Source: Sipunculus nudus (taxonomy: Eukaryota > Annelida > Sipuncula > Golfingiida > Sipunculidae). Taken from it: a stretch of DNA of 64,000 bases. A program made the position numbers and the translations under genes. The notes beneath the pieces were generated by a model that saw only the letters and a list, made by a program, of their open reading frames with translations, did no database searches and had not been told where the DNA came from. Shown piece after piece: positions 1-64,000 of this stretch (its first letter is position 1; each line of letters begins with the position of its first letter). Location of the stretch: positions 73,685,176 through 73,749,175 of the forward strand of contig CM049316.1 of NCBI GenBank assembly GCA_026874595.1. Direction: 5' to 3'.

Positions 1-36
1 TGGCCGGACGGACGACGGACAAAAGGTGATCCCTAC

Positions 37-69
37 AGCTCAGATGACTTTCAGTCAGCTGAGCTAAAA
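37..69 (+). repeat. A/B-type element 3' terminal hairpin
   Basis: AGCTCAGATGACT and AGTCAGCTGAGCT form a 13-bp stem with one mismatch and a 3-base loop, followed by AAAA. An ACGG-rich stretch precedes it from base 6. This is the same 3' end as at 4763, 14370, 38954 and 40799. Confidence 0.8.
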
Positions 70-2044
70 ATTGAAAAAATACAGGTGGCGCCACCAGAAT
101 GCAGAAACTGATGAAACATTTCATGATCAATATCCATGCAAAGAATCATGGTGATCAATATAATAATTGTTCAGATACTTGAGCTTTTGTATCAAATTTT
201 CCATTATTCTGGGGGGTACTTCGGAGCCCCATAGCTCAGAGGTTATGGGTAACAGAGACCTAATTTCAAGTTTTTAAGGAAACTTTTCATGGGCCTCTCA
301 GCATGTCAAGAGAGAAGATTCTAGGTCCAGTTGTTACGATTTGTGCCATGTTAACAGATGACCGCATCTTATGAGGTCTCAAAAATAGAGAAAAAAATTC
401 GTAAAAATAAAAAAAATACAGGTGGCGACACCATACTGCAGAAACTGATGACACGTTCCATGATCAATATCCATGCAAAGAATCATGGTGATCACTGCAA
501 TAGTTGTTTAGATACTTGAGCTTTTGTATCAAATTGTCCATTATTCTGAGGGATACTTCAGATGACTTACAGTCAGCTGAGCTAAAAACACTTAATGGTC
601 AATATCCATGCAAAGAATCATGATGATCTCCGTATTAGTTGTTCAGATACTTCAGCTTTTGTATCAAATTGTCCATTATTCTGAGGGATACTTCAGAGTC
701 CTATAGCTTGAAGGATATGGGTAACAGAGACCTAATTTCAAGTTTCCACAGGCACTCTTCATGGGCCTCCTTGCATGACAAGAATGAAGTTTCTAGGTCC
801 AGTTGTTGCAATTTGTACCCTCTTGATAGATAACATAGGTGGCGCCACCAGTCTGCAGGAACTGATGGAACATCTCATAATCAATATGTATGCCAAAAAT
901 CATGACCATCAGTGATGTAGTAATTGAGATATTGAAGTTTTTGTATGAAATTTTTGACTACTCTGGGGGGGGTACTTTGGGGCCCCATAGCTCAGAGGTT
1001 ATGGGTAACAGAGACCTAATTTCTGGTTTCCATGGAAACTTTTTATAGGTCTTCTAGTGTGTTGAGAATGAAGATTCTAGGTCCAGTCGTTACTATTTGT
1101 GCCATGCTAACAGATGACAGCATCCTTAAAGGTCTCAAAAATAGAGGAAAAAATCGTAAAAAATCAAACAATACAGGTGGCGCCACAAGTCTGCAGGAAC
1201 TGATGGAACATTTCATAATCAATATGTATGCCAAAAATCATGACCATCACTGATGTAGTTATTGAGATATTGAAGATTTTGTATGAAATTTTTTACTACT
1301 CTGGGTGGGGGGTACTTTGGGGCCCCATAGCTCGAAGGATATGGTTAACAGAGACCTAATTTCTGGTTTCCAAGGATATTTTTCATGGCCCTCTCAGTGT
1401 GTCAAGAATGAAGATTCTAGGTCCAGTCGTTATGATTTGTGCCATGCTAACAGATGACAGCATCCTTAAAGGTCTCAAAAATAGAGGAAAAAATCGTAAA
1501 AAATCGAACAATAAAGGTGGCACCACCAGTCTGCAGGAAGTGATGACACATCTCATGATCAATAGTTATGCCACAAATCATGACCATCAGTCAAGTAGTT
1601 AATGAGATATTGAAGTTTTTGTATGAAATTTTTTACTTTTCTTGGGGGTATTTTGGGGCTCCATAGCTCGAAGAATATGGGTAACAGAGACCTAATTTCT
1701 GGTTTCCATGGAGACTTTTCATAGGTCTCTCAGTGTGTCAAGAATGAAGATTCTAGGTCCAGTCTTTACGATTTGTGCCTTGTTAACAGATGTTTACATT
1801 TTGAAAGGTCTCAAAAATAGAGAAAAAAATCGTAAAAAAATTGAACGATACAGGTGGCGCCACCAGTCTGCAGGAAGTGATGGAACATCTCATGATCAAT
1901 ATGTATGACAAAAATCATGACCATCAGTCAAGTATTTTATGAGATATTGAAGTTTTTGTTTGAAATTTTTTACTTTTCTGGGGGGTAGTTTGGGGCCCCA
2001 TAGCTGGAAGGATATGGGTAACAGAGACCTAATTTCTGGTTTCC

Positions 2045-3610
2045 ATGGAGACTTTTCATAGGTCTCTCAATGTGTCGAGAATGAAGATTCCTACAGCTTT
2101 ATCGTTGAGAGACATGAAATGGGTGAATTTACATAAGGACGCGATTAAAATCCTTGGAATATGGTTTACATATAATGAAACTCTTTCTCAAAAACTCAAT
2201 TTCGATAAAGTCTACGACAAGATAAAAATCTCATTTAATATGTGGAAATCGCGAACTTTAACAGTTTTTGGAAGAAATACAGTAATAAAAACCATTGGAA
2301 TCTCAAAATTAGTATACGTTATGAATATTATGACTCCAACCCCAGACTTTATCAAGAAAGTTAAAAATATAATGGTAGATTTTATATGGTTTGGACGTAA
2401 ACCAAAGATTAAATATGGGGTACTTGTAAGTGAAAAAGAAAATGGTGGTATAAATATGCCAGACATTAATGCCATATTGAAAAGCCAAAGAATTATGTGG
2501 ATGATCCGAATGAAAAAGCTATCAATTGCAAAATGTATAATCATACCTAATATGTATCTAAGAAATGTTGGCGGTGTAGAAAAATTGAATGCCAATTTAG
2601 ATTTTTTTAATATGAAAAGAAAAATATCTAAATTTTATTCACAATGTTTTAAAATTTGGGATAAAATTGCTACATTTTGGCCTACGAATCCACAACAAAT
2701 CTTATTACAACCCGTTTGGAACAACAAATATGTCAAAATAGCAGGTAAATCAGTATACTCTAGAATTTTTGATAACATTGGAATTAAATGTATCCATGAT
2801 TTATACGAACCAAATGGAGAATCTAAGAATTTTTCGGAAATATTTCCACCTGAAAATAAACTCTTTAAAAAATACCTGATGTTCTGGTATTCTTTACAAC
2901 AAGCGGTACCAAAGGAGTGGAAATTAGTTCTAAAATCAGAGAATATGAGTGATATTTACGTAAAAGACACTTTATTATTGAATAATCAAGCTCTAGACTT
3001 AAGAAAAGTCAATTACCGTAAGGTGTATAATATGGTTATAAATGACTATACAAATGAGCCGGCTAATAAAATTAAACTAGAGGAGAGCTTACCTCAGGTA
3101 TTTTCCTGGAAAGATGCAATTGATTATATATATAAAACCACTATGGACATGTTTTTGAGGCAATTTCAGTTTAGAATTATCCATAATATATTGTCTGTGA
3201 ATGTAAAGCTATACATATGGAAAATAACTGATACCAATATGTGTTCATATTGCAAAAAAGAAACAGAAACAGTAGTGCATTTATTCTGTGACTGCGACAC
3301 CGCTAAATCATTTTATAGACAAATTAGTCAGTGGGCAGAACACGCTGGAATAAACATGCCTGCACTGACTCCGCTTCTTTTATATACAGGATGTGACAAA
3401 GACCATGCCAATAAACGTATAATAGATTTGTTAATATTGCTACAAAAATATGTAATTTTTAAAAATAAAGAATCGGGTAATTTTCCATCTTTCACTGTAT
3501 ATATATCACATGTTAAGAAATTGGAAGGATTGGAAAGAAGACTAGCTGAAAAAAATAACAAAATATATATTCATAAACAAAAGTGGGGTAACCTACTTAA
3601 TATTTTTTAA
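2045..3610 (+). CDS. LINE ORF2 C-terminal fragment, open in frame with satellite leader
   Basis: The frame is open for 521 codons. The first 15 codons, including the ATG, come from the family A satellite; the LINE sequence starts at 2091. The LINE part begins just after the reverse-transcriptase catalytic core. It shows the KILGIWF block, then the LTVFGRNTVIKTIGISKLVY thumb-type segment, then WFGRKPKIKY and GGINMPDI, all typical of the C-terminal half of L1/Tx1-clade polymerases. Near the C-terminus, MCSYCKKETETVVHLFCDC fits a zf-RVT type C-x2-C-x7-H-x4-C zinc knuckle. No stop or frameshift is seen. Expression is not implied: the ATG is accidental and the enzyme core is missing. Confidence 0.85.
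   Translation: METFHRSLNVSRMKIPTALSLRDMKWVNLHKDAIKILGIWFTYNETLSQKLNFDKVYDKIKISFNMWKSRTLTVFGRNTVIKTIGISKLVYVMNIMTPTPDFIKKVKNIMVDFIWFGRKPKIKYGVLVSEKENGGINMPDINAILKSQRIMWMIRMKKLSIAKCIIIPNMYLRNVGGVEKLNANLDFFNMKRKISKFYSQCFKIWDKIATFWPTNPQQILLQPVWNNKYVKIAGKSVYSRIFDNIGIKCIHDLYEPNGESKNFSEIFPPENKLFKKYLMFWYSLQQAVPKEWKLVLKSENMSDIYVKDTLLLNNQALDLRKVNYRKVYNMVINDYTNEPANKIKLEESLPQVFSWKDAIDYIYKTTMDMFLRQFQFRIIHNILSVNVKLYIWKITDTNMCSYCKKETETVVHLFCDCDTAKSFYRQISQWAEHAGINMPALTPLLLYTGCDKDHANKRIIDLLILLQKYVIFKNKESGNFPSFTVYISHVKKLEGLERRLAEKNNKIYIHKQKWGNLLNIF
2077..2090 (+). repeat. Left target-site duplication of the LINE insertion
   Basis: GAGAATGAAGATTC here is repeated exactly at 4304-4317, directly after the LINE poly(A) tail. 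Both copies belong to the family A satellite unit, which is interrupted by the insertion. Confidence 0.9.
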
Positions 3611-4303
3611 AGAGTGAAGAATTTTGAGAATTAGCTGTAAATAATTTTGAAATGTGTATAAATATGTAGGTAAGAGTATGTGCATGTGTGTGTATGTATA
3701 TGTGTGTATATATTTGGGTGTATATATGGGTATATATATATATATAAATGTGAACGCGTGATCCTTCATGGATGTATATATACGTATGTATGTATAATTA
3801 AATTTTTATTCGGATCTGGTAAATATTATGTTGATCTGACCAAACCAGTTAAATCTACAAATAACATTGTTGTTCTTATTAAATTAAATGTTTGTTTCCA
3901 ATGATATTGAAAATATATCGACAGAACGAGATATAATTATAATTGTTGTAAAAAAAAATAAAAGTCTCTTCACCAATACTCGGTTGGTATCCTCTCGGCA
4001 GAAATACGTCTACATGGTCCATATGCACTTGTCTTTGAAAAAGTACAAACAGGTAGCAATATAAGCAATTTTATAAAATTCTCTTGTTAACTCCTTTTTG
4101 TTGATATATATATATGTATGTACTTTGTCAGAAAAACTTGAAACATTGTATTTTAAATCTTGCAATAGTGAAGATGTTCATGTTATAAACACAAGATTTG
4201 TAATTTTTTTTCTTGTTCCGAGGGATGTCGATGATGAAAAAGAACGTTATAAATAAATATTTAGTAATACTGAGACATCCAAAGAGAAAAAAAAAAAAAA
4301 AAA
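2091..4303 (+). mobile_element. 5'-truncated non-LTR retrotransposon (L1/Tx1-like LINE) with poly(A) tail
   Basis: This is a 2.2-kb insertion between two exact 14-bp copies of a satellite sequence. It begins in coding sequence, ends in a run of 17 A (4287-4303), and has an AATAAA about 30 bases before the tail (near 4252). The 3' untranslated part (3611-4286) holds TG/TA-rich runs around 3680-3780. Poly(A), a target-site duplication and 5' truncation together are the marks of target-primed reverse transcription. The reading frame is intact to its stop, so the insertion looks fairly recent. The endonuclease and the catalytic reverse-transcriptase motifs are absent, so this copy cannot move itself. 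Confidence 0.93.
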
Positions 4304-4797
4304 GAGAATGAAGATTCTAAGTCCAGTCATTACGATTTGTGCCTTGTTAACAGATGTTCACATTTTTAAAGGTCTCAAAAATAGAGAAAAAAATTCGTAA
4401 AAAATCGAAAAATACAGGTGGCGCCACCAGTCTTCAGGAACTGATGGAACCTCTCATGATCAATATGTATGCCAAAAATCATGACCATCAGTCAAGTAGT
4501 TAATGAGATATTGAAGTTTTTGTATGAAATTTTGGACTTTTCTGGGGGGTACTTTGGGGCCCCATAGCTCGAAGGATATGGGTAACAGAGACCTAATTTC
4601 TGGTTTCCAAGGAGATTTTTCATGGACCTCCCAGGATGTCAAGTAAGAAGATTCCAGTTCTAGCGGTTACGATTTGTGCCTGGTTAACGGACAGACAGAC
4701 GGACAGACGGACAGACAGACGGACAGACAGACAGACGGACGACGGACAAAGAGTGATCGCTATAGCTCAGATGACTTTCAGTCAGCTGAGCTAAAAA
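4304..4797 (+). repeat. Family A array, right end with ACGG/ACAG microsatellite and 3' hairpin
   Basis: The satellite resumes exactly at the second target-site copy (4304-4317). It contains one more unit with GGTGGCGCCACC (4417-4428), then the conserved GTAACAGAGACCTAATTTCT block, a TTACGATTTGTGCC block, an ACGG/ACAG microsatellite (about 4687-4747) and the hairpin TAGCTCAGATGACT / AGTCAGCTGAGCTA (4763-4793) followed by AAAAA. This is the outer right end of the whole left-hand repeat block. Confidence 0.85.
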
Positions 4798-5473
4798 CAG
4801 ATGATATGTATTTGATCTTCTATGATTTCTTGAGTATAATTTTTCAACTTTTGCAGTAACAAACCAATATTGTTTCTATGGTGCTCTCACCCGCCACATT
4901 TTTTTTATGATATTGTGTACTGCCACAGGAAATGTCAGAAAACCTTTTTCTTGCAAAACCTGAAATTTTTTTTTCACAAAAGGTGCATCTGAACTTAATA
5001 CTGAAGGTTGGAGAAGACAATTTAATTAAAATGTACAGAAATTATTTTTACTCAAAAGAGATTAATAGTCATAGTAACTGTAAGATATTTATGAATCTGA
5101 AGAAGTTTGGTTGGTTCATGGAGTAAGTTTTATAGGAGATTCATGAAAAGCTATTACAGGGCACAAATTAGGCTAAAACATTAACATGCTCCAGGTGCAC
5201 CCTTGAAACAAAACCTACATGCACCTAAAGATTTCAACATGCACCTTGTAATACTGGTGAGAACATTTACTTGTTAAGAAGTTTCTGTTGCTCAAAGAAT
5301 AGAAATGCTAATTTATAAATGTGATGTTTATGAATAGTAAAAAATAAGAAACCAACATTTTTTTTCATTGGTTTATAATACATGCACAGAATGCACCCTC
5401 AGTAGGATATCTTTTTCGCACCCTGTATTATAAGAGATTGATAAAGAAGGTATTATACAAGAGTGCCCTTTAC
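4798..5473. other. Intron 3 sequence without recognised features
   Basis: AT-rich intron directly downstream (minus strand) of exon 3. Short related strings CATGCACC/GTGCACC recur around 5190-5260 and 5390-5400, but no gene or clear repeat family is seen. Confidence 0.5.
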
Positions 5474-5685
5474 CTTGTTGTCCTTGATGACGTACTGACA
5501 CAGGCTGTGCATGCCTTGTTTGTTGAAGCGAGTGATGGCCTCCTCCTGCACATGATCCATATCAATAGACGGAAACGATGTCAAATCCCTCTCAATCTGA
5601 GGATATGATGCTGGGCATTCCATGGATGTCAGCCATTCATCAACAGTCCCCACAGGACAGTTACACCCTTCATGGTAAACAGGTC
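5474..5685 (-). CDS. POGLUT2: POGLUT2/3-like exon 3: linker before the catalytic domain
   Basis: The internal exon is 212 bp: two bases then 70 codons, ending in phase 0 at AAC-AAG before donor GTAAAG (from 5473). The acceptor reads TATCTTTACAG, with the AG at 5687-5686. It encodes residues 145-215 and opens GPVYHEGCNCP. This Cys pair, the later MECP Cys, and the YVIKDNK end are all recognisable landmarks of the POGLUT2/3 linker preceding the CAP10 domain. The next exon must lie left of the window. The upstream intron holds a tandem array derived from this exon's own acceptor and first codons (see 5651-6012), so decoy acceptors or alternative starts of the exon are possible. Confidence 0.93.
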
Positions 5686-6012
5686 CTGTAAAGATAGAAA
5701 ATACACCCTTCACATTAAACAGGGTTTGAAAGATAAAAGTTACACCATTTGTGGTAAACAGAACCTATGAAGATAAAGGTATATACAATCTAAACATTAA
5801 ACAGGGCTCATTAAAATAAAAGTTACACCCTTCATGGCAAACAGGACATGTAATGATAGCGTTACACCCTATATAGTAAATAAGACCTGAAACCTGGTAA
5901 AAGGTACTCCCTTGAAGGTAAAATGGAGCTGTAAATACTGAGTAAGTTAAACTCTTCACAGTAAAGAATCTCGTAAAGATAAAGAAACAACCTTCATGGC
6001 AGAGGTGGGTCA
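5651..6012. repeat. About 40-bp tandem array derived from the exon 3 splice acceptor
   Basis: Units have the form TTACACCCTTCATGGTAAAC followed by AGGNCCTGTAAAGAT (plus strand). The TAAACAG-like landmark occurs at 5676, 5716, 5755, 5798, 5838, 5877, 5919 and 5962, a spacing of 39-43 bp. The first unit is the real exon 3 boundary: read on the minus strand it is ATCTTTACAG followed by GACCTGTTTACCATGAAGGG. The rest lies in the intron upstream of exon 3 and is increasingly diverged. Two further loose copies may lie at about 6720-6800. Confidence 0.85.
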
Positions 6013-6315
6013 TATTCAGGTATTATATTGAACAGGAGTACTTCTTTGTGTATTCAGGGTGTGGGATTTCAGAATACTGGGTATAATGGGTGATTTCTTG
6101 TTGGATTTGTTCACTGTTGTTTATCTTATGTAATTATGTCTGGTTATGTTTATGTCTGGATTTCCTCGTCATGTTTTATATCCTATTTAATTTAAGGAAT
6201 ATTGCAAAACTGCTTCAAGGTAGATTGCTTCTGCATTGATAAAGTTTTTTTTTTAAGTATTTCTTTGTTTAGGTAAACTCCTCCATTTTTTTATGCTTGC
6301 TTAACTAAATATTAT

Positions 6316-6633
6316 GTACATCTGCGGGATTCCATTCCAGGTTCAGACAAGATGACAGAGGCTTGCACGTGATAATTCTGGCGTCAACCAGGCTCGGTGT
6401 ATTACTCTTGAAGGTCCTGGGTGTGTGTCATCCCCATTGCTTGAGAACACTGAGGAACCCCAACAGGCGCACCCGTTTGTGAGTGAAACACAACTTTTGG
6501 GCACAGTCTCCCCATTAAGCTTGCAGAGCGCTCACCCTGGGTGGGGGCCGACTGTGAAAATCTCACCTCTCAGCTGAGATTCAAACTCCTGATCTCCCGG
6601 CCCTGTGCCCTATGCTCTACCCCTGAACCACAG
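6316..6633 (-). mobile_element. tRNA-derived SINE
   Basis: On the minus strand the element starts near 6633 with GTGGTTCAGGGGTAGAGCAT, an A-box-like tRNA head. A B-box-like AGTTTGAATCTC follows about 45 bases later, then a body of about 250 bp. ATATTAT flanks both sides (6309-6315 and 6634-6640), a possible 7-bp target-site duplication. It is in the same orientation as the host gene. The SINE family was not identified; it has too poor a tRNA fold to be a functional tRNA gene. Confidence 0.7.
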
Positions 6634-7024
6634 ATATTATAACATTTATAATGGTATAAACCATGTGTTAAAAAAATATGACAATATCCCATTCAAATAA
6701 ATAATAGTAAAGACAAGAAGGTAACACCTTAAACATAAACATGTTCTACTGTAATGATTACCTGAACACCTTCACACCAGAGACCTGTAATCAGCACTTC
6801 CTACTTACTATGCAATAACTGGTTACCCTGTGCGTGTCTGGTATATATCAACTCAAGGGCCTGAAGGCAATACATCTACATGAAAGAAACCTGTACTTCC
6901 AAACTTTTAAAAATCTTTGAAGGAGCCAGTGATGTTAACAGAAGTGACAGGTCTCCCAGCACCTCTACTGTCATATAACATTACCAACGCTGACAAATTA
7001 TCAATATTGCACACACAAAACCAG

Positions 7025-7210
7025 AGAAAGGTCTGGACGGGTTTAAACCCAGTCCCTATTGCACCTATCCCCTTGCCTATTAAATATTGATGTATTATTT
7101 AGCTGCCTCATGAGAGGAAGTGTAGTACTCTGGGGTACCTGTACCTAACCAATTTGTCACCAAGTTACTCCTGGTACATCAATCAACAACTTGTCTCATA
7201 AATTTTAGCA
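7025..7210 (+). repeat. Dispersed repeat H, copy 1
   Basis: Shares an ordered series of blocks with 8120-8320: GCACCTATCCCCTTGCCTAT versus GCATCTATTTTCTTGCTACT, then TAAATATTGATGTATTA versus TAAATATTGATACATTA, then CAGTACTCTGGG-like and CATCAATCAACA blocks. Identity of the family is unknown. Confidence 0.6.
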
Positions 7211-7499
7211 GTAGTCTGCCCTGCCTCTGGCCATTCAATGCTTCCAGTTCATTCTTAAATGATCTTGTAACTCTATCCCTGGTATTCTGGTGTACTCAAA
7301 CATTCATATATTTTACAGAAAGTGTAGGGGGGGGGGGAGTATTAGTCTCTGGATATGCATATAGAGTTCTTGTAACTTTAAGAACGTGATCTATTTTTGT
7401 TAATTTTGTAAGCATGAACATTTCTGTCACATTAAAAACTACAGGCATATTTCACTGAGAGATATTCTTTTCTTGCAATGTATGAACAATAGTGCTGAA

Positions 7500-7670
7500 A
7501 CAATTCATCAAACAAACATTAAATTAAATTGAAGCTACACATTCACTAATAAACAGACTGGGAGTGTTGAACAAGAATACCCAGAAAAAGTCGGATCATT
7601 GCATATGGGAATAGAACCCATGACCCTCTGATTGCTGGTCATCTGCTCCACCACTGAGCTAACAGGGATC
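7500..7670 (-). mobile_element. tRNA-derived SINE (second family)
   Basis: The minus strand reads TTAGCTCAGTGGTGGAGC (A box, about 7663-7646) and then GGGTTCTATTCCC (B box, 7619-7607). It is followed by a non-tRNA body through GATCCGACTTTTTCTGGGTA. Box spacing is as in a tRNA, but the sequence continues into a SINE-like tail. Tail boundaries are uncertain. V-SINE elements such as RUDI are known in molluscs; membership could not be tested here. Confidence 0.7.
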
Positions 7671-8119
7671 TGGAAGTGAAATAATTAATCTCAACTATTG
7701 CACTATTAATACCTCTCAAACTTATACCAAAGGACTATTTTTTAACAAGTGTAGTCATCTTATATCTTACATTAGGTTTAAGTGTGGAAATGCATGAGAA
7801 GATATACTCATAGTTATATAAATAATCACAAGTACATATTTTGCCAAGATGTGGCTTGCTAGAGGCCTTATGAATGTTCCATGTGGCCCTCAGGAATAAA
7901 ATTTTACCAACCTCTGCTTAGAAAATTCAATGAATTTCACATCAATACAATGATTGTAGAGTAAAATGTCTGTCCTCAAATTTGCTGTAAACCATTATCG
8001 AATACAGATAAGATAATCTTAAGGAGATTCCCCTTTTAAACTTTACAAATATATCTAATAAAGCAGCCTATGCATTCAATTTAAAAAACACTTTGAGTAC
8101 TATACTTAACAATGACTTA

Positions 8120-8320
8120 AGTTGATGGACTGCAATGGCACAAAATTGCTGATAGCAAGGATAGGTCCACAGGGTTGATTAACCATCTCTTACTGCATCT
8201 ATTTTCTTGCTACTAAATATTGATACATTACTTATTTTCCCTCTGAGATTCAGTACTCTGGGCGTGTACTCTGTATCCATCAATCAACATTGAGGAACAT
8301 CTAACTATTCTTGGACACTG
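8120..8320 (+). repeat. Dispersed repeat H, copy 2
   Basis: Direct copy of the block at 7025-7210, about 1.1 kb away and in the same orientation, diverged by many substitutions. The shared core is TAAATATTGATNNATTA and CATCAATCAACA. Confidence 0.6.
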
Positions 8321-8459
8321 CTGTCTACACTTCACCTGGACTGGATCATGGGAGGTGCTCTTTTTACCTCCATAAACAGAAGAGGTTATAATATTTTCAC
8401 CACTGTATGTCCCTACTTCTTTGTTTAGGTGTTGACAAAACCTTTCATATTGGACTTCC

Positions 8460-10140
8460 ACATAATTTATTGGAGTGGTGGGTCTTACGACACCTTGGTC
8501 TATCCTGTTGTCTACCTAAATCTGTTTGTGTTCCTTTGCTAAACTCTGGTATATGAACACGATATCTCAATGTTTTAGGTACAATAATTAAATTTTGATT
8601 AGGTCCAACTTAGGGCCAGAAGAAGTTAAAGGGCACTGTTGTGGATCTTGGTGTGTCTGTCTGTACATCTGTTTTCAACAATGTAATAGGATCTGAAACT
8701 GAAAAAAGAAGAAAAGTTGACAAGTTATCCATGTTTTCAAAATTGTTTGTATACAAAACACATAGTAGGACTACTCATGTAATTTATGCTGATTATTTCA
8801 AAGGAAAGAAATTACTATGAAAACTAATAGGTTAAACTAAGACTGTATTGAAATTTAAAGCTTGAACTTTAGGTAAACTCTGTTTAAATTATTTTCAAAT
8901 AGAACACACTTGAACTCCAACATTACACATGTTTACAATTTTAATGTGCAGATAGGTCCATGATCATTTAGAAAAGATGTTTTACTGTATATAAATTATT
9001 AGGTCAAAATATGTCATACCCAAAAATGTTTAACCATTAAATATGAGCATTATAATAAGTTCAAATGGTGTTCATAAATAAAGGATTCAACTCACTGGTA
9101 TTTTTATATGAAACTGAGAAATTAAATAACATAAAGTTCACTGGGCATACCTATAGATACAACATCAGTGTATATTTAACAAGTATGTATCATTCTGAAA
9201 AATCAAACATATATACCTATAGACATCTATATGTTAGTATTGGAAAAATGAAGTAAGTAGAACACAATTGTCCAAGAAGGAGTGCACATGGTAAGATCAA
9301 TAAGAGACATTGGTCTCATTACTCAGAAACGACCACAGACTGTTCTACGTGATTTATGGTGGAAGCTCACAGAATCAGCGAGGCCTGTAATATAGAACAG
9401 CCTGGTCTTTACAGAACAGGTCCTCGCTCTGAGAGATAAATACACTGGTTAAACACTGACAATAACAGGAAAATCTAATTAGAAAAAAACACAATTACTT
9501 AAGTTGTTATGCCTAATGTAAATGATGATTAAGTTGTCAGGTTTATATTGGACTCTGATTACATTTTTTCTTTACATTATTTGGAGTAATCCTATTGTAA
9601 TTGAACAGAATGTTTGAGACTGATTGTGTGTTTGAACTAAGTGGCAGCCAGAGATTGCTAGTGTAATGTATTCTAACATGTGCCACAGCAAAGAGTTCTT
9701 ATAAAGTCCTTTTAAATTACAAGTAAAAAGACACACTTCACATGATCATACCAAGATGTCAAAGTTTGCCATAGAATGTTGTGACTTTATAATTCAGATC
9801 TATTATTAAAAATGAATTTTTTATGCTGCATTTAAAAACTCCAAGGATCCTGACTTTAATACTAAGGTGAACTTAAAACTATACATATTGTAAGTAGTAT
9901 AAAGACAGTCAAAATCAGGAACTAATGGCAGCTTTGGCATAAATGGTACTGTCAAATCTAAATATATTAACTGTTATAAAATACTCTTTTGAATGAAAAA
10001 CAACTAAGAGTGTAAGCCAAATGCATCTTGCTGGAGAAGGACATGTGGTCAATCCTTGGGTTAATTCTTACTCAGGTTCTAGTCACATGTATCTTTAATC
10101 AAATATAATGTAGTTGTATTGTTTGCATTTAAAAGTGAGA
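8460..10140. other. Intron 2 sequence, mostly featureless
   Basis: AT-rich intron with no gene. The stretch at about 9280-9440 is less AT-rich and non-repetitive in appearance, and could be a small conserved element, but no motif singles it out. Confidence 0.45.
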
Positions 10141-10712
10141 ATGCTGCAAGAAGGTGAAGGTGAAGGTCACCATTTTTCTGACTTCTTTTTTCTGACCTTG
10201 AAGATATACTCAAGGTCACCAGCTTTCAAACTCCTTTGAGAATTTTGTAAGAACAATCGATGTACCAAATGTAAGGACAAAATGTGAAATACTTACAAAG
10301 TTTAGGGCTTTACAATAATTTTCCATTTCAGCAGATCTGACCTTGAAGAATTAGATTACAGTTAAGGTGACCAGGTTTCAAATTTTCTGAGATTTCAGTA
10401 GGAACCATTAGTGTGTCAAATTTTGCAGAAAATATGCAGCCCATCAAAAGTGATTGTGTTTACAAGATATCCTACAAAAATTTAACATTACAGCAGATTT
10501 GACCTTGAAGATGAAGGTCAATTAAGGTCATCTGGTTTCAAACTTTTCCAAGATTTTTATGCGAACCATCAGTGTTTTAAATTTTGAAGGAAAATATGCA
10601 GCCCCATCAAAGTTATCAAGTTCACAAGTTATCCTACAGATGACAAAAGTTCTGATGACGACAAATGAGGATGGCACTGAAAACAACAAGTCTCCCCTGG
10701 AGGGGGATAGAC
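10140..10712 (+). repeat. Satellite-cored element fragment with terminal hairpin
   Basis: Three tandem blocks share CAGATNTGACCTTGAAG (near 10188, 10331 and 10492; spacing about 143-161 bp), each followed by AAGGTCA/AAGGTGA and GGTTTCAAA. The right end carries an imperfect hairpin, GTCTCCCC..GGGGGATAGAC (10690-10712). The layout (about 160-bp core repeats, then a 3' hairpin) resembles the other satellite-cored elements here. No matching 5' end was found. Confidence 0.6.
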
Positions 10713-10879
10713 ATTATTAGGTGCAAGTGGTGACACTGGTGACTATAGGGTTGTCTGACCAGTTGGTCAGTCCCCTTTGCACAGATGAAACCTTGGCCAA
10801 ACAAGTATTGTGAATCTGAAACACAATGGCTTTAAATTGATGTGCAGCACAAGTAATCTGGGGAACTTAATGCTGACTG

Positions 10880-11520
10880 ATATAAAGTAATCTAATTGAG
10901 GGCTGGTTTACAGGACAGATTTACGAGCATGTTCGGCACTCATAAAGTAGCGATTCAGTCATTCCGGCAGATAAGCCATAAACATCCCTGCATAAATATC
11001 CAGTATTACTTATCACTGTTTAATCAATAATTCTAATCACCCATGTGGTTTCTTCTAAATCAATAGAAATACTTGATTATTCATTCAGCAGGGGGTGATA
11101 ATCTCCCTGTGATGTCTAAGGTAATCCAAGGTTTAGAGCCTTCACCATGATGAGAAATGATGATTTCATTTCTTTAGAATTCCACAGAGCTTCCTCGAAT
11201 GAAAAAATCAATGTCACAGTCTTGCTTGTAATATCTGAGATCATTTGTGTTGTAAATTGCAAGTAACAGCTGACTGCACATCCGAGCCATTCCCATTAAC
11301 CTGCCATAAATATAAGATCATGTGAACCGTAAAAGACACCGATCATAACCTCCTCCCTGGCCTCTGATCAATAGCATTTATAGCACGGCCTATCAGAGAG
11401 GATTAGTGGCTCATCCTGGTCGACTCTTAAGTACCACCTTGAGACTCAGTGAAATGTCCTTCTGATAGGCTGGTTCCTTATTCTGGCTGCCCCTGAATAC
11501 ATCATCTTCCTTATCACACG
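10880..11520. promoter_or_regulatory. Candidate intronic cis-regulatory block
   Basis: Single-copy-looking and less AT-rich than its surroundings. It has many short strings resembling transcription-factor sites: GATAAG/CTTATC, ATCAATAA, CCATAAA, GGTAATCC, CAGCTG and GCCATTCCCATTAA. Such strings occur by chance, so this is inference from composition and density only. It lies in intron 2, between the 10.1-kb satellite fragment and the 12.5-kb element. Confidence 0.3.
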
Positions 11521-12490
11521 ACAGTCAGAGTGGAGAAAAAAACTTGTTAGAAGCATTTCATAATCATGACAACTTAAAGTTCAAATGTTTTCAGTTCATT
11601 TATTAAATCAAATTTTACTTGAAAAGGTGAATGAAACTGGAACCCCTACATATTATTTTCATATATATTTACACATTGATGCTATAATAGCATTTTTTTT
11701 ATGTATAAATGGTCTTTGAGCAATTTATGCAGTACTGGTTTATAGCCATTAGGAATTAGTTGTTGTCAACTTATCATTAAAGTCTGATGTATTTATGTTT
11801 CTGTGTAATGTGAAGTCCTTTTTTTATTTCTGACAGCCCTACTTGTAAGTTATATATAGGGAAATTACAAAAGAAAGCAAGCCGTAATGGATTAAATACC
11901 AGGCCCTGGAAAAGGTTTTTTTCTGTCTTCAATACAAAATTGATCCAAAAATGCAACTGATTAACTTCCTGACAGAATTTGTAATTAAACAAGTGTATGC
12001 ATGTTGTTATAAACAGGTGAGCACCAGTAGATATAACATATGAGAATGTGGACATTCTAGTGTCTTGTATACCTTTGTCTATTTTTCTATAGGTGCCCAA
12101 TCACCTACCTTTAGAAAAAGAATTTATGTGATTTCTGGCTTCCTCTGTGTATATATAAATGCTCTAAAGGTAGTTCTGGTTGTGATAATTTCTTATAAAG
12201 CTTTTGTGAAGGATGTGTGAACTTGTTTATCAACTTCATATTTGTAAACACAGCAATATTGACAAACAGGAAAAACATGTAACCTAAGGTGGTAAATTGC
12301 AAATGTGCCAATAGAAAGGTCACTTGTTGCAAAACACCATTTGCAAAGCTCTGGCTTATCTGACTTGCTGCCGGATGCCTTTGTTGAATTTGTTTTGATT
12401 TTTTTGGCAGGCACCCACATATTATAAACATGTTAATATAAACAAAATAAGCAGCCTGTGTGCGATTCTATCCATGTTTTTTGGCCTATT
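11521..12490. other. Intron 2 sequence without recognised features
   Basis: AT-rich. The open frames here lack any recognisable protein family and are not supported by splice sites. Confidence 0.5.
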
Positions 12491-12492
12491 TT

Positions 12493-14405
12493 TAAACAAG
12501 GGACCTATGGGTCACTGTGCTCAGCTGACGTTAACCTTGAAGGTAAAAATCTAAAATAATATAAAATGGAGATAAAGTGTTAGAGGAAGAGGTAATAAAG
12601 GCCATGGTTGGTTTATATGATTGGTTTGTATTGATGAGCAAGAAATTGTTGCAAATAATATTTTGTTACCTGACCATGTGTTTCCTAAAGTTGAAACTGA
12701 AGCATGTGAGCAGTTTGTAAACAAATGATCTGTACAATTACCATGATCATTAGTTGGCTTTTCGATTAACTGTTGACATTTCAGTAGTTTACACATTTGT
12801 TCAATCGAATTCTTTTTTTTGTATAATATATATTATTAAATATGTTTTTTTATGAAATGTATACAGTTGAAATATAACTAATTAACAACATAAAAAATGG
12901 CAAACAAAGCCTGATCTCAAATTCTGCTGATGCAGGATAATAATGAACAAATGTTTGTAATAAATCCTCATTTTTTTATCACATCAATTTTTTTTTTAAT
13001 TTAAATTTATATTTCTATACATTTTCAATATAACATATATATCTGAATATAAAAGTTGATTCATAATTCTCAATTGCATCATCATAAATCTCAATCTTGT
13101 CAGATAACACCACATCATGCATACAAATGTTTATTTATTTTTTACCACAAAAATATATCTTTTAAATCTGCAAAACAATAAATATCTAAAAAAAATACTT
13201 GATTTAAATTTCACAGTTTTTAATTGTGTCTTTATTTATCCATAATGTGCTTCATATTTTATCATAATTTAAGCATACTGATGGGTTCCATTATGACTGG
13301 TAAAATCATTTAAAAGAAAAATGATTTCTTTAAAAATGCTACATTACACAACATTGCATCTTCTGGATTACACCTTGAATTACTTTTTCAAGGAAAGTTT
13401 TTGCATATCAGAGTGGAAACAGCATTACAATTAAGGAGATACAGTGAAAACAATAACAATACTGCATAACACTTGGTTGGTTGGGTTTGCGGGGGGGGGG
13501 GGGGGGGGGGGTGATTGGGGTTGTGATATGAGAATAACTGTACACCTGTCACAGCAGGGGATCTCCCCCAGTGACTGTAACAAATCAGAAACCCTGGCAT
13601 AGCTGACTTCCAGTGACCTGGAGTGGGACCCTGCATCTGTAATCTGTAATCAAAGCAAATGACTGCAATAGAGCCTCAAGAAAAAAATCAATAACTAGCT
13701 CAATTTTCAAGCTTTTACTTCCAAATTTCAGATTTAAACAAATTAAATATTTATGTTTACATGGTGTGAAAATTAAATCAATGGTACTTACAGGAAAAAA
13801 ACGTGCCATGGTCAAAGTTGGGCAAAATTTAAGGTACTGATTTTATTTTTATGCTAATTACTTAAAAAATTTACAAAATTCAGATCTAATTTTGGGTAAA
13901 CAATTGAATCTTAATTAAACATAGTTATATACTTGGGAAAATACTCTAGTTTCAAAATTTTTCATGTTAAGTGAGTAAATATTTTTCCTGATTTTTTACA
14001 AAGTCCATTATGTTTGGGCCCATAACTTAAAGAATTTATACTTAACAGACATAATTTCTGGCATGTACATAGGAACTATATAGAAGAATATTTATGGTAA
14101 ATATCAGGAAAAACAGATGAGTGGTTTTGATATTAGGCAGTCCTGAAGTGTGAAAATAGGATTTTAATAAAAAATTGAGGTTTTTCCTTAATTTTTCAAA
14201 GGAACAAAGTCGCAAAGACCCAGTTTTCAGCTTGGTAGGAGATCTTGGGGACATCTAACATTATGCTGAATTTTGGATTCCTAGGTCTTACGGTTTCAAA
14301 ACGTGCCACATCTACGGACGGACGGACGGACGGACAGACGGACGGACGACGGACAATGGACCACGACTATAGCTCAGATGACTTATAGTCAGCTGAGCTA
14401 AAAAA
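12493..14405 (+). mobile_element. Helentron-like non-autonomous element, A/B type (copy B1)
   Basis: The left end at 12493 reads AACAAGGGACCTATGGGTCA, containing a GACCTATGGGTC near-palindrome, then GCTCAGCTGAC (12519-12529). The right end is an ACGG microsatellite (about 14313-14355), then hairpin TAGCTCAGATGACT / AGTCAGCTGAGCTA (14370-14400) and AAAAAA. The 11-bp GCTCAGCTGAC at the left is the exact reverse complement of GTCAGCTGAGC at the right, i.e. subterminal inverted repeats. A family B core of about 0.7 kb occupies 13670-14290. The intervening 12.5-13.6 kb is AT-rich and unrecognised, so the pairing of these two ends is probable but not proven. Plus orientation, antisense to the gene. 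Confidence 0.7.
13491..13511 (+). repeat. Poly(G) run of 21
   Basis: 21 consecutive G, followed by TGATTGGGG. It lies inside the 12.5-14.4 kb element. It has strong G-quadruplex potential, and its length is likely variable or mis-assembled. Confidence 0.9.
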
Positions 14406-17400
14406 GCTCCAAGGGATTACCTTAAGTTTCTAAAGGTTAGATAGGTGACTGGGCCCCTTTAAGTAACAAAAGTGGGGGAAAAATTGTCTCAAGTCTTTCT
14501 GTTCAGCTGAAGTTTTAGTCAGCAGCTAAGTGTCTGCAAGTTAAAGAAGGAGGTCACTGAGCTAACAGCAACCCCATCCTTTTTACTTCTGTAACTGTTG
14601 CTTCTCATTATGCAAATCAGGTTTCAGTTGTTAAATGCTGCAAAAGCTGTTAGAGAAGGTCAGAGGGGGCTACTTTCAAGTCTCTGAGAATACACACAGC
14701 CTGCTGAATTCAATAGATTCTGAGCAGAGTGGAAGAAGTAGAGAAAAGCAGAATTTTTGGTCTCTATATAAACTTTAAGAAAGAAAGAAGCATTCACTTC
14801 TCAAGTTCAAGGTGTTCAGGGATGACCATAATAAACCTGAACTGAAGATTCTTATAAACAAATGCATAAAAATTCTTTAAAATGCTAAAAAAAACTAATG
14901 TTAAATTATTAAGAGCAAGTATCACCCTTACATGTACTGGCATTCTGGATCACACTAAACTAATTTATTTTATTATAAGTGATAAAAATAACTTGCCAGT
15001 AAACAGTAGTTTTCAGAATGTTTATTCATTAATTTTTACTATAATGCAGCACCAGTTTGAGTGAGCAGTTACAAATATAAAATACCAAATTAATTTCTGT
15101 GATAAAAGTTGAGGTTCTGCTTTTCATTCATGTAACCAAGTCAGCATATCTAAGATGAAGACATTATGGAAACAATGTTAAGATAAAGTATATTTATATT
15201 ACTCAAAGTAGTGGTTTTGACCTAGAGATGGGTTGGAAATGAGAAATTAATTGTTGATAGGAGATATTCAGTAAAATATTGCCAGGCATTAACAAAACAA
15301 AGAGAATCAGAGGACCACACGGAACCAGTGTATATATTCATCTGATAATTTTGCACTGTCCTAAAGATCTCTGAATGATCTATAAAAGTTAGATTCAGTA
15401 GACCACAGAGATACATAGGAGTGCATGAAAGAGTACTAAAACACAGGTAAAGATCCCAGATAACTCAGGAAAAATAGAAACAGTATCTTAACAAATATAA
15501 AAAAGATTACATACGTCATGTTATATGAATCTTTTATTTTATATGCCATCTAATGTGGAATAAAGTTCTTTAAAAAATGTTTGTTCTAAATGATTGATTT
15601 TTGTACCTTTTAGATGTGAATAAAACATTCACAATTATATCAACAACCTGTTCTACATTTTCTATGGGTTAGTTTGGATAATAATTGAATCAAAATTTTC
15701 AGTTTTCAAAAGAAAAGACAGATTAAAACTGAGCTTTGCTCAACAGGCAAATCTGTCTTTTCTTTTAGATCTTTTCTTTGAAGATGGTTAAATAACATGT
15801 ACATATATATGTGTTAATTAGTGTACATATATATCTTCTATGATATATTTATTAAATTACAAGTTAAAATTTAGGTGAATAAAGTGATGTTATTTTAAGT
15901 TCTTATTCATTCACTTCTGCAAATTAAATCCTTGTGGTATCTTTATCTTGCATGCCTGAAGGTTTCAGAGAGACAAAGTCTTCATTCATATCATTTGAAA
16001 ATCTCACATTTTGACATTTTTTTAATTGTTTCAAAGGATGCTTATTATGTCACCTTTGATTGGCTATAAGTAATATGTAAATTAGCCCAGCTACCTTACC
16101 ATGAGTGATGTATTTCCTTGTAAAAATACCCAGGAAGGTGTTTCTGAGCTACAGGAAATTTACCGACGTATGTATGCAGTGACTGGTAATAGGTACAGTA
16201 GCTCAAGATAAACTGGAAAAAAAAAATTAACTTGCAAAATACTGAGACTAATATTGCACAGAGATGTTTTGTTCCTGTAACTGGTCATTGCTGATTACAT
16301 CTAAGAGGTCCATCTTTGTAAAATGATTGGTTTAAAAAACACAGTGTCTTTTTGTGCACCTTCTTGTCTGTCTGAGCATTATTATGACCAATATTGTGTA
16401 CAGAGTATGGGGATAATCAATAAGTCATTGTTTATTCTCAGGTGTTCAAAGCTAAATTTATTATGTTTAATAATACATGTACTAAAATGGTTAAGTCTCC
16501 TACCATGTAAATATATAACATGTCAGTTAAATAACAGCCCTGTCCCACACATGGATATTCATTATGAATATATAAATGACCAGTTAATATACATGAAATA
16601 AATGTTTATCTAGACAACACCATGTAATACATTGTGCCAAAGTAAGCAATTTCCGAACTCCTCTTATAAAGCTTTACTCTCCTCCTCAAGCTTAACCAAC
16701 TGACCTGGTACTCAAAATTTCTATTTATAACAAACCTCTTTCAGCTGCATAAACTATTATGGGAAAATGTAGCTAACAGTCATGAACTGGTTGCTACTAA
16801 TGTTTGGCTGATAGAATTACCTGGAAACTTTGCTTACTGAGCAACCTTGACCTATAAAAACCAACTTTTCCAATCTATCTGTGAAAATTGGATGTGACAA
16901 CTATTCAAGAAATGTTATTCATCCTGCCTGTCTTAACATCGTCCTGCTTAGAGAACAGCAACAGGAGCCTCAGCAGTGCTGTTAGTGAAAGCATGACAAG
17001 TTTAAAGAAGCATAAAACCAGCATCTGTGATTTCCAAAGGAAGTGCCCATCACAGTCTGAGAACAAATGACACAGCATGCTCAACAGCCAGAAAGCCCAT
17101 AGTTCTGTCCATGCAGCAAGAAGAAAGAGACCTGATAGCTGCTGCAGCATGTATACTGGGCCTCTCTTGCTGACAGACTGGATGGATCAACGTCCAAGGC
17201 TGATACTAACTTCAGCCTGAAGATTCTTATCTACTATATATGAAAATTCCTTAATTCAGGCAAAAACCTGTACTCTATCACATACATTTATTTTATACAG
17301 CTATGTGCATTTAAATTTTGAGAAAAATTAGAGAATATAAATCTCCATCAATACTGGTATTTTTATCCACATTACGCTGTATATTAACACACTCCTTGCC

Positions 17401-18639
17401 CAAAGAACAATCATTTTAATTGTACCAAACTCATCTAACAGATGTCACAAAAGTAATTCCAGAATAGTAAAAAAGAACATTGATCGTCCAGCCATACCTG
17501 GCACACAGACTAGACCAACTCTAACACTTATAAATTTGTACACCATGCTGTAACTATGGCCTATCTCTTAATAAAAATTTATAAAATCCACCCATGACTT
17601 TTTTTATTCCTGAAACATAAACAGAAACAAACAGAAGGACACAGAACAAAGAACCTCCACTGTAAACTGGCTATTTATCAGAATAGAACTATGTGCAGAC
17701 AGATGGACTTGGACATTTTGAACACATTCATACACATAAAACACATGAAACTGCAATAATGAATGCGACTCATACAAAAACACCATTTACACATGGTGGA
17801 CATTATATTAACATGCCATATTGTATGTACATTTATCTAACGATTATGAGTAGGTATCAGAGAAAAAGAATATTGGACAATTTGTTAAAACAATGAGCTT
17901 CACCTCAAGACAGACACCTCACACGAAGCCAGTGACAGAATACAAAGATGACCTGGTGCCTGGCAGGTTAGGTACCAGACTTCCATAATGACTCAGAGAC
18001 CTGCGATGGAATAAGAGCACAAATACTGTAGACTCAGGAAATGGCCATGAATTACCAAATCATTGGCAGCATGGGACACTTTGAGTTGTCTGTGTCAGCT
18101 AATGGGCCTCAGTCAGGGTAAGACCAACAGGAGATTGACATGAACTTCAAAGAACTGGATATGTGGGAGGCTAAAGGTTAAAGGCCAGTCCAGGCTGAAC
18201 TGGACACGAACAGCAATGTCTTCTTATAAATAAGTTATATTGAACACCTACCTGATCCAAGGTCTTGTTTAATTTGTTATTAAACCTGGAAATTTTCATA
18301 TTCATGTAATAGATGTCTTCAAGGGGTGGTTTACCTTTTAGTAAGGTTGATCTTTACCCCAATGTGTGGTACTAGCAAAGGCTGATAATGAACTACCCAT
18401 GAAAAATGTAAAACTTAAATATGTGCAGCACTTTACAATCTGCATGTGTTCAATACAAATATCCACACAATCATAAAACATGTATTGCACTTTTATTCTT
18501 TCAACATGCATGTGAACTAGCTGTAACAACCACTCAGTGACTCTTTTTTATAAATGGGTTTGCCAGTAATCTAATTATATAATTTGCATTCTTAATCGTG
18601 ATCAGAGGCCATAAATATACGCTCAGGGCACATGCATAC
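14406..18639. other. Intron 2 sequence, mostly featureless
   Basis: AT-rich intron between the B1 element and exon 2. Apart from the inverted repeat at 15708-15766, no gene, RNA gene or repeat family was recognised. Short open frames (for example near 16.9-17.1 kb and 17.7-17.9 kb) lack family resemblance. Confidence 0.5.
15708..15766. repeat. Perfect 17-bp inverted repeat with inner stem
   Basis: AAAAGAAAAGACAGATT (15708-15724) is exactly complementary to AATCTGTCTTTTCTTTT (15750-15766). Between them GAGC-TTT-GCTC (15731-15741) forms a second small stem. A transcript would fold into a nested hairpin of about 59 nt. It could be the remnant of a foldback element; no family was recognised. Confidence 0.85.
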
Positions 18640-18842
18640 CTTTAAGTTTATAAGGTGAGTCAGCAACTGGTTTATCTTTGTATGTCACCTCAATGCTGAA
18701 ATCATCGTAGCTCTCAAACAGCTTGTAACGGATGATATACGACCCATCATGTCTGTCGAGGTTGTGTAACCATACTCTAATCCTCCCGCCCGGCCGATAC
18801 AAGCCAACTTTAAAAGCTTGATCCCCAAGGGAATCAGTGAAG
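18640..18842 (-). CDS. POGLUT2: POGLUT2/3-like exon 2: filamin-type domain
   Basis: The internal exon is 203 bp: one base, 67 codons, one base. Upstream is a pyrimidine tract ending TTTTCAG (acceptor AG at 18844-18843). The donor is GTATGC from 18639. It encodes residues 77-145 of the conceptual protein. The stretch with LDRHDGSYIIRYKLFESYDD matches the filamin/ABP280-repeat signature of KDEL-motif glucosyltransferases, and the exon ends ADSPYKLKG, where family members read close to SPYxLKG. Splicing to exon 1 gives a continuous NNFTDS junction and to exon 3 gives KGPVYHEG, both as expected for the family. No stop codon or frameshift is seen. The filamin-type domain is thought to contribute to folding or substrate recognition rather than catalysis. 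Confidence 0.93.
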
Positions 18843-21800
18843 CTGAAAAGAAAAAGACAACTCACATCACTTACATGGTTACAAGCAGCATAAAAATAAC
18901 TGGTCATACTGACAATCAGAGATAATACATTAGATTAGTGTTTCCTCTTTTTCCATCCTATTTTGTCTTCATATGGATGAACATAAAAACAAGCAAATAG
19001 GGCATACATAACAAAACTTAAAGCAAAATGAGAGCCTGTTTAGCCAAAAAATTATGAAGAATTTCTGTCACTTGTTCTCCTTCAATGCCTTATGGTGATG
19101 TGAGCAAATAAAACATTTGTAAAGAAAAGGGCAAATGTCTTTTCTTGTGAGATGAGATCTTTACAAATTTAAAGACTAAAACTGTTAGCAAACAGTGAAA
19201 AGAATCAATACACATACTGTTTTCCTCATCACTTTACATAATGTCATGTCTCAGCCTGTCCCTTTGTCCCATCACAGGAAAGTTACAGTGCTAACATGAA
19301 GGCATGATCTTGATAAAAATGTCCAAAATATGTATGACATTGCAGAATGGATCCTGCTTTCCTGGTAGGTGATTTTAGAATAGAGTTTTACCCTGTTAAC
19401 CTAAATAAATGACGACAAAATGATCTTCAGGAAAACATTTAGAACACTTGTGTAAATCTAGCATTTAGAATTTTAGAAACAGCAAAAAATATTTTCATAT
19501 CAGTGGCTCTATCATCAGTGAATGATTCATACTGGAAACTTAACTTCCAAAGGTGGATGGTAAAAGACTTGTTTTGTTTCATACATTTGCCTTACAAGCA
19601 ACACAAAGATCCCTAATCTGACAGATACAGCTTTTTTATATGCAATTAAATTATTGGAGTCTGTTATTTAGTCATATAAAGGCATAGTCAAATCTGTGCA
19701 ACTGGGAGATAAAAGCATGTTAGAAAATTATGAACAAGACTTCCACCGCATAAAGTATGTATCACATTTATAATTCTGAATTATTTTTTTTTTCATAGTG
19801 CAATGCAATTCATTCTGTCATATTCAGAGGAGATCACAAACACCTTGCTTCTGAAATAGAAACATCACTCCACAGGGAGTAACAAAATTGGCCAGATTGA
19901 CAGCTGCCTGGCCAGGCAGAACTTCCAGAAAACTTGTCCTTGATATAACTGTGGCCAGATGAATGTAATAATTTAATCAGAGACAGGGGGTGAATGACCT
20001 CCAAACCCTTATGTAAGGATTTTATATTAAAGCTGATAAAGGGTAATCAAAATTAATGTTTTAACATAAAATGTTTCCACTGCTGCATAAGTTAAAGTGA
20101 AGAACTGTGTGACTAAACTCCTTCAGTTCTTAACTAGAAAAGCCCAATAAATATGTGGGTCAATCCTGTGTGCTCCTAGAAATTTAGATCACAACTGCAA
20201 GTATAAGATATATTTAAAAGCAGGTATTCAAAATATTATGGCATACTTACGATACAGCATTACAAATCTAATAATAATGCAGAGCTATGAACTTCAGATA
20301 TAAAACACAAAAGGGTCCATATGAATTTGAGGCTGCAAACTCTACATCTGGTCAGTGTATAAAACAAAGTATAAATATGATAAATGTGTATATGTTTGTA
20401 GTAAACCTAATTTCCATGAAACTAAATACTTCTTTACTCATTCAGAATGAACAAAACAGACTGACTGTACACAGTATACTTGTAAATGCTGAATGTATTG
20501 GTGTATATTCACAAATTAACAAGTTAAGATTAGGTCATGTGAAATGACACAAAGGTATAATTACTTTACAAACCTGTAGAATAATTTCTCATCCCTTGAA
20601 GTACTACACTTTTTATGAACCAGCCAATGACGAAAGTTAAATTTGATACTTGGCAAGTGCCCCTTGGATAGCTTCCTGATGTTTTTTTTTTCAGGAGCTG
20701 TATTTCTATTGCTTGTCAGATTTACAGTAAGAATCATGGTGCCTTTGCTGACACAGAGGCTTATACAGAATATATCAGAAGAGATAAGGAACCATTATCA
20801 GGGGGGCGGAGTCAACAAGAAGACCAGGATCCAACCACAATCTGTACGGTGAGTCTTCTGACCAAGCAACTCAACGTCTGTATCAGAATACTGATGTGAC
20901 TGTATTGATGCCCGGCAGACCCATTCCCTAGACTAGCATGACCAGGTAATGATGATTCACATACTTAATGATCTATCAGTTTTCCAGAGGGCCCACAGTC
21001 TCAGTGACCTTGTCCACAGGTTCCAACCTCATACTGAAAGTCAGCTGAGGTGACAGTACATCACAACCGCTGACTTAACCATAAGACCACCCGGTGTCAC
21101 CAACCTGACCCATCTGTGTGGGTTTCCAATGATATATCATATCTACACTGACACAGATAAAATAAACCCCTTAGCTTTCCACATATATCACGAGATCAAA
21201 ATACTGCCTGGGAAAATTGAGTTTAAGATGAAAGAAAAAAAAAATGACATCTGCCAAATGAATAACTCAAGAGATTATTTTCACAGAATGTCAAGATATT
21301 TAAAAATTATTTTAAGGGAAATCAAATGGGCTTTTATTGAGGAATCCTGTGAATGTGAACACAAGCAAATGTGTTTTTGAGCTTATTTTCTTATCTGTAA
21401 TGACTATGGTTTAATCATTGAAATGTTACTGGAAATGACTAATAAAACCAAAAATCTGAAAATCAAATTTCAATTTTTCAGTGTTCAAATATATCAGCCA
21501 GCCACATAAAGAATTGTTTCCTATGGTTAGGGGTCACTGGAGAAAGAAAGTGAATGTCAATTCTAAAATCTTACTGAGAGCAGGAACCTTAATTTGTCAT
21601 GAAATGTAATGCAGCATTTGTACAGGAAATAGCTGACCTGGGAAATTGTTGATGGTCTAGGTTAAATCTATCTTCTGAGGGCAGTTTTTCACATCCCAAG
21701 ATGTGATGAGTAAATGGCCCCCAGGATCAACCTCCAAATTAAGTTCATCTGTATGAACGTTGGTTACAACAGACCAGAAATATTGCGTTTTTCCTCTTGT

Positions 21801-22609
21801 CTTAAGTGGCAATTACACCACTTTGACATCTGATCCTTAAGTAAATCAATTTTATATTCATATATCATACTCTCTTCTCTGATTTTCATTAAATCAGGAA
21901 TCAGGCTGAACAATCTTGGCCTTGATGAATTGTAACTGAGAGTTTTTGGTCCACAGCCTCAATCACAGCACCAGAGTTGATTGTGTTTGATTGTTGACTA
22001 ATACAAGTACACTAATGATCAAGAGGGTATTATATATATAGAAATCTCTGTAGTGACTACCAGTATATACTTATGTCCAATTATAGCCAAGATGTAGTTT
22101 ATTATAGAAGTGCTGTGTTTTTTTACCTTTTAAATATCTCAATTAAAATATATCATTAGTTAGTTACTATTTCTAGTAATGAATGCATCTTTTGCCATTT
22201 ACAAACAATGGATATATATTGATCTTATTTCTGAGCAAAGCTGTGGTCCTGATATTACCCAGTGCTGAAACAGATTTGTAGAGAACAATCATACTGTAGA
22301 AAACAACAATTAAATCCGGGTCAAACTTAAAAGAGCACACAGTTTACATGGACAAAACAACTCAATTCTAATGATTTGCTCCTCCTCACTTTTGCTGGAG
22401 CAAGTTTACATATTGGGCTCTGAGGTCAGGGTCAAATAGATTACCACCAATCAAGTTTTACTGACAGGTGTGATGGAGATTGGGAGTCAGACATAAAACC
22501 ATATATGTAATATATCAGAGCTTGGTATAATTCAGGTAATCAGAATTTTTTTTAAGGACAGGCCCATGCCCTGTTTTTTAAAGATAGCTCTATCAGTCTA
22601 TGGCATGTT

Positions 22610-22614
<5 letters not shown>

Positions 22615-22674
<60 letters not shown>
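22615..22674. repeat. (AT)n microsatellite
   Basis: Uninterrupted AT dinucleotide repeat of about 58 bp, self-complementary and likely length-variable. Confidence 0.95.
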
Positions 22675-22676
<2 letters not shown>

Positions 22677-23943
22677 ATGGCCTGTTGATGGCATCGTCTA
22701 CTGAATAAGGATGAATGTATTAAACTGCCTTGATTTATGACTTTATATAACTCAGTCCAGAAATAATCCAAAAGTTATGATCTTGATCCTCCGAGGTTCT
22801 GCTAAGATTTCAGCATGTTGCCTTTCAGGTTGCTGAACTCAGTCCTCTCTGCTCCTTAATTATCATAATGCCTTTACTACTAGGCTATGACCTCCTGCTG
22901 ATTGCCAGGAAACAGGTTTACCCATATTTATAATTATTTCTGAAAAAACAAATGCCACAGCCAAACTCCTTTCATCACTTGTCTTTCTCTGGCTTTGCCA
23001 TCTGAATTAAACATCCATTCAGTGGTGCATCCAATTAATCGATAGAAAAGGATAGTTAAGAAAATGAGAAATTTATCTCAGGTAAACAAATTTACTGCAA
23101 AAAAAATACATCAAATTGGATTTTCATTCTTCATAGATTTGATATCATCAAATCATGCAGGGATTTCTGAATCAGGAAAATTTTGTTTGAAAAGATAATT
23201 TTTTTTTTTTTCAGAGAGCTTTACGGTGTGTATTGTAATAATAAGTTCCTATTATCATATTATAAATTAGAGGAAGGAAAGATATATGTATTTAAGTATT
23301 AATTAAGTATCAAATATTCAAGATGCCATTAGGAAGAAAAGAGTCAAGCCTGAACCAAAGAAGTACTGCAAAAAACCCTGGCACAGACAATTTGAGACAA
23401 GTAAACCAAGTTTAAAGGACACCTCCCCAGTCCTGCGCCAATATTTTAAGTTCTCCGTGGACCTGAAGGTCACAGGAAGGTCTGCCAACATGTCAGCTTT
23501 GAAGATAAATCATTCCTGCTTTTTGTGTTCTTGAGCTTGAGTCTGAATATGTAAAGCTAAAGCTCAATAGCATGACTTAACTATATCCTCCAAAGTTCAG
23601 TATGAAAAAAATTGATAAGAACAAGACCCCCATATCACAAATAAACTGAACAGAACTGTATCCAAACAGGGTTTGATACAACCCCACTTCGCTTGTGCTC
23701 ATCATGAACTGTTTCATAAACTGATGACCTTCAAACCAAATCCAATGAAGGCTGATAAGAAACATCTAATATTGTTCCTAGTTTTACCTTCCAGTAACCA
23801 TGTATATTATACGCATTTTTTAAATAACATTTTCACAGCTGTCGCATCAAATATAACTAGAGGTTCATCATTATAAGTACAAATACTAAAAATATAATCT
23901 TTAAAAAATTTCAACTGGTTCTTCTTTTTCAATTTCATGGAAG

Positions 23944-23981
23944 ATATATAAAAGTGACCCCTGGGTCATGGTGCTCAGCTG
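23944..23981 (+). mobile_element. Orphan 5' end of an A/B-type element
   Basis: Reads AAAGTGACCCCTGGGTCATG then GTGCTCAGCTGG. It matches the 5' ends at 12493, 31261 and 34162 (GTGACC..GGGTCA palindrome, then GCTCAGCTG). No matching 3' hairpin is seen nearby, so the element is truncated or decayed. Confidence 0.65.
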
Positions 23982-26900
23982 GTAAGCACATACAATGCTC
24001 ATAAATTTGTGTCAAAAAGACCAAATCTCGATCATCAAGGCCTGTCTATAAGTAAGAATACCAGTATCACAAGTCTTATAATGATACTTAAGTTAAATCT
24101 GCTAAGATGGCCAGATGTCAGACTTGGAGAGTGAGGGATGAAAATGGGTGACGCATCCTTTTCATGCTCTAAATACCTCAGAGTTAGCTATAGGCCAGAA
24201 AATATGAACAGATTCAGTCCCCCAAGAATTATACTAAAACAGACCACATCCTATTTCTTGCAGAATATTTATATCAATCATAGCATTATTAATAAAGATG
24301 GGCCACCATCAAGCAAAATGAAAAAAAAAACAACTTTGGATTATTTTCTTTTATAGGACATCAGAACAGCAATAAATCTAGTACTGCTCAATATATCACA
24401 TAACTCAGACACCTCAAGGGCACATTATTCAGTCGCCCATGTAATTACAATCTGTTATTCCTGCAGCACATAAGTTATCCTGCCAGTGCTTGTGAGGCAG
24501 AACTGTTACAAATTACATGCCCCTGTCACAGGTTTAATTAAATTCCATTATCTTTTCAAAATAAGTTTTATGTATGGAGAAGCCCGGGTCAAGGAAAGTA
24601 ACACTGTCTGTTACGCTATTCACTTTTGATGTGTTCTTCCTTGTAAATCCTGCTGCAGTATAACAGAAAAATCCTATGACTCGTATAATTATGATGTACA
24701 TCAAACGTTTTCTGATGTAATATCAAAATGGGCAACTGAATTTCAACCTACAACAGACATCATATCAATGAGAATTCAGCAGTCCCAAGAAATCTCATTT
24801 ATCTACTGAAGATAATGTCATTTCTTGTCACTGAAAGAGTTGAGGACTTTGACTGCAGCTTTAACAAAGTTGAAAAGAAGGCACTGGATAGACAGGAGAG
24901 CTGACAACTTTGACATACAAAATACATTCAGGCTGATCAAAAGAATATTAAAACGTTTGACTTTGTACCGGGGTATATCAACACTGACATCACCATTTGA
25001 GGATATATAATTCAAGAACTTAGTTTTTTTTATTGAGGTTATATGATATTAATAACTGCTGTTTGAAATTTTTTTGCATCATGTGAAACATGAAATACTC
25101 CTGAAAACTTTTAATTCATAAACATTATTCACGCCATTTACAAACACTCCATTCAGTTTAAATTTTTTTTTTTAATTTGATAAATTCTTACTTCACTATA
25201 GTAGATACCCTTTGATTGCAGTTTTGACCCTAACAAAAATGTTTCATGAGAAAACACAGCCCGTAAACAATTTAAACTGATCTGGCACTCTGCCAATCAA
25301 ATTAAATTCTTCTATAGTCTTGCTGAATGAAATGTCTTTCCTGTGACCTTAAAGAAACCTTATAATCTAATTTTCATTTTCAGAACTCCAATAACATGAC
25401 CAATTCTCTTTGGGTTTGGCATCTTATTACTTCATGAAATATTAGGAAGATGTGCTTTTGAGACATAAGCAAAAAACATCCGGAAACACAATGGACAGAC
25501 ATCATACACAGACCTATAGATTCTCCCCAGTTCCTCCCCAGGGAGACACAGCCTGCACATCAAACAAAGAAAACTACTTGGCAAGTCATAGAAAAGATAA
25601 AAAGGAGCAATTCTTGAAGGGAGCATCACTGACAATCATGTCTCAGCAGAGATCAACCCCTCCCCAGGCAGAAACCTCCAAACCTCACACATGACAATGA
25701 TAATATTGACAAAAGCCACCCTGTAGTTCAAAGAACTGTGGTATTATTGCATACTGCAGGCCTTCCTAGTTCAAGGCGGAAAACAGCAAACTCTTGTAGA
25801 GAACACTGCAGCTAGGACACTGCTGGTTATAAATATTCTTTGGTTCGCTCCATATCTGCAGTGTTACTTTTTGTTATTTTCACTTCCATTTTCTTGATCT
25901 TGGTAAACAGTAATCTACACAGTATATCCATTTTTTAATTAAATTTTTAATATGTGCCCACAAACTTATCAATTTGATGAAGAACCAAGGGAATAAAGAA
26001 CAAGAGGTCATTCTTTGCATAATATGAATATAATATAAAATATTGCATATATTTTGTTTCCTTTTGTTTCTCTGTTTTTATACAAGGTTTCCAAGTGATA
26101 AGAATTTATTTTTCATAAAACTTGGGGATTTAAGGACCCAAGGTAAGGAAGATTAAATTATTTTGATTTTGGAGGTGATCTGGAAATCTGTAGGGATATC
26201 TTGATCATAATCTTGGAGTCTTGGTGTCTGTACAAATTGGTTTTCAAGCCTAGAACTGCCACTCTCACTGCATGACACTACTAATATAATTTTTCGCAAG
26301 ATTCTATGGGCATAGAAACATTAATGGAATTTTTTTTGTTTAAAATGACCAACTAGCCATGGCACACAGCTGATGAGTGACCTCTTTGTCAGATGACCTA
26401 ATATTAATTTATAAATGTAGGTTAGAGAGAGAGAAAGAAAAAGTTACCATGATATTTGACAGTGAAGAGTTTTTACTGAAAAAAGTCAATCTGTAAATTT
26501 TTTAATTTCATTAATTAAAAGACATTTCTTCCCATGAAATCTGTGAAAAATGATGAGGTAAATGTTTTTACAAACATCGTAGGATGACAAAGATACTGTG
26601 AATGAAACAATTCCAGATTCAATGCATACTATTAATTTAATTGCTTCACTCAAACTGCCAAACAAGCATTTCTAGAAAATACATACTGATGAATTCACAG
26701 TAAAGCACACAACAAACTTTGTGCAAATGGTAAACTGATCAAACATCAATAAGCATGTCAAATTTAAGGCAACCAACACCACAATTAAATAAAACATTGC
26801 AACTTACAAACAAGTTGACTTATGCCAAAGCTCCCTTTTAATTTGTCAGTTGAAACAAATACTGAGCATGAATTCTGCAAATGGCTTAACAGTGATCTTT

Positions 26901-29900
26901 AATCTTGTGCGAATGTATATCTTCCTTAAATGTGTACTTCTGTCAGACTGGAGGTCAACCTTTCCCACTGTTTTAATCAATGAAACCTAAAACTCACTGC
27001 TGAAGTTGAACGGTCATCCATCTTAATCCATTATGTTCAAAGAAATGGAACTTCTAAATTTGAACTTTAGAACTTTTGAAATGTTTTCCATTGCTATCAA
27101 TTTTAATTTTGTCAAACACTGAAATTTTGTCTTTGATTGAAATCACACAGCATGACACATTGATAAATTCAAGAATGATTAATGATCATAATTCTTGCCA
27201 AAGAAGAGCTCTTAGATCAATGCACACGTATTTTCTTTTGTGGAAGAATATTTACTGGTCAAAAAGGCAACAAGTGTTTTGTACTTTTTTTTGTGTGTAT
27301 GCTATCCTTCCCTAAAAAAATTAATTTTGAATAATTTTTTATTTGGTTTATTTTAAATATTTATAAGGTAATGTGTTAGTTTAAATTTCATTATTCACAA
27401 GGTTTTCCTTCAAAACATGCTAAGTAGTAATTATTACTTGCAATGTACACAAGATTTGAAAATAAAAGTTTGCACACTCTCTTGATCTTTGTCATATAAT
27501 ATTAAAGGTTGAACTATACTGTAAGACTGTGTTATAAATACTTTCACATAATTTTTCAGCACGTGCAATTCAGAAAACCTGATTGGCTTTTTTTCACTAA
27601 TAAATAAGATAAATTCTTTTGGACATTCAGAAGTGGATATATAAATGTAAATTATCTCTATTTCCAAATGCCTAAATAATGCTGAGATCTCTTAAAACGG
27701 GGGTAAGTTAAATCATCTGTGGAATCCCCACATTGTGGCAAACTTTTCAACAGCAGACCAATAACATTAACTTTTAAGTTGAAAGAAAACTTCCTCTGTG
27801 TGAATGTGGCAGTCAAAGATAAGTTTGTCTGCAACATTTATGACAATATGAATATTCATTGGTCCCAAGACACTGGCCTGCACCCAAGGAATAGCAGTGA
27901 TGTTGCCTGCAGGTAGGTACAAATTCACACATGAGAATACTCAAGGCATAAATTCTGCTGATAGTCTCATGAAAAACTGTTACCTTTTGGCTGTCTCCAT
28001 ACATCAATGTAAAGGCTGCATAATACAGAACGGGTCAGCGGAAAGAAAAAATACTGCATGGTACTTGCCAGACTCATTCTCAAGGAGATATAAAAGCATT
28101 GTCAAATGGTTATTTTCAGAGAGACTAGGGTCTTCAGATTCCCCTATTCACTGAATATACATGAAAAAAATCTCCTATACAGTTGTGCTGAAGATCATTT
28201 TCAAGACTCATTTAAATCTGGGTTTTCAGTCTTAGGGCAATAAAATGATGGAAATTACTGCCAGGGTTGGGATGATCAATAATAACAAGGATTATTATGA
28301 AATCTGACAACTGTGATATTTGTAATGTTAACTTCCCTATTATCATGATAACAAGACATGTATTTTTCCCCTGTTTTGGTACAAAAGTATGCCCTTTTAG
28401 GATAATTACCTAAAGATAATGGCATCATCATGTAAACGGTGGTGTTCAACAAATTGACAGAATCCTGTTTTCAGTATTTTCTGGCTTATAGTTAGCCCCA
28501 AAACCAGGACTGAAGGTACTGACAACTAATATATGATGATAAGGTCTTAAGCTCCTGGTCATATACTGACATTATAATATTACAATAATTTTTATTGTTG
28601 TCATCATGACATAAAAATCTTACATACTCCCAGCCCTAATTAACACACTTCTGTGGCTTTCTACATCTTCTTCATACATGCAATTAAAAATTTGAAGGAG
28701 AATTCTTATTGAAATCTTGATTCATGAAATCTCGAAAATTGTGACACTATATGCTTTACTAAAATGTTTAAGTTTGTATATCTGTGTTCCTCATCTGGTT
28801 GACTTTTAGTTCCATTAAGCCATCATATGTTCCACTGTTGGTCAAGACATTTCAGAAAATTACAGAAATGAAATGCCTGAAAAAAATGGGGCCTCTGGAA
28901 TTCAAAACAAATGAATTACTCAGATGTTTCTTGTATTACTCAATCTATCCAATCACTAACCCCAAGAAACTTCTATCTTTGTTCAATGTTGTTAAAGAAA
29001 AATGAAGCTTTGACACAAGTAAATCTTCATAAAACATGATTATCCCTTGGGCTTTATTTCTTTATAAATGTTAGAATATGAATATCTAGTATGACCTGTT
29101 TTTTTTAATGCACAACTATCTAAATAAAAAATAATAATCAATACTAAGCATTCTCAGTTATAATTTACACACAATACCCGAAAGGTTTTAAATAAACATA
29201 AATGAAGATGTTAAAAACATCTTTAGAAAATGACATTAAAGTAATATTTTATCATTAAACAAAGTTTCCACAGAAGATGGTATCACATTACAAATGATAC
29301 AAAAGCTTGCAATTTCTAAAATGCCATCCTACATGACAGTCAATAAAACAACAAATGACCCTTTTTGCTGGTCATTTCGAATCTTATTTTGTGCTTGTTT
29401 AAATGTATGAATTATTTAGAGATTAGAATATCCATTACATCTAGTCCCCAAAATATTTTTCAGATCTGCATTTCATTCAGTGTTTACAATGAGTTTTTAC
29501 TTGTATTTTCATATATCATTTATATTTTAGTGAGTAAACATGTGATGATTCAATACATATTGGATGGGAAGTTATCCGCTTCTTCTAATCATTTTTCCTT
29601 CAATATCATATATGTTTGATCAAGGATTCCACAATTTTTTTTATTTCATATTCCATGTATTTACAAAGTTTTTTCAAGGCAATGAATTTGGATTTCTAGC
29701 AGTGTATTTGCACAATAAAGAAGTACAGTAAAAGTTAGCATTTGTGCAGGATGCTTATAGCTATAAATAAAATTTAGTACTGTGCCTGGCCTCAGTCAAG
29801 TAATAAGGTTTGATCCAGACAAAGTGTTGAGAGTTGGCTAAAATATATAATTTAAGTTGAAAACGAACAAGAATATAGATTTTGTAGTTGAAATGATGGA

Positions 29901-30199
29901 ATTGTGCAAGTTCACGGTCCTATATCAAGACTCCATAGTTTTTGTCTTTAACATTATAGGTTCTTAGCTGGAGTTGCAAATATAATCAGAGTAAAATTCA
30001 GTGGCTTTCAAAGAATTTTCTTGATACAAGCTCAATTCAAGCACTGTTCAGGTTTAAACCATATAAATCATTAATTAGATTAAGAGTGAATCAGCTTGTC
30101 TGTTATACAATTTTCAAACATTCCTAAGTTTCTTGGAACTCTTGTGTACAAAATATCATATAACCATATTTCAAGGCCCAGATTCCAATAAGTTATCAG

Positions 30200-30335
30200 T
30201 CTGGCATAACTGTGATCAGGATCTGGTCCAGCCCAAATACCAATCAGGGTTTAGGCTGGACTGAATCCTTATCAGGAATCCATCTGGACCAATTGCCCAT
30301 TGGTGCATATCAGGATTTGGGCCTTGACATACCAA
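30200..30335. repeat. Dispersed repeat J, copy 1
   Basis: Contains CAGGATCTGGTCCAGCC, AGGCTGGACTGAATCC and ATCTGGACCAAT in alternating orientation, so it is internally foldback. It is related to 46245-46515. Confidence 0.55.
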
Positions 30336-31260
30336 CTGATCGAAAATATTCATGCCAAATTCATATTCTTTTTACCTTGAGTTTTATTTTTTTACAGGAA
30401 ATTTAAAAATATCAATCCAAAGATTATAACTCTGCCATGAAAATGTCAGAGCCTCTAAATATGAAAATAGTTGTCAGTCATCCTTAGTGGTTGCTCTGAA
30501 AACTCATCAATAATTGTCCTTTCCAGAACAACACAGAAAAGCTCCATTTTTAAGTTATCAATCACTTTTGTACCCTGCTACAAACAGTCTGTCAGATAAA
30601 GAAGAAACCACAAGACCCTGTGGGCTCCTTAACTGAATATTTATAACTCATAGATACTTCTCATATAAGTGTGATAAAAACAACCTGACAAGTCCATGGG
30701 CTTGGGGCAATTTACAAACCTTGTCAGTATGTAGCTTTACAAGTAATCCCCTATATTTTTCCTATGATAAGTCCAGTCCAGCACTGACCTTGTAGTATTA
30801 CTGTACTTCTGCCTCTTTGAACCCAAGATCTGTTAAAGTTTCATCTCATTAAAAACAAGTACACTTCAAAGCATCAACAATATCCCAAGCTTCACTGGTT
30901 AAGCCTTGATGATGGAGATGAGAAACTTGACATTCTACCAGGTTTTATTACATACCTAGCAGATTATATTAAGATCATCATGGAGAGAACCATCAGAACC
31001 AAGTGAAATGGGCCAGGACAGTATGACAGGCTGTTAGTCAATAAAATTTATGAGGAATGAGATGTGTGGAAGAAAAATTTACAAAGATCTGGATGATAAA
31101 GAATATTTATATTACAGAGAAAGGCAGACTAAAATGAAAGAAAGAGAGAGAGAAGAAGATTTATCTGAATGAAAGTTAAAGAAAGAGAAAGGAGAACAGA
31201 AATCTTGAGATAAAAAGGGAAAGGTAGGGGTAGCCATACACACATTTGGTATAAAGAATA

Positions 31261-31293
31261 AACAAGTGACCCATGGGTCATGACGCTCAGCTG
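31261..31293 (+). mobile_element. 5' end of an A/B-type element
   Basis: AACAAGTGACCCATGGGTCA (the perfect palindrome TGACCCATGGGTCA) is followed by TGACGCTCAGCTGCC. This is the cleanest copy of the A/B 5' end in the window. The next A/B 3' hairpins on this strand are at 38954 and 40799. A family C element starts only 140 bp downstream. Confidence 0.7.
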
Positions 31294-31429
31294 CCTAGCA
31301 TGACCTGCGACATCATGGGCTGCGATTCACAACTAGTAAAATTGTTGCAGAACCTATATACCAATTTTGTTTAAACTTTCTACATTGCCATAAATTCTTA
31401 TCATATATGCCTGGTTAAAACATAGTGAA

Positions 31430-33747
31430 CTAGACATTTCTTGGCACCGCAGGTGCCAGAGTATCCCCAGACATAGTAGGCCCCCCCCTTTAAGAACAGA
31501 CCCCCATTTTTAGCAGCATATACTGACACTTGGCATATTTATTGTTTCTTCCATCTAACAATCCACAATCTTGTTGAAGATGTTGGTCCTGTGACCTTGA
31601 TCTTTTTTAAAGATGTGTCCTGTGACCTTGACCTTTGACCTCATGACCCCAAAATCAATTTGGGTCTTGCTTTTCCAATGGGACATATGCAAGTCAATTT
31701 TGAAATCTATACATCAATAAAGCAGGAATGATCATCCAGAAACTAATTTTTTTTACAGGTGGCTCCTGTGACCTTCACCTTTGACCTTGTGACCTTAAAT
31801 TGATAGTTTTTTTCCTCTCTTGGCAGGAGAACTATATGTGCAAGATGGAAGATCTGAGATGAAATGTTTGGCTGAAAATGCATCCACAATCTTTTTAAAG
31901 ATGTGTCCTGTGACCTTGACCTTTGACCTCATGACCCCAAAATCAATTTGGGTCTTGCTTTTTCAATGGGTCAAATACAAGTCAAGTTTGAAATCCATAC
32001 ATCAATAAAAGAAGGAATTATCATCCAGAAACTAATTTTTGGACAGATGGCTCCTGTGACCTTCACCTTTGACCTTGTGACCTCAAAATTGATAGGGTTC
32101 TTCCTCTCTTGGCAGGTGAACTATATGTGCAAGATGAAAGATCTGAGATGAAATGTTTGGCTGAAAATGCATCCACATCTTTTTAAAGATGTGTCCTGTG
32201 ACCTTGACCTTTGACCTCAGGACCCCAAAATCAATTCAGGTCTTGCTTTTCCAATGGGACATATACAAGTCAAATTTGAAATCCATACATCAATAAAAGA
32301 AGGAATTATCATCCAGAAACTAATTTTTGGACAGATAGCTCCTGTGGCCTTGACCTTTGACCTTGTAACCCCAAAATTTATATGGATTATCCACTATTGG
32401 CAAGTGAGCTATATATTCAAGATGGTAGACCTGGGATGAAAGTTTGGCTTAAAATGCATCCACATCTTTTTAAAGATGTGTCCTGTGACCTTGACCTTTG
32501 ACCTTATGACCCCAAAATCAATTTGGGTCTTGCTTTTCCAATGGGACATATACAAGTCAAGTTTGAAATCCATACATCAATCAAAGCAGGAATTATTATC
32601 CAGAAACTAATTTTTGGACAGATGGCTCCTGTGACCTTCACCTTTGACCTTGTGACCTCAAAACTGATAGGGGTCTTCCTCTATTGACAGATGATTTATA
32701 TGTGCAAGATGAAAGGTCTGAGATGAAATGTTTGGCTGAAAATGCATCCAAAATCTTTTTAAAGATGTGTCCTGTGACCTTGACCTTTGACCTCATGACC
32801 CCAAAATCAATTGGAGTTTTGCTTTTTCAATGGGACATATATAAGTCTAATTTGAAATCCATACATCAATAAAAGTAGGAATTATCATCCAGAAACTAAT
32901 TTTTGGACAGATAGCTCCTGTGGCCTTGACCTTTGACCTTGTGACCCCAAAATTTATATGGATCATCCACTATTTGCAAGTCAGCTATATATTCAAGATG
33001 GAAGACCTGGGATGAAAGTTTGGCTTAAAATGCATCCACAGTATCTTTTAAAATGCCAGTCCAGTGACCTTGACCTTTGAGCTCATGACCCTAGAACCTA
33101 TAGGGTTCTTACTTTAGTGGTGGGCCATACATAAGTCATGTTTGAAATCCATATGGCTATCAACACTGGAGATATCATAAAAGGTGTGTGATTTTCACCA
33201 TATATGGCAATATTCAAGGTCAAGGCCACTATCTTAGGAAAGGTCATGACCCAAATTCAAATAAACATCATCCCATAACCCATACCTATATATATGCATA
33301 ATATAAAAGAAATCTGTCCATTAGTTTTTGACTTATAATGCTCACAGTAATGTAAGGTGGCAATTTGGGGGTATTAAACGGCATGAAAACAAGTAAAGAA
33401 TAATAGGTGGCGCCACCAGTTTCTGGAACATGACAACCCTATCCATGATCTTCCATCAACTTGATTTTGGGATAAATCCATGCAAGATTTCTTGAGATAT
33501 TAAAGAATTTGTGTGATTTTCCCCAAAATTGGACCTATTCAAGGTCAAGGACACTCTCCTAGTAAAGGTCATGACCTCATTTTTAATAGGCAACGTCCTC
33601 TTACCCATATCTATACATATACCAAGTTTGGTAAAGTTCTGTGAAATATTTTTTGGGTTATCGCGCCAACAAGATTTATATGCGGCGGCGGCGGCGGGGG
33701 GACCGGTATGAAAACATAGTATCCCCCGACTTAGTCTGGGGATACAA
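31430..33747 (+). mobile_element. Family C Helentron-like element, copy C1 (2.3 kb)
   Basis: The 5' end reads CTAGACATTTCTTGGCACC; hairpin GGCACC-GCA-GGTGCC is at 31443-31457 and subterminal repeat GTATCCCCAGAC at 31461-31472. The 3' end has GTCTGGGGATAC (33734-33745), the exact reverse complement, which pairs with GTATCCCCCGAC (33719-33730) as a terminal hairpin. The core is five tandem units of about 288 bp; TGTCCTGTGACC starts at 31616, 31904, 32192, 32479 and 32768. A GGTGGCGCCACC-containing module (33406-33417) and a GCGGCGGCGGCGG run precede the 3' end. The same ends bound copy C2 at 46901-48240. No coding capacity: non-autonomous. Antisense to the gene. Confidence 0.88.
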
Positions 33748-33859
33748 TGATGGTCTGAGGCAAAATGTATGGTTGTTGAGCTATCAGGAACTAATCTCAA
33801 AGCTTGCTCGATACCTGTCAGTCTCAAAAGGAATACCACACAGGCCACATATAAGATCA

Positions 33860-34160
33860 AAATATAGCAAAAGATCAAGGATATCCATGCAAGAATTATT
33901 GTGAAACAGGTGCTTCCATATTAATTTTTATTCAATACAAGCCAACTGTACTAAGCTTTCATAAATGATGGTCATATTTATTAAGAAATCTTTGACCCAA
34001 TGCAAGATTACATTAATATACATCCCACTGCATTCACTTTTATAGTTCTTGAGATAATATGTTCTAAAGGAATTAAAAGATGGCTTCTTGGTGGCCATAT
34101 TGGATTTCTGACAGGTCGGAAATTGAACAACAAACATCCTCTAAAAGGGACCAAACATCA
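33860..34160 (+). repeat. Dispersed repeat G, unit left of the 34.2-kb element
   Basis: The block AAGATGGCTTCTTGGTGGCC / ATTGGATTTCTGACAGGTC / AACATCCTCTAAAAGGGACC resembles AAATGGCTACCTGGCAGACA / ATGGTTTTCTGACAAGTC / ATATCCTCCAATAAGAAAC at 39020-39110. The two units flank the 34162-38989 element, as if it had split a tandem repeat. Confidence 0.55.
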
Positions 34161-34161
34161 T

Positions 34162-37100
34162 AAACAAGGGACCTATGGGTCACGACGCTCAGCTGTTATA
34201 TATGATAAAAAAATATAATTTAGAAATGAGGCACATGCTGGTTTTGTGTGGTAATAAATATAAGCTGTATTATGAGTTGTTGTTGTTTAGCTTATGTATG
34301 ATTTTGATAGTACCTTTGGAGACAGGGATGAGGATTGATTTCATTTATTTTATTAACAAATGGAGTACTACTGTCACACAGATTTTGACTTGGCCATATA
34401 ACTTATAAGCAGAACATATATAATATAAGAGTTTAACTATTTATTAAAAAAATTACAAATATTGTCCCAAATATAATTTTTATTAAAAATAATAAGAAAA
34501 TCATATGATTTTTTAAAATGAAATATAACTGATATGATTATTAAAATAATATTAAAGAATATGTTCATGAATGCATTCATGAATACATTTTGAAAGTATT
34601 TGCACGAGTATTCATATACTTTCATTTTTACGTGAATTCCCATTCTTTATGCAAGAAATTTTATAATGGAGTACATAATCATATTTGTATTTAAATACAA
34701 TTACAAAGTATTCGCACCATGTCTGGTATTTATTCAGTTTTCACCAATCAAATATGTTGAGAATCCAGAATATACAAAATTCACACATTTAAATAATGAT
34801 AATAAGTACCTGGTTTTATGGCCTTTATTTATATTAAAAAATAACTGTAAAAAATTCATTTTGGACTAATTTCACATCAATGTACACACTAGACACAGTA
34901 GGAATCTAGATTAATATTATCAACTGTATCTTTGTCTATCATTAATTTCCTTCATATAATCCCTAATGATTAGTTATGAATAATATGATTTACTTCTTTA
35001 TCATTTAAATTGAACTGAAAAATGCCATAGGTGACTGCATGGTGTTATTTGGAATATGTGACATTCTACCCATCGATACAAGATTCTTATATCATCAGTA
35101 ACTGCAAGTTAATTTCCTGTTATTATAAACTAACAAATATCTTTTCTATTTTTCTTTAATTTGTTATTAAAAACCAATAAAAATTTATTAATTTATTGTT
35201 TATTGTTATGTTGTTGGTTAAAACTACTAGATGAGTTGGGTTTGACACCTGGATCAACTGTGGCTGGACATAAGCTGCCTGGATTCTCGCCTCAAGCGTG
35301 CATAATTTGATGAAAGGTCAACAAGGTCAACAAAGTGGTGACTCAAGAGGGGCTGGAGAGAGTCAAGGTCTGACATGGTCTCATTTAAACATTAATAAAA
35401 GCTACAAGTTTTGGCCAATTTCTTTCAGCTTTCTAAACTAAAAAGCTGAAATCCTTATATGTGCATGATATGAAAATTATATCAACAGTGCTCACGGGAA
35501 ACAAACGTGCCATGGTCACAGTTGGGCAAAATTTAAGGTACTAATTTTATATTTATACTAATAACTTATAAAATTTGAAAAATTCAGAACTAATTTTGGG
35601 TATTCAATTGAATCTTGATTAAATAATGTTACATCCCTGACAAAAAAATCTCTAGCTTCAGCAATGCCCTTGTTAAGGGAGTAAATATATTTCTTGATTT
35701 TTTACAAAGTGCATTATGTTTGGGCCCATAACTTAAAACAATTACGCAATACTGACATCATTCTGGCATGAGCATAGACAATGAAAAATATGTATATTAT
35801 TTATGATTAAAGTCAGATCAGTGGTTTTGATATAAGGCAGTCTTGAAGTGTAACAATGGGTTTTTAATGAAAAAATGAAGTTTTTCATTAATATCTTGAA
35901 GGTATTAAGTCCTAGTGACCAAATTCTTAGCATGGTAGGGGATTTTGGAGACATCTAACTGTATGCCGAATTTAAGGAACTTAGAGCTGAATCTGGGGAG
36001 CTGAGCTCTTGCAAACTGCATAACACTAGCTTGATGTAAACAATATGTTACATGGTGCTTGAAAACTTGATTAAAATTTACAGTTTTTGATCAACTGGTT
36101 TCAAATTTTTGGTTTTAACAGTTGAAATGCTAACAAAAACATGCTGTAAAAATTAAATCCACAGTACTTACAGTAAAAAAAACGTGCCATGGTCAAAGTT
36201 GGGCAAAATTTAAGGTACCAATTTTTTATTTTTATTGATATTTTAAAAAATTTAAAAGATTTTAATCCAATTTTGGGTATACAATTTAATTTTGATTAAT
36301 TAAAGTTATATAACTGGAAAAAAGGTCCATAGCTTTAATGTTTTTTGTGTTAAGTGATCAAATATCTTTCCTGATTTTTTACAAAATGCATCATGTTTAG
36401 GCCCATAACTTTTTTAAATTAAATAATAGAGACATAATTTCTGGCATGTATATAGGAACTATATAGAGGAATATTTATGGTAAATATGAGGAAAAACAGA
36501 TAAGTGGTTTTGATATTAGGCAGTCCTGAAGTGTGAAAATAGGTTTTAAATAAAAAATTGAGGTTTTTCCTTAATTTCTCAAAGGAACGAAGTTGCAAAG
36601 ACGCAGTTTTCGGCTTGGTAGGAGATCTTGGGGACATCTAACATTATGCCGAATTTTGGATTCCTAGGTCTGGACTGATACCTTTATTTCACATTCAAGG
36701 GAATAATACATTTAAGTTTATATATTATTTAAGCATATCCACTTTTTCCATTAAAATAGTTTTTATCTGATTAATTTTTTTTATTTACAAGTTTTATAAA
36801 TTTGTATTAAAAAAACACTGAAAATATAAGTTAAAATATTAGAATTCTTAGTTGCAATCATTATACATCCAGAGTGTAGCTCGTATTGGGTCATATTATG
36901 CATACACATATATTTTTATTATTTTTAAATCACAAATTTTTAAACTGAATTTAAAAGAAAATAATGCCACAACATGGCATCTGCAAGAGTATTCCTTGAA
37001 TCACTATTAAAAAGTTTTGCACATTGGAGTTTTCAGTACATGCTTAATCTTATTCACCAAAATAAAATAAGATTCTGTAAATTTGGTAAAATAAAAACAT

Positions 37101-38989
37101 CTTTTCAAATATAGTATACACACTGTTGGTTGAATGAGGGACAAACAATATCATTATGCTAATTACAATCTAAGCTTTAATTTATTCCTGGAATTAATAG
37201 TCAATTTCACACCTTGTGAAGTTTTTACTCTTCTCAAGGAAGGAATTACTTATCTGATGAACATCCACAATTTCATAGCAATACACCACTTTGTGGACAC
37301 AATTAAATGTGCACTTTAATCATTGTAACCCTGGTGGTAAATACAAAATCTAAAATGTAGCATAGCCAAGAATAAAATGAAATACAGAAAATTATAACAT
37401 TCATCTAGTTAATGCATCATCTAGGGGGGGGGGAGGGTGTGCAGGGCAGAGAAGAAGCCTGCTAGTAGTGGCCCAGCTGAGCCAAGACAAGCTGCCTGGG
37501 GTGGGTTACATAATGCAAGTAAAGGCTTTACTACTAGGTGGGCTAGATGTCAACAACACTTGACATGGTGTATGAAAACTTGAATAAAAGCTACTCTTTT
37601 CAATCAATTCCTTTGAAATTTCAGATTTTAAAAGATTAAATCCTTATGTATATATGCTGTGAAAATTAAATCAACAGTGCTTACAGAAAAAAAACATGCC
37701 ATTGCCAAAGCTGGACAAAATTAAGGGTATTGATTTTTTATTTAAGCTAATAACTTGAAAAATTTGCAAAGTTCAGATATAATTTTGGGTAAACAAGGGA
37801 ATCTTGATTAAATAAAGTTATATTCCTGACAAAAAGTCTCCAGCTTCAGCAATTCTCATCTAAGGTAAGTAAATATATTTCTTGATTTTTTAAAAAGTGC
37901 ATTATGTTTGGGCCCATAACTTAAAAATTTAAAAAAAAATACACAATACTGACATCATTTCTGGCATGTGCATAGCAAATGTATAGAAAAATATGTATAT
38001 TATATATGATCAAAGTCAGATCAGTGGTTTTGATATGAGGCAGTCTTAAAGTGTAACAATGGGGTTTTAATGGAAAAAATGAAGTTTTTCATTGATATCT
38101 CGAAGGAATTAAGTCCTAGTGAACAAATTCTTGGCATGGTAGGGGATTTTGGAGAAATCCAACTGTATGCCAAATTTAAGGAACTTAGAGCTGAATCTGG
38201 GGAGCTGAGCTCTAGCAAACTGCATAACACCTGCTTGATGTAAACAATATGTTACATGGTGCTTGAAAACTTGATTAAAATTTACAGTTTTTGATCAACT
38301 GGTTTCAAATTTTTGGTTTTAACAGTTGAAATGCTAACAAAAACATGCTGTAAAAATTAAATCCACAGTACTTACAGTAAAAAAAAACGTGCCATGGTCA
38401 AAGTTGGGCAAAATTTAAGGTACCAATTTTTTATTTTTATTGATATTTTAAAAAATTTAAAAGATTTTAATCTAATTTTGGGTATACAATTTAATTTTGA
38501 TTAATTAAAGTTATATTACTGGAAAAAAAGTGCTTAGCTTCAACAAGTTTTGTGTTAAGTGATAAAATTTCTTTCCTGATTATTTACAAAATGCATTATG
38601 TTTGGGCCCATAACTTTTTTAAATTATATAATACAGACCTAATTTCTGGCATGTACATAGGAATTATATAGAGGATTATTTATAGGAAATATGAGGAAAA
38701 ACAGATGAGTGGTTTTGATATTAGGCAGTCCTGAAGTGTGAAAATAGGTTTTTAATAAAAAATTGAGGTTTTTCCTTAATTTCTCAAAGGAATGAAGTCG
38801 CAAAGACCCAGTTTTCGTCTTGGTAGGAGATCTTGGGAACATCTAACATTATGCTGAATTTTGGATTCCTAGGTCTTACGGTTTCAAAACGTGCCACATC
38901 TACGGACGGACGGACGGACAGACGGACGGACGACGGACAATGGACCACGACTATAGCTCAGATGACTTATAGTCAGCTGAGCTAAAAAA
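34162..38989 (+). mobile_element. Composite A/B-type element with four family B cores (4.8 kb)
   Basis: The 5' end is AAACAAGGGACCTATGGGTC followed by GACGCTCAGCTG (34162-34195). The 3' end is an ACGG microsatellite (about 38902-38937) and hairpin TAGCTCAGATGACT / AGTCAGCTGAGCTA (38954-38984) with AAAAAA. Inside are four diverged family B cores at about 35440-35990, 36120-36670, 37640-38180 and 38350-38880. Each has AACGTGCCATGGTCA-like, TTGGGCAAAATTTAAGGTA, TTTGGGCCCATAACTT, TGGTTTTGATATTAGGCAGT-like and GGAGATCTTGGGGACATC-like blocks. Cores 1+2 and 3+4 share the same junction (GAGCTGAATCTGGGGAGCTG), so a two-core unit was duplicated. Single insertion versus several nested ones is unresolved. 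Confidence 0.65.
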
Positions 38990-39130
38990 TCACAGAAACT
39001 GCCCTGGCAAAAGGATTTCTAAAATGGCTACCTGGCAGACATAATGGTTTTCTGACAAGTCTGACATTTGATATCACATATCCTCCAATAAGAAACTAAA
39101 CTTGTAGCAATTGCTTCAAAGAATGTAATA
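38990..39130 (+). repeat. Dispersed repeat G, unit right of the 34.2-kb element
   Basis: Partner of the block at 33860-34160 (see there). Confidence 0.5.
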
Positions 39131-39859
39131 GTTATGAACGTCCAAAACAATTCAAAAGGCATGATCAGGTTGGAGAGCTCTCATATCAGATTTATGAACA
39201 TGCAAATGTAAAAAGTGCAAGTCCAATTTGTTTTAATTATCAGCTTGCTATTCAATGGGGTCAGCAGGGTAGGTAAACTGCAAAACCTAAAAGAAAAGAA
39301 ATGCAGAAAGCATCACTAAGAGTCTTGTAATCAAATAAAGCCATCCTAAATCCAGGTACAGACCCACATATTATCAGAACAAACACTTGCTGGTATATCT
39401 GATGATTTGTATAATAATATTCAGATATCTAGAAAACTAAGTTTATTGCTATGATTCCATGATATATACTGCAACATGTTCCCATCATTTTATAAATCAG
39501 TAGCTAAACCATAAAACTCTACTCTCATAGTCTTAATGCCTGGCCAAAGCATTCCGGCAACAGTGTTTTTGTTATGCACTAATGATATATCCTTATCACT
39601 CCATGAGCTGATACAAAAGGGAGTCATATATCACAAGTGTCACTGACAATTATGGGCACATAGTGAGATGTACCAGTTGTGAGTGCCATGGTTATATATA
39701 CAAGAAAACAAGAAAAATAGAGATGGTCTACAAAATAAGTTATTGTGAACATCCCTGACCTATGACCTTGGCCTTTTGCCCACATATCAACTGCATTCTT
39801 TCTAAATGATGGGTAACTACTAACCACTTACATCTGGCCGGGTGTAATTACTTGGCAAC

Positions 39860-40833
39860 CAATGAGTGAATAACTTAGACCTGCAACCTTTAACCTCCTG
39901 ACCAGCTGACCTAAAATCAATTAGTTATTTCTTCATGCAAAAAGACCCATAAATATGAAGTTTGAATCTAATTCAGTGATGCACAGATGTGGCATATGTG
40001 AAAGACTGAAGGTTTGGGTTGAACATTTTCACTTGAAATATGTTCACAAGTATTTAGAACAATATTGTGACCTTGACCTTTGACCTTTTGAACTCAACAT
40101 CAATAGGCTTCTTCTCCTATTGGTAGGTAAGTGATATATGACAGATGGAAAGTATAAATTGAAAAGTTTGCCTTAAAATGACTCCAAACAAGAAGAGGGT
40201 GCTGTGAACTTGACCTTTGTCCTCAAAATCAACAAGTCTTTCCCCTGTTATATCAGTGCTGAAAGGTTTGGAATGAAAGGTCTAGCTTGAAATGTGTCCA
40301 TAACCTTTTCAAAGAAGTGGATCTTGTGACCCTGACCTTTGACCTTGTGACCTCAACATCTATAGGATTCTTCTCCCACTTAGTAGGTGAGCTATATGTG
40401 AAAGATCAAAGAATTGGGATGAAAGGTTTGGCTTAAAATGCATCCTGAGGCTTTTCAAAGAAGTTGGTTCTGTGACCTTTGACTTTGTGACCTCAAAATA
40501 ATTATGGTTCTTCCCCTGTTGGTAGGTGAGCTGTATGTGAAAGATGGAAGGTTTGGGATGAAAATTTTGGCTAAAAGAATTATTTCTGGGGGTGCAAACA
40601 CACCCCATAACTTCGAGAATATAGGTCGCAGTGACCTAATTTCAGGTTTGCAAGGAGATCTTTTTAGAACCTCTAAGACTGCAAAGGGTTCATGGCCCTA
40701 GCCCCTACGGTTACGATTTGTACCCTGCTAACGGACAGACGGCCGGCCGGACGGACAGCCGGACAGACGGAAGGACGACGGACAAAGACCCAAGGCTATA
40801 GCCCAGCATGACTAAAAGTCAGCTGAGCTAAAA
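39860..40833 (+). mobile_element. Chimeric element: family C-like core with an A-type 3' end
   Basis: The core is C-like: GTGACCTTGACCTTTGACCT (40069-40088), with a further GACCTTTGACCTTGTGACCT copy near 40336, and GTAGGTGAGCTATATGTGAA-type blocks. From about 40600 it switches to the family A end: GTGACCTAATTTCAGGTTTG, TACGGTTACGATTTGTACCC, a degenerate ACGG microsatellite (about 40732-40783), then hairpin TAGCCCAGCATGACT / AGTCAGCTGAGCTA (40799-40830) and AAAAAA. The 5' end was not located. It shows that core and terminus are exchanged between families. Confidence 0.75.
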
Positions 40834-43800
40834 AAACTTTCAGTTTAGAGAGTCAGCTTGGTCATGAATATTATATACATACATAAATATATATATATAT
40901 AATATTCTGGTATATAACAAGTATACCTATACAATAGCTGGCATATACCAGGACTTATGAAAAAACACCTGCATGAATTAGAACTCAATACTGTGCCTCC
41001 TGTAGTGTGACTGTGATACTGAAAATAATACAATGGTTTACTGTGACAACAATAGTATCAGAAGCCATAAAAGGACTCTACAACCATGCAGTTGTGAGTG
41101 TAGAGCTAAATTGGCATTACAGACTTTTTCTTTGACCTTATCTATTTATGACCAACCTCAACAAACAGTCAATCAACAATAAATCATTCAACAGTGGCCA
41201 TTTTTTTCCCTTTCCCCACAAATATGTGTTATCTTTAAAACATTTAAATCACTTGGAATGTTTAACTTACTTGCCCATGTACTGCTAGATCAAACAACAG
41301 AATGAACTTTTATATGCATGTATGAGGCTGTTTTTTCTTTTCTAGTTGTCTGACAGACTGAGTAATGACCAACACTGACTGGGTCACTAATGCCTAATGA
41401 CAAATAATGGCATAACATTACTTATGACAGCAAACTTTGAGGTGAATCTTTAGTTTCAACAGAAAGATCAACTGATCCTGAGTAGGCCATCGGCTTACAT
41501 GGCTAAAGGTCTCTTGTTACTCCACCAAAGACAATATAGAAATATTGTTAAAACCCAGATAATGACTCTTGACATTACAACACCAGGTCATGAGTTTCAT
41601 AATTATTCAAAGCCTCAGGTATAGAAAACAAAACTCCTCAAGACTTAATAAACATTTGTGTTTATAAACACATTCTTACAGATTATATTTGCATGGTTTC
41701 CTTCTTCTTCATCAAGAACACAGTGACCACCTACATGACTTATGTAGAAAATCTTGATCCTAGAGGCAGAAGAACGAAATCTAATATTTTTTTTGTATAA
41801 GATGATACAATTTCAGTATTACAGAGTTACTATAATAAGATTCATGTCGGTCAGACATTACCCCTTAACCAATGCTGTAAGCAATATGTTTAACATGTAA
41901 GCAATTCAGTTGAGCCAGTTGGTATTTTAAAGAGATAATTACACAATACACTGAGAAAATAAGTAAGAAAAATATCAAAACATATTTTGACTGAATTTAA
42001 TGACACGAGAAGTATCTGAAAATAAATCTCATACTTAAATTAAAAAGAAATTAAAAATATTTACCATTAAGTAAAATATATCCTCAGGCTACATTATACA
42101 AAAGCTAAGATCAAATGGAAGAACGAAGTATGTAAAAATGTGATGATAATTTTATTTTGGAATTTGTAAACTAAATAGAAAAATATCTTTACCAGTATAC
42201 AATGTACAAGATTAAACTTAAAGAATGTATTATTTTCTTATTCCCTAAAATTTTCATAAACAAAAGATTATGCCTTAAAACATATACACTCTTCATGAAA
42301 ATGGTTATTGGTGTAACAGACTGAAGCATTTTTATGGTCTGAGATGTGTTCAAATCAATGGAAACTTTGCTACAAAGAGCCCATGAACACATTTTCAAGC
42401 AAATTAGTGAGAGCTGAGGCATCTGTTGGCTCTTGAAATCTTCCGCCATTTGCATTAACCACCAATTAAACCAATACTTCTACACCATTGGGATATTCAC
42501 AGTCAATTGTATTTTACAGGTTGTTCTTATAATTATGCCCAAATATCGACATAAATGGATAACTGGATATATGATTATCTGAAAGTCCATTCAAATAAGG
42601 CTTCTTAATAGTCAGCCCTAATTTGAAGTGGAGAAAATAAAAATTACAAGCCTACAGAATGTCCTGTTTTAGACATGTCATCTCCTTGAGGTGTTAACAA
42701 GAGGAAGAGTTGTTATTTAACAGGAAACATTGAATATAAACTTCCTACTTGGTGTTTATTTTCTTTGGGTAGCTCGTTTTTACAGAACCAATTACTCCCT
42801 TGTATTTTTTTCCTGTCGCTTTTCTTAACAAGGAGCATGTGTTGAATGAATCATTTATTTCTTCTCCTTTTGAAGCTGATTATCAGTGGCAGGGTCCTGT
42901 CTCTTCCAGGCTGGGGCTGATTTATACATTGCTCTTCTACAAAACCTTGTCTTCCTACACAGACAAAACACTCTTGCTTCCCCATTCATAAAACTTATCC
43001 CATATCCATCTCTAATCAATACAGCTTAATCAATGGACAAATTTGTTTTCTTGGATACTCTTACCAACTTACTGCTACTAACTGTCAGACTGTGCTTTCT
43101 TATATGAACCCTTTCTATCCAAGAGCCAACTAAATGTCAGACAGTATATCATCTACCTTAAAGCATGTCTTGTATAATGTGATATATGTGTCACATATAA
43201 AGTCCTGCAGGACTAAACATTCATACAGACTAGCAAATCCTTGTATTTATGTGGTAGGTTAATTCTTAAGTATTTAATTGCAACAGCAGGCTAAATTTCT
43301 CACCCAATAAACCTGGTAGCAGACAAAACTTGAGAATTAAGGGGATAACTTCCTCAAAATGCTATAGCAGATTTCACAATTAACTATCATGACGAGCTTT
43401 GCCATCCTTCAGATGACCACAGATAAATACTTCTTGATTACGGTATGATCACATATTTTAACTGGCAAAGTAATTTTGAACTTTCTCTATAATCTGCAAA
43501 AAGCTGTCCATGGGAAATCTTACCAGCATATTTCCATACATGTTTATTCAATCAAAATCTTTTTCATGACCCATCTGAGAGTTTTTCAGCATGCTGCATA
43601 ATTAATCTGCAGTATTACCGGTATATAGTATGGCACAGTATGATAACAGCAAATCCATGTTTCACTTTTATCATAGATTTAACTTTAAACAAAAATGAAG
43701 ACAATAAACCTTGTAGTTTTGAAATGTTCAATGTAGCATTACCTCTGTCATCCAGACTTTACTTGTATTTTCATGAGAAAATCACACAACCCTTGTGCAA

Positions 43801-44760
43801 CAATTAGCCCTGTATAGATAATCATAAACAATATTTTGTGTTTTGTGACGCATGGGTCAATGATAATTAAATTGTGTTAAGTGACTTAACATCTTAAAAT
43901 TACCTGAAAACAATGATTTAAAATGTACCTAATTGCATTTTAACAGTTTTTAAAGTGCAAGATAAACTACATGTACTTGGGCATGATTTGAACTGATATC
44001 CCCAGTACTTGAAAGACTTCTTTGGTCCATAAGAAGCTTTGGTTCATTTCATCATGACGTTTTGACTGAAAATATATGAAACAGTGACCTCCTCCACTAA
44101 CAACCATTGCATATAGCATGTTGACACATTATAAGTAAAACTAATGCTCATCATTTACACACACCATCTCACATGACAGCCAATAAAGTATCAAGTGACA
44201 CTTTCTCTTGACCCTTACAATTCGTAGTACAGTAAATATGATCTGACACAAGTTGTGTTTAACATAGGTCCATGCCATGTTGGTAGCATTGCAAGGTTAT
44301 TGAATGAGATACAGATGACCTATGATTTTGTTGCCTTCTGGATTTCAGCTTTATATATCTATGATTTGGGAATAATCCAAATATATTAGATACATAAGAC
44401 TGGATCTCTGAGGATCTTGAGAGATTTCACTAAGCTGCATTCAAAACTTTGTCTTTCAACTGCGAAGGCATATAAGGCTACATTCTACCCCCTCATAATT
44501 TAACTGAAGTGTTATGATTTTCATTCGGTCCATAAAACATTTATAGTCTGACAAGCAATAACCTAATATGGGAGGAGATGTGTGACATTATATATAATGC
44601 AGGGGTCCACAAATCATGTTAGGAAACATTTATGAACTAAAAACAAAAAGGTTTAACAAAAATATTTATAGGCTGTCTTTGATGTGGTAAAGGATTTGTC
44701 TTGTTAGAGGCAGTATACAATGATTTATAATCCTGTTGTGAATTGGCATCAGCGACGAAA
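40834..44760. other. Intron 1 sequence without recognised features
   Basis: AT-rich, single-copy-looking sequence. GTGACGCATGGGTCA near 43847 recalls the A/B 5' end but lacks the following GCTCAGCTG. Confidence 0.5.
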
Positions 44761-44773
44761 CAAAATATTCATT

Positions 44774-44799
44774 GGGGGGGGGGCATAGTAGACATATGT

Positions 44800-44839
<40 letters not shown>

Positions 44840-44875
44840 GGCCATGGCCTGACCCAAATGGAAGGGGGGGGGGGT
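44774..44875. repeat. Poly(G) and (AT)n microsatellite cluster
   Basis: A G run at 44774-44783, an AT dinucleotide run at about 44801-44836, a CATGGCCATG palindrome, then a second G run at about 44864-44873. Likely unstable in length. Confidence 0.9.
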
Positions 44876-45104
44876 GCAGTAATTAAGCGGATGCGAGGAT
44901 ATGGAAAAGTTTGTAAAACTGTATGTATACTTCTACTTCTGGTGCATATTTGAGTCATTTATTGGTCAATGCTTACTTAGAAAAAAAATAAAAAAAGATT
45001 ATATCAACTTTGCAATATTTTTTTTTGCACCTCAATTCCTAGAGGAGCTGCTGTGCTGCCATTTATGGATGAAATCACACATATGAACAAGCACATACTT
45101 ATTA

Positions 45105-46097
45105 AACTAGAATACGGGTAGTTGACAAGCAACTACATGTATCCGCCAAAATCAGAGAAGGACGGGTGAAGTGAGGCATGGATTAAGTGGCAAGGGGAAA
45201 TAAAGTTACATGTGTTACATATTAGAATGGATCTCTGCCACATAAACATGATTGTAGGTGGTGCCACCTGTTATTTGAACAAGAAACTATCCAAGATGTA
45301 TACACATGCAAAATTTCATGTGGAAAAGTTAAACCACTGCAGAGATATGAGTGATTTTATCCCACAGCAGACAAACAAATGGACGTTGTGCAAAAATGGC
45401 TGCAGGTGGCGCCACCATTTTTGTGTATGTTATAAAGCTATCCAAGGTCTACATTTGCTACATTTTTTTCCTGATTGGTCAAACGGTTCCAGAGATAAAA
45501 GCATTAATGTCTGCAGCGTGAACGTGAATGTAGGTGGCGCCACCTGTCATAAAAATTTAAGAAAGCTATCCAGGAAGTAAAAGCATGCCGAATTACAGGT
45601 AATTTGGTCAAACCACTGCAGAGATTTGAATGATTTTTAACCCAAGGCAGACAAACAGATAGACGCTGTGCAAAAATGGCTGCAGGTGGCACCACCATTT
45701 TTGTGTAGGTTTTTAAGCTATCCAAGGGCTATAGTTGTGTATTTTTTCCTGATTTGTTGAACAGTTCCCAAGATATGAGCTTGGATGTCTGCAGCGTTAA
45801 CGTGAATGTAGATGGCCCCATCTGTCATAAAATCAAGAAAGCTATCTAGGAAGTAAAAGCATGCCAAATTACAGGTAATTTGGTCAAACCACTGCAGAGA
45901 TTTGAGTGATTTTTAACCCAAGGCAGATGAACAGATGGACACTGTGCAAACATGGTTGCAGGTGGCGCCACCTTTTTTTGTGTATGTTATTAAGCTATTC
46001 AAGGGCTACATTGATGTAAATTTTTTTTCCTGATCGGTCAAACGGTTCCCGAGATAAAACATAGTATCCGCAAAACTTTGTTTTGGCGGATACAATA
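45105..46097 (+). mobile_element. Family D Helentron-like element, copy D1 (1.0 kb)
   Basis: The 5' end CTAGAATACGG is followed by hairpin GTAGTTG-ACAAG-CAACTAC (45118-45136), then subterminal repeat GTATCCGCCAAAA (45139-45151). The 3' end is TTTTGGCGGATAC (46081-46093), the exact reverse complement, which pairs with GTATCCGCAAAAC (46064-46076) to make the terminal hairpin; ACAATA follows. The core is an about 278-bp higher-order repeat carrying two palindromes each: one series at 45257, 45533 and 45812, the other at 45405, 45685 and 45961, with GGTGGCGCCACC as consensus. It has no recognisable coding capacity. It shares CTAGA, CATAGTATCC and GGATACAA end strings with family C. Confidence 0.88.
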
Positions 46098-46244
46098 ACT
46101 AGGTCTAGATATTGCCTACAAATTTCATATAGCAACATTGCAATATGTGGCAGTGTATTGTGATACTATCATTCTATCAATTTACAGGAAATAAGTGTGT
46201 TTTCTTTTGTAATATACTATAATACATAGATATATAAATATATC

Positions 46245-46515
46245 ATGGCCAATGGCCAATTGACATTTAGACTGCACCAAACCACCATCCAGATCTGGTC
46301 TGGAGTAATTCCTGATTGGTCCAGAAAGGATCCTGACTGGGATTCAATCTTGCCTAAATCCCAATCTTCAATTTATGACATAAAGAATGACTCCTGTCTA
46401 ATTGGTGCAAGGTCATGGGACTTTGGCTGGCCCAGATCGAAATAAGGGTGTAAATGCCGAACCAAATCCTAATCAGGATTTGTCTGGACCAATAAGGTCC
46501 AGATTGGTCATATAA
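46245..46515. repeat. Dispersed repeat J, copy 2
   Basis: Contains CCAGATCTGGTCTGGAG, CCTGATTGGTCCAGAAAGG, ATCAGGATTTGTCTGGACC and AAGGTCCAGATTGGTC. These strings are partly mutual reverse complements, so the block can fold back. It is related to 30200-30335. Confidence 0.55.
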
Positions 46516-46574
46516 AATCTGATGTCACCATAATTATAAGTATTATTATTATTTCACACAGAAAAGATGTAAAA

Positions 46575-46690
46575 ACTAGAATACAGTTAGTCAACAAGCT
46601 ACTTGTATCTGCTGATATCAGAATGGTATGGATAAAGTGAGGCATGATCATGTGGTAAGGGGAAATAGAGTAAAATGTTTTGCAGACTTG
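46575..46690 (+). mobile_element. Family D 5' end fragment (D2)
   Basis: AACTAGAATACAGTTAGTCA..GTATCTGCTGATATCAGAA, then GTGAGGCATGATCATGTGG and AAGGGGAAATAGAG, align with the first 110 bp of D1 (GTGAGGCATGGATTAAGTGG, AAGGGGAAATAAAG). The 5' hairpin is degenerate. GTATCTGC matches the GCAGATAC at 50929-50936, so this may be the 5' end of a disrupted element whose 3' end is there. Confidence 0.65.
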
Positions 46691-46900
46691 CAGTATTGAT
46701 GGGGTGTAGCCATGAAAACATGACATTCAGGCCTTCTAAAATAAATTGATAGGGGCCTGCCAATCATGATACAAGTCATAACAGAACACCCAATCTATGG
46801 GTCAGATCACAATATTTGCTGTCTTGTAGTATTGGACATCAGGGGCTTAATTTGCTCAATAATGAAGAAAAATGTTGTTACACAAAATTAATCACATTAA

Positions 46901-48240
46901 CTAGACATTTCTTGGCACCGCAGGTGCCAGAGTATCCCCAGACATAGTAGGCCCCCCCCCCCCCCTTAAGAATAGTCCCCCATTTTTAGCAGCATATACT
47001 GACACTTGGCATATTTATTGTTTCTTCCATCTAACAATCCACAATTTTGTTGAAGATGTTGGTCCTGTGACCTTGAACTTTTTAAAGATGTGTCCTGTGA
47101 CCTTGACATTTGACCTCATGACCCCAAAATCAATTCGGGTCTTGCTTTTCCAATGGGGCATATGCAAGTCAAGTTTGAAATCTATACATCAATAAAGCAG
47201 GAATTAACATCCAGGAACTGGATTATCATTCAGGACAAGTTTGAAATCTATACATCAATAAAGCAGGAATTATCATCCAGGAACTGGATTATCATTCAGG
47301 ACACAGTTTGAAAATGCATCCACAATCTTTTTAAAGATGTGTCCTGTGACCTTGACCTTTGACCTCATGACCCCAAAATCAATTGGAGTCTTGCTTTTTC
47401 AATGGGACATATATAAGTCAAATTTGAAATCAATACATCAATAAAAGCAGGAATTATCATTCAGAAACAAATTTTTGACAGATAGCTCCTGTGGCCTTGA
47501 CCTTTGACCTTGTGGCCCCAAAATTTATATGGATCATTCACTATTGGCAAGTGAGCTATATATTCAAGATGGAAGACCTGGGATGAAAGTTTACTATAGT
47601 GGTGGGCCATACATAAGTCATGTTTGAAATCCATATGGCTATCAATACTGGAGATATCAAAAGAGGTGTGTGATTTTCACCATATATGGCAATATTCAAG
47701 GTCAAGGCCACTATCATAGGAAAGGTCATGACCCCAATTTAAATAAACATCATCCCATAACCCATATATTATATATACCTATGTATATGCATAATATAAA
47801 AGAAATCTGTCCATTAGTTTTTTACTTATAATGCTCACAGTACTGTAAGGTGGCAATTCTGGTGGTATTAAACGGCACAAAAACAAGTAAAGAATAATAG
47901 GTGGCGCCACCAGTTTCTGGAACATGACAACCCTATCCATGATCTTCCATCAACTTGATTTTGGGATAAATCCATGCAAGATTTTTTGAGATATTAAAGA
48001 ATTTGTGCGATTTTCCCCAAAATTGGTCCTATTCAAGGTCAAGGACCTCTCCTAGTAAAGGTCATGACCTCATTTTAAATAGGCGTCGTCCTCTTACCCA
48101 TATCTATACATATACCAAGTTTGGTAAAGTTCCGTCAAATATTTTTTGGGTTATCGCGCCAACAAGATTTATATGCGGCGGTGGGGGCGGGGGGACCGGT
48201 ATGAAAACATAGTATCCCCCGACTTTGTCTGGGGATACAA
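46901..48240 (+). mobile_element. Family C Helentron-like element, copy C2 (1.3 kb)
   Basis: Same ends as C1: CTAGACATTTCTTGGCACC, hairpin GGCACC-GCA-GGTGCC (46914-46928), GTATCCCCAGAC (46932-46943) at the left; GTCTGGGGATAC (48227-48238) at the right, pairing with GTATCCCCCGAC from 48212. It has fewer 288-bp core units than C1, and one junction shows a small internal duplication (CAGGAACTGGATTATCATTC, twice near 47212 and 47277). The GGTGGCGCCACC module is at 47900-47911. A C run follows the left end and is longer than in C1. Confidence 0.88.
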
Positions 48241-48289
48241 TTACCTCCATTCTTCTCTATTGTACCAACTAGATTACAGACTGGAGTAT

Positions 48290-49120
48290 CAAGTGAGAGT
48301 CTGGCCGTGTTGAATGTAGCTGACGGGGGTCATAAAACTCCCTGCCCAAAGGCAAACAGATATGCTGCTCATAAGCTCAGCGCTAATTGATGCAGTGTGA
48401 GAGATCCTCCTTCGGCGAGACTTCAGAACATCTCGTAAATTCCCGGCTCCGGTAAACATGGGCGATAATACTAGAACAACGCTGTCAGTGACAGAGCGGG
48501 TGATGGCTAACCGTTATCCATCAAAATGAAAGTCATCAGGTCATAAATGTCAAAATATTTAGTTATCGACGGAATACTATAATATAAGGCTAATTATTAA
48601 TATATGTCAGAAGTGTGGGAACTGATGTAATTTTTTATAATTCAGAAGTTATTCAGGGAAAGTAAGGTTTACTTTTACCAGTTGTCCGTCATGAATCACG
48701 GCAGAAGTTGATGCAGAGTAACTGCATCTATCCCAAAATCGATTCTGTGATTCCTCAACACAAGACCTCTCTAGATATATTTGTAACGCATAATTCTTAA
48801 CTAAACAAACCATTTGCGCATTAATAATTCCGGTCAATGTTATTCCAGTGATTTGCCGCTCAGTTACTGGATATATTGCTCTCCACTTCAGCGAGCTACA
48901 GCGGACAGCGGAAGTAGCAGACTGGCTTTATCAAAGGCCATGCCGCCACTGCGCCTGACACCGCGGCACAATAGGCACACAATAGAGTTAATGGGCTTAT
49001 CAGGTCTTAATTGCAATTAGCGCACGACTGACACTCGAGGCTTCTGACAGTTGATACTCCAGTCAGTAATCTCCTTCATTATACTTACATCTGCACATAC
49101 AATGGAACGCCATTCATCGG
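48290..49120. promoter_or_regulatory. Candidate cis-regulatory block in intron 1
   Basis: A single-copy-looking stretch, richer in GC and CpG than the flanks. It contains the perfect palindrome TAATTGCAATTA (49008-49019), a paired homeodomain-type site, with GGGCTTATCAGG (GATA-type) just before it and further TAATTATTAAT and CATAAATGTC strings. No convincing exon was found. It sits directly right of C2. The regulatory role is inference from composition and motifs. Confidence 0.35.
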
Positions 49121-49639
49121 AACACTGTTTATCCGTAAAATCATTTATCAACAATTAAAACTGGAACACCCAAATTATGGCCGTTTATCTGTAATTTTGA
49201 AAATCTGGATATATAAAAATAATATTTTTTCAATAGGAAGAACTGATAATGGCTCATGTATTTACTCCTGGTTCCGACTAATTATGAATGCATCATTGGT
49301 TCATTTTTGCAGGTGTGACATCAAAGAACGTACAAAAGATATTATCGTAAACACCTGCGTCGACAACAGCTTGTCCATCATAGAAAGGATGTACCGTTTC
49401 AACTAGCAGTATGCCTTCAACCTATCAGATGATGCCTGGAATGACCTGAGACAGTCTACAATCCACAAGTACTGGAAGAATTCCCTCTTTACGGAGCCTG
49501 AATGTCCTGCTGGTAGTAATACCGTGATGACAACATCGATGAAACTATTTTATTTTACAGATGACCGTTCATCAGAAAGTTTGTTTATCCAAACAAAAAC
49601 TGTGTCCCCTGAGATGTTCAGGTGAACAGCACTCCACTG

Positions 49640-50938
49640 TACTAAACCAGTTCATAGATATTAGCATGGATGTCTGCCAAGTAAACATGATTGTAGGTGG
49701 CACCACCTGTCATCCGAATGATCTATCTAACTATGATGTAGACACATGCAATATTTTTCAGTGGATAAGTAAAACCACTGCTGAGATACAGGTGATTTGT
49801 ACCCTTGGCAGATGAACAGATAGACACCACCAAAATAGTGGTAGGTTGTAGAATAAGCTGTAGAACTATGTAAGATCTATACTCATGTAAAATTTCCTGC
49901 TGAGGCATCAAACCAGTCCTGAGATATTAGCAATGATGACTGCTGTATAATACTAAACATGTTTATAGGTGGAACCACAAGCCAACTCAACAAAAAATCT
50001 ATCCAAGATGTATAAACATGCAAAATTTTTGGCAGGTAAGTTCAACCACTTTCTAATATTTGACCCTAGATGGTCTAAGACAAGCAGATGGACATAATGC
50101 AAAAAAAGTTGCAGGTGGCACCACCAATGTTGTTTATGATAATGAGCTTTGAAAGATCTATTCACATGCAAAATTTCAGGTTGATACATCACACCAGTCC
50201 TGAGATATATGCATGGATGTCTGCAGCTTAAACATGATTGTAGGCTGCACCACCTGTCATATAAACAAGAAACCTATCCATGATGTCTAAATACATGTGC
50301 AAAATTTCCAGCGAACAGGTCTAACCACTGAAGAGATATGGAAGATTTTGACCCACGGCAGACAAACAGATGGATGCTTTGCAAAATGGTTGCAGATTGT
50401 GCCACCAGTTTTGTGTATGAAGAAGAGGTATTAAGATCTATACACATGCAAAATTTCAGGCATATATGTCAAACCAGTCCTGCGATATTAGCATGGATGT
50501 CTGCAATGTAATTGTGATTGAAGGTGGCACCACCGGTCATATAAACAAGAAACCTATCCATGATGTTTATGTGCAAAATATATGGTAAATAAGTCCAACC
50601 ACTGCAGAGAAATGAGTGATTTTAACCCAAGGCAGATGAACAGATGGACCCTGTGCAAAAATTGTTTTAGATGAGGCCACTCAAACTTAAGGAGCTATAC
50701 TCATGCAAAATTTCAGCCCAACTGGTCAAACAAGTCCCAAGAGATGTGGGTTTATGTGTGAAAACAGATGCACTCTGCAGAAAGGAGAGGTCAACCCTAA
50801 ATGAGGATGCAGCAATTCACATGTGACCTGTTCATAAAATTCCGTCTGGTGGTTACAGAGTTCTCTGAAAACATATGCAGCAGTGGCAGCCAGCTGAAAA
50901 CCAGGTATCCTTAAAACTCTTTTTTTTTGCAGATACAA
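49640..50938 (+). mobile_element. Family D body and 3' end (D2), 5'-truncated
   Basis: Repeated blocks match the D1 core: GCATGGATGTCTGC, AAACATGATTGTAGGTGGCA, CCACCTGTCAT, AACCACTG..GAGATA and GGCAGACAAACAGATGGA, over about five half-units. The palindrome is present in mutated forms near 49695, 49968, 50114, 50241 and 50523. The 3' end has GTATCCTTAAAAC (50904-50916) pairing loosely with TTTTTTGCAGATAC (50922-50935), followed by AATTA, the same layout as D1. More diverged than D1, so older. Confidence 0.75.
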
Positions 50939-51339
50939 TTACTTGGTGAAGTACTTAGCAAGGTACTTATTTAGTGTTGACACTTAAAATACTTTAGACC
51001 TTACATGAACAAGTAGGTAACTTAGCAAATGCCAATAAGAAAATCCTGGGCCCTGGTATTGCACATAGAAGGATATCGACAGTGTGAGCAGTCATAGCCA
51101 GGTACCATGTCACACAGCTGATCTTCTGGATCCATAAATTATCATACTGTTAACTTGACACTTGAATACCTGCAGTTTGTACAAGATGGAATCAGAGAAT
51201 ATTACATATTAACCAACAAGGCCTACAGGCCTAATGCGAACCTGTGCACTGGGAAATACACCAGGTATAATGCTTCAATGCAGGACCATTACTTTTCATG
51301 TATATGAACAATGTAAGTACTAAACATTTTGAATAAGAA

Positions 51340-51600
51340 ACAATTACACAAACATCACTGCTGAAATTCTGGCATGGGTGCACACAACACAAAAAAGATT
51401 GTAGCTGGCACCACCAGTCTTGTATACAACGAAGCTATCAGCGATATATACATATGCCCAATTTCAGACTGATATATCAAACCCCTCCTGAGAAAAACGT
51501 AGGGACACACACCGTGCAAAAGTCATTGTAGGTGGCGACACCTGTCTTGTGAGCGAGAAAGCCATCAAAGACACATAGACAGGTCAAAATATTAGGCCAC
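51340..51600 (+). repeat. Family D remnant
   Basis: GATTGTAGCTGGCACCACCA and CATTGTAGGTGGCGACACCT, each followed by TTGT..AAGC/AAGCC blocks, are two decayed D half-units without ends. Confidence 0.6.
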
Positions 51601-51639
51601 TACATCAAACATACCTTGAGTCTGATGCATGGGGCTGAC

Positions 51640-52240
51640 CAGGCTTAGGTGAGATAGGCTGTTGCCCAAGTGAACTGTGACAAATTGCTTGCTCAGGCTA
51701 CTGCACTGAGTAAAACTCATGACCTGCACCTGGCTAGACTGAGTAAACTTTTGACCTGTACCTGGCTGCACTGAGTGAACTCTTGACCTGTTGCATAATC
51801 TGGCACAGTTGGCAGTCTGCCAAAGCTATAAATAGATCCAGGCTGAACTTTGGTGCCAAATCTGATGCAGTGGGCAGTCTACCACTGCTATAAATAGAAT
51901 GCAGCTACTGCACAGAGTGAACTCCTGACCTATACCTGGCTGCACTGAGTGAACTCTTGACCTGTTGCCTAATCTGAAATAGTAGTCACACCATTGCATA
52001 AGCTCTCAGATTGGCTCCACATGCAGCCCTGAGGGGCATGACACACATGAGGTGATCACATGAAACTCATGAGTTGATCACATGCTACCTATGAGGTTAT
52101 CACATGGTGCCCATGAGGTGTTCACATGTCATCCATGAGGTGATAACATGCCTTGTGCTTGGCTGCACTGATTGAACTCTTGACCTATATCTGGCTGCAC
52201 TGAATGAACTCTTGATCTGTTGCCAAATCTGAAACAGTTG
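51640..52240 (+). repeat. Irregular tandem array with CTGCACTGAGTGAACTCTTG unit
   Basis: The string GGCTGCACTGAGTGAACTCT and close variants recur at least six times, followed by TGACCTGTTGCNNAATCTG. GGCAGTCTNCCA..GCTATAAATAGA also occurs twice (near 51811 and 51873). Confidence 0.75.
52036..52152 (+). repeat. About 22-bp tandem array, five copies
   Basis: CATGAGGTGATCACATG-type units repeat with a spacing of about 22-23 bp. It is nested inside the larger 51.6-52.2 kb array. Confidence 0.8.
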
Positions 52241-52299
52241 GCAGTTTCTTAACCTATTTAAAATTACAGACACAATCTTGGCCTGTTGGTAAATCTGTT

Positions 52300-53230
52300 T
52301 ACACATACTGAAAGACTTTGGCTAAAATACTTTTTAATCTTTCATATCATACTTGAACCATTCGATCAAACTTGTAAGATATGATATAAAAGATTATTTC
52401 TGTGAAATACTGAACAATTTGGCTTGACCATTTCGTCACAGAAGATTTTTAAAGGTTTTTAAATTTTTTTCTCATTAAAATCGAAGAAAATGTAGAGTTT
52501 TTCAGATGGCTAATTTTATACATTACATTTCAGGATGCTAGCTCCAGTCGTTTTCAAATAGTATGGGTTTACTTACAGAAGATGGACTATGGACGCTGCC
52601 ACAACATCAAATTAGCTCACAAGCTCAATAAAATTACAACAGATGCATATTGAATGCAAAATTATAATACAGATACATCTCACTGATGGCAAAATCTTGA
52701 ATTAAGTTGAGTATGGATACTAATTATTAATAATCTATGTATAGCCGTCTTTATATACCCACAGAGAGCTGTATACCCGTGATTGTTAACATTGCCTGGT
52801 ATGAAGAATATCTAAATTCATAAATCTACATTTTTTAAAAGCTTTAAGAAACATTCTTGTCAATATTAACCATAGATAACCTGAAATCTGAAGGTCTAGA
52901 GGCATGATGTAAGGGATGCTGATAAACTGGTGCTAGGCTAGATGAATCTGCTTTACACAGCTACCATATATGGTAAAATGACTTAATTCAATCTTTATAA
53001 TTCAGCCATATTTCATTCTTTGGAACCATAAAAGATAATCATTATAAGAATTATTCAGGGGACTATTCTTGTAAAATATTAAACAAATTGGCCTCAGTGG
53101 CGTCAGTCAAAAAATGTTTTGCAGGTTTATAACTCATATTGGAAAATACAGCAAAATGGCTTAGTTAAGCTACCCATAACTCAGCCAAAAATCACTGAAC
53201 CAAAAACATTTGAACAAACTTGAATTATCA
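52300..53230 (-). repeat. Family F repeat, minus-strand copy
   Basis: Its reverse complement aligns with 62950-64000 over long stretches. Landmarks (minus strand) are GGAGCTAGCATC, CCATCTGAAAAACTC, TTTGGCTGA, ATAAACCTGCAAAAC, GACTGACGCCACTGAGGCCA, TTACCATATATGGTAGCTGT and GATTTCAGGTTATCTATGG. Identity of the family is unknown. Confidence 0.8.
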
Positions 53231-53639
53231 ACATCTAAGGTTAATAATACATAATTTTTGTATCACAATATATCAATAATATCACACACCTCTAAAAATA
53301 ACACATTTTAGGAACATGCAATAGGCTCATATTTATTTTTGCCAAAAGGAAATATAGAACATAATTTAATGGTGACTTTATCAGTGAAAAGAATATATAA
53401 TCTTATAGGACCGATGCACTTCTTCCACAATAAAGGAAATATATCTGACTGATGTCAAACTAAGAATGAATAAATCTTTCAATCCATGGTCTGTATCATA
53501 TGATATACAAGTTTAAAGGAATATTAGAATTTCATATTCCACTAGATGAAAAGATACAACTCCAGACTTTTTGTTCCTAACAGTAACTCAACCCTCCGTT
53601 TCTCATATCAAATATTCTACTTATGACCTAAATAGTTTC

Positions 53640-53725
53640 CTCTAACTGTTTTCCTCTTCACAACTCTCGCTCTCCCTTCACTCTTCTTTTTCTCTCACTG
53701 TCATTCTCTCCCTCTCTCAACTGTA
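53640..53725. repeat. Polypyrimidine tract
   Basis: About 85 bases of CT-rich sequence (CTCTTC, CTCTCCC, TTCTTTTTCTCTC). Low complexity, with no gene nearby. Confidence 0.8.
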
Positions 53726-53769
53726 GCAATTTTTTTACCCCTGAAGCACTGCCCCCCCCCAAACCAATA

Positions 53770-54010
53770 TGGTATAGTAGGTGACGTCTGTAGACTTCCT
53801 GAAAGTGGAAATAGTTGAAGACCAGAGAGCAATTAATGAACGACACATAATGATCAAGAGTGAACCAGATCACTGGCCTCAGGAGGCGTTCTGTTTTCCG
53901 CTCAGACCTGAATGCCTCCTCCAGGCTTGCAGAACAATCAGGCCTTTTTGTGCTCCATTAAGATGCAATTTACTGGCCTTGATTCACTTGTAAGGCAGCA
54001 AGAAACACAA
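53770..54010. promoter_or_regulatory. Candidate conserved non-coding block
   Basis: Non-repetitive, GC-elevated island in intron 1 with no splice-supported exon. Direct repeat-like strings GGCCTCAGGAGGCGTTC and GAATGCCTCCTCCAGGC are partly inverted. Function is inferred from composition alone. Confidence 0.25.
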
Positions 54011-57000
54011 AAATGTACATGAATTCTTGTGCAGTGTTCTTCTTATGAAGGAGACAGAAATGTTTTAAATTACCATCTGCGTTCCCCTGGGATTCCTCTT
54101 TACCTGCATATGGCCCTAATAGAAATAATCTGCCGATTTAAGTTTACATGATGAGGGGTTGATTGACAAAAGCCTTGTTATTAGATTTTGATGCCAATGA
54201 CAAAAAGTAACCTCACTTCACTATTGAGTTTTGCTGCTAATAGCAACTAGGATTGCCTTTAAATGTATCTGTGCCTGCACAGAATTCTGATGCAAATGTA
54301 AAACACAAAATGGCAAGTCCCAGTGAAAATAAGTTAGTGATACAAACAGCTTTTGCACTTGGTGAGAAAATGAATTATTTATCTGTCTCTGGCAAATTCC
54401 TGGCCCATCTGTTCTCATTGACACTGGTGATCAATCATTTCTTTGCCATCCATCTTTTATTTTTCCATGAAAAGAGAATCCATGATCTTTTATCACTTCC
54501 AATCTGAATCTTTATACCTCACATTTTGGAGCCCCAATAATTCTGCCAGGATTACTTTATTTTCTGTCCAGTGGACTGTCCACGACTAAGCAGATCACAT
54601 GAATAATTTTATCTGGTTGTTTTTTATGAAGACTTTTAATCCTTATTATTTACATAAAATATCCAAATGGAAAGAAACAAAAAAATTATTAAATAAATTT
54701 GTATTAACAAAAGCAAAACAAAAAATTAATGTCCAATTATGATATATACTTAACTATGACATCCAAAGGTCAAACTCCTTTTTTTGGCTGTTATATTGCA
54801 CACAAGTACCCATATAAAGTTTATGTATTTTCATTTACTGTTCATACTAACACAGTAACTTTTTTCTGCCTAAAACCTGAACAGAAGCTTCATACAGCCA
54901 GAAACCAAGTACGTCAATGGTGGTTACCTGAAATGTGGGTATAATGGTAAATTTCTGCTGATGATAATGTGTACTTAAGTGTTCTGTAAGGGGAAAACAG
55001 AAAGAAAATTAAGAATTTGAATTAAGTATAAATTTAATATGAAAGGTATAAAGTGTGCCCGTTGTCTTGAGCAAATGAAAATCTTTTAATAAATGTGTAC
55101 AAAGATCCGTGGCTGTACAATCCAATTAAGACAAGAAATTTACGTCCTCAATAACTGGGCAGAGAGTGACTATATTTTACAGCCTGGGGCCTTGGGACAG
55201 ACCAGCAGATTGATACACTTCTTATGATCCTGGGTATTTTAACATATGGGAATAATAGGGTCATTTCAACAGACATTACCTGTGTTAAGCACCCTGTGTG
55301 CTCCACAAGGATTGAAGTTATAGGAGCCCAGTGCTCTATTTTCAGAACCGGACCTGTTATTATTTTAGCTTACAGCCGAAGTTGGCCTCAGAAAAGTTTA
55401 CTCTGTTGAGGAGAGTTCTTGGTTTACACTACATAGAAAATAGACCAGTCTGCTTTAAATATGAAAATTACATATTTTTATTTAAAGAGTATATACCTTT
55501 GAAAAAAATAATATTCTTACATAAATTTAAATATTGCACTATTATTAAATAAATGAATGAAAATGGACTGTTTTCTTTGAAAGGTAGGGGACTAAAGGGT
55601 AGTGAGGGAGTATACATGTATACTGTGTGGATGTGATTGTGAAATATTTTATGTGAAGTTCTTATTTGCTGTTTTTTAATTTTCTTTATTTAATTACCAA
55701 TACCCCTGTGACCTGCAAAAAAGTTATCTTTCTTGCTGTGAACAAAAACTAGTGCCAATAACTAAAATAATTTTCTTTACACATCAATAAGGGTTTTTTT
55801 AATTTATTTTGTCAATCAGTTGTAATCTCCACTATGACATATATAGCCAATACTAAATTTAAATGGCAAAAGCATTCAACAATGCTTTCATTAAATTTCA
55901 ACCATTTTTGTGATTCCTCATGACTTGACCCCTCAGGTACTACCCACATACCAGTTTATTGCAAGCATTGTCCAAAATGACTGAGTTTAACTTAAATCAA
56001 GTTTAAGTGAAAGTGGTATCATACATGAGCTTCATTATTAATGGACCCAGTTTATGTATGCGTGTTAAATCAGTTTATTATACAGGTTATGTAGTTATTG
56101 CTATTAGCAGAGTAAAATATCAATAAAATATTTAAGTCATTGTATTGCTCCAGTCAACCTGCACAATCATAGTGTGAATTAGAAACTTGGTTGCTGAAAG
56201 CTAAATGCAAAAGAAGGCCATTCATATTTAATTCAAGTACTGATACCAGTGGCAAAAATACAAATTATGAGATTTAGACTATAAGATTTAAATGTTTTAA
56301 TTTCTGACTGCTTTAATGGCAATAACTTTCTCAATTAACTTAGTCATTTACCAAACTAACCAAAGTGATGCATGATACAATAGCCCAGTGGCATCGTATT
56401 AACAAAAGTTTTACTAGCATCATACAATAGGAGAAGTATTAGGAAAAGCCCCTGGAACCAATACACCATCACCTGTGTAACACAAACAATTTCCCTCTAT
56501 CCTAGCAGTTGCATCTGATCTCAACATATTCATTTCCATTTTAACAAAGTAAAAATAGAGATAAGGGCTCATGCAGCCTAAGCCAACAACGGAGCAGTGT
56601 TCACTGCCTGACTTGATTTATTATTTATTCATCACTGAAGAATTAACGAGCCGCATGCATGGGGGTAGTCACCTTTTGTGTGTGGAGCCACAAATATTTA
56701 ACCGGATGGTAGAACAACACTTACTACTAGTGGTAGCTGTCACGTCACAGAAGGCAACATTGTATAACAAGCCGTTGATGCAACTGGCAGAATAAAATAC
56801 CTGTACCCACAAAAAGCCTAAACGTAACTCTACAATGATTAAGGAACCAAACAGTAAACTACCCTGCACACTACATTCATATTTAGTCTCTTCTGACATG
56901 AAACTTTTTATAAGTCAATAGTATTTAACACACAATGTAATATATGAAATTATGAATTCAGATCATAAAAGAAACATCATACAACACGTTTTTAAAACAA

Positions 57001-59578
57001 AAATAAAAGTGTTATTTACAGGGATCATGAATGTAATCTTGAGGGGAGGGAGTATTTACGGGGCTCACTGCTCACCCCTCCCCCCCTACAAGCCACCAAC
57101 TGCTATCTGTAAGTTCAACTGATGCCTGAACTAAATCTTTTTATATATTTTTTTGTATCCCAGTACTTTTGGGACATGAAAGACTTTTAAAGTTGTATAA
57201 TTAATTTTGTGAACAAAAAAGATGCTTAGCTGGAGAATCAAGTTATTTTTACTATTTTTTCTCTACCAAATGTTGCCTTAAATACAGCATTTATTTACAA
57301 AAGCACTTATAATCTATTTTGGGAGACCACACAGCTCTACATTTCAGAGTTGGATTTAACACTGACTACAGGGTGATCTACCTGTGTATAAATAACCATA
57401 AACTTCACTTGCCTATCAGTATATACTTGTTTATGTGAGAAAAACAGAGGGACTCAAAATAGCATATTAATTATGTATACCTCTATTATCCAGAGCTAAA
57501 TGGTGTTTGTAAAAAAAACCTACTTGGTTTATGTGTAGATGTATTATAAATGCCCTTATATTTTAACTGATCAATATCAATTTCAACAAAAAATAAAAAA
57601 ACTCAGGAATGGCAAAAGAAAATGTTTCAATATTATGAACATTCACCTATTTAACCCCCACCAGCCGGGCACGAGGAAATAAAATTGACTGACTGTTCTT
57701 TGGCCTATGGCCAATCCTTGCAGAGTTTGACAGCAATGTATTCATTTAAGAAATTCAGTCTTGGACAAATTTATGTGTGGACAGAGAGAAAAACTGAGAC
57801 AAACACCTAACACCTAGGTAATTAACCTCTAGTACTCTAACAGTGAACTTGCTTGTACTCCTGGCCTCAAGGTTTATATGAATGTTATGAGTCTTGTAAA
57901 AATAAGTCTGTGCTAGATGTGTGCCAGTGTGTGTGGGCTTTGGGAAACTATTAGAGTATAAAATATACTCCTGTAATCACTTAATGATAACACCACCTGT
58001 GGATCATCAGTTTATGATAACACATGCTTCATAGCTACACACACATGTACCCACTATGTGTGAACCCTCTTTCCCACCCCTCGCATAGCTCATTTTATAA
58101 CTTAGCTCATAAATCACATTTTTTCACATGCTACACTAGTGCCCTCACATGGTCTGTATAAGTGACAGCCACAAACAACTGCCTCAGGCTGAAACAGCAA
58201 ACATTCAGGCTGCATGCAGGCCTAGCCATGATTTTTAACAGGTACTCATGTCCAGATTCATTTAATGATATCTAAACCAGCCAAGGTAAGCCTAGCTTAA
58301 CAAATTTAAACATAATCCTTTTTTATTTGGCCCTGATCATGGTATGGCTTTATTTTAATCATAAAGATGCAGATTTGCTAGAGGTCAGATATATACAGCA
58401 TCACATGAATCAACCTAAATATTCTGGGTAGCCTACATACCAAGATCCTTTCATTTATAAATATGCCATAAATAAATTCTTCTGTTTACTTTATAAGTTT
58501 ACATGTATATTTTTCTTTTTTTAAGATGCAAACAATTTTCTAATAATAACAATTATATACCAAAAAAAACATTTACTGTTGTAACCATCTTTTTTAGTTC
58601 ATGAACACCAGGAACATTTTATCTATACACAACAGGGTATGTGTAAATTTCTGGAACAAAACCTGGAAACCAAATATTTAATTAAGAACTTCTAATTTTA
58701 TTGTCCAGAAACACTCTACAGAAAGGCAATTACCAGTTACAATGACTGCATTACCAATTGCATAAATCTGCAATTACCAAATTACATGTACTTTTGTCCT
58801 AAAAACTCAAGGTTTTGAAGATATTTAAAATAATAGAAAGATAAAATAAATGATGTGCAACTCTATTAAAATATTCACAATTAACTACTTTGTATGTATT
58901 ATCAATGAAATGTGACAGTGAATTTGAACATGTATTACGTTTTTAGCAGTTCAATTTACAGTGTTTGCATTAAATACACATGGCCAAATATACATACATG
59001 TACTTTTAGTACTGGACTAAGTACTTGTGTTTCATTCCATATTCTTCATGGAATGAAATAATTATCAAGGACACAATTTACACCACATTAATATAAAGAC
59101 TTTATTATAATAGAGTTATATTATTATATCTCATATTACTACCTTCAGACAATCACACAGGTATTTTGCAATATTGTATAAATATAAATATTATATTTCT
59201 CTGTGTGGAATATTCAGGAAAAAAAACTCCCTCACAGTGCCATGAGGTGAGGTCTCCTATACTGCACTTTTACCAGTAATACTACTATTATTATTATTAT
59301 TGAACAAAAATAAAAAGAATTTTATAAGTTATAGTTACCTGTACTTATACTTAACCACTGTAACATTACGTGTAATAACGTTTTAAATAAATAGAACATA
59401 CCACAAAATATCAATAAAATTATGATGGATTATAAATCATATAAATTAAAATCCTCACAAATTGGTGTTAATTACAGAAATAAAAACACAATTTGCAAAC
59501 TTGAAACAGTTTTAAAAGTTTGACTGAGAGTTGCCAAACTCAAAATAAGTTTTGCAGAGGTACAAAAACCCGACTTAC
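54011..59578. other. Intron 1, 5' part (minus-strand sense), without recognised features
   Basis: AT-rich first-intron sequence next to exon 1. Only short low-complexity runs are seen; no exon or repeat family was recognised. Confidence 0.5.
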
Positions 59579-59808
59579 TTATTGCCTTGCGTGTCCACAG
59601 CCTGTATATAGAAATATCTGGCAGGTACAACGAAGTTGCTTCTCAATCCAGGTCCCCATATCAAAGATTTTTTAGGACTGACAGTTCTCTCTGACGAGGA
59701 GGAGGGGCCAATCAACCAAAAGAAGGTGCCAAGCCAACACACGGAACAAACAACAGTAAGAGACAACATGCCACGCAAAGAAGTGAACTGGAGCCAGTCC
59801 GTGGCCAT
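59579..59808 (-). CDS. POGLUT2: POGLUT2/3-like exon 1: signal segment and start of filamin domain
   Basis: This is the first coding exon: 76 codons plus two bases. ATG is at 59808-59806. An in-frame TAG lies 16 codons upstream (59856-59854), which supports this start. Residues 14-34 form a hydrophobic stretch ([20 protein letters not shown]), expected for ER entry; a Ser-rich linker follows. From about residue 46 the segment with WGPGL and [12 protein letters not shown] is the typical opening of the POGLUT2/3 filamin-type domain. The exon ends AAT-AA before donor GTAAGT (59578-59573), a strong site in phase 2. The split codon is completed by the first base of exon 2 to give Asn. The next coding exon is 40.7 kb away, unusually far. 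A further non-coding 5' exon cannot be excluded. Confidence 0.9.
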
Positions 59809-60179
59809 GACTGTTGCTGCACTGGTGTGAGACTGATAACCCTGTGTAGTGTACTAGTACTGGGGCTAGCCTATATAACTTCAGGTCAGCCTTGCTGTTG
59901 ATAAACGTGGCCTCCCCCACACATTCACAGTTCTGGGCCACGATGCCCGGTTTACCATGTGCATCATTTGCTTTGGCTGTTCCTTCTATAGTGCACCCCC
60001 TCCCCCAGAGTTTTGTAATAATTCCTTACCCGCCTATGAAAGGCAACTAGCATCAAACATACATCACAGAACAGGTTAAACAATATATTTATAAGAAATT
60101 TCATTGAAAAATCTCAAATATTTTCTTTTAATATCTGATACATTCAAAATATATTTTGGCTGGCAGACGATTTTGAAGG

Positions 60180-60660
60180 GAGAATTAACATTTGTCAGCC
60201 TGTCATGCGCAGTATCGTTCCTTCTCGTGTTTTACCGCACCTGACGCCATTATCGTTCCTCGAGAAGCAGACGTGATTTCGCGCAAAAATTCAACTTTCT
60301 TGGGGTGGGAGCCGAAAATTTCACAAGTTTCAGGTAAATAATGTGCTGTAGCACGCTCCTTTACCTTCAAACGTTGGAATTTCGTTTGTTTTATTGACTA
60401 AAATAGCCCCTTTTGTGAGCGCCAGGCTCTGTCCATATCAAAATGGCCTTTCAAAGTTGTCTCATGCGAGCTGTCACAAATCCACATTCCGGGGCCCTTG
60501 CGCCTGAAAAGTATAGCGATACACATGAAAGAAACACGGGGATGCCTTTTACGTATAGAAAACCGATACGTTCCGTGAAATTTATGATATGTCGCACATG
60601 CATGTACATTGGCATGTCATGTTTGTGTTAATAGATATGATCAGACATGCCGGTGGTCTC
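60180..60660. promoter_or_regulatory. Probable CpG-rich promoter region of the POGLUT2/3-like gene
   Basis: The sequence changes from AT-rich to CpG-bearing (CATGCGCAGTATCG, CCGCACCTGACGCC, CCTCGAGAAGC, TTTCGCGC) about 0.4 kb upstream of the exon 1 ATG (minus strand). No TATA box is obvious. Position and composition fit a CpG-type promoter, which could be bidirectional. The transcription start cannot be fixed from sequence. Confidence 0.45.
60443..60631 (+). CDS. Possible divergent first exon (doubtful)
   Basis: A 62-codon frame opens at ATG 60443 inside the CpG-rich block, pointing away from the POGLUT2/3-like gene, and starts MAFQSCLMRAVTNPHSGALA. I do not recognise the protein. GTATAG strings at about 60511 and 60552 could be weak donors, but no partner exon was found downstream. 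Chance openness in a short CpG-rich block is just as likely. Confidence 0.15.
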   Translation: MAFQSCLMRAVTNPHSGALAPEKYSDTHERNTGMPFTYRKPIRSVKFMICRTCMYIGMSCLC

Positions 60661-61789
60661 GAGCGCCACCTACAGACTAAATTTCAAACAACAAATGTCA
60701 ACATTGACCGTGACAACACACATTTAAAAAGTTAAGCACTGGATGTCAACGCGTGTAAATCACCAGATGCATGTGGAACAGATTGTGGTGCCACTTGAAC
60801 TCAATAGTCTGAATAGACCACATGATGTGAAATATTGAATTCTAATTATTTAATTATGGATATTTTAAAAATAAAATTAACAGCCTAACAAATGAATTAC
60901 CCCAAGATGGCACCAGTGACAGTGTTTAAGTTACTGTACCACTTCCAGTTAATTTGTCATGGGACCTGACGTTGAATTACATCAACACCATGGAAACTTG
61001 TTGCATGGAAAAGAAAGTATTCTCCTTCAAATGATAATAATTATGTTCACAAATGATCTATAGATGTTTATTGCAACATTTTTAGACAAAAATGCTATTT
61101 ACTCGACCTGATTCTCACTTTACGACTATCAATTTGTCGACTGACAGCTGTCAACCATCAAGCAGCCTTCTGACCATGCATGCATATAATTATGCGGTAC
61201 AGTCTTTTCACACTAGGTGGTGTGTGTGTAGCTCATAGACCTTCAGTCTGAAAGTACCAGTTTATCATAGAAAGTCTTCATTGAACTGCTTGGTAGGATA
61301 TAGCAAGCTTACAAATATCAGTTACCGGTAGAACACATTATTCATAATTTTAAAGAAATGTTCTGACCTTTGTTTATTATCTTGTAATCTCCATAGTTTT
61401 GGAAACATAGTTTGTTGTCAATTTAAATGAGGCAGCTTGTTGTGAGACCCTGGCCAATAGGAAAACCTGTAAAAGGGTTGTAAAATAAGACATTTAAAAG
61501 TAAACATTTTCAGAAATCGTAGCAAGTATCATTTTCTATCTGAGCTTGTTTAAAAGTAACCATGGAAGGAAAATGATGTATCATTTACACCCTTTTGTCA
61601 CTTTTTAGGTCGCACAAATTTATTTTGCGGGATGCATATTTTGCTCCTAGGAAAATGAATGCATTTTCAAAGACTGAAGTAGCCTGGTCACTTCACTTCA
61701 GTCTTGATCTCCAGACTGCCAGTTCTTATGTACTCTGTTCCAGCTTGTTGTCAGTATTGTGTGGAGCAGTACACAGGTTATGCTTGTAG
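60661..61789. other. Upstream flank without recognised features
   Basis: Sequence beyond the promoter block, with no gene or repeat identified. Confidence 0.45.
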
Positions 61790-62235
61790 TATTTGTGGAT
61801 GGGTGTTTCTCCCTGTTTGCCCTTGACTTCTCTTGTTGTCCTCGGTTCTGGCTGCTCATTGGTTTGACTGGCTGGGAAGAGCTTGGCTCTCGGTGGCATC
61901 TACAAATTATAGCCAAGGAGTGCCTAGGATGGGGTTCCCAACTGCCATTTGCAGGCCCAAACTTCTTTCAGTTTGAACCCAGCTGTCAGGTTGACAATGG
62001 TGCTACGGATCACCCTGTGTTTTCAAGGACTGTTAGAGGGGCATGGCATCTGGTTGTTGTTTGCTGTGTGGACAGATGCACAGGCTTTGCATGGATTTTC
62101 GTGGATGGGTGTTGTTTTTTGTTCACCTCTGATTCCTCTTCCTTCCTGCAGTTCAGGTTTCATGGCAGATTGGCCGACTCTAGGCTCATGGCGGCATCTA
62201 CAAATCATGGTTGAAGGAGCATCTACAGCGGGTCC
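61790..62235 (+). repeat. Diverged duplicated block
   Basis: GTGGATGGGTGTTTCTCCCT..GGCATCTACAAATTATAGCC (61796-61917) is paralleled by GTGGATGGGTGTTGTTTTTT..GGCATCTACAAATCATGG (62101-62209). The open frames over this block (151 and 132 codons) reflect the duplication and show no recognisable domain. Confidence 0.6.
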
Positions 62236-62361
62236 CAAACCCCTCCAACTAGAGTACTCACAGGCTGATTTAATGTATATTTGGCATAAGGTACATCTAC
62301 CTGTACCTGTGTATACAATTCAGCGTACCTCCAGCAGGTTGTCATGAGTAAGAGGTTCATG

Positions 62362-62401
62362 TACCTGGAACTAAAGTACCCGGTATAAGGTACTCCAGGT
62401 A
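62362..62401. repeat. Imperfect hairpin
   Basis: TACCTGG..AGTACC pairs with GGTACT..CCAGGTA across a short CGGTATAA loop. Confidence 0.6.
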
Positions 62402-62719
62402 TGTTTGTGATACTGGGAATGGACACCAGGCTTGGGTCAGTTGCATACATGTACAAAGCTGTCTCCCTGTCAGGGAAGGTTAAACATCAAGCTTTAATCC
62501 CTGCTGCCTTTGAGTTGAGTTGGCCAGTGCTAGCAGCATGCTGGTCTACCTTGAGCCTCTAAACAGGGGGTGTATAGTGGCTTTATCACTATCAGCACAA
62601 GTAAAGGGAAGCAGTGAAGGATATGAACAGGGTTGCTAACATGTCCCATGTAGATAGTTGTTGTCTAGTACACACAGAAAACTGGTGAAGAGAAATGAAA
62701 AGTTGAAGAAAATACAAGC

Positions 62720-64000
62720 TTTATTGTAGCTCATCTGGGGGGGAGGGGTATTACATCCCTGAACTTTGGGCTCAACTTTGTATATATAATTGTCACATTT
62801 ACTAAAGGTATATATCTAAAAGGTCCATATCTTTTCTGAAGATATAGGGGGTTAGCATTCAATACTTTTTAGTAAACCTATGAGCTTATGCGATGGTGTG
62901 GTGGGGTCCGTTGTGTGTTGTTGGTCGTCTGTACGATAACCATAGCTATTTCAAAAACAGCAGGAGCTAGCATCATCAAATTTTTTGGAAATAATCAGTC
63001 ATCTGAAAAACTCAATTGGATTTTGTTTATTTTTTCTCTGTTTTCTTAAATTTTATAGGGAAAAAGCTAAAAAAAGCTTTAAAAATCTTCTTCTCCGAAA
63101 CTGCCAAGCCAACTTGTCCAATATTTCAGAGGAATGATCCCTGGAACAATCTCTCTCAAGTTTGTTTGAATTGTTCCAGTTCGGAGATTTTTGGCTGAGT
63201 TACAGAAGGTTGAACTAGTCATCTGACCAAAAAAGCATATGAAAATTTCAGTCTCAGAAACAGCTGGGGCTATCATCACCAAATTTTATGTCAATGTTGG
63301 TCACATGAGTCATATTTGAAAATTGAGGTATTGGTGGCGCCACCTGCACCAGCCTTTTTTGTACGGGGTCATCAGTGCCTGTATCACACTAAGGGCTACA
63401 AAAAACTTCTCTGAAACCATATGGCCAAATTGTTTAATATTGCACAGAAATGATCCTAGGGTAGTGCTTTCTGAAGTTTGTTCAAATGGTCTCTATTCAG
63501 TGACTTTTGGCTGAGTTATGGGAAGCTGAATTTAGTCATATGCCAATACAGCCCATTTTAGCTCAGTGGCTACAAAGATCTTCTCAAAAACCACTGGGCC
63601 AAATTCTTTAACCTTACACATTAATTATCATCAGAAGTTGATAATTCAAGTTTGTTCAAATGGTTTTGGTTCAGTGCTTTTTGGCTGAGTTACGGGAAGC
63701 TGAACTTAGCCAATTTGCTGTATCTTCCCATATAAGTTATAAACCTGCAAAACGTTTTTCGACTGACGCCACTGAAGCCAGTTTGTTAAATATTTTACAA
63801 GAATAATCCCCACAATAATTCTTATAATAATTGTCATTAATGGTTCCACATGAATGATTTTTGGCTGAATTATGGAGGTTGAATTGAGTCATTTTACCAT
63901 ATATGTTAGCTGTGTGATGCTGTTACATCTAGCCTGGCACCAGTTTGCCTATTACATCATGCCACTAGACATTTAGATTTCAGGTTATCTTTGGTTAATA
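62720..64000 (+). repeat. Family F repeat, plus-strand copy with internal tandem units
   Basis: Opens near TGTAGCTCATCTGGGGGG and a GTGGGGTCCGTTGTGTG / GGTCGTCTGTACG block. Then several related units follow, each with a GGCCAAATTNTTTAA-type block, GTTTGTTCAAATGGT and TTTTGGCTGAGTTANGG (near 63192, 63506, 63679 and 63860). A GGTGGCGCCACC palindrome lies at 63333-63344. It continues past the right edge. Inverted partner at 52300-53230. Confidence 0.8.

Follow-up and report, generated by a model that had tools for sequence, protein, structure and literature searches.

Introduction

Bivalve pearl elements carry their ends around tandem repeats and in this resemble the repeat families described here. 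Class definitions were taken from section 11 of PMC4067079, the Results of PMC7492417 and parts of PMC5148889. As described there, Cg_HINE of Crassostrea gigas has a 5′ subTIR of 11-12 bp with its IR, a GTCC-type microsatellite, a central satellite array and a 3′ subTIR plus palindrome, and inserts into a T-rich target without duplication (PMC7492417). Mites and Drosophila harbor Rep-helicase-endonuclease elements (Helentrons) with matching HINEs, and proto-Helentron-Pi of Phytophthora infestans, with 5′ TT and 3′ CTAG, inserts at A|T without duplication (PMC4067079). Insertion at T|T rather than A|T has been used for telling Helentrons from Helitrons.

We analyzed a 64,000-nucleotide stretch of Sipunculus nudus DNA ("the window"; contig CM049316.1, 73,685,176 to 73,749,175), numbered below from its first letter, which contains members of three repeat families, A/B, C and D. 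We estimate at about 86% the probability that these are non-autonomous, HINE-like rolling-circle transposons of the Helitron2/Helentron class, lying on the window's minus strand, and that C and D depend on a separate provider. A/B closely matches Cg_HINE in described layout and has an autonomous partner, P2, whereas the Results on Cg_HINE describe none; C and D differ from Cg_HINE in their A|T targets and CTAG ends (PMC7492417). The resemblance to the mite and Drosophila systems, as presented in the section consulted, extends to a Rep-helicase-endonuclease element accompanied by HINEs that match it, to subTIRs lying 2-4 nt from the 5′ end, to the 3′ palindrome and to the lack of a resolved target duplication; here, however, the 3′ subTIR is nearer the 3′ end, and P2 terminates in CTTG (PMC4067079). 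C and D share with proto-Helentron-Pi both ends (TT, CTAG) and the A|T target (8/10 in D), but that element is autonomous and its Rep has no endonuclease, whereas of C and D only non-coding members were found, which carry subTIR hairpins and satellites (PMC4067079). The Helitron2-type FoHeli elements of Fusarium oxysporum likewise have terminal inverted repeats that are asymmetric, a hairpin at each end in FoHeli1/2, a TNAT-type target and inverted-ORF members; unlike the families here, FoHeli1/2 start with TCAG and finish with ATTTT (PMC5148889, in the parts used).

Terminal organization of the three families

Read 5′ to 3′ on the minus strand, A, C and D copies begin with TT, a string S, a loop and the complement of S, forming a hairpin. 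Core or satellite sequence follows, then the inverted string S′, a palindrome and a 3′ CT(A/T)G, in A/B, C and D alike. Judged by sequence, this is the published HINE/Helitron2 layout. The same arrangement was found again in fetched copies (14 A, 11 C and 9 D), besides the window's own two A, two C and one D; the 3′ ends of copies L016 and L038, missed by the first end patterns, were found in separate comparisons. Comparison of copies places the ends of A, C and D elements at the hairpin positions. Ends lying away from the hairpins, which an earlier note on this DNA had set beforehand as a refuting outcome, were not seen in A, C or D. The terminal plan which that note proposed for all three families does recur across copies, but its 5′/3′ assignment was inverted: the Rep gene of the autonomous element with A/B ends (see below) runs in minus orientation.

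The 5′ subTIR follows TTA in A and TT in C and D, placing it 2-4 nt from the 5′ end if TT belongs to the element, and a complementary IR lies close by in A, C and D copies. The inverted 3′ subTIR and then a palindrome lie near the 3′ end in all three families, the palindrome being deleted in C copy L037. The distance from 3′ subTIR to 3′ end is 22 nt in A, 31 nt in C and 32 nt in D, nearer than the 38-60 bp given for mite HINEs in the section consulted (PMC4067079). Because a Fusarium figure legend puts the 3′ subTIR about 20-40 bp from the end (PMC5148889), we did not take the mite interval as class-defining. The 3′ terminus is CTTG in A/B and CTAG in C and D (CTGG in copy L033); canonical CTRR, preceded by a hairpin some 11 nt upstream, fits the latter two but not A. 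The canonical 5′ TC is absent from all three. The C and D ends are not independent, as both start TTGTATCC...GGATACTATGTTTT and finish CTAG on the minus strand. Genome-wide, the A/B string GCTCAGCTGAC occurs 28,179 + 28,318 times, the C string GTATCCCCAGAC 4,492 + 4,480 times and the D string GTATCCGCCAAAA 6,658 + 6,632 times, against 36 + 20, 22 + 29 and 14 + 7 for the respective controls (pattern read backwards).

Two complete C copies lie in the window, both on the minus strand. The first (31430-33747), delimited with fetched copies and sister-copy empty sites, runs from TTGTATCC... at 33747 to ...CTAG at 31430, with host A before it and host T after. Its 5′ subTIR and IR form the terminal hairpin at 33719-33745; the 3′ subTIR is at 31461-31472 and the palindrome (GGCACC TGC GGTGCC) at 31443-31457, 9 nt before CTAG. 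The second copy (46901-48240) has the same ends, with its hairpin at 48212-48238, 3′ subTIR at 46932-46943 and palindrome at 46914-46928. The complete D copy (45107-46095, minus strand; TTGTATCCGCCAAAA...CTAG, preceded by host A and followed by T) has its hairpin at 46064-46093, 3′ subTIR at 45139-45151 and palindrome (GTAGTTG CTTGT CAACTAC) at 45118-45136. Nearby, the 3′ end of a truncated D-like element occupies 46574-46690 on the same strand (45104-45219 versus 46573-46684, 76% in self-comparison). As the earlier note had it, the strings of these copies are accompanied by exact reverse complements: GTATCCCCAGAC is at 31461 and 46932, its reverse complement at 33734 and 48227; GTATCCGCCAAAA is at 45139, its reverse complement at 46081.

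For A/B the corresponding claim held only in part. Within the interval which that note covered (31261-48240), the exact reverse complement of the 11-mer is present at 38972 and 40818, but the left copies match in 9/11 letters (31285, ...CTGCC; 34187, ...CTGTT). The exact pair lies outside (12519 and 14388), in a complete A copy at 12497-14401 on the minus strand. The second A copy (34165-38985, minus strand; TTAGCTCAG...CTTG) has a core duplicated internally as a 1.3-kb direct repeat (89%), a 5′ hairpin at 38956-38982 and an imperfect 3′ palindrome, GACCCATAGGTC, at 34170-34181, directly before CCCTTG.

Insertion sites

The insertions fit one target, TNW|TT, A/B mostly as T|TT and C and D mostly as A|TT. 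Flanks were counted in 16 A, 12 C and 10 D copies, leaving out L037 with its deleted palindrome. With TT counted as element, the base before the junction is T in 14/16 and A in only 2/16 family A copies, as compared with A, the canonical Helitron preference, in 12/12 C and 8/10 D copies (T in the other two); when the reading starts within the element, A precedes TT in 13/13 C and 8/10 D copies. The third host base is T in 38/38 copies, as is the first base after the element, and the second is T in 37/38; these counts lean somewhat towards the rule, because the end patterns, though tolerant of mismatches, included junction bases and because the copies came from the top of the score range. All 16 A copies sit in TT(T/A)|TT sites, and empty sites confirm the T-rich host sequence.

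The empty sites used were paralogous. Clean junctions, with neither gain nor loss, were seen at three of the four usable C sites (L027, L031 and L036); copy L028, which differs by 6 nt at a distance of 7-12 nt from the junction, was not counted clean. Empty sites for two of these copies lie inside the second A copy of the window, at 34837-34997 (L027; 93% over 161 columns) and 35397-35556 (L031; 82.5% over 160 columns), both with a clean A|T junction. Family A sites, all T-rich, showed a gain of two Ts at five of the eight that were usable: in the best match for L016, L017, L021 and L024, and in 19/23 matches for L014, whose best match gave a net change of 0. The others gave no consistent +2 (L013, net -6/-7; L015, +1 in 16/19; L023, +1 in six matches and +2 in four). 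The extra TT of A can be the element's own or a TT duplication, an ambiguity also reported for HINEs (PMC4067079, section 11). Two empty-site matches for D (L040 and L041, 74-75%) were not used, leaving no usable D site. The A and C empty sites showed no target duplication longer than this ambiguous TT; target-site duplications typical of DNA transposons were the other outcome named beforehand as refuting.

An autonomous partner of A/B

Two copies of P2 were found, 14.9 and 16.1 kb long, and comparing them showed A/B ends on either side of each; the 3′ end of a third copy is the same but for one base. The A/B string is present on all three determined 3′ ends and both determined 5′ ends, which carry no C or D strings. 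In one copy an open frame of 2342 codons, in minus orientation, encodes Rep, PIF1 helicase and a domain resembling an endonuclease (PF14214, E 1.9e-27; PF05970, E 3.5e-23; PF03372, E 2.2e-4); the endonuclease match falls under the Pfam cut-off (21.5 versus 24.5 bits), with the residues GDFNID visible by eye. By its ends and predicted protein, P2 is a Helentron and the autonomous partner of A/B. It shares a 5′ satellite with the B type. The earlier note had called for a Rep-helicase element bearing the A/B terminal pair, which P2 supplies, and had labeled A/B Helentron-associated; subTIR and IR, GTCC-type microsatellite, 3′ palindrome, T-rich target and the termini in common with P2 bear this label out.

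Further parts of A/B-type elements in the window, all on the minus strand, were recognized by comparison with P2. A lone 3′ end without partner (31263-31293) is 97% identical to P2 3′ ends over 34-35 nt; the 5′ end of another element, with hairpin and microsatellite, occupies 40602-40835 (70-83% versus the P2 5′ region). B-type 5′ ends with a 340-bp satellite fill 1-2091 (matching the P2 5′ region at up to 96% in 1-562 and about 72-80% in 837-2091), and a B-type 5′ part lies at 4302-4798 (85-86%).

The sequence TTGTATCCACCAAAA, upstream of P2 Rep genes, was considered as an autonomous 5′ end and rejected, as it belongs to a complete nested D-like element with a CTAG end of its own. This element sits at the same site in P2 copies L049, L053 and L120; in L050 the sequences to either side align (72-73%) with no such element between them.

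Search for a C/D parent

A profile search with PF14214 gave at least 143 matches (150 of 195 candidates scored). The search for a C/D parent covered seven Rep loci extended upstream, one additional copy of P2 (L120/L121) and the 12 Rep fragments L122-L133. Read by eye, 11 of the 12 fragments could be interpreted: ten have the P2-type motif GSPH-HM and L131 resembles P2 without it, L132 giving no reading. Among the Rep loci examined, none had C or D ends, which occurred near Rep genes only as the nested D-like element; the autonomous carrier of a C or D terminal pair anticipated by the earlier note was thus not found there. Units of a second Rep lineage have a terminal string different from that of A/B. 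A search with the Rep relic L002 gave four matches, L002 among them (8 of 8 candidates scored), all with stops or fragmentary; we read this lineage as probably canonical. Around two extended relics of it, L140 and L141, there was no blast match to C or D sequences, and each has one TTGTATCC string without a hairpin. For group 3, made up of L051 and its near copy on C7, the probes placed from -13 kb to +6.4 kb matched but the one at +9 kb did not, an extent that looks like a segmental duplication. A blind search for group 1 subTIRs returned only noise.

Mobilization of the three families

All three families are very abundant, non-coding passengers of rolling-circle transposons. They keep only their ends: 5′ TT with the subTIR/IR foldback and, 3′, the inverted subTIR, palindrome and CT(A/T)G. 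In the mechanism we propose, a Rep-helicase whose gene lies elsewhere would recognize the 5′ hairpin, introduce a nick and displace a single strand until it halts on reaching the 3′ palindrome, and the product of this presumed rolling-circle intermediate would join into a TNW|TT target without longer duplication. The provider for A/B, as indicated by its ends, would be the endonuclease-bearing P2. Families C and D share a single terminal type (TTGTATCC...CTAG, with an A|T target) and are probably served by a related but separate element. The earlier note left it open whether one machinery or several related ones mobilize the families. The second half is the better supported: several machineries are likelier because A/B has a Helentron with A/B ends, a second Rep lineage carries another string, and C and D differ from A/B in end (CTAG versus CTTG) and preferred target (A|T versus T|T).

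That C and D are canonical Helitrons (Helitron1), moved by a mechanism unrelated to that of A/B, seems unlikely. Their 3′ palindrome stops 11-13 nt short of the 3′ end, CTAG conforms to CTRR, the A|T insertions are clean at the three C sites mentioned, and relics of a further Rep lineage, taken as canonical, do exist (the four matches above). Against this, the C/D 5′ end is TT instead of TC, and subTIRs at both ends with a 5′ IR are a Helitron2 mark; the Rep relics are decayed, and the surroundings of L140 and L141 lack C or D matches.

Slightly less probable still is that P2 alone moves A/B, C and D, their strings being tolerated variants. The common layout, the nearly identical target rule and the D-like element at one site in three P2 copies would suit this idea. 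Yet every determined P2 end carries the A/B string and not those of C or D, the two types differ in terminus and target as noted, and the D-like element is a complete nested insertion, absent from L050. Finally, that the families are MITEs of a cut-and-paste transposon, with inverted repeats resembling hairpins, is very improbable: they are short and non-coding, with inverted terminal strings and thousands of copies, but the termini are asymmetric, clean C empty sites show no target duplication and a Rep-helicase element has A/B ends.

Matching A/B to P2 ties a very abundant repeat family to its gene-encoding parent, which opens donor, ends and target to a joint test. The T|T and A|T habits, seen here in A/B (T|TT, CTTG) and C/D (A|TT, CTAG), may be two settings of TNW|TT. 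Should the C/D parent turn out to be a Rep of the Helentron clade that lacks the endonuclease, this genome would have a counterpart of the Phytophthora intermediate.

An internal palindrome

Exact matches to the 12-bp palindrome GGTGGCGCCACC number 111,729 across the genome, and its reversed control gives 14. The D and B/P2 satellites contain the palindrome, as does C at a single place, and the sequences around it are unrelated. The core of GGTGGCGCCACC resembles AGGTGGCGC, which we take to be a motif of the insulator protein CTCF. Our literature search found no paper on AGGTGGCGC with CTCF, and none whose title was on the subject for Helitron, CTCF and mollusc combined. It is doubtful that the rolling-circle families share GGTGGCGCCACC as an internal signal, a putative dimeric site for a host or element protein spread by the elements. 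Separate, higher conservation figures for GGTGGCGCCACC are inflated by selection, sites having been chosen within three mismatches. In a selection-free test over 121 windows it ranks 6, 10 and 11 by per-base match in the B, D1 and D2 monomers, and 4, 42 and 12 by perfect copies, indicating that it is well conserved, though not uniquely so.

An autonomous Helentron with A/B ends

A profile search (PF14214) of the genome (1.43 Gb, 153 contigs) that contains the window (C11:73685176-73749175) yielded at least 143 Rep matches. For one Rep lineage (group 2, or P2), element boundaries were determined by walking outward in two copies, C17:35630192 and C5:42912065. The 5′ end, upstream of Rep, is TTAGCTCAGCTGACTGAAAGTCATCTGAGC, in which the C17 copy departs at a single base, and is accompanied by a GTCC-type microsatellite; the 3′ end, downstream of Rep, is GTCAGCTGAGCATCATGACCCATGGGTCACTTG. 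The two copies measure 14,885 and 16,128 bp. A third, compared on the 3′ side only, has the same 3′ end bar one base. The C17 copy contains a 2342-codon frame without interruption, in which Helitron_like_N, PIF1 and, below threshold, Exo_endo_phos domains are recognized; the endonuclease-like stretch is C-terminal in this frame. P2 is a Helentron as defined in PMC4067079. Its terminal strings are those of A/B, the group 1 lineage having another string, CTTGCCGGAAAT. Three window segments match P2: 1-2091 and 4302-4798 its 5′ region, with identity reaching 96% over 562 bp, and 31259-31293 its 3′ end.

Rep in P2 points away from the terminal hairpin and towards the palindrome, which fixes the polarity of the families: the 5′ and 3′ ends assigned in the earlier note must therefore be interchanged. 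Ends were aligned from 14 A, 11 C and 9 D fetched copies, two 3′ ends being recovered separately. Read on the minus strand, family A starts with TTAGCTCAGCTGAC TATAA GTCATCTGAGC and finishes with GTCAGCTGAGC..GTGACCCATAGGTCCCTTG; family C starts with TTGTATCCCCAGAC AAA GTCGGGGGATAC and finishes with GTCTGGGGATAC TCT GGCACCTGCGGTGCC AAGAAATGT CTAG; and family D starts with TTGTATCCGCCAAAA CGA AGTTTTGCGGATAC and finishes with TTTTGGCGGATAC..GTAGTCGCTTGTCGACTAC..ATTCTAG. C and D have two segments in common, TTGTATCC and GGATACTATGTTTT, both beyond the portion of the string that distinguishes the families. ACGG/GACA (GTCC-type) microsatellites adjoin the A/B 5′ hairpins at window positions 14314-14354, 38902-38938, 40731-40771 and 4690-4748; the same motif class is reported for oyster HINEs in PMC7492417.

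The same D-like element was found upstream of Rep in three P2 copies (L049, position 2763; L053, 1889; L120, 634; Rep-strand coordinates). Because it is nested alike in all three, this element has been carried along by the Helentron.

Abundance and age of the families

The C and D strings and their reverse complements lie where the earlier note had placed them. Of the 11 letters of its A/B string, nine agree at the left-hand end inside the interval it named; the exact string is present in the copy at 12497-14401. Across the genome, the terminal strings are two to three orders of magnitude commoner than the same patterns in reversed order. Using a single copy of each family as query, and scoring 40 first-look candidates each, DNA searches returned at least 56 matches for family A (4,358 candidates), at least 171 for C (6,508) and at least 59 for D (11,465). 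Family A looks the youngest of the three, because identities among the best-scored long matches are highest there (95-98%), those of C being mostly 94-96% over the first 650 bases (87% in one longer match) and those of D 83-91%. At C1:1407094-1422081, plus and minus matches of GTATCCCCAGAC alternate; these pattern positions suggest five tandem family C elements, four of them about 2.26 kb long and the fifth about 3.4 kb, with 300-570 bp between them.

When the terminal strings were sought in literature text, none of the matches listed concerned transposons, by title. We know of no description of families A/B, C and D in the literature searched, supplements and Repbase aside.

Target sites and empty sites

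Flanks were compared for 16 A, 12 C and 10 D copies (one C copy was dropped), counting TT as part of the element. The third host base upstream of the junction is T in all 38. The base preceding the junction is A in 12/12 C copies, A in eight and T in two of the ten D copies, and T in 14 and A in two of the 16 A copies. After the element, the first base is T in 38/38 and the second in 37/38. The target of the A, C and D flanks is thus TNW|TT (the bar marking the junction), with one exception. The patterns used for the flank ends included junction bases, with mismatches allowed; patterns anchored inside the element place A before TT in 13/13 C and 8/10 D copies, in agreement with the flank counts.

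Joined flanks were searched against all sequence collected in the analysis. Matches spanning the junction were obtained for eight of the 16 A copies, four of the 12 C copies and two of the ten D copies; neither of the two D matches was good enough to use. Family C shows clean junctions at three sites (93% identity at L027, about 82% at L031 and L036); at L028 there is a 6-nt difference that does not touch the junction. In family A, the best match shows two additional T at L016, L017, L021 and L024. At L014, 19 of 23 matches show +2 and the best match 0; L015 shows mostly +1, L023 +1 or +2, and L013 -6 or -7, with no clear reading. The two extra T of family A are either the element's own 5′ TT or a 2-bp duplication, the two being indistinguishable within the T-run.

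The ends of C and D equal those reported for proto-Helentron-Pi in PMC4067079 (TT...CTAG, insertion at A|T, no duplication, as at the clean C sites here). Their target also resembles the TNAT reported for FoHeli1/2 in PMC5148889, where legend and text disagree on the next base. We regard the target rule common to the families, together with the C/D end type, as the more interesting part of these results.

A palindrome in three contexts

The 12-bp palindrome GGTGGCGCCACC matches the genome exactly at 111,729 places, the reversed control at 14. Window copies lie at 84, 838, 1853, 4417, 33406, 45405, 45533, 45961, 47900 and 63333. The collected sequence shows it in three mutually unrelated transposon settings: the satellites of D, those of B/P2, and family C. 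In several arrays, neighbouring copies are alternately about 130 and 149 bp apart, as judged from the first 100 places listed. Its conservation within satellite monomers is high, though not unique, and the one match to it in the literature searched is a chitinase paper. One might guess that it is a protein-binding site.

Other Rep lineages

No autonomous partner of C/D was found among the Rep loci extended, a minority of the 143 matches. Downstream of the group 1 Rep, an endonuclease-like stretch was seen by eye; group 3 also has one, at 40.8% to P2 over 125 aa.

Group 1, a second Helentron lineage, comprises units with CTTGCCGGAAAT ends at L094/L062 (C7:31563965-31589518), L064/L072 (C11:50.4 Mb) and L135-L137. 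Their palindrome end lies upstream of Rep, which is thus inverted relative to the ends; inverted ORFs are reported in Helitron2-like elements in PMC5148889. The left boundary was located in five copies (C7, C11:50.4 Mb, C13, C8 and C11:18.3 Mb), and both boundaries only in the C7 / C11:50.4 Mb pair, about 25.6 kb apart. Since the C7 and C13 copies have a second hairpin end of this type internally, close to the left boundary, the unit could be a shorter element or a composite. At L095/L072 (C11, around 50374838), two CTTGCCGGAAAT-ended elements abut head to tail, in the order hairpin end, CAA, CAAG palindrome, as expected for rolling-circle concatemers.

A fourth Rep lineage, probably canonical Helitron, is represented by four relics whose frames contain stops or are fragments (L001, L002, L140 and L141). 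At L141, a canonical-looking candidate 3′ end is present: GGTGACCCAGCGGGTCACC, 6 nt, CTAAT.
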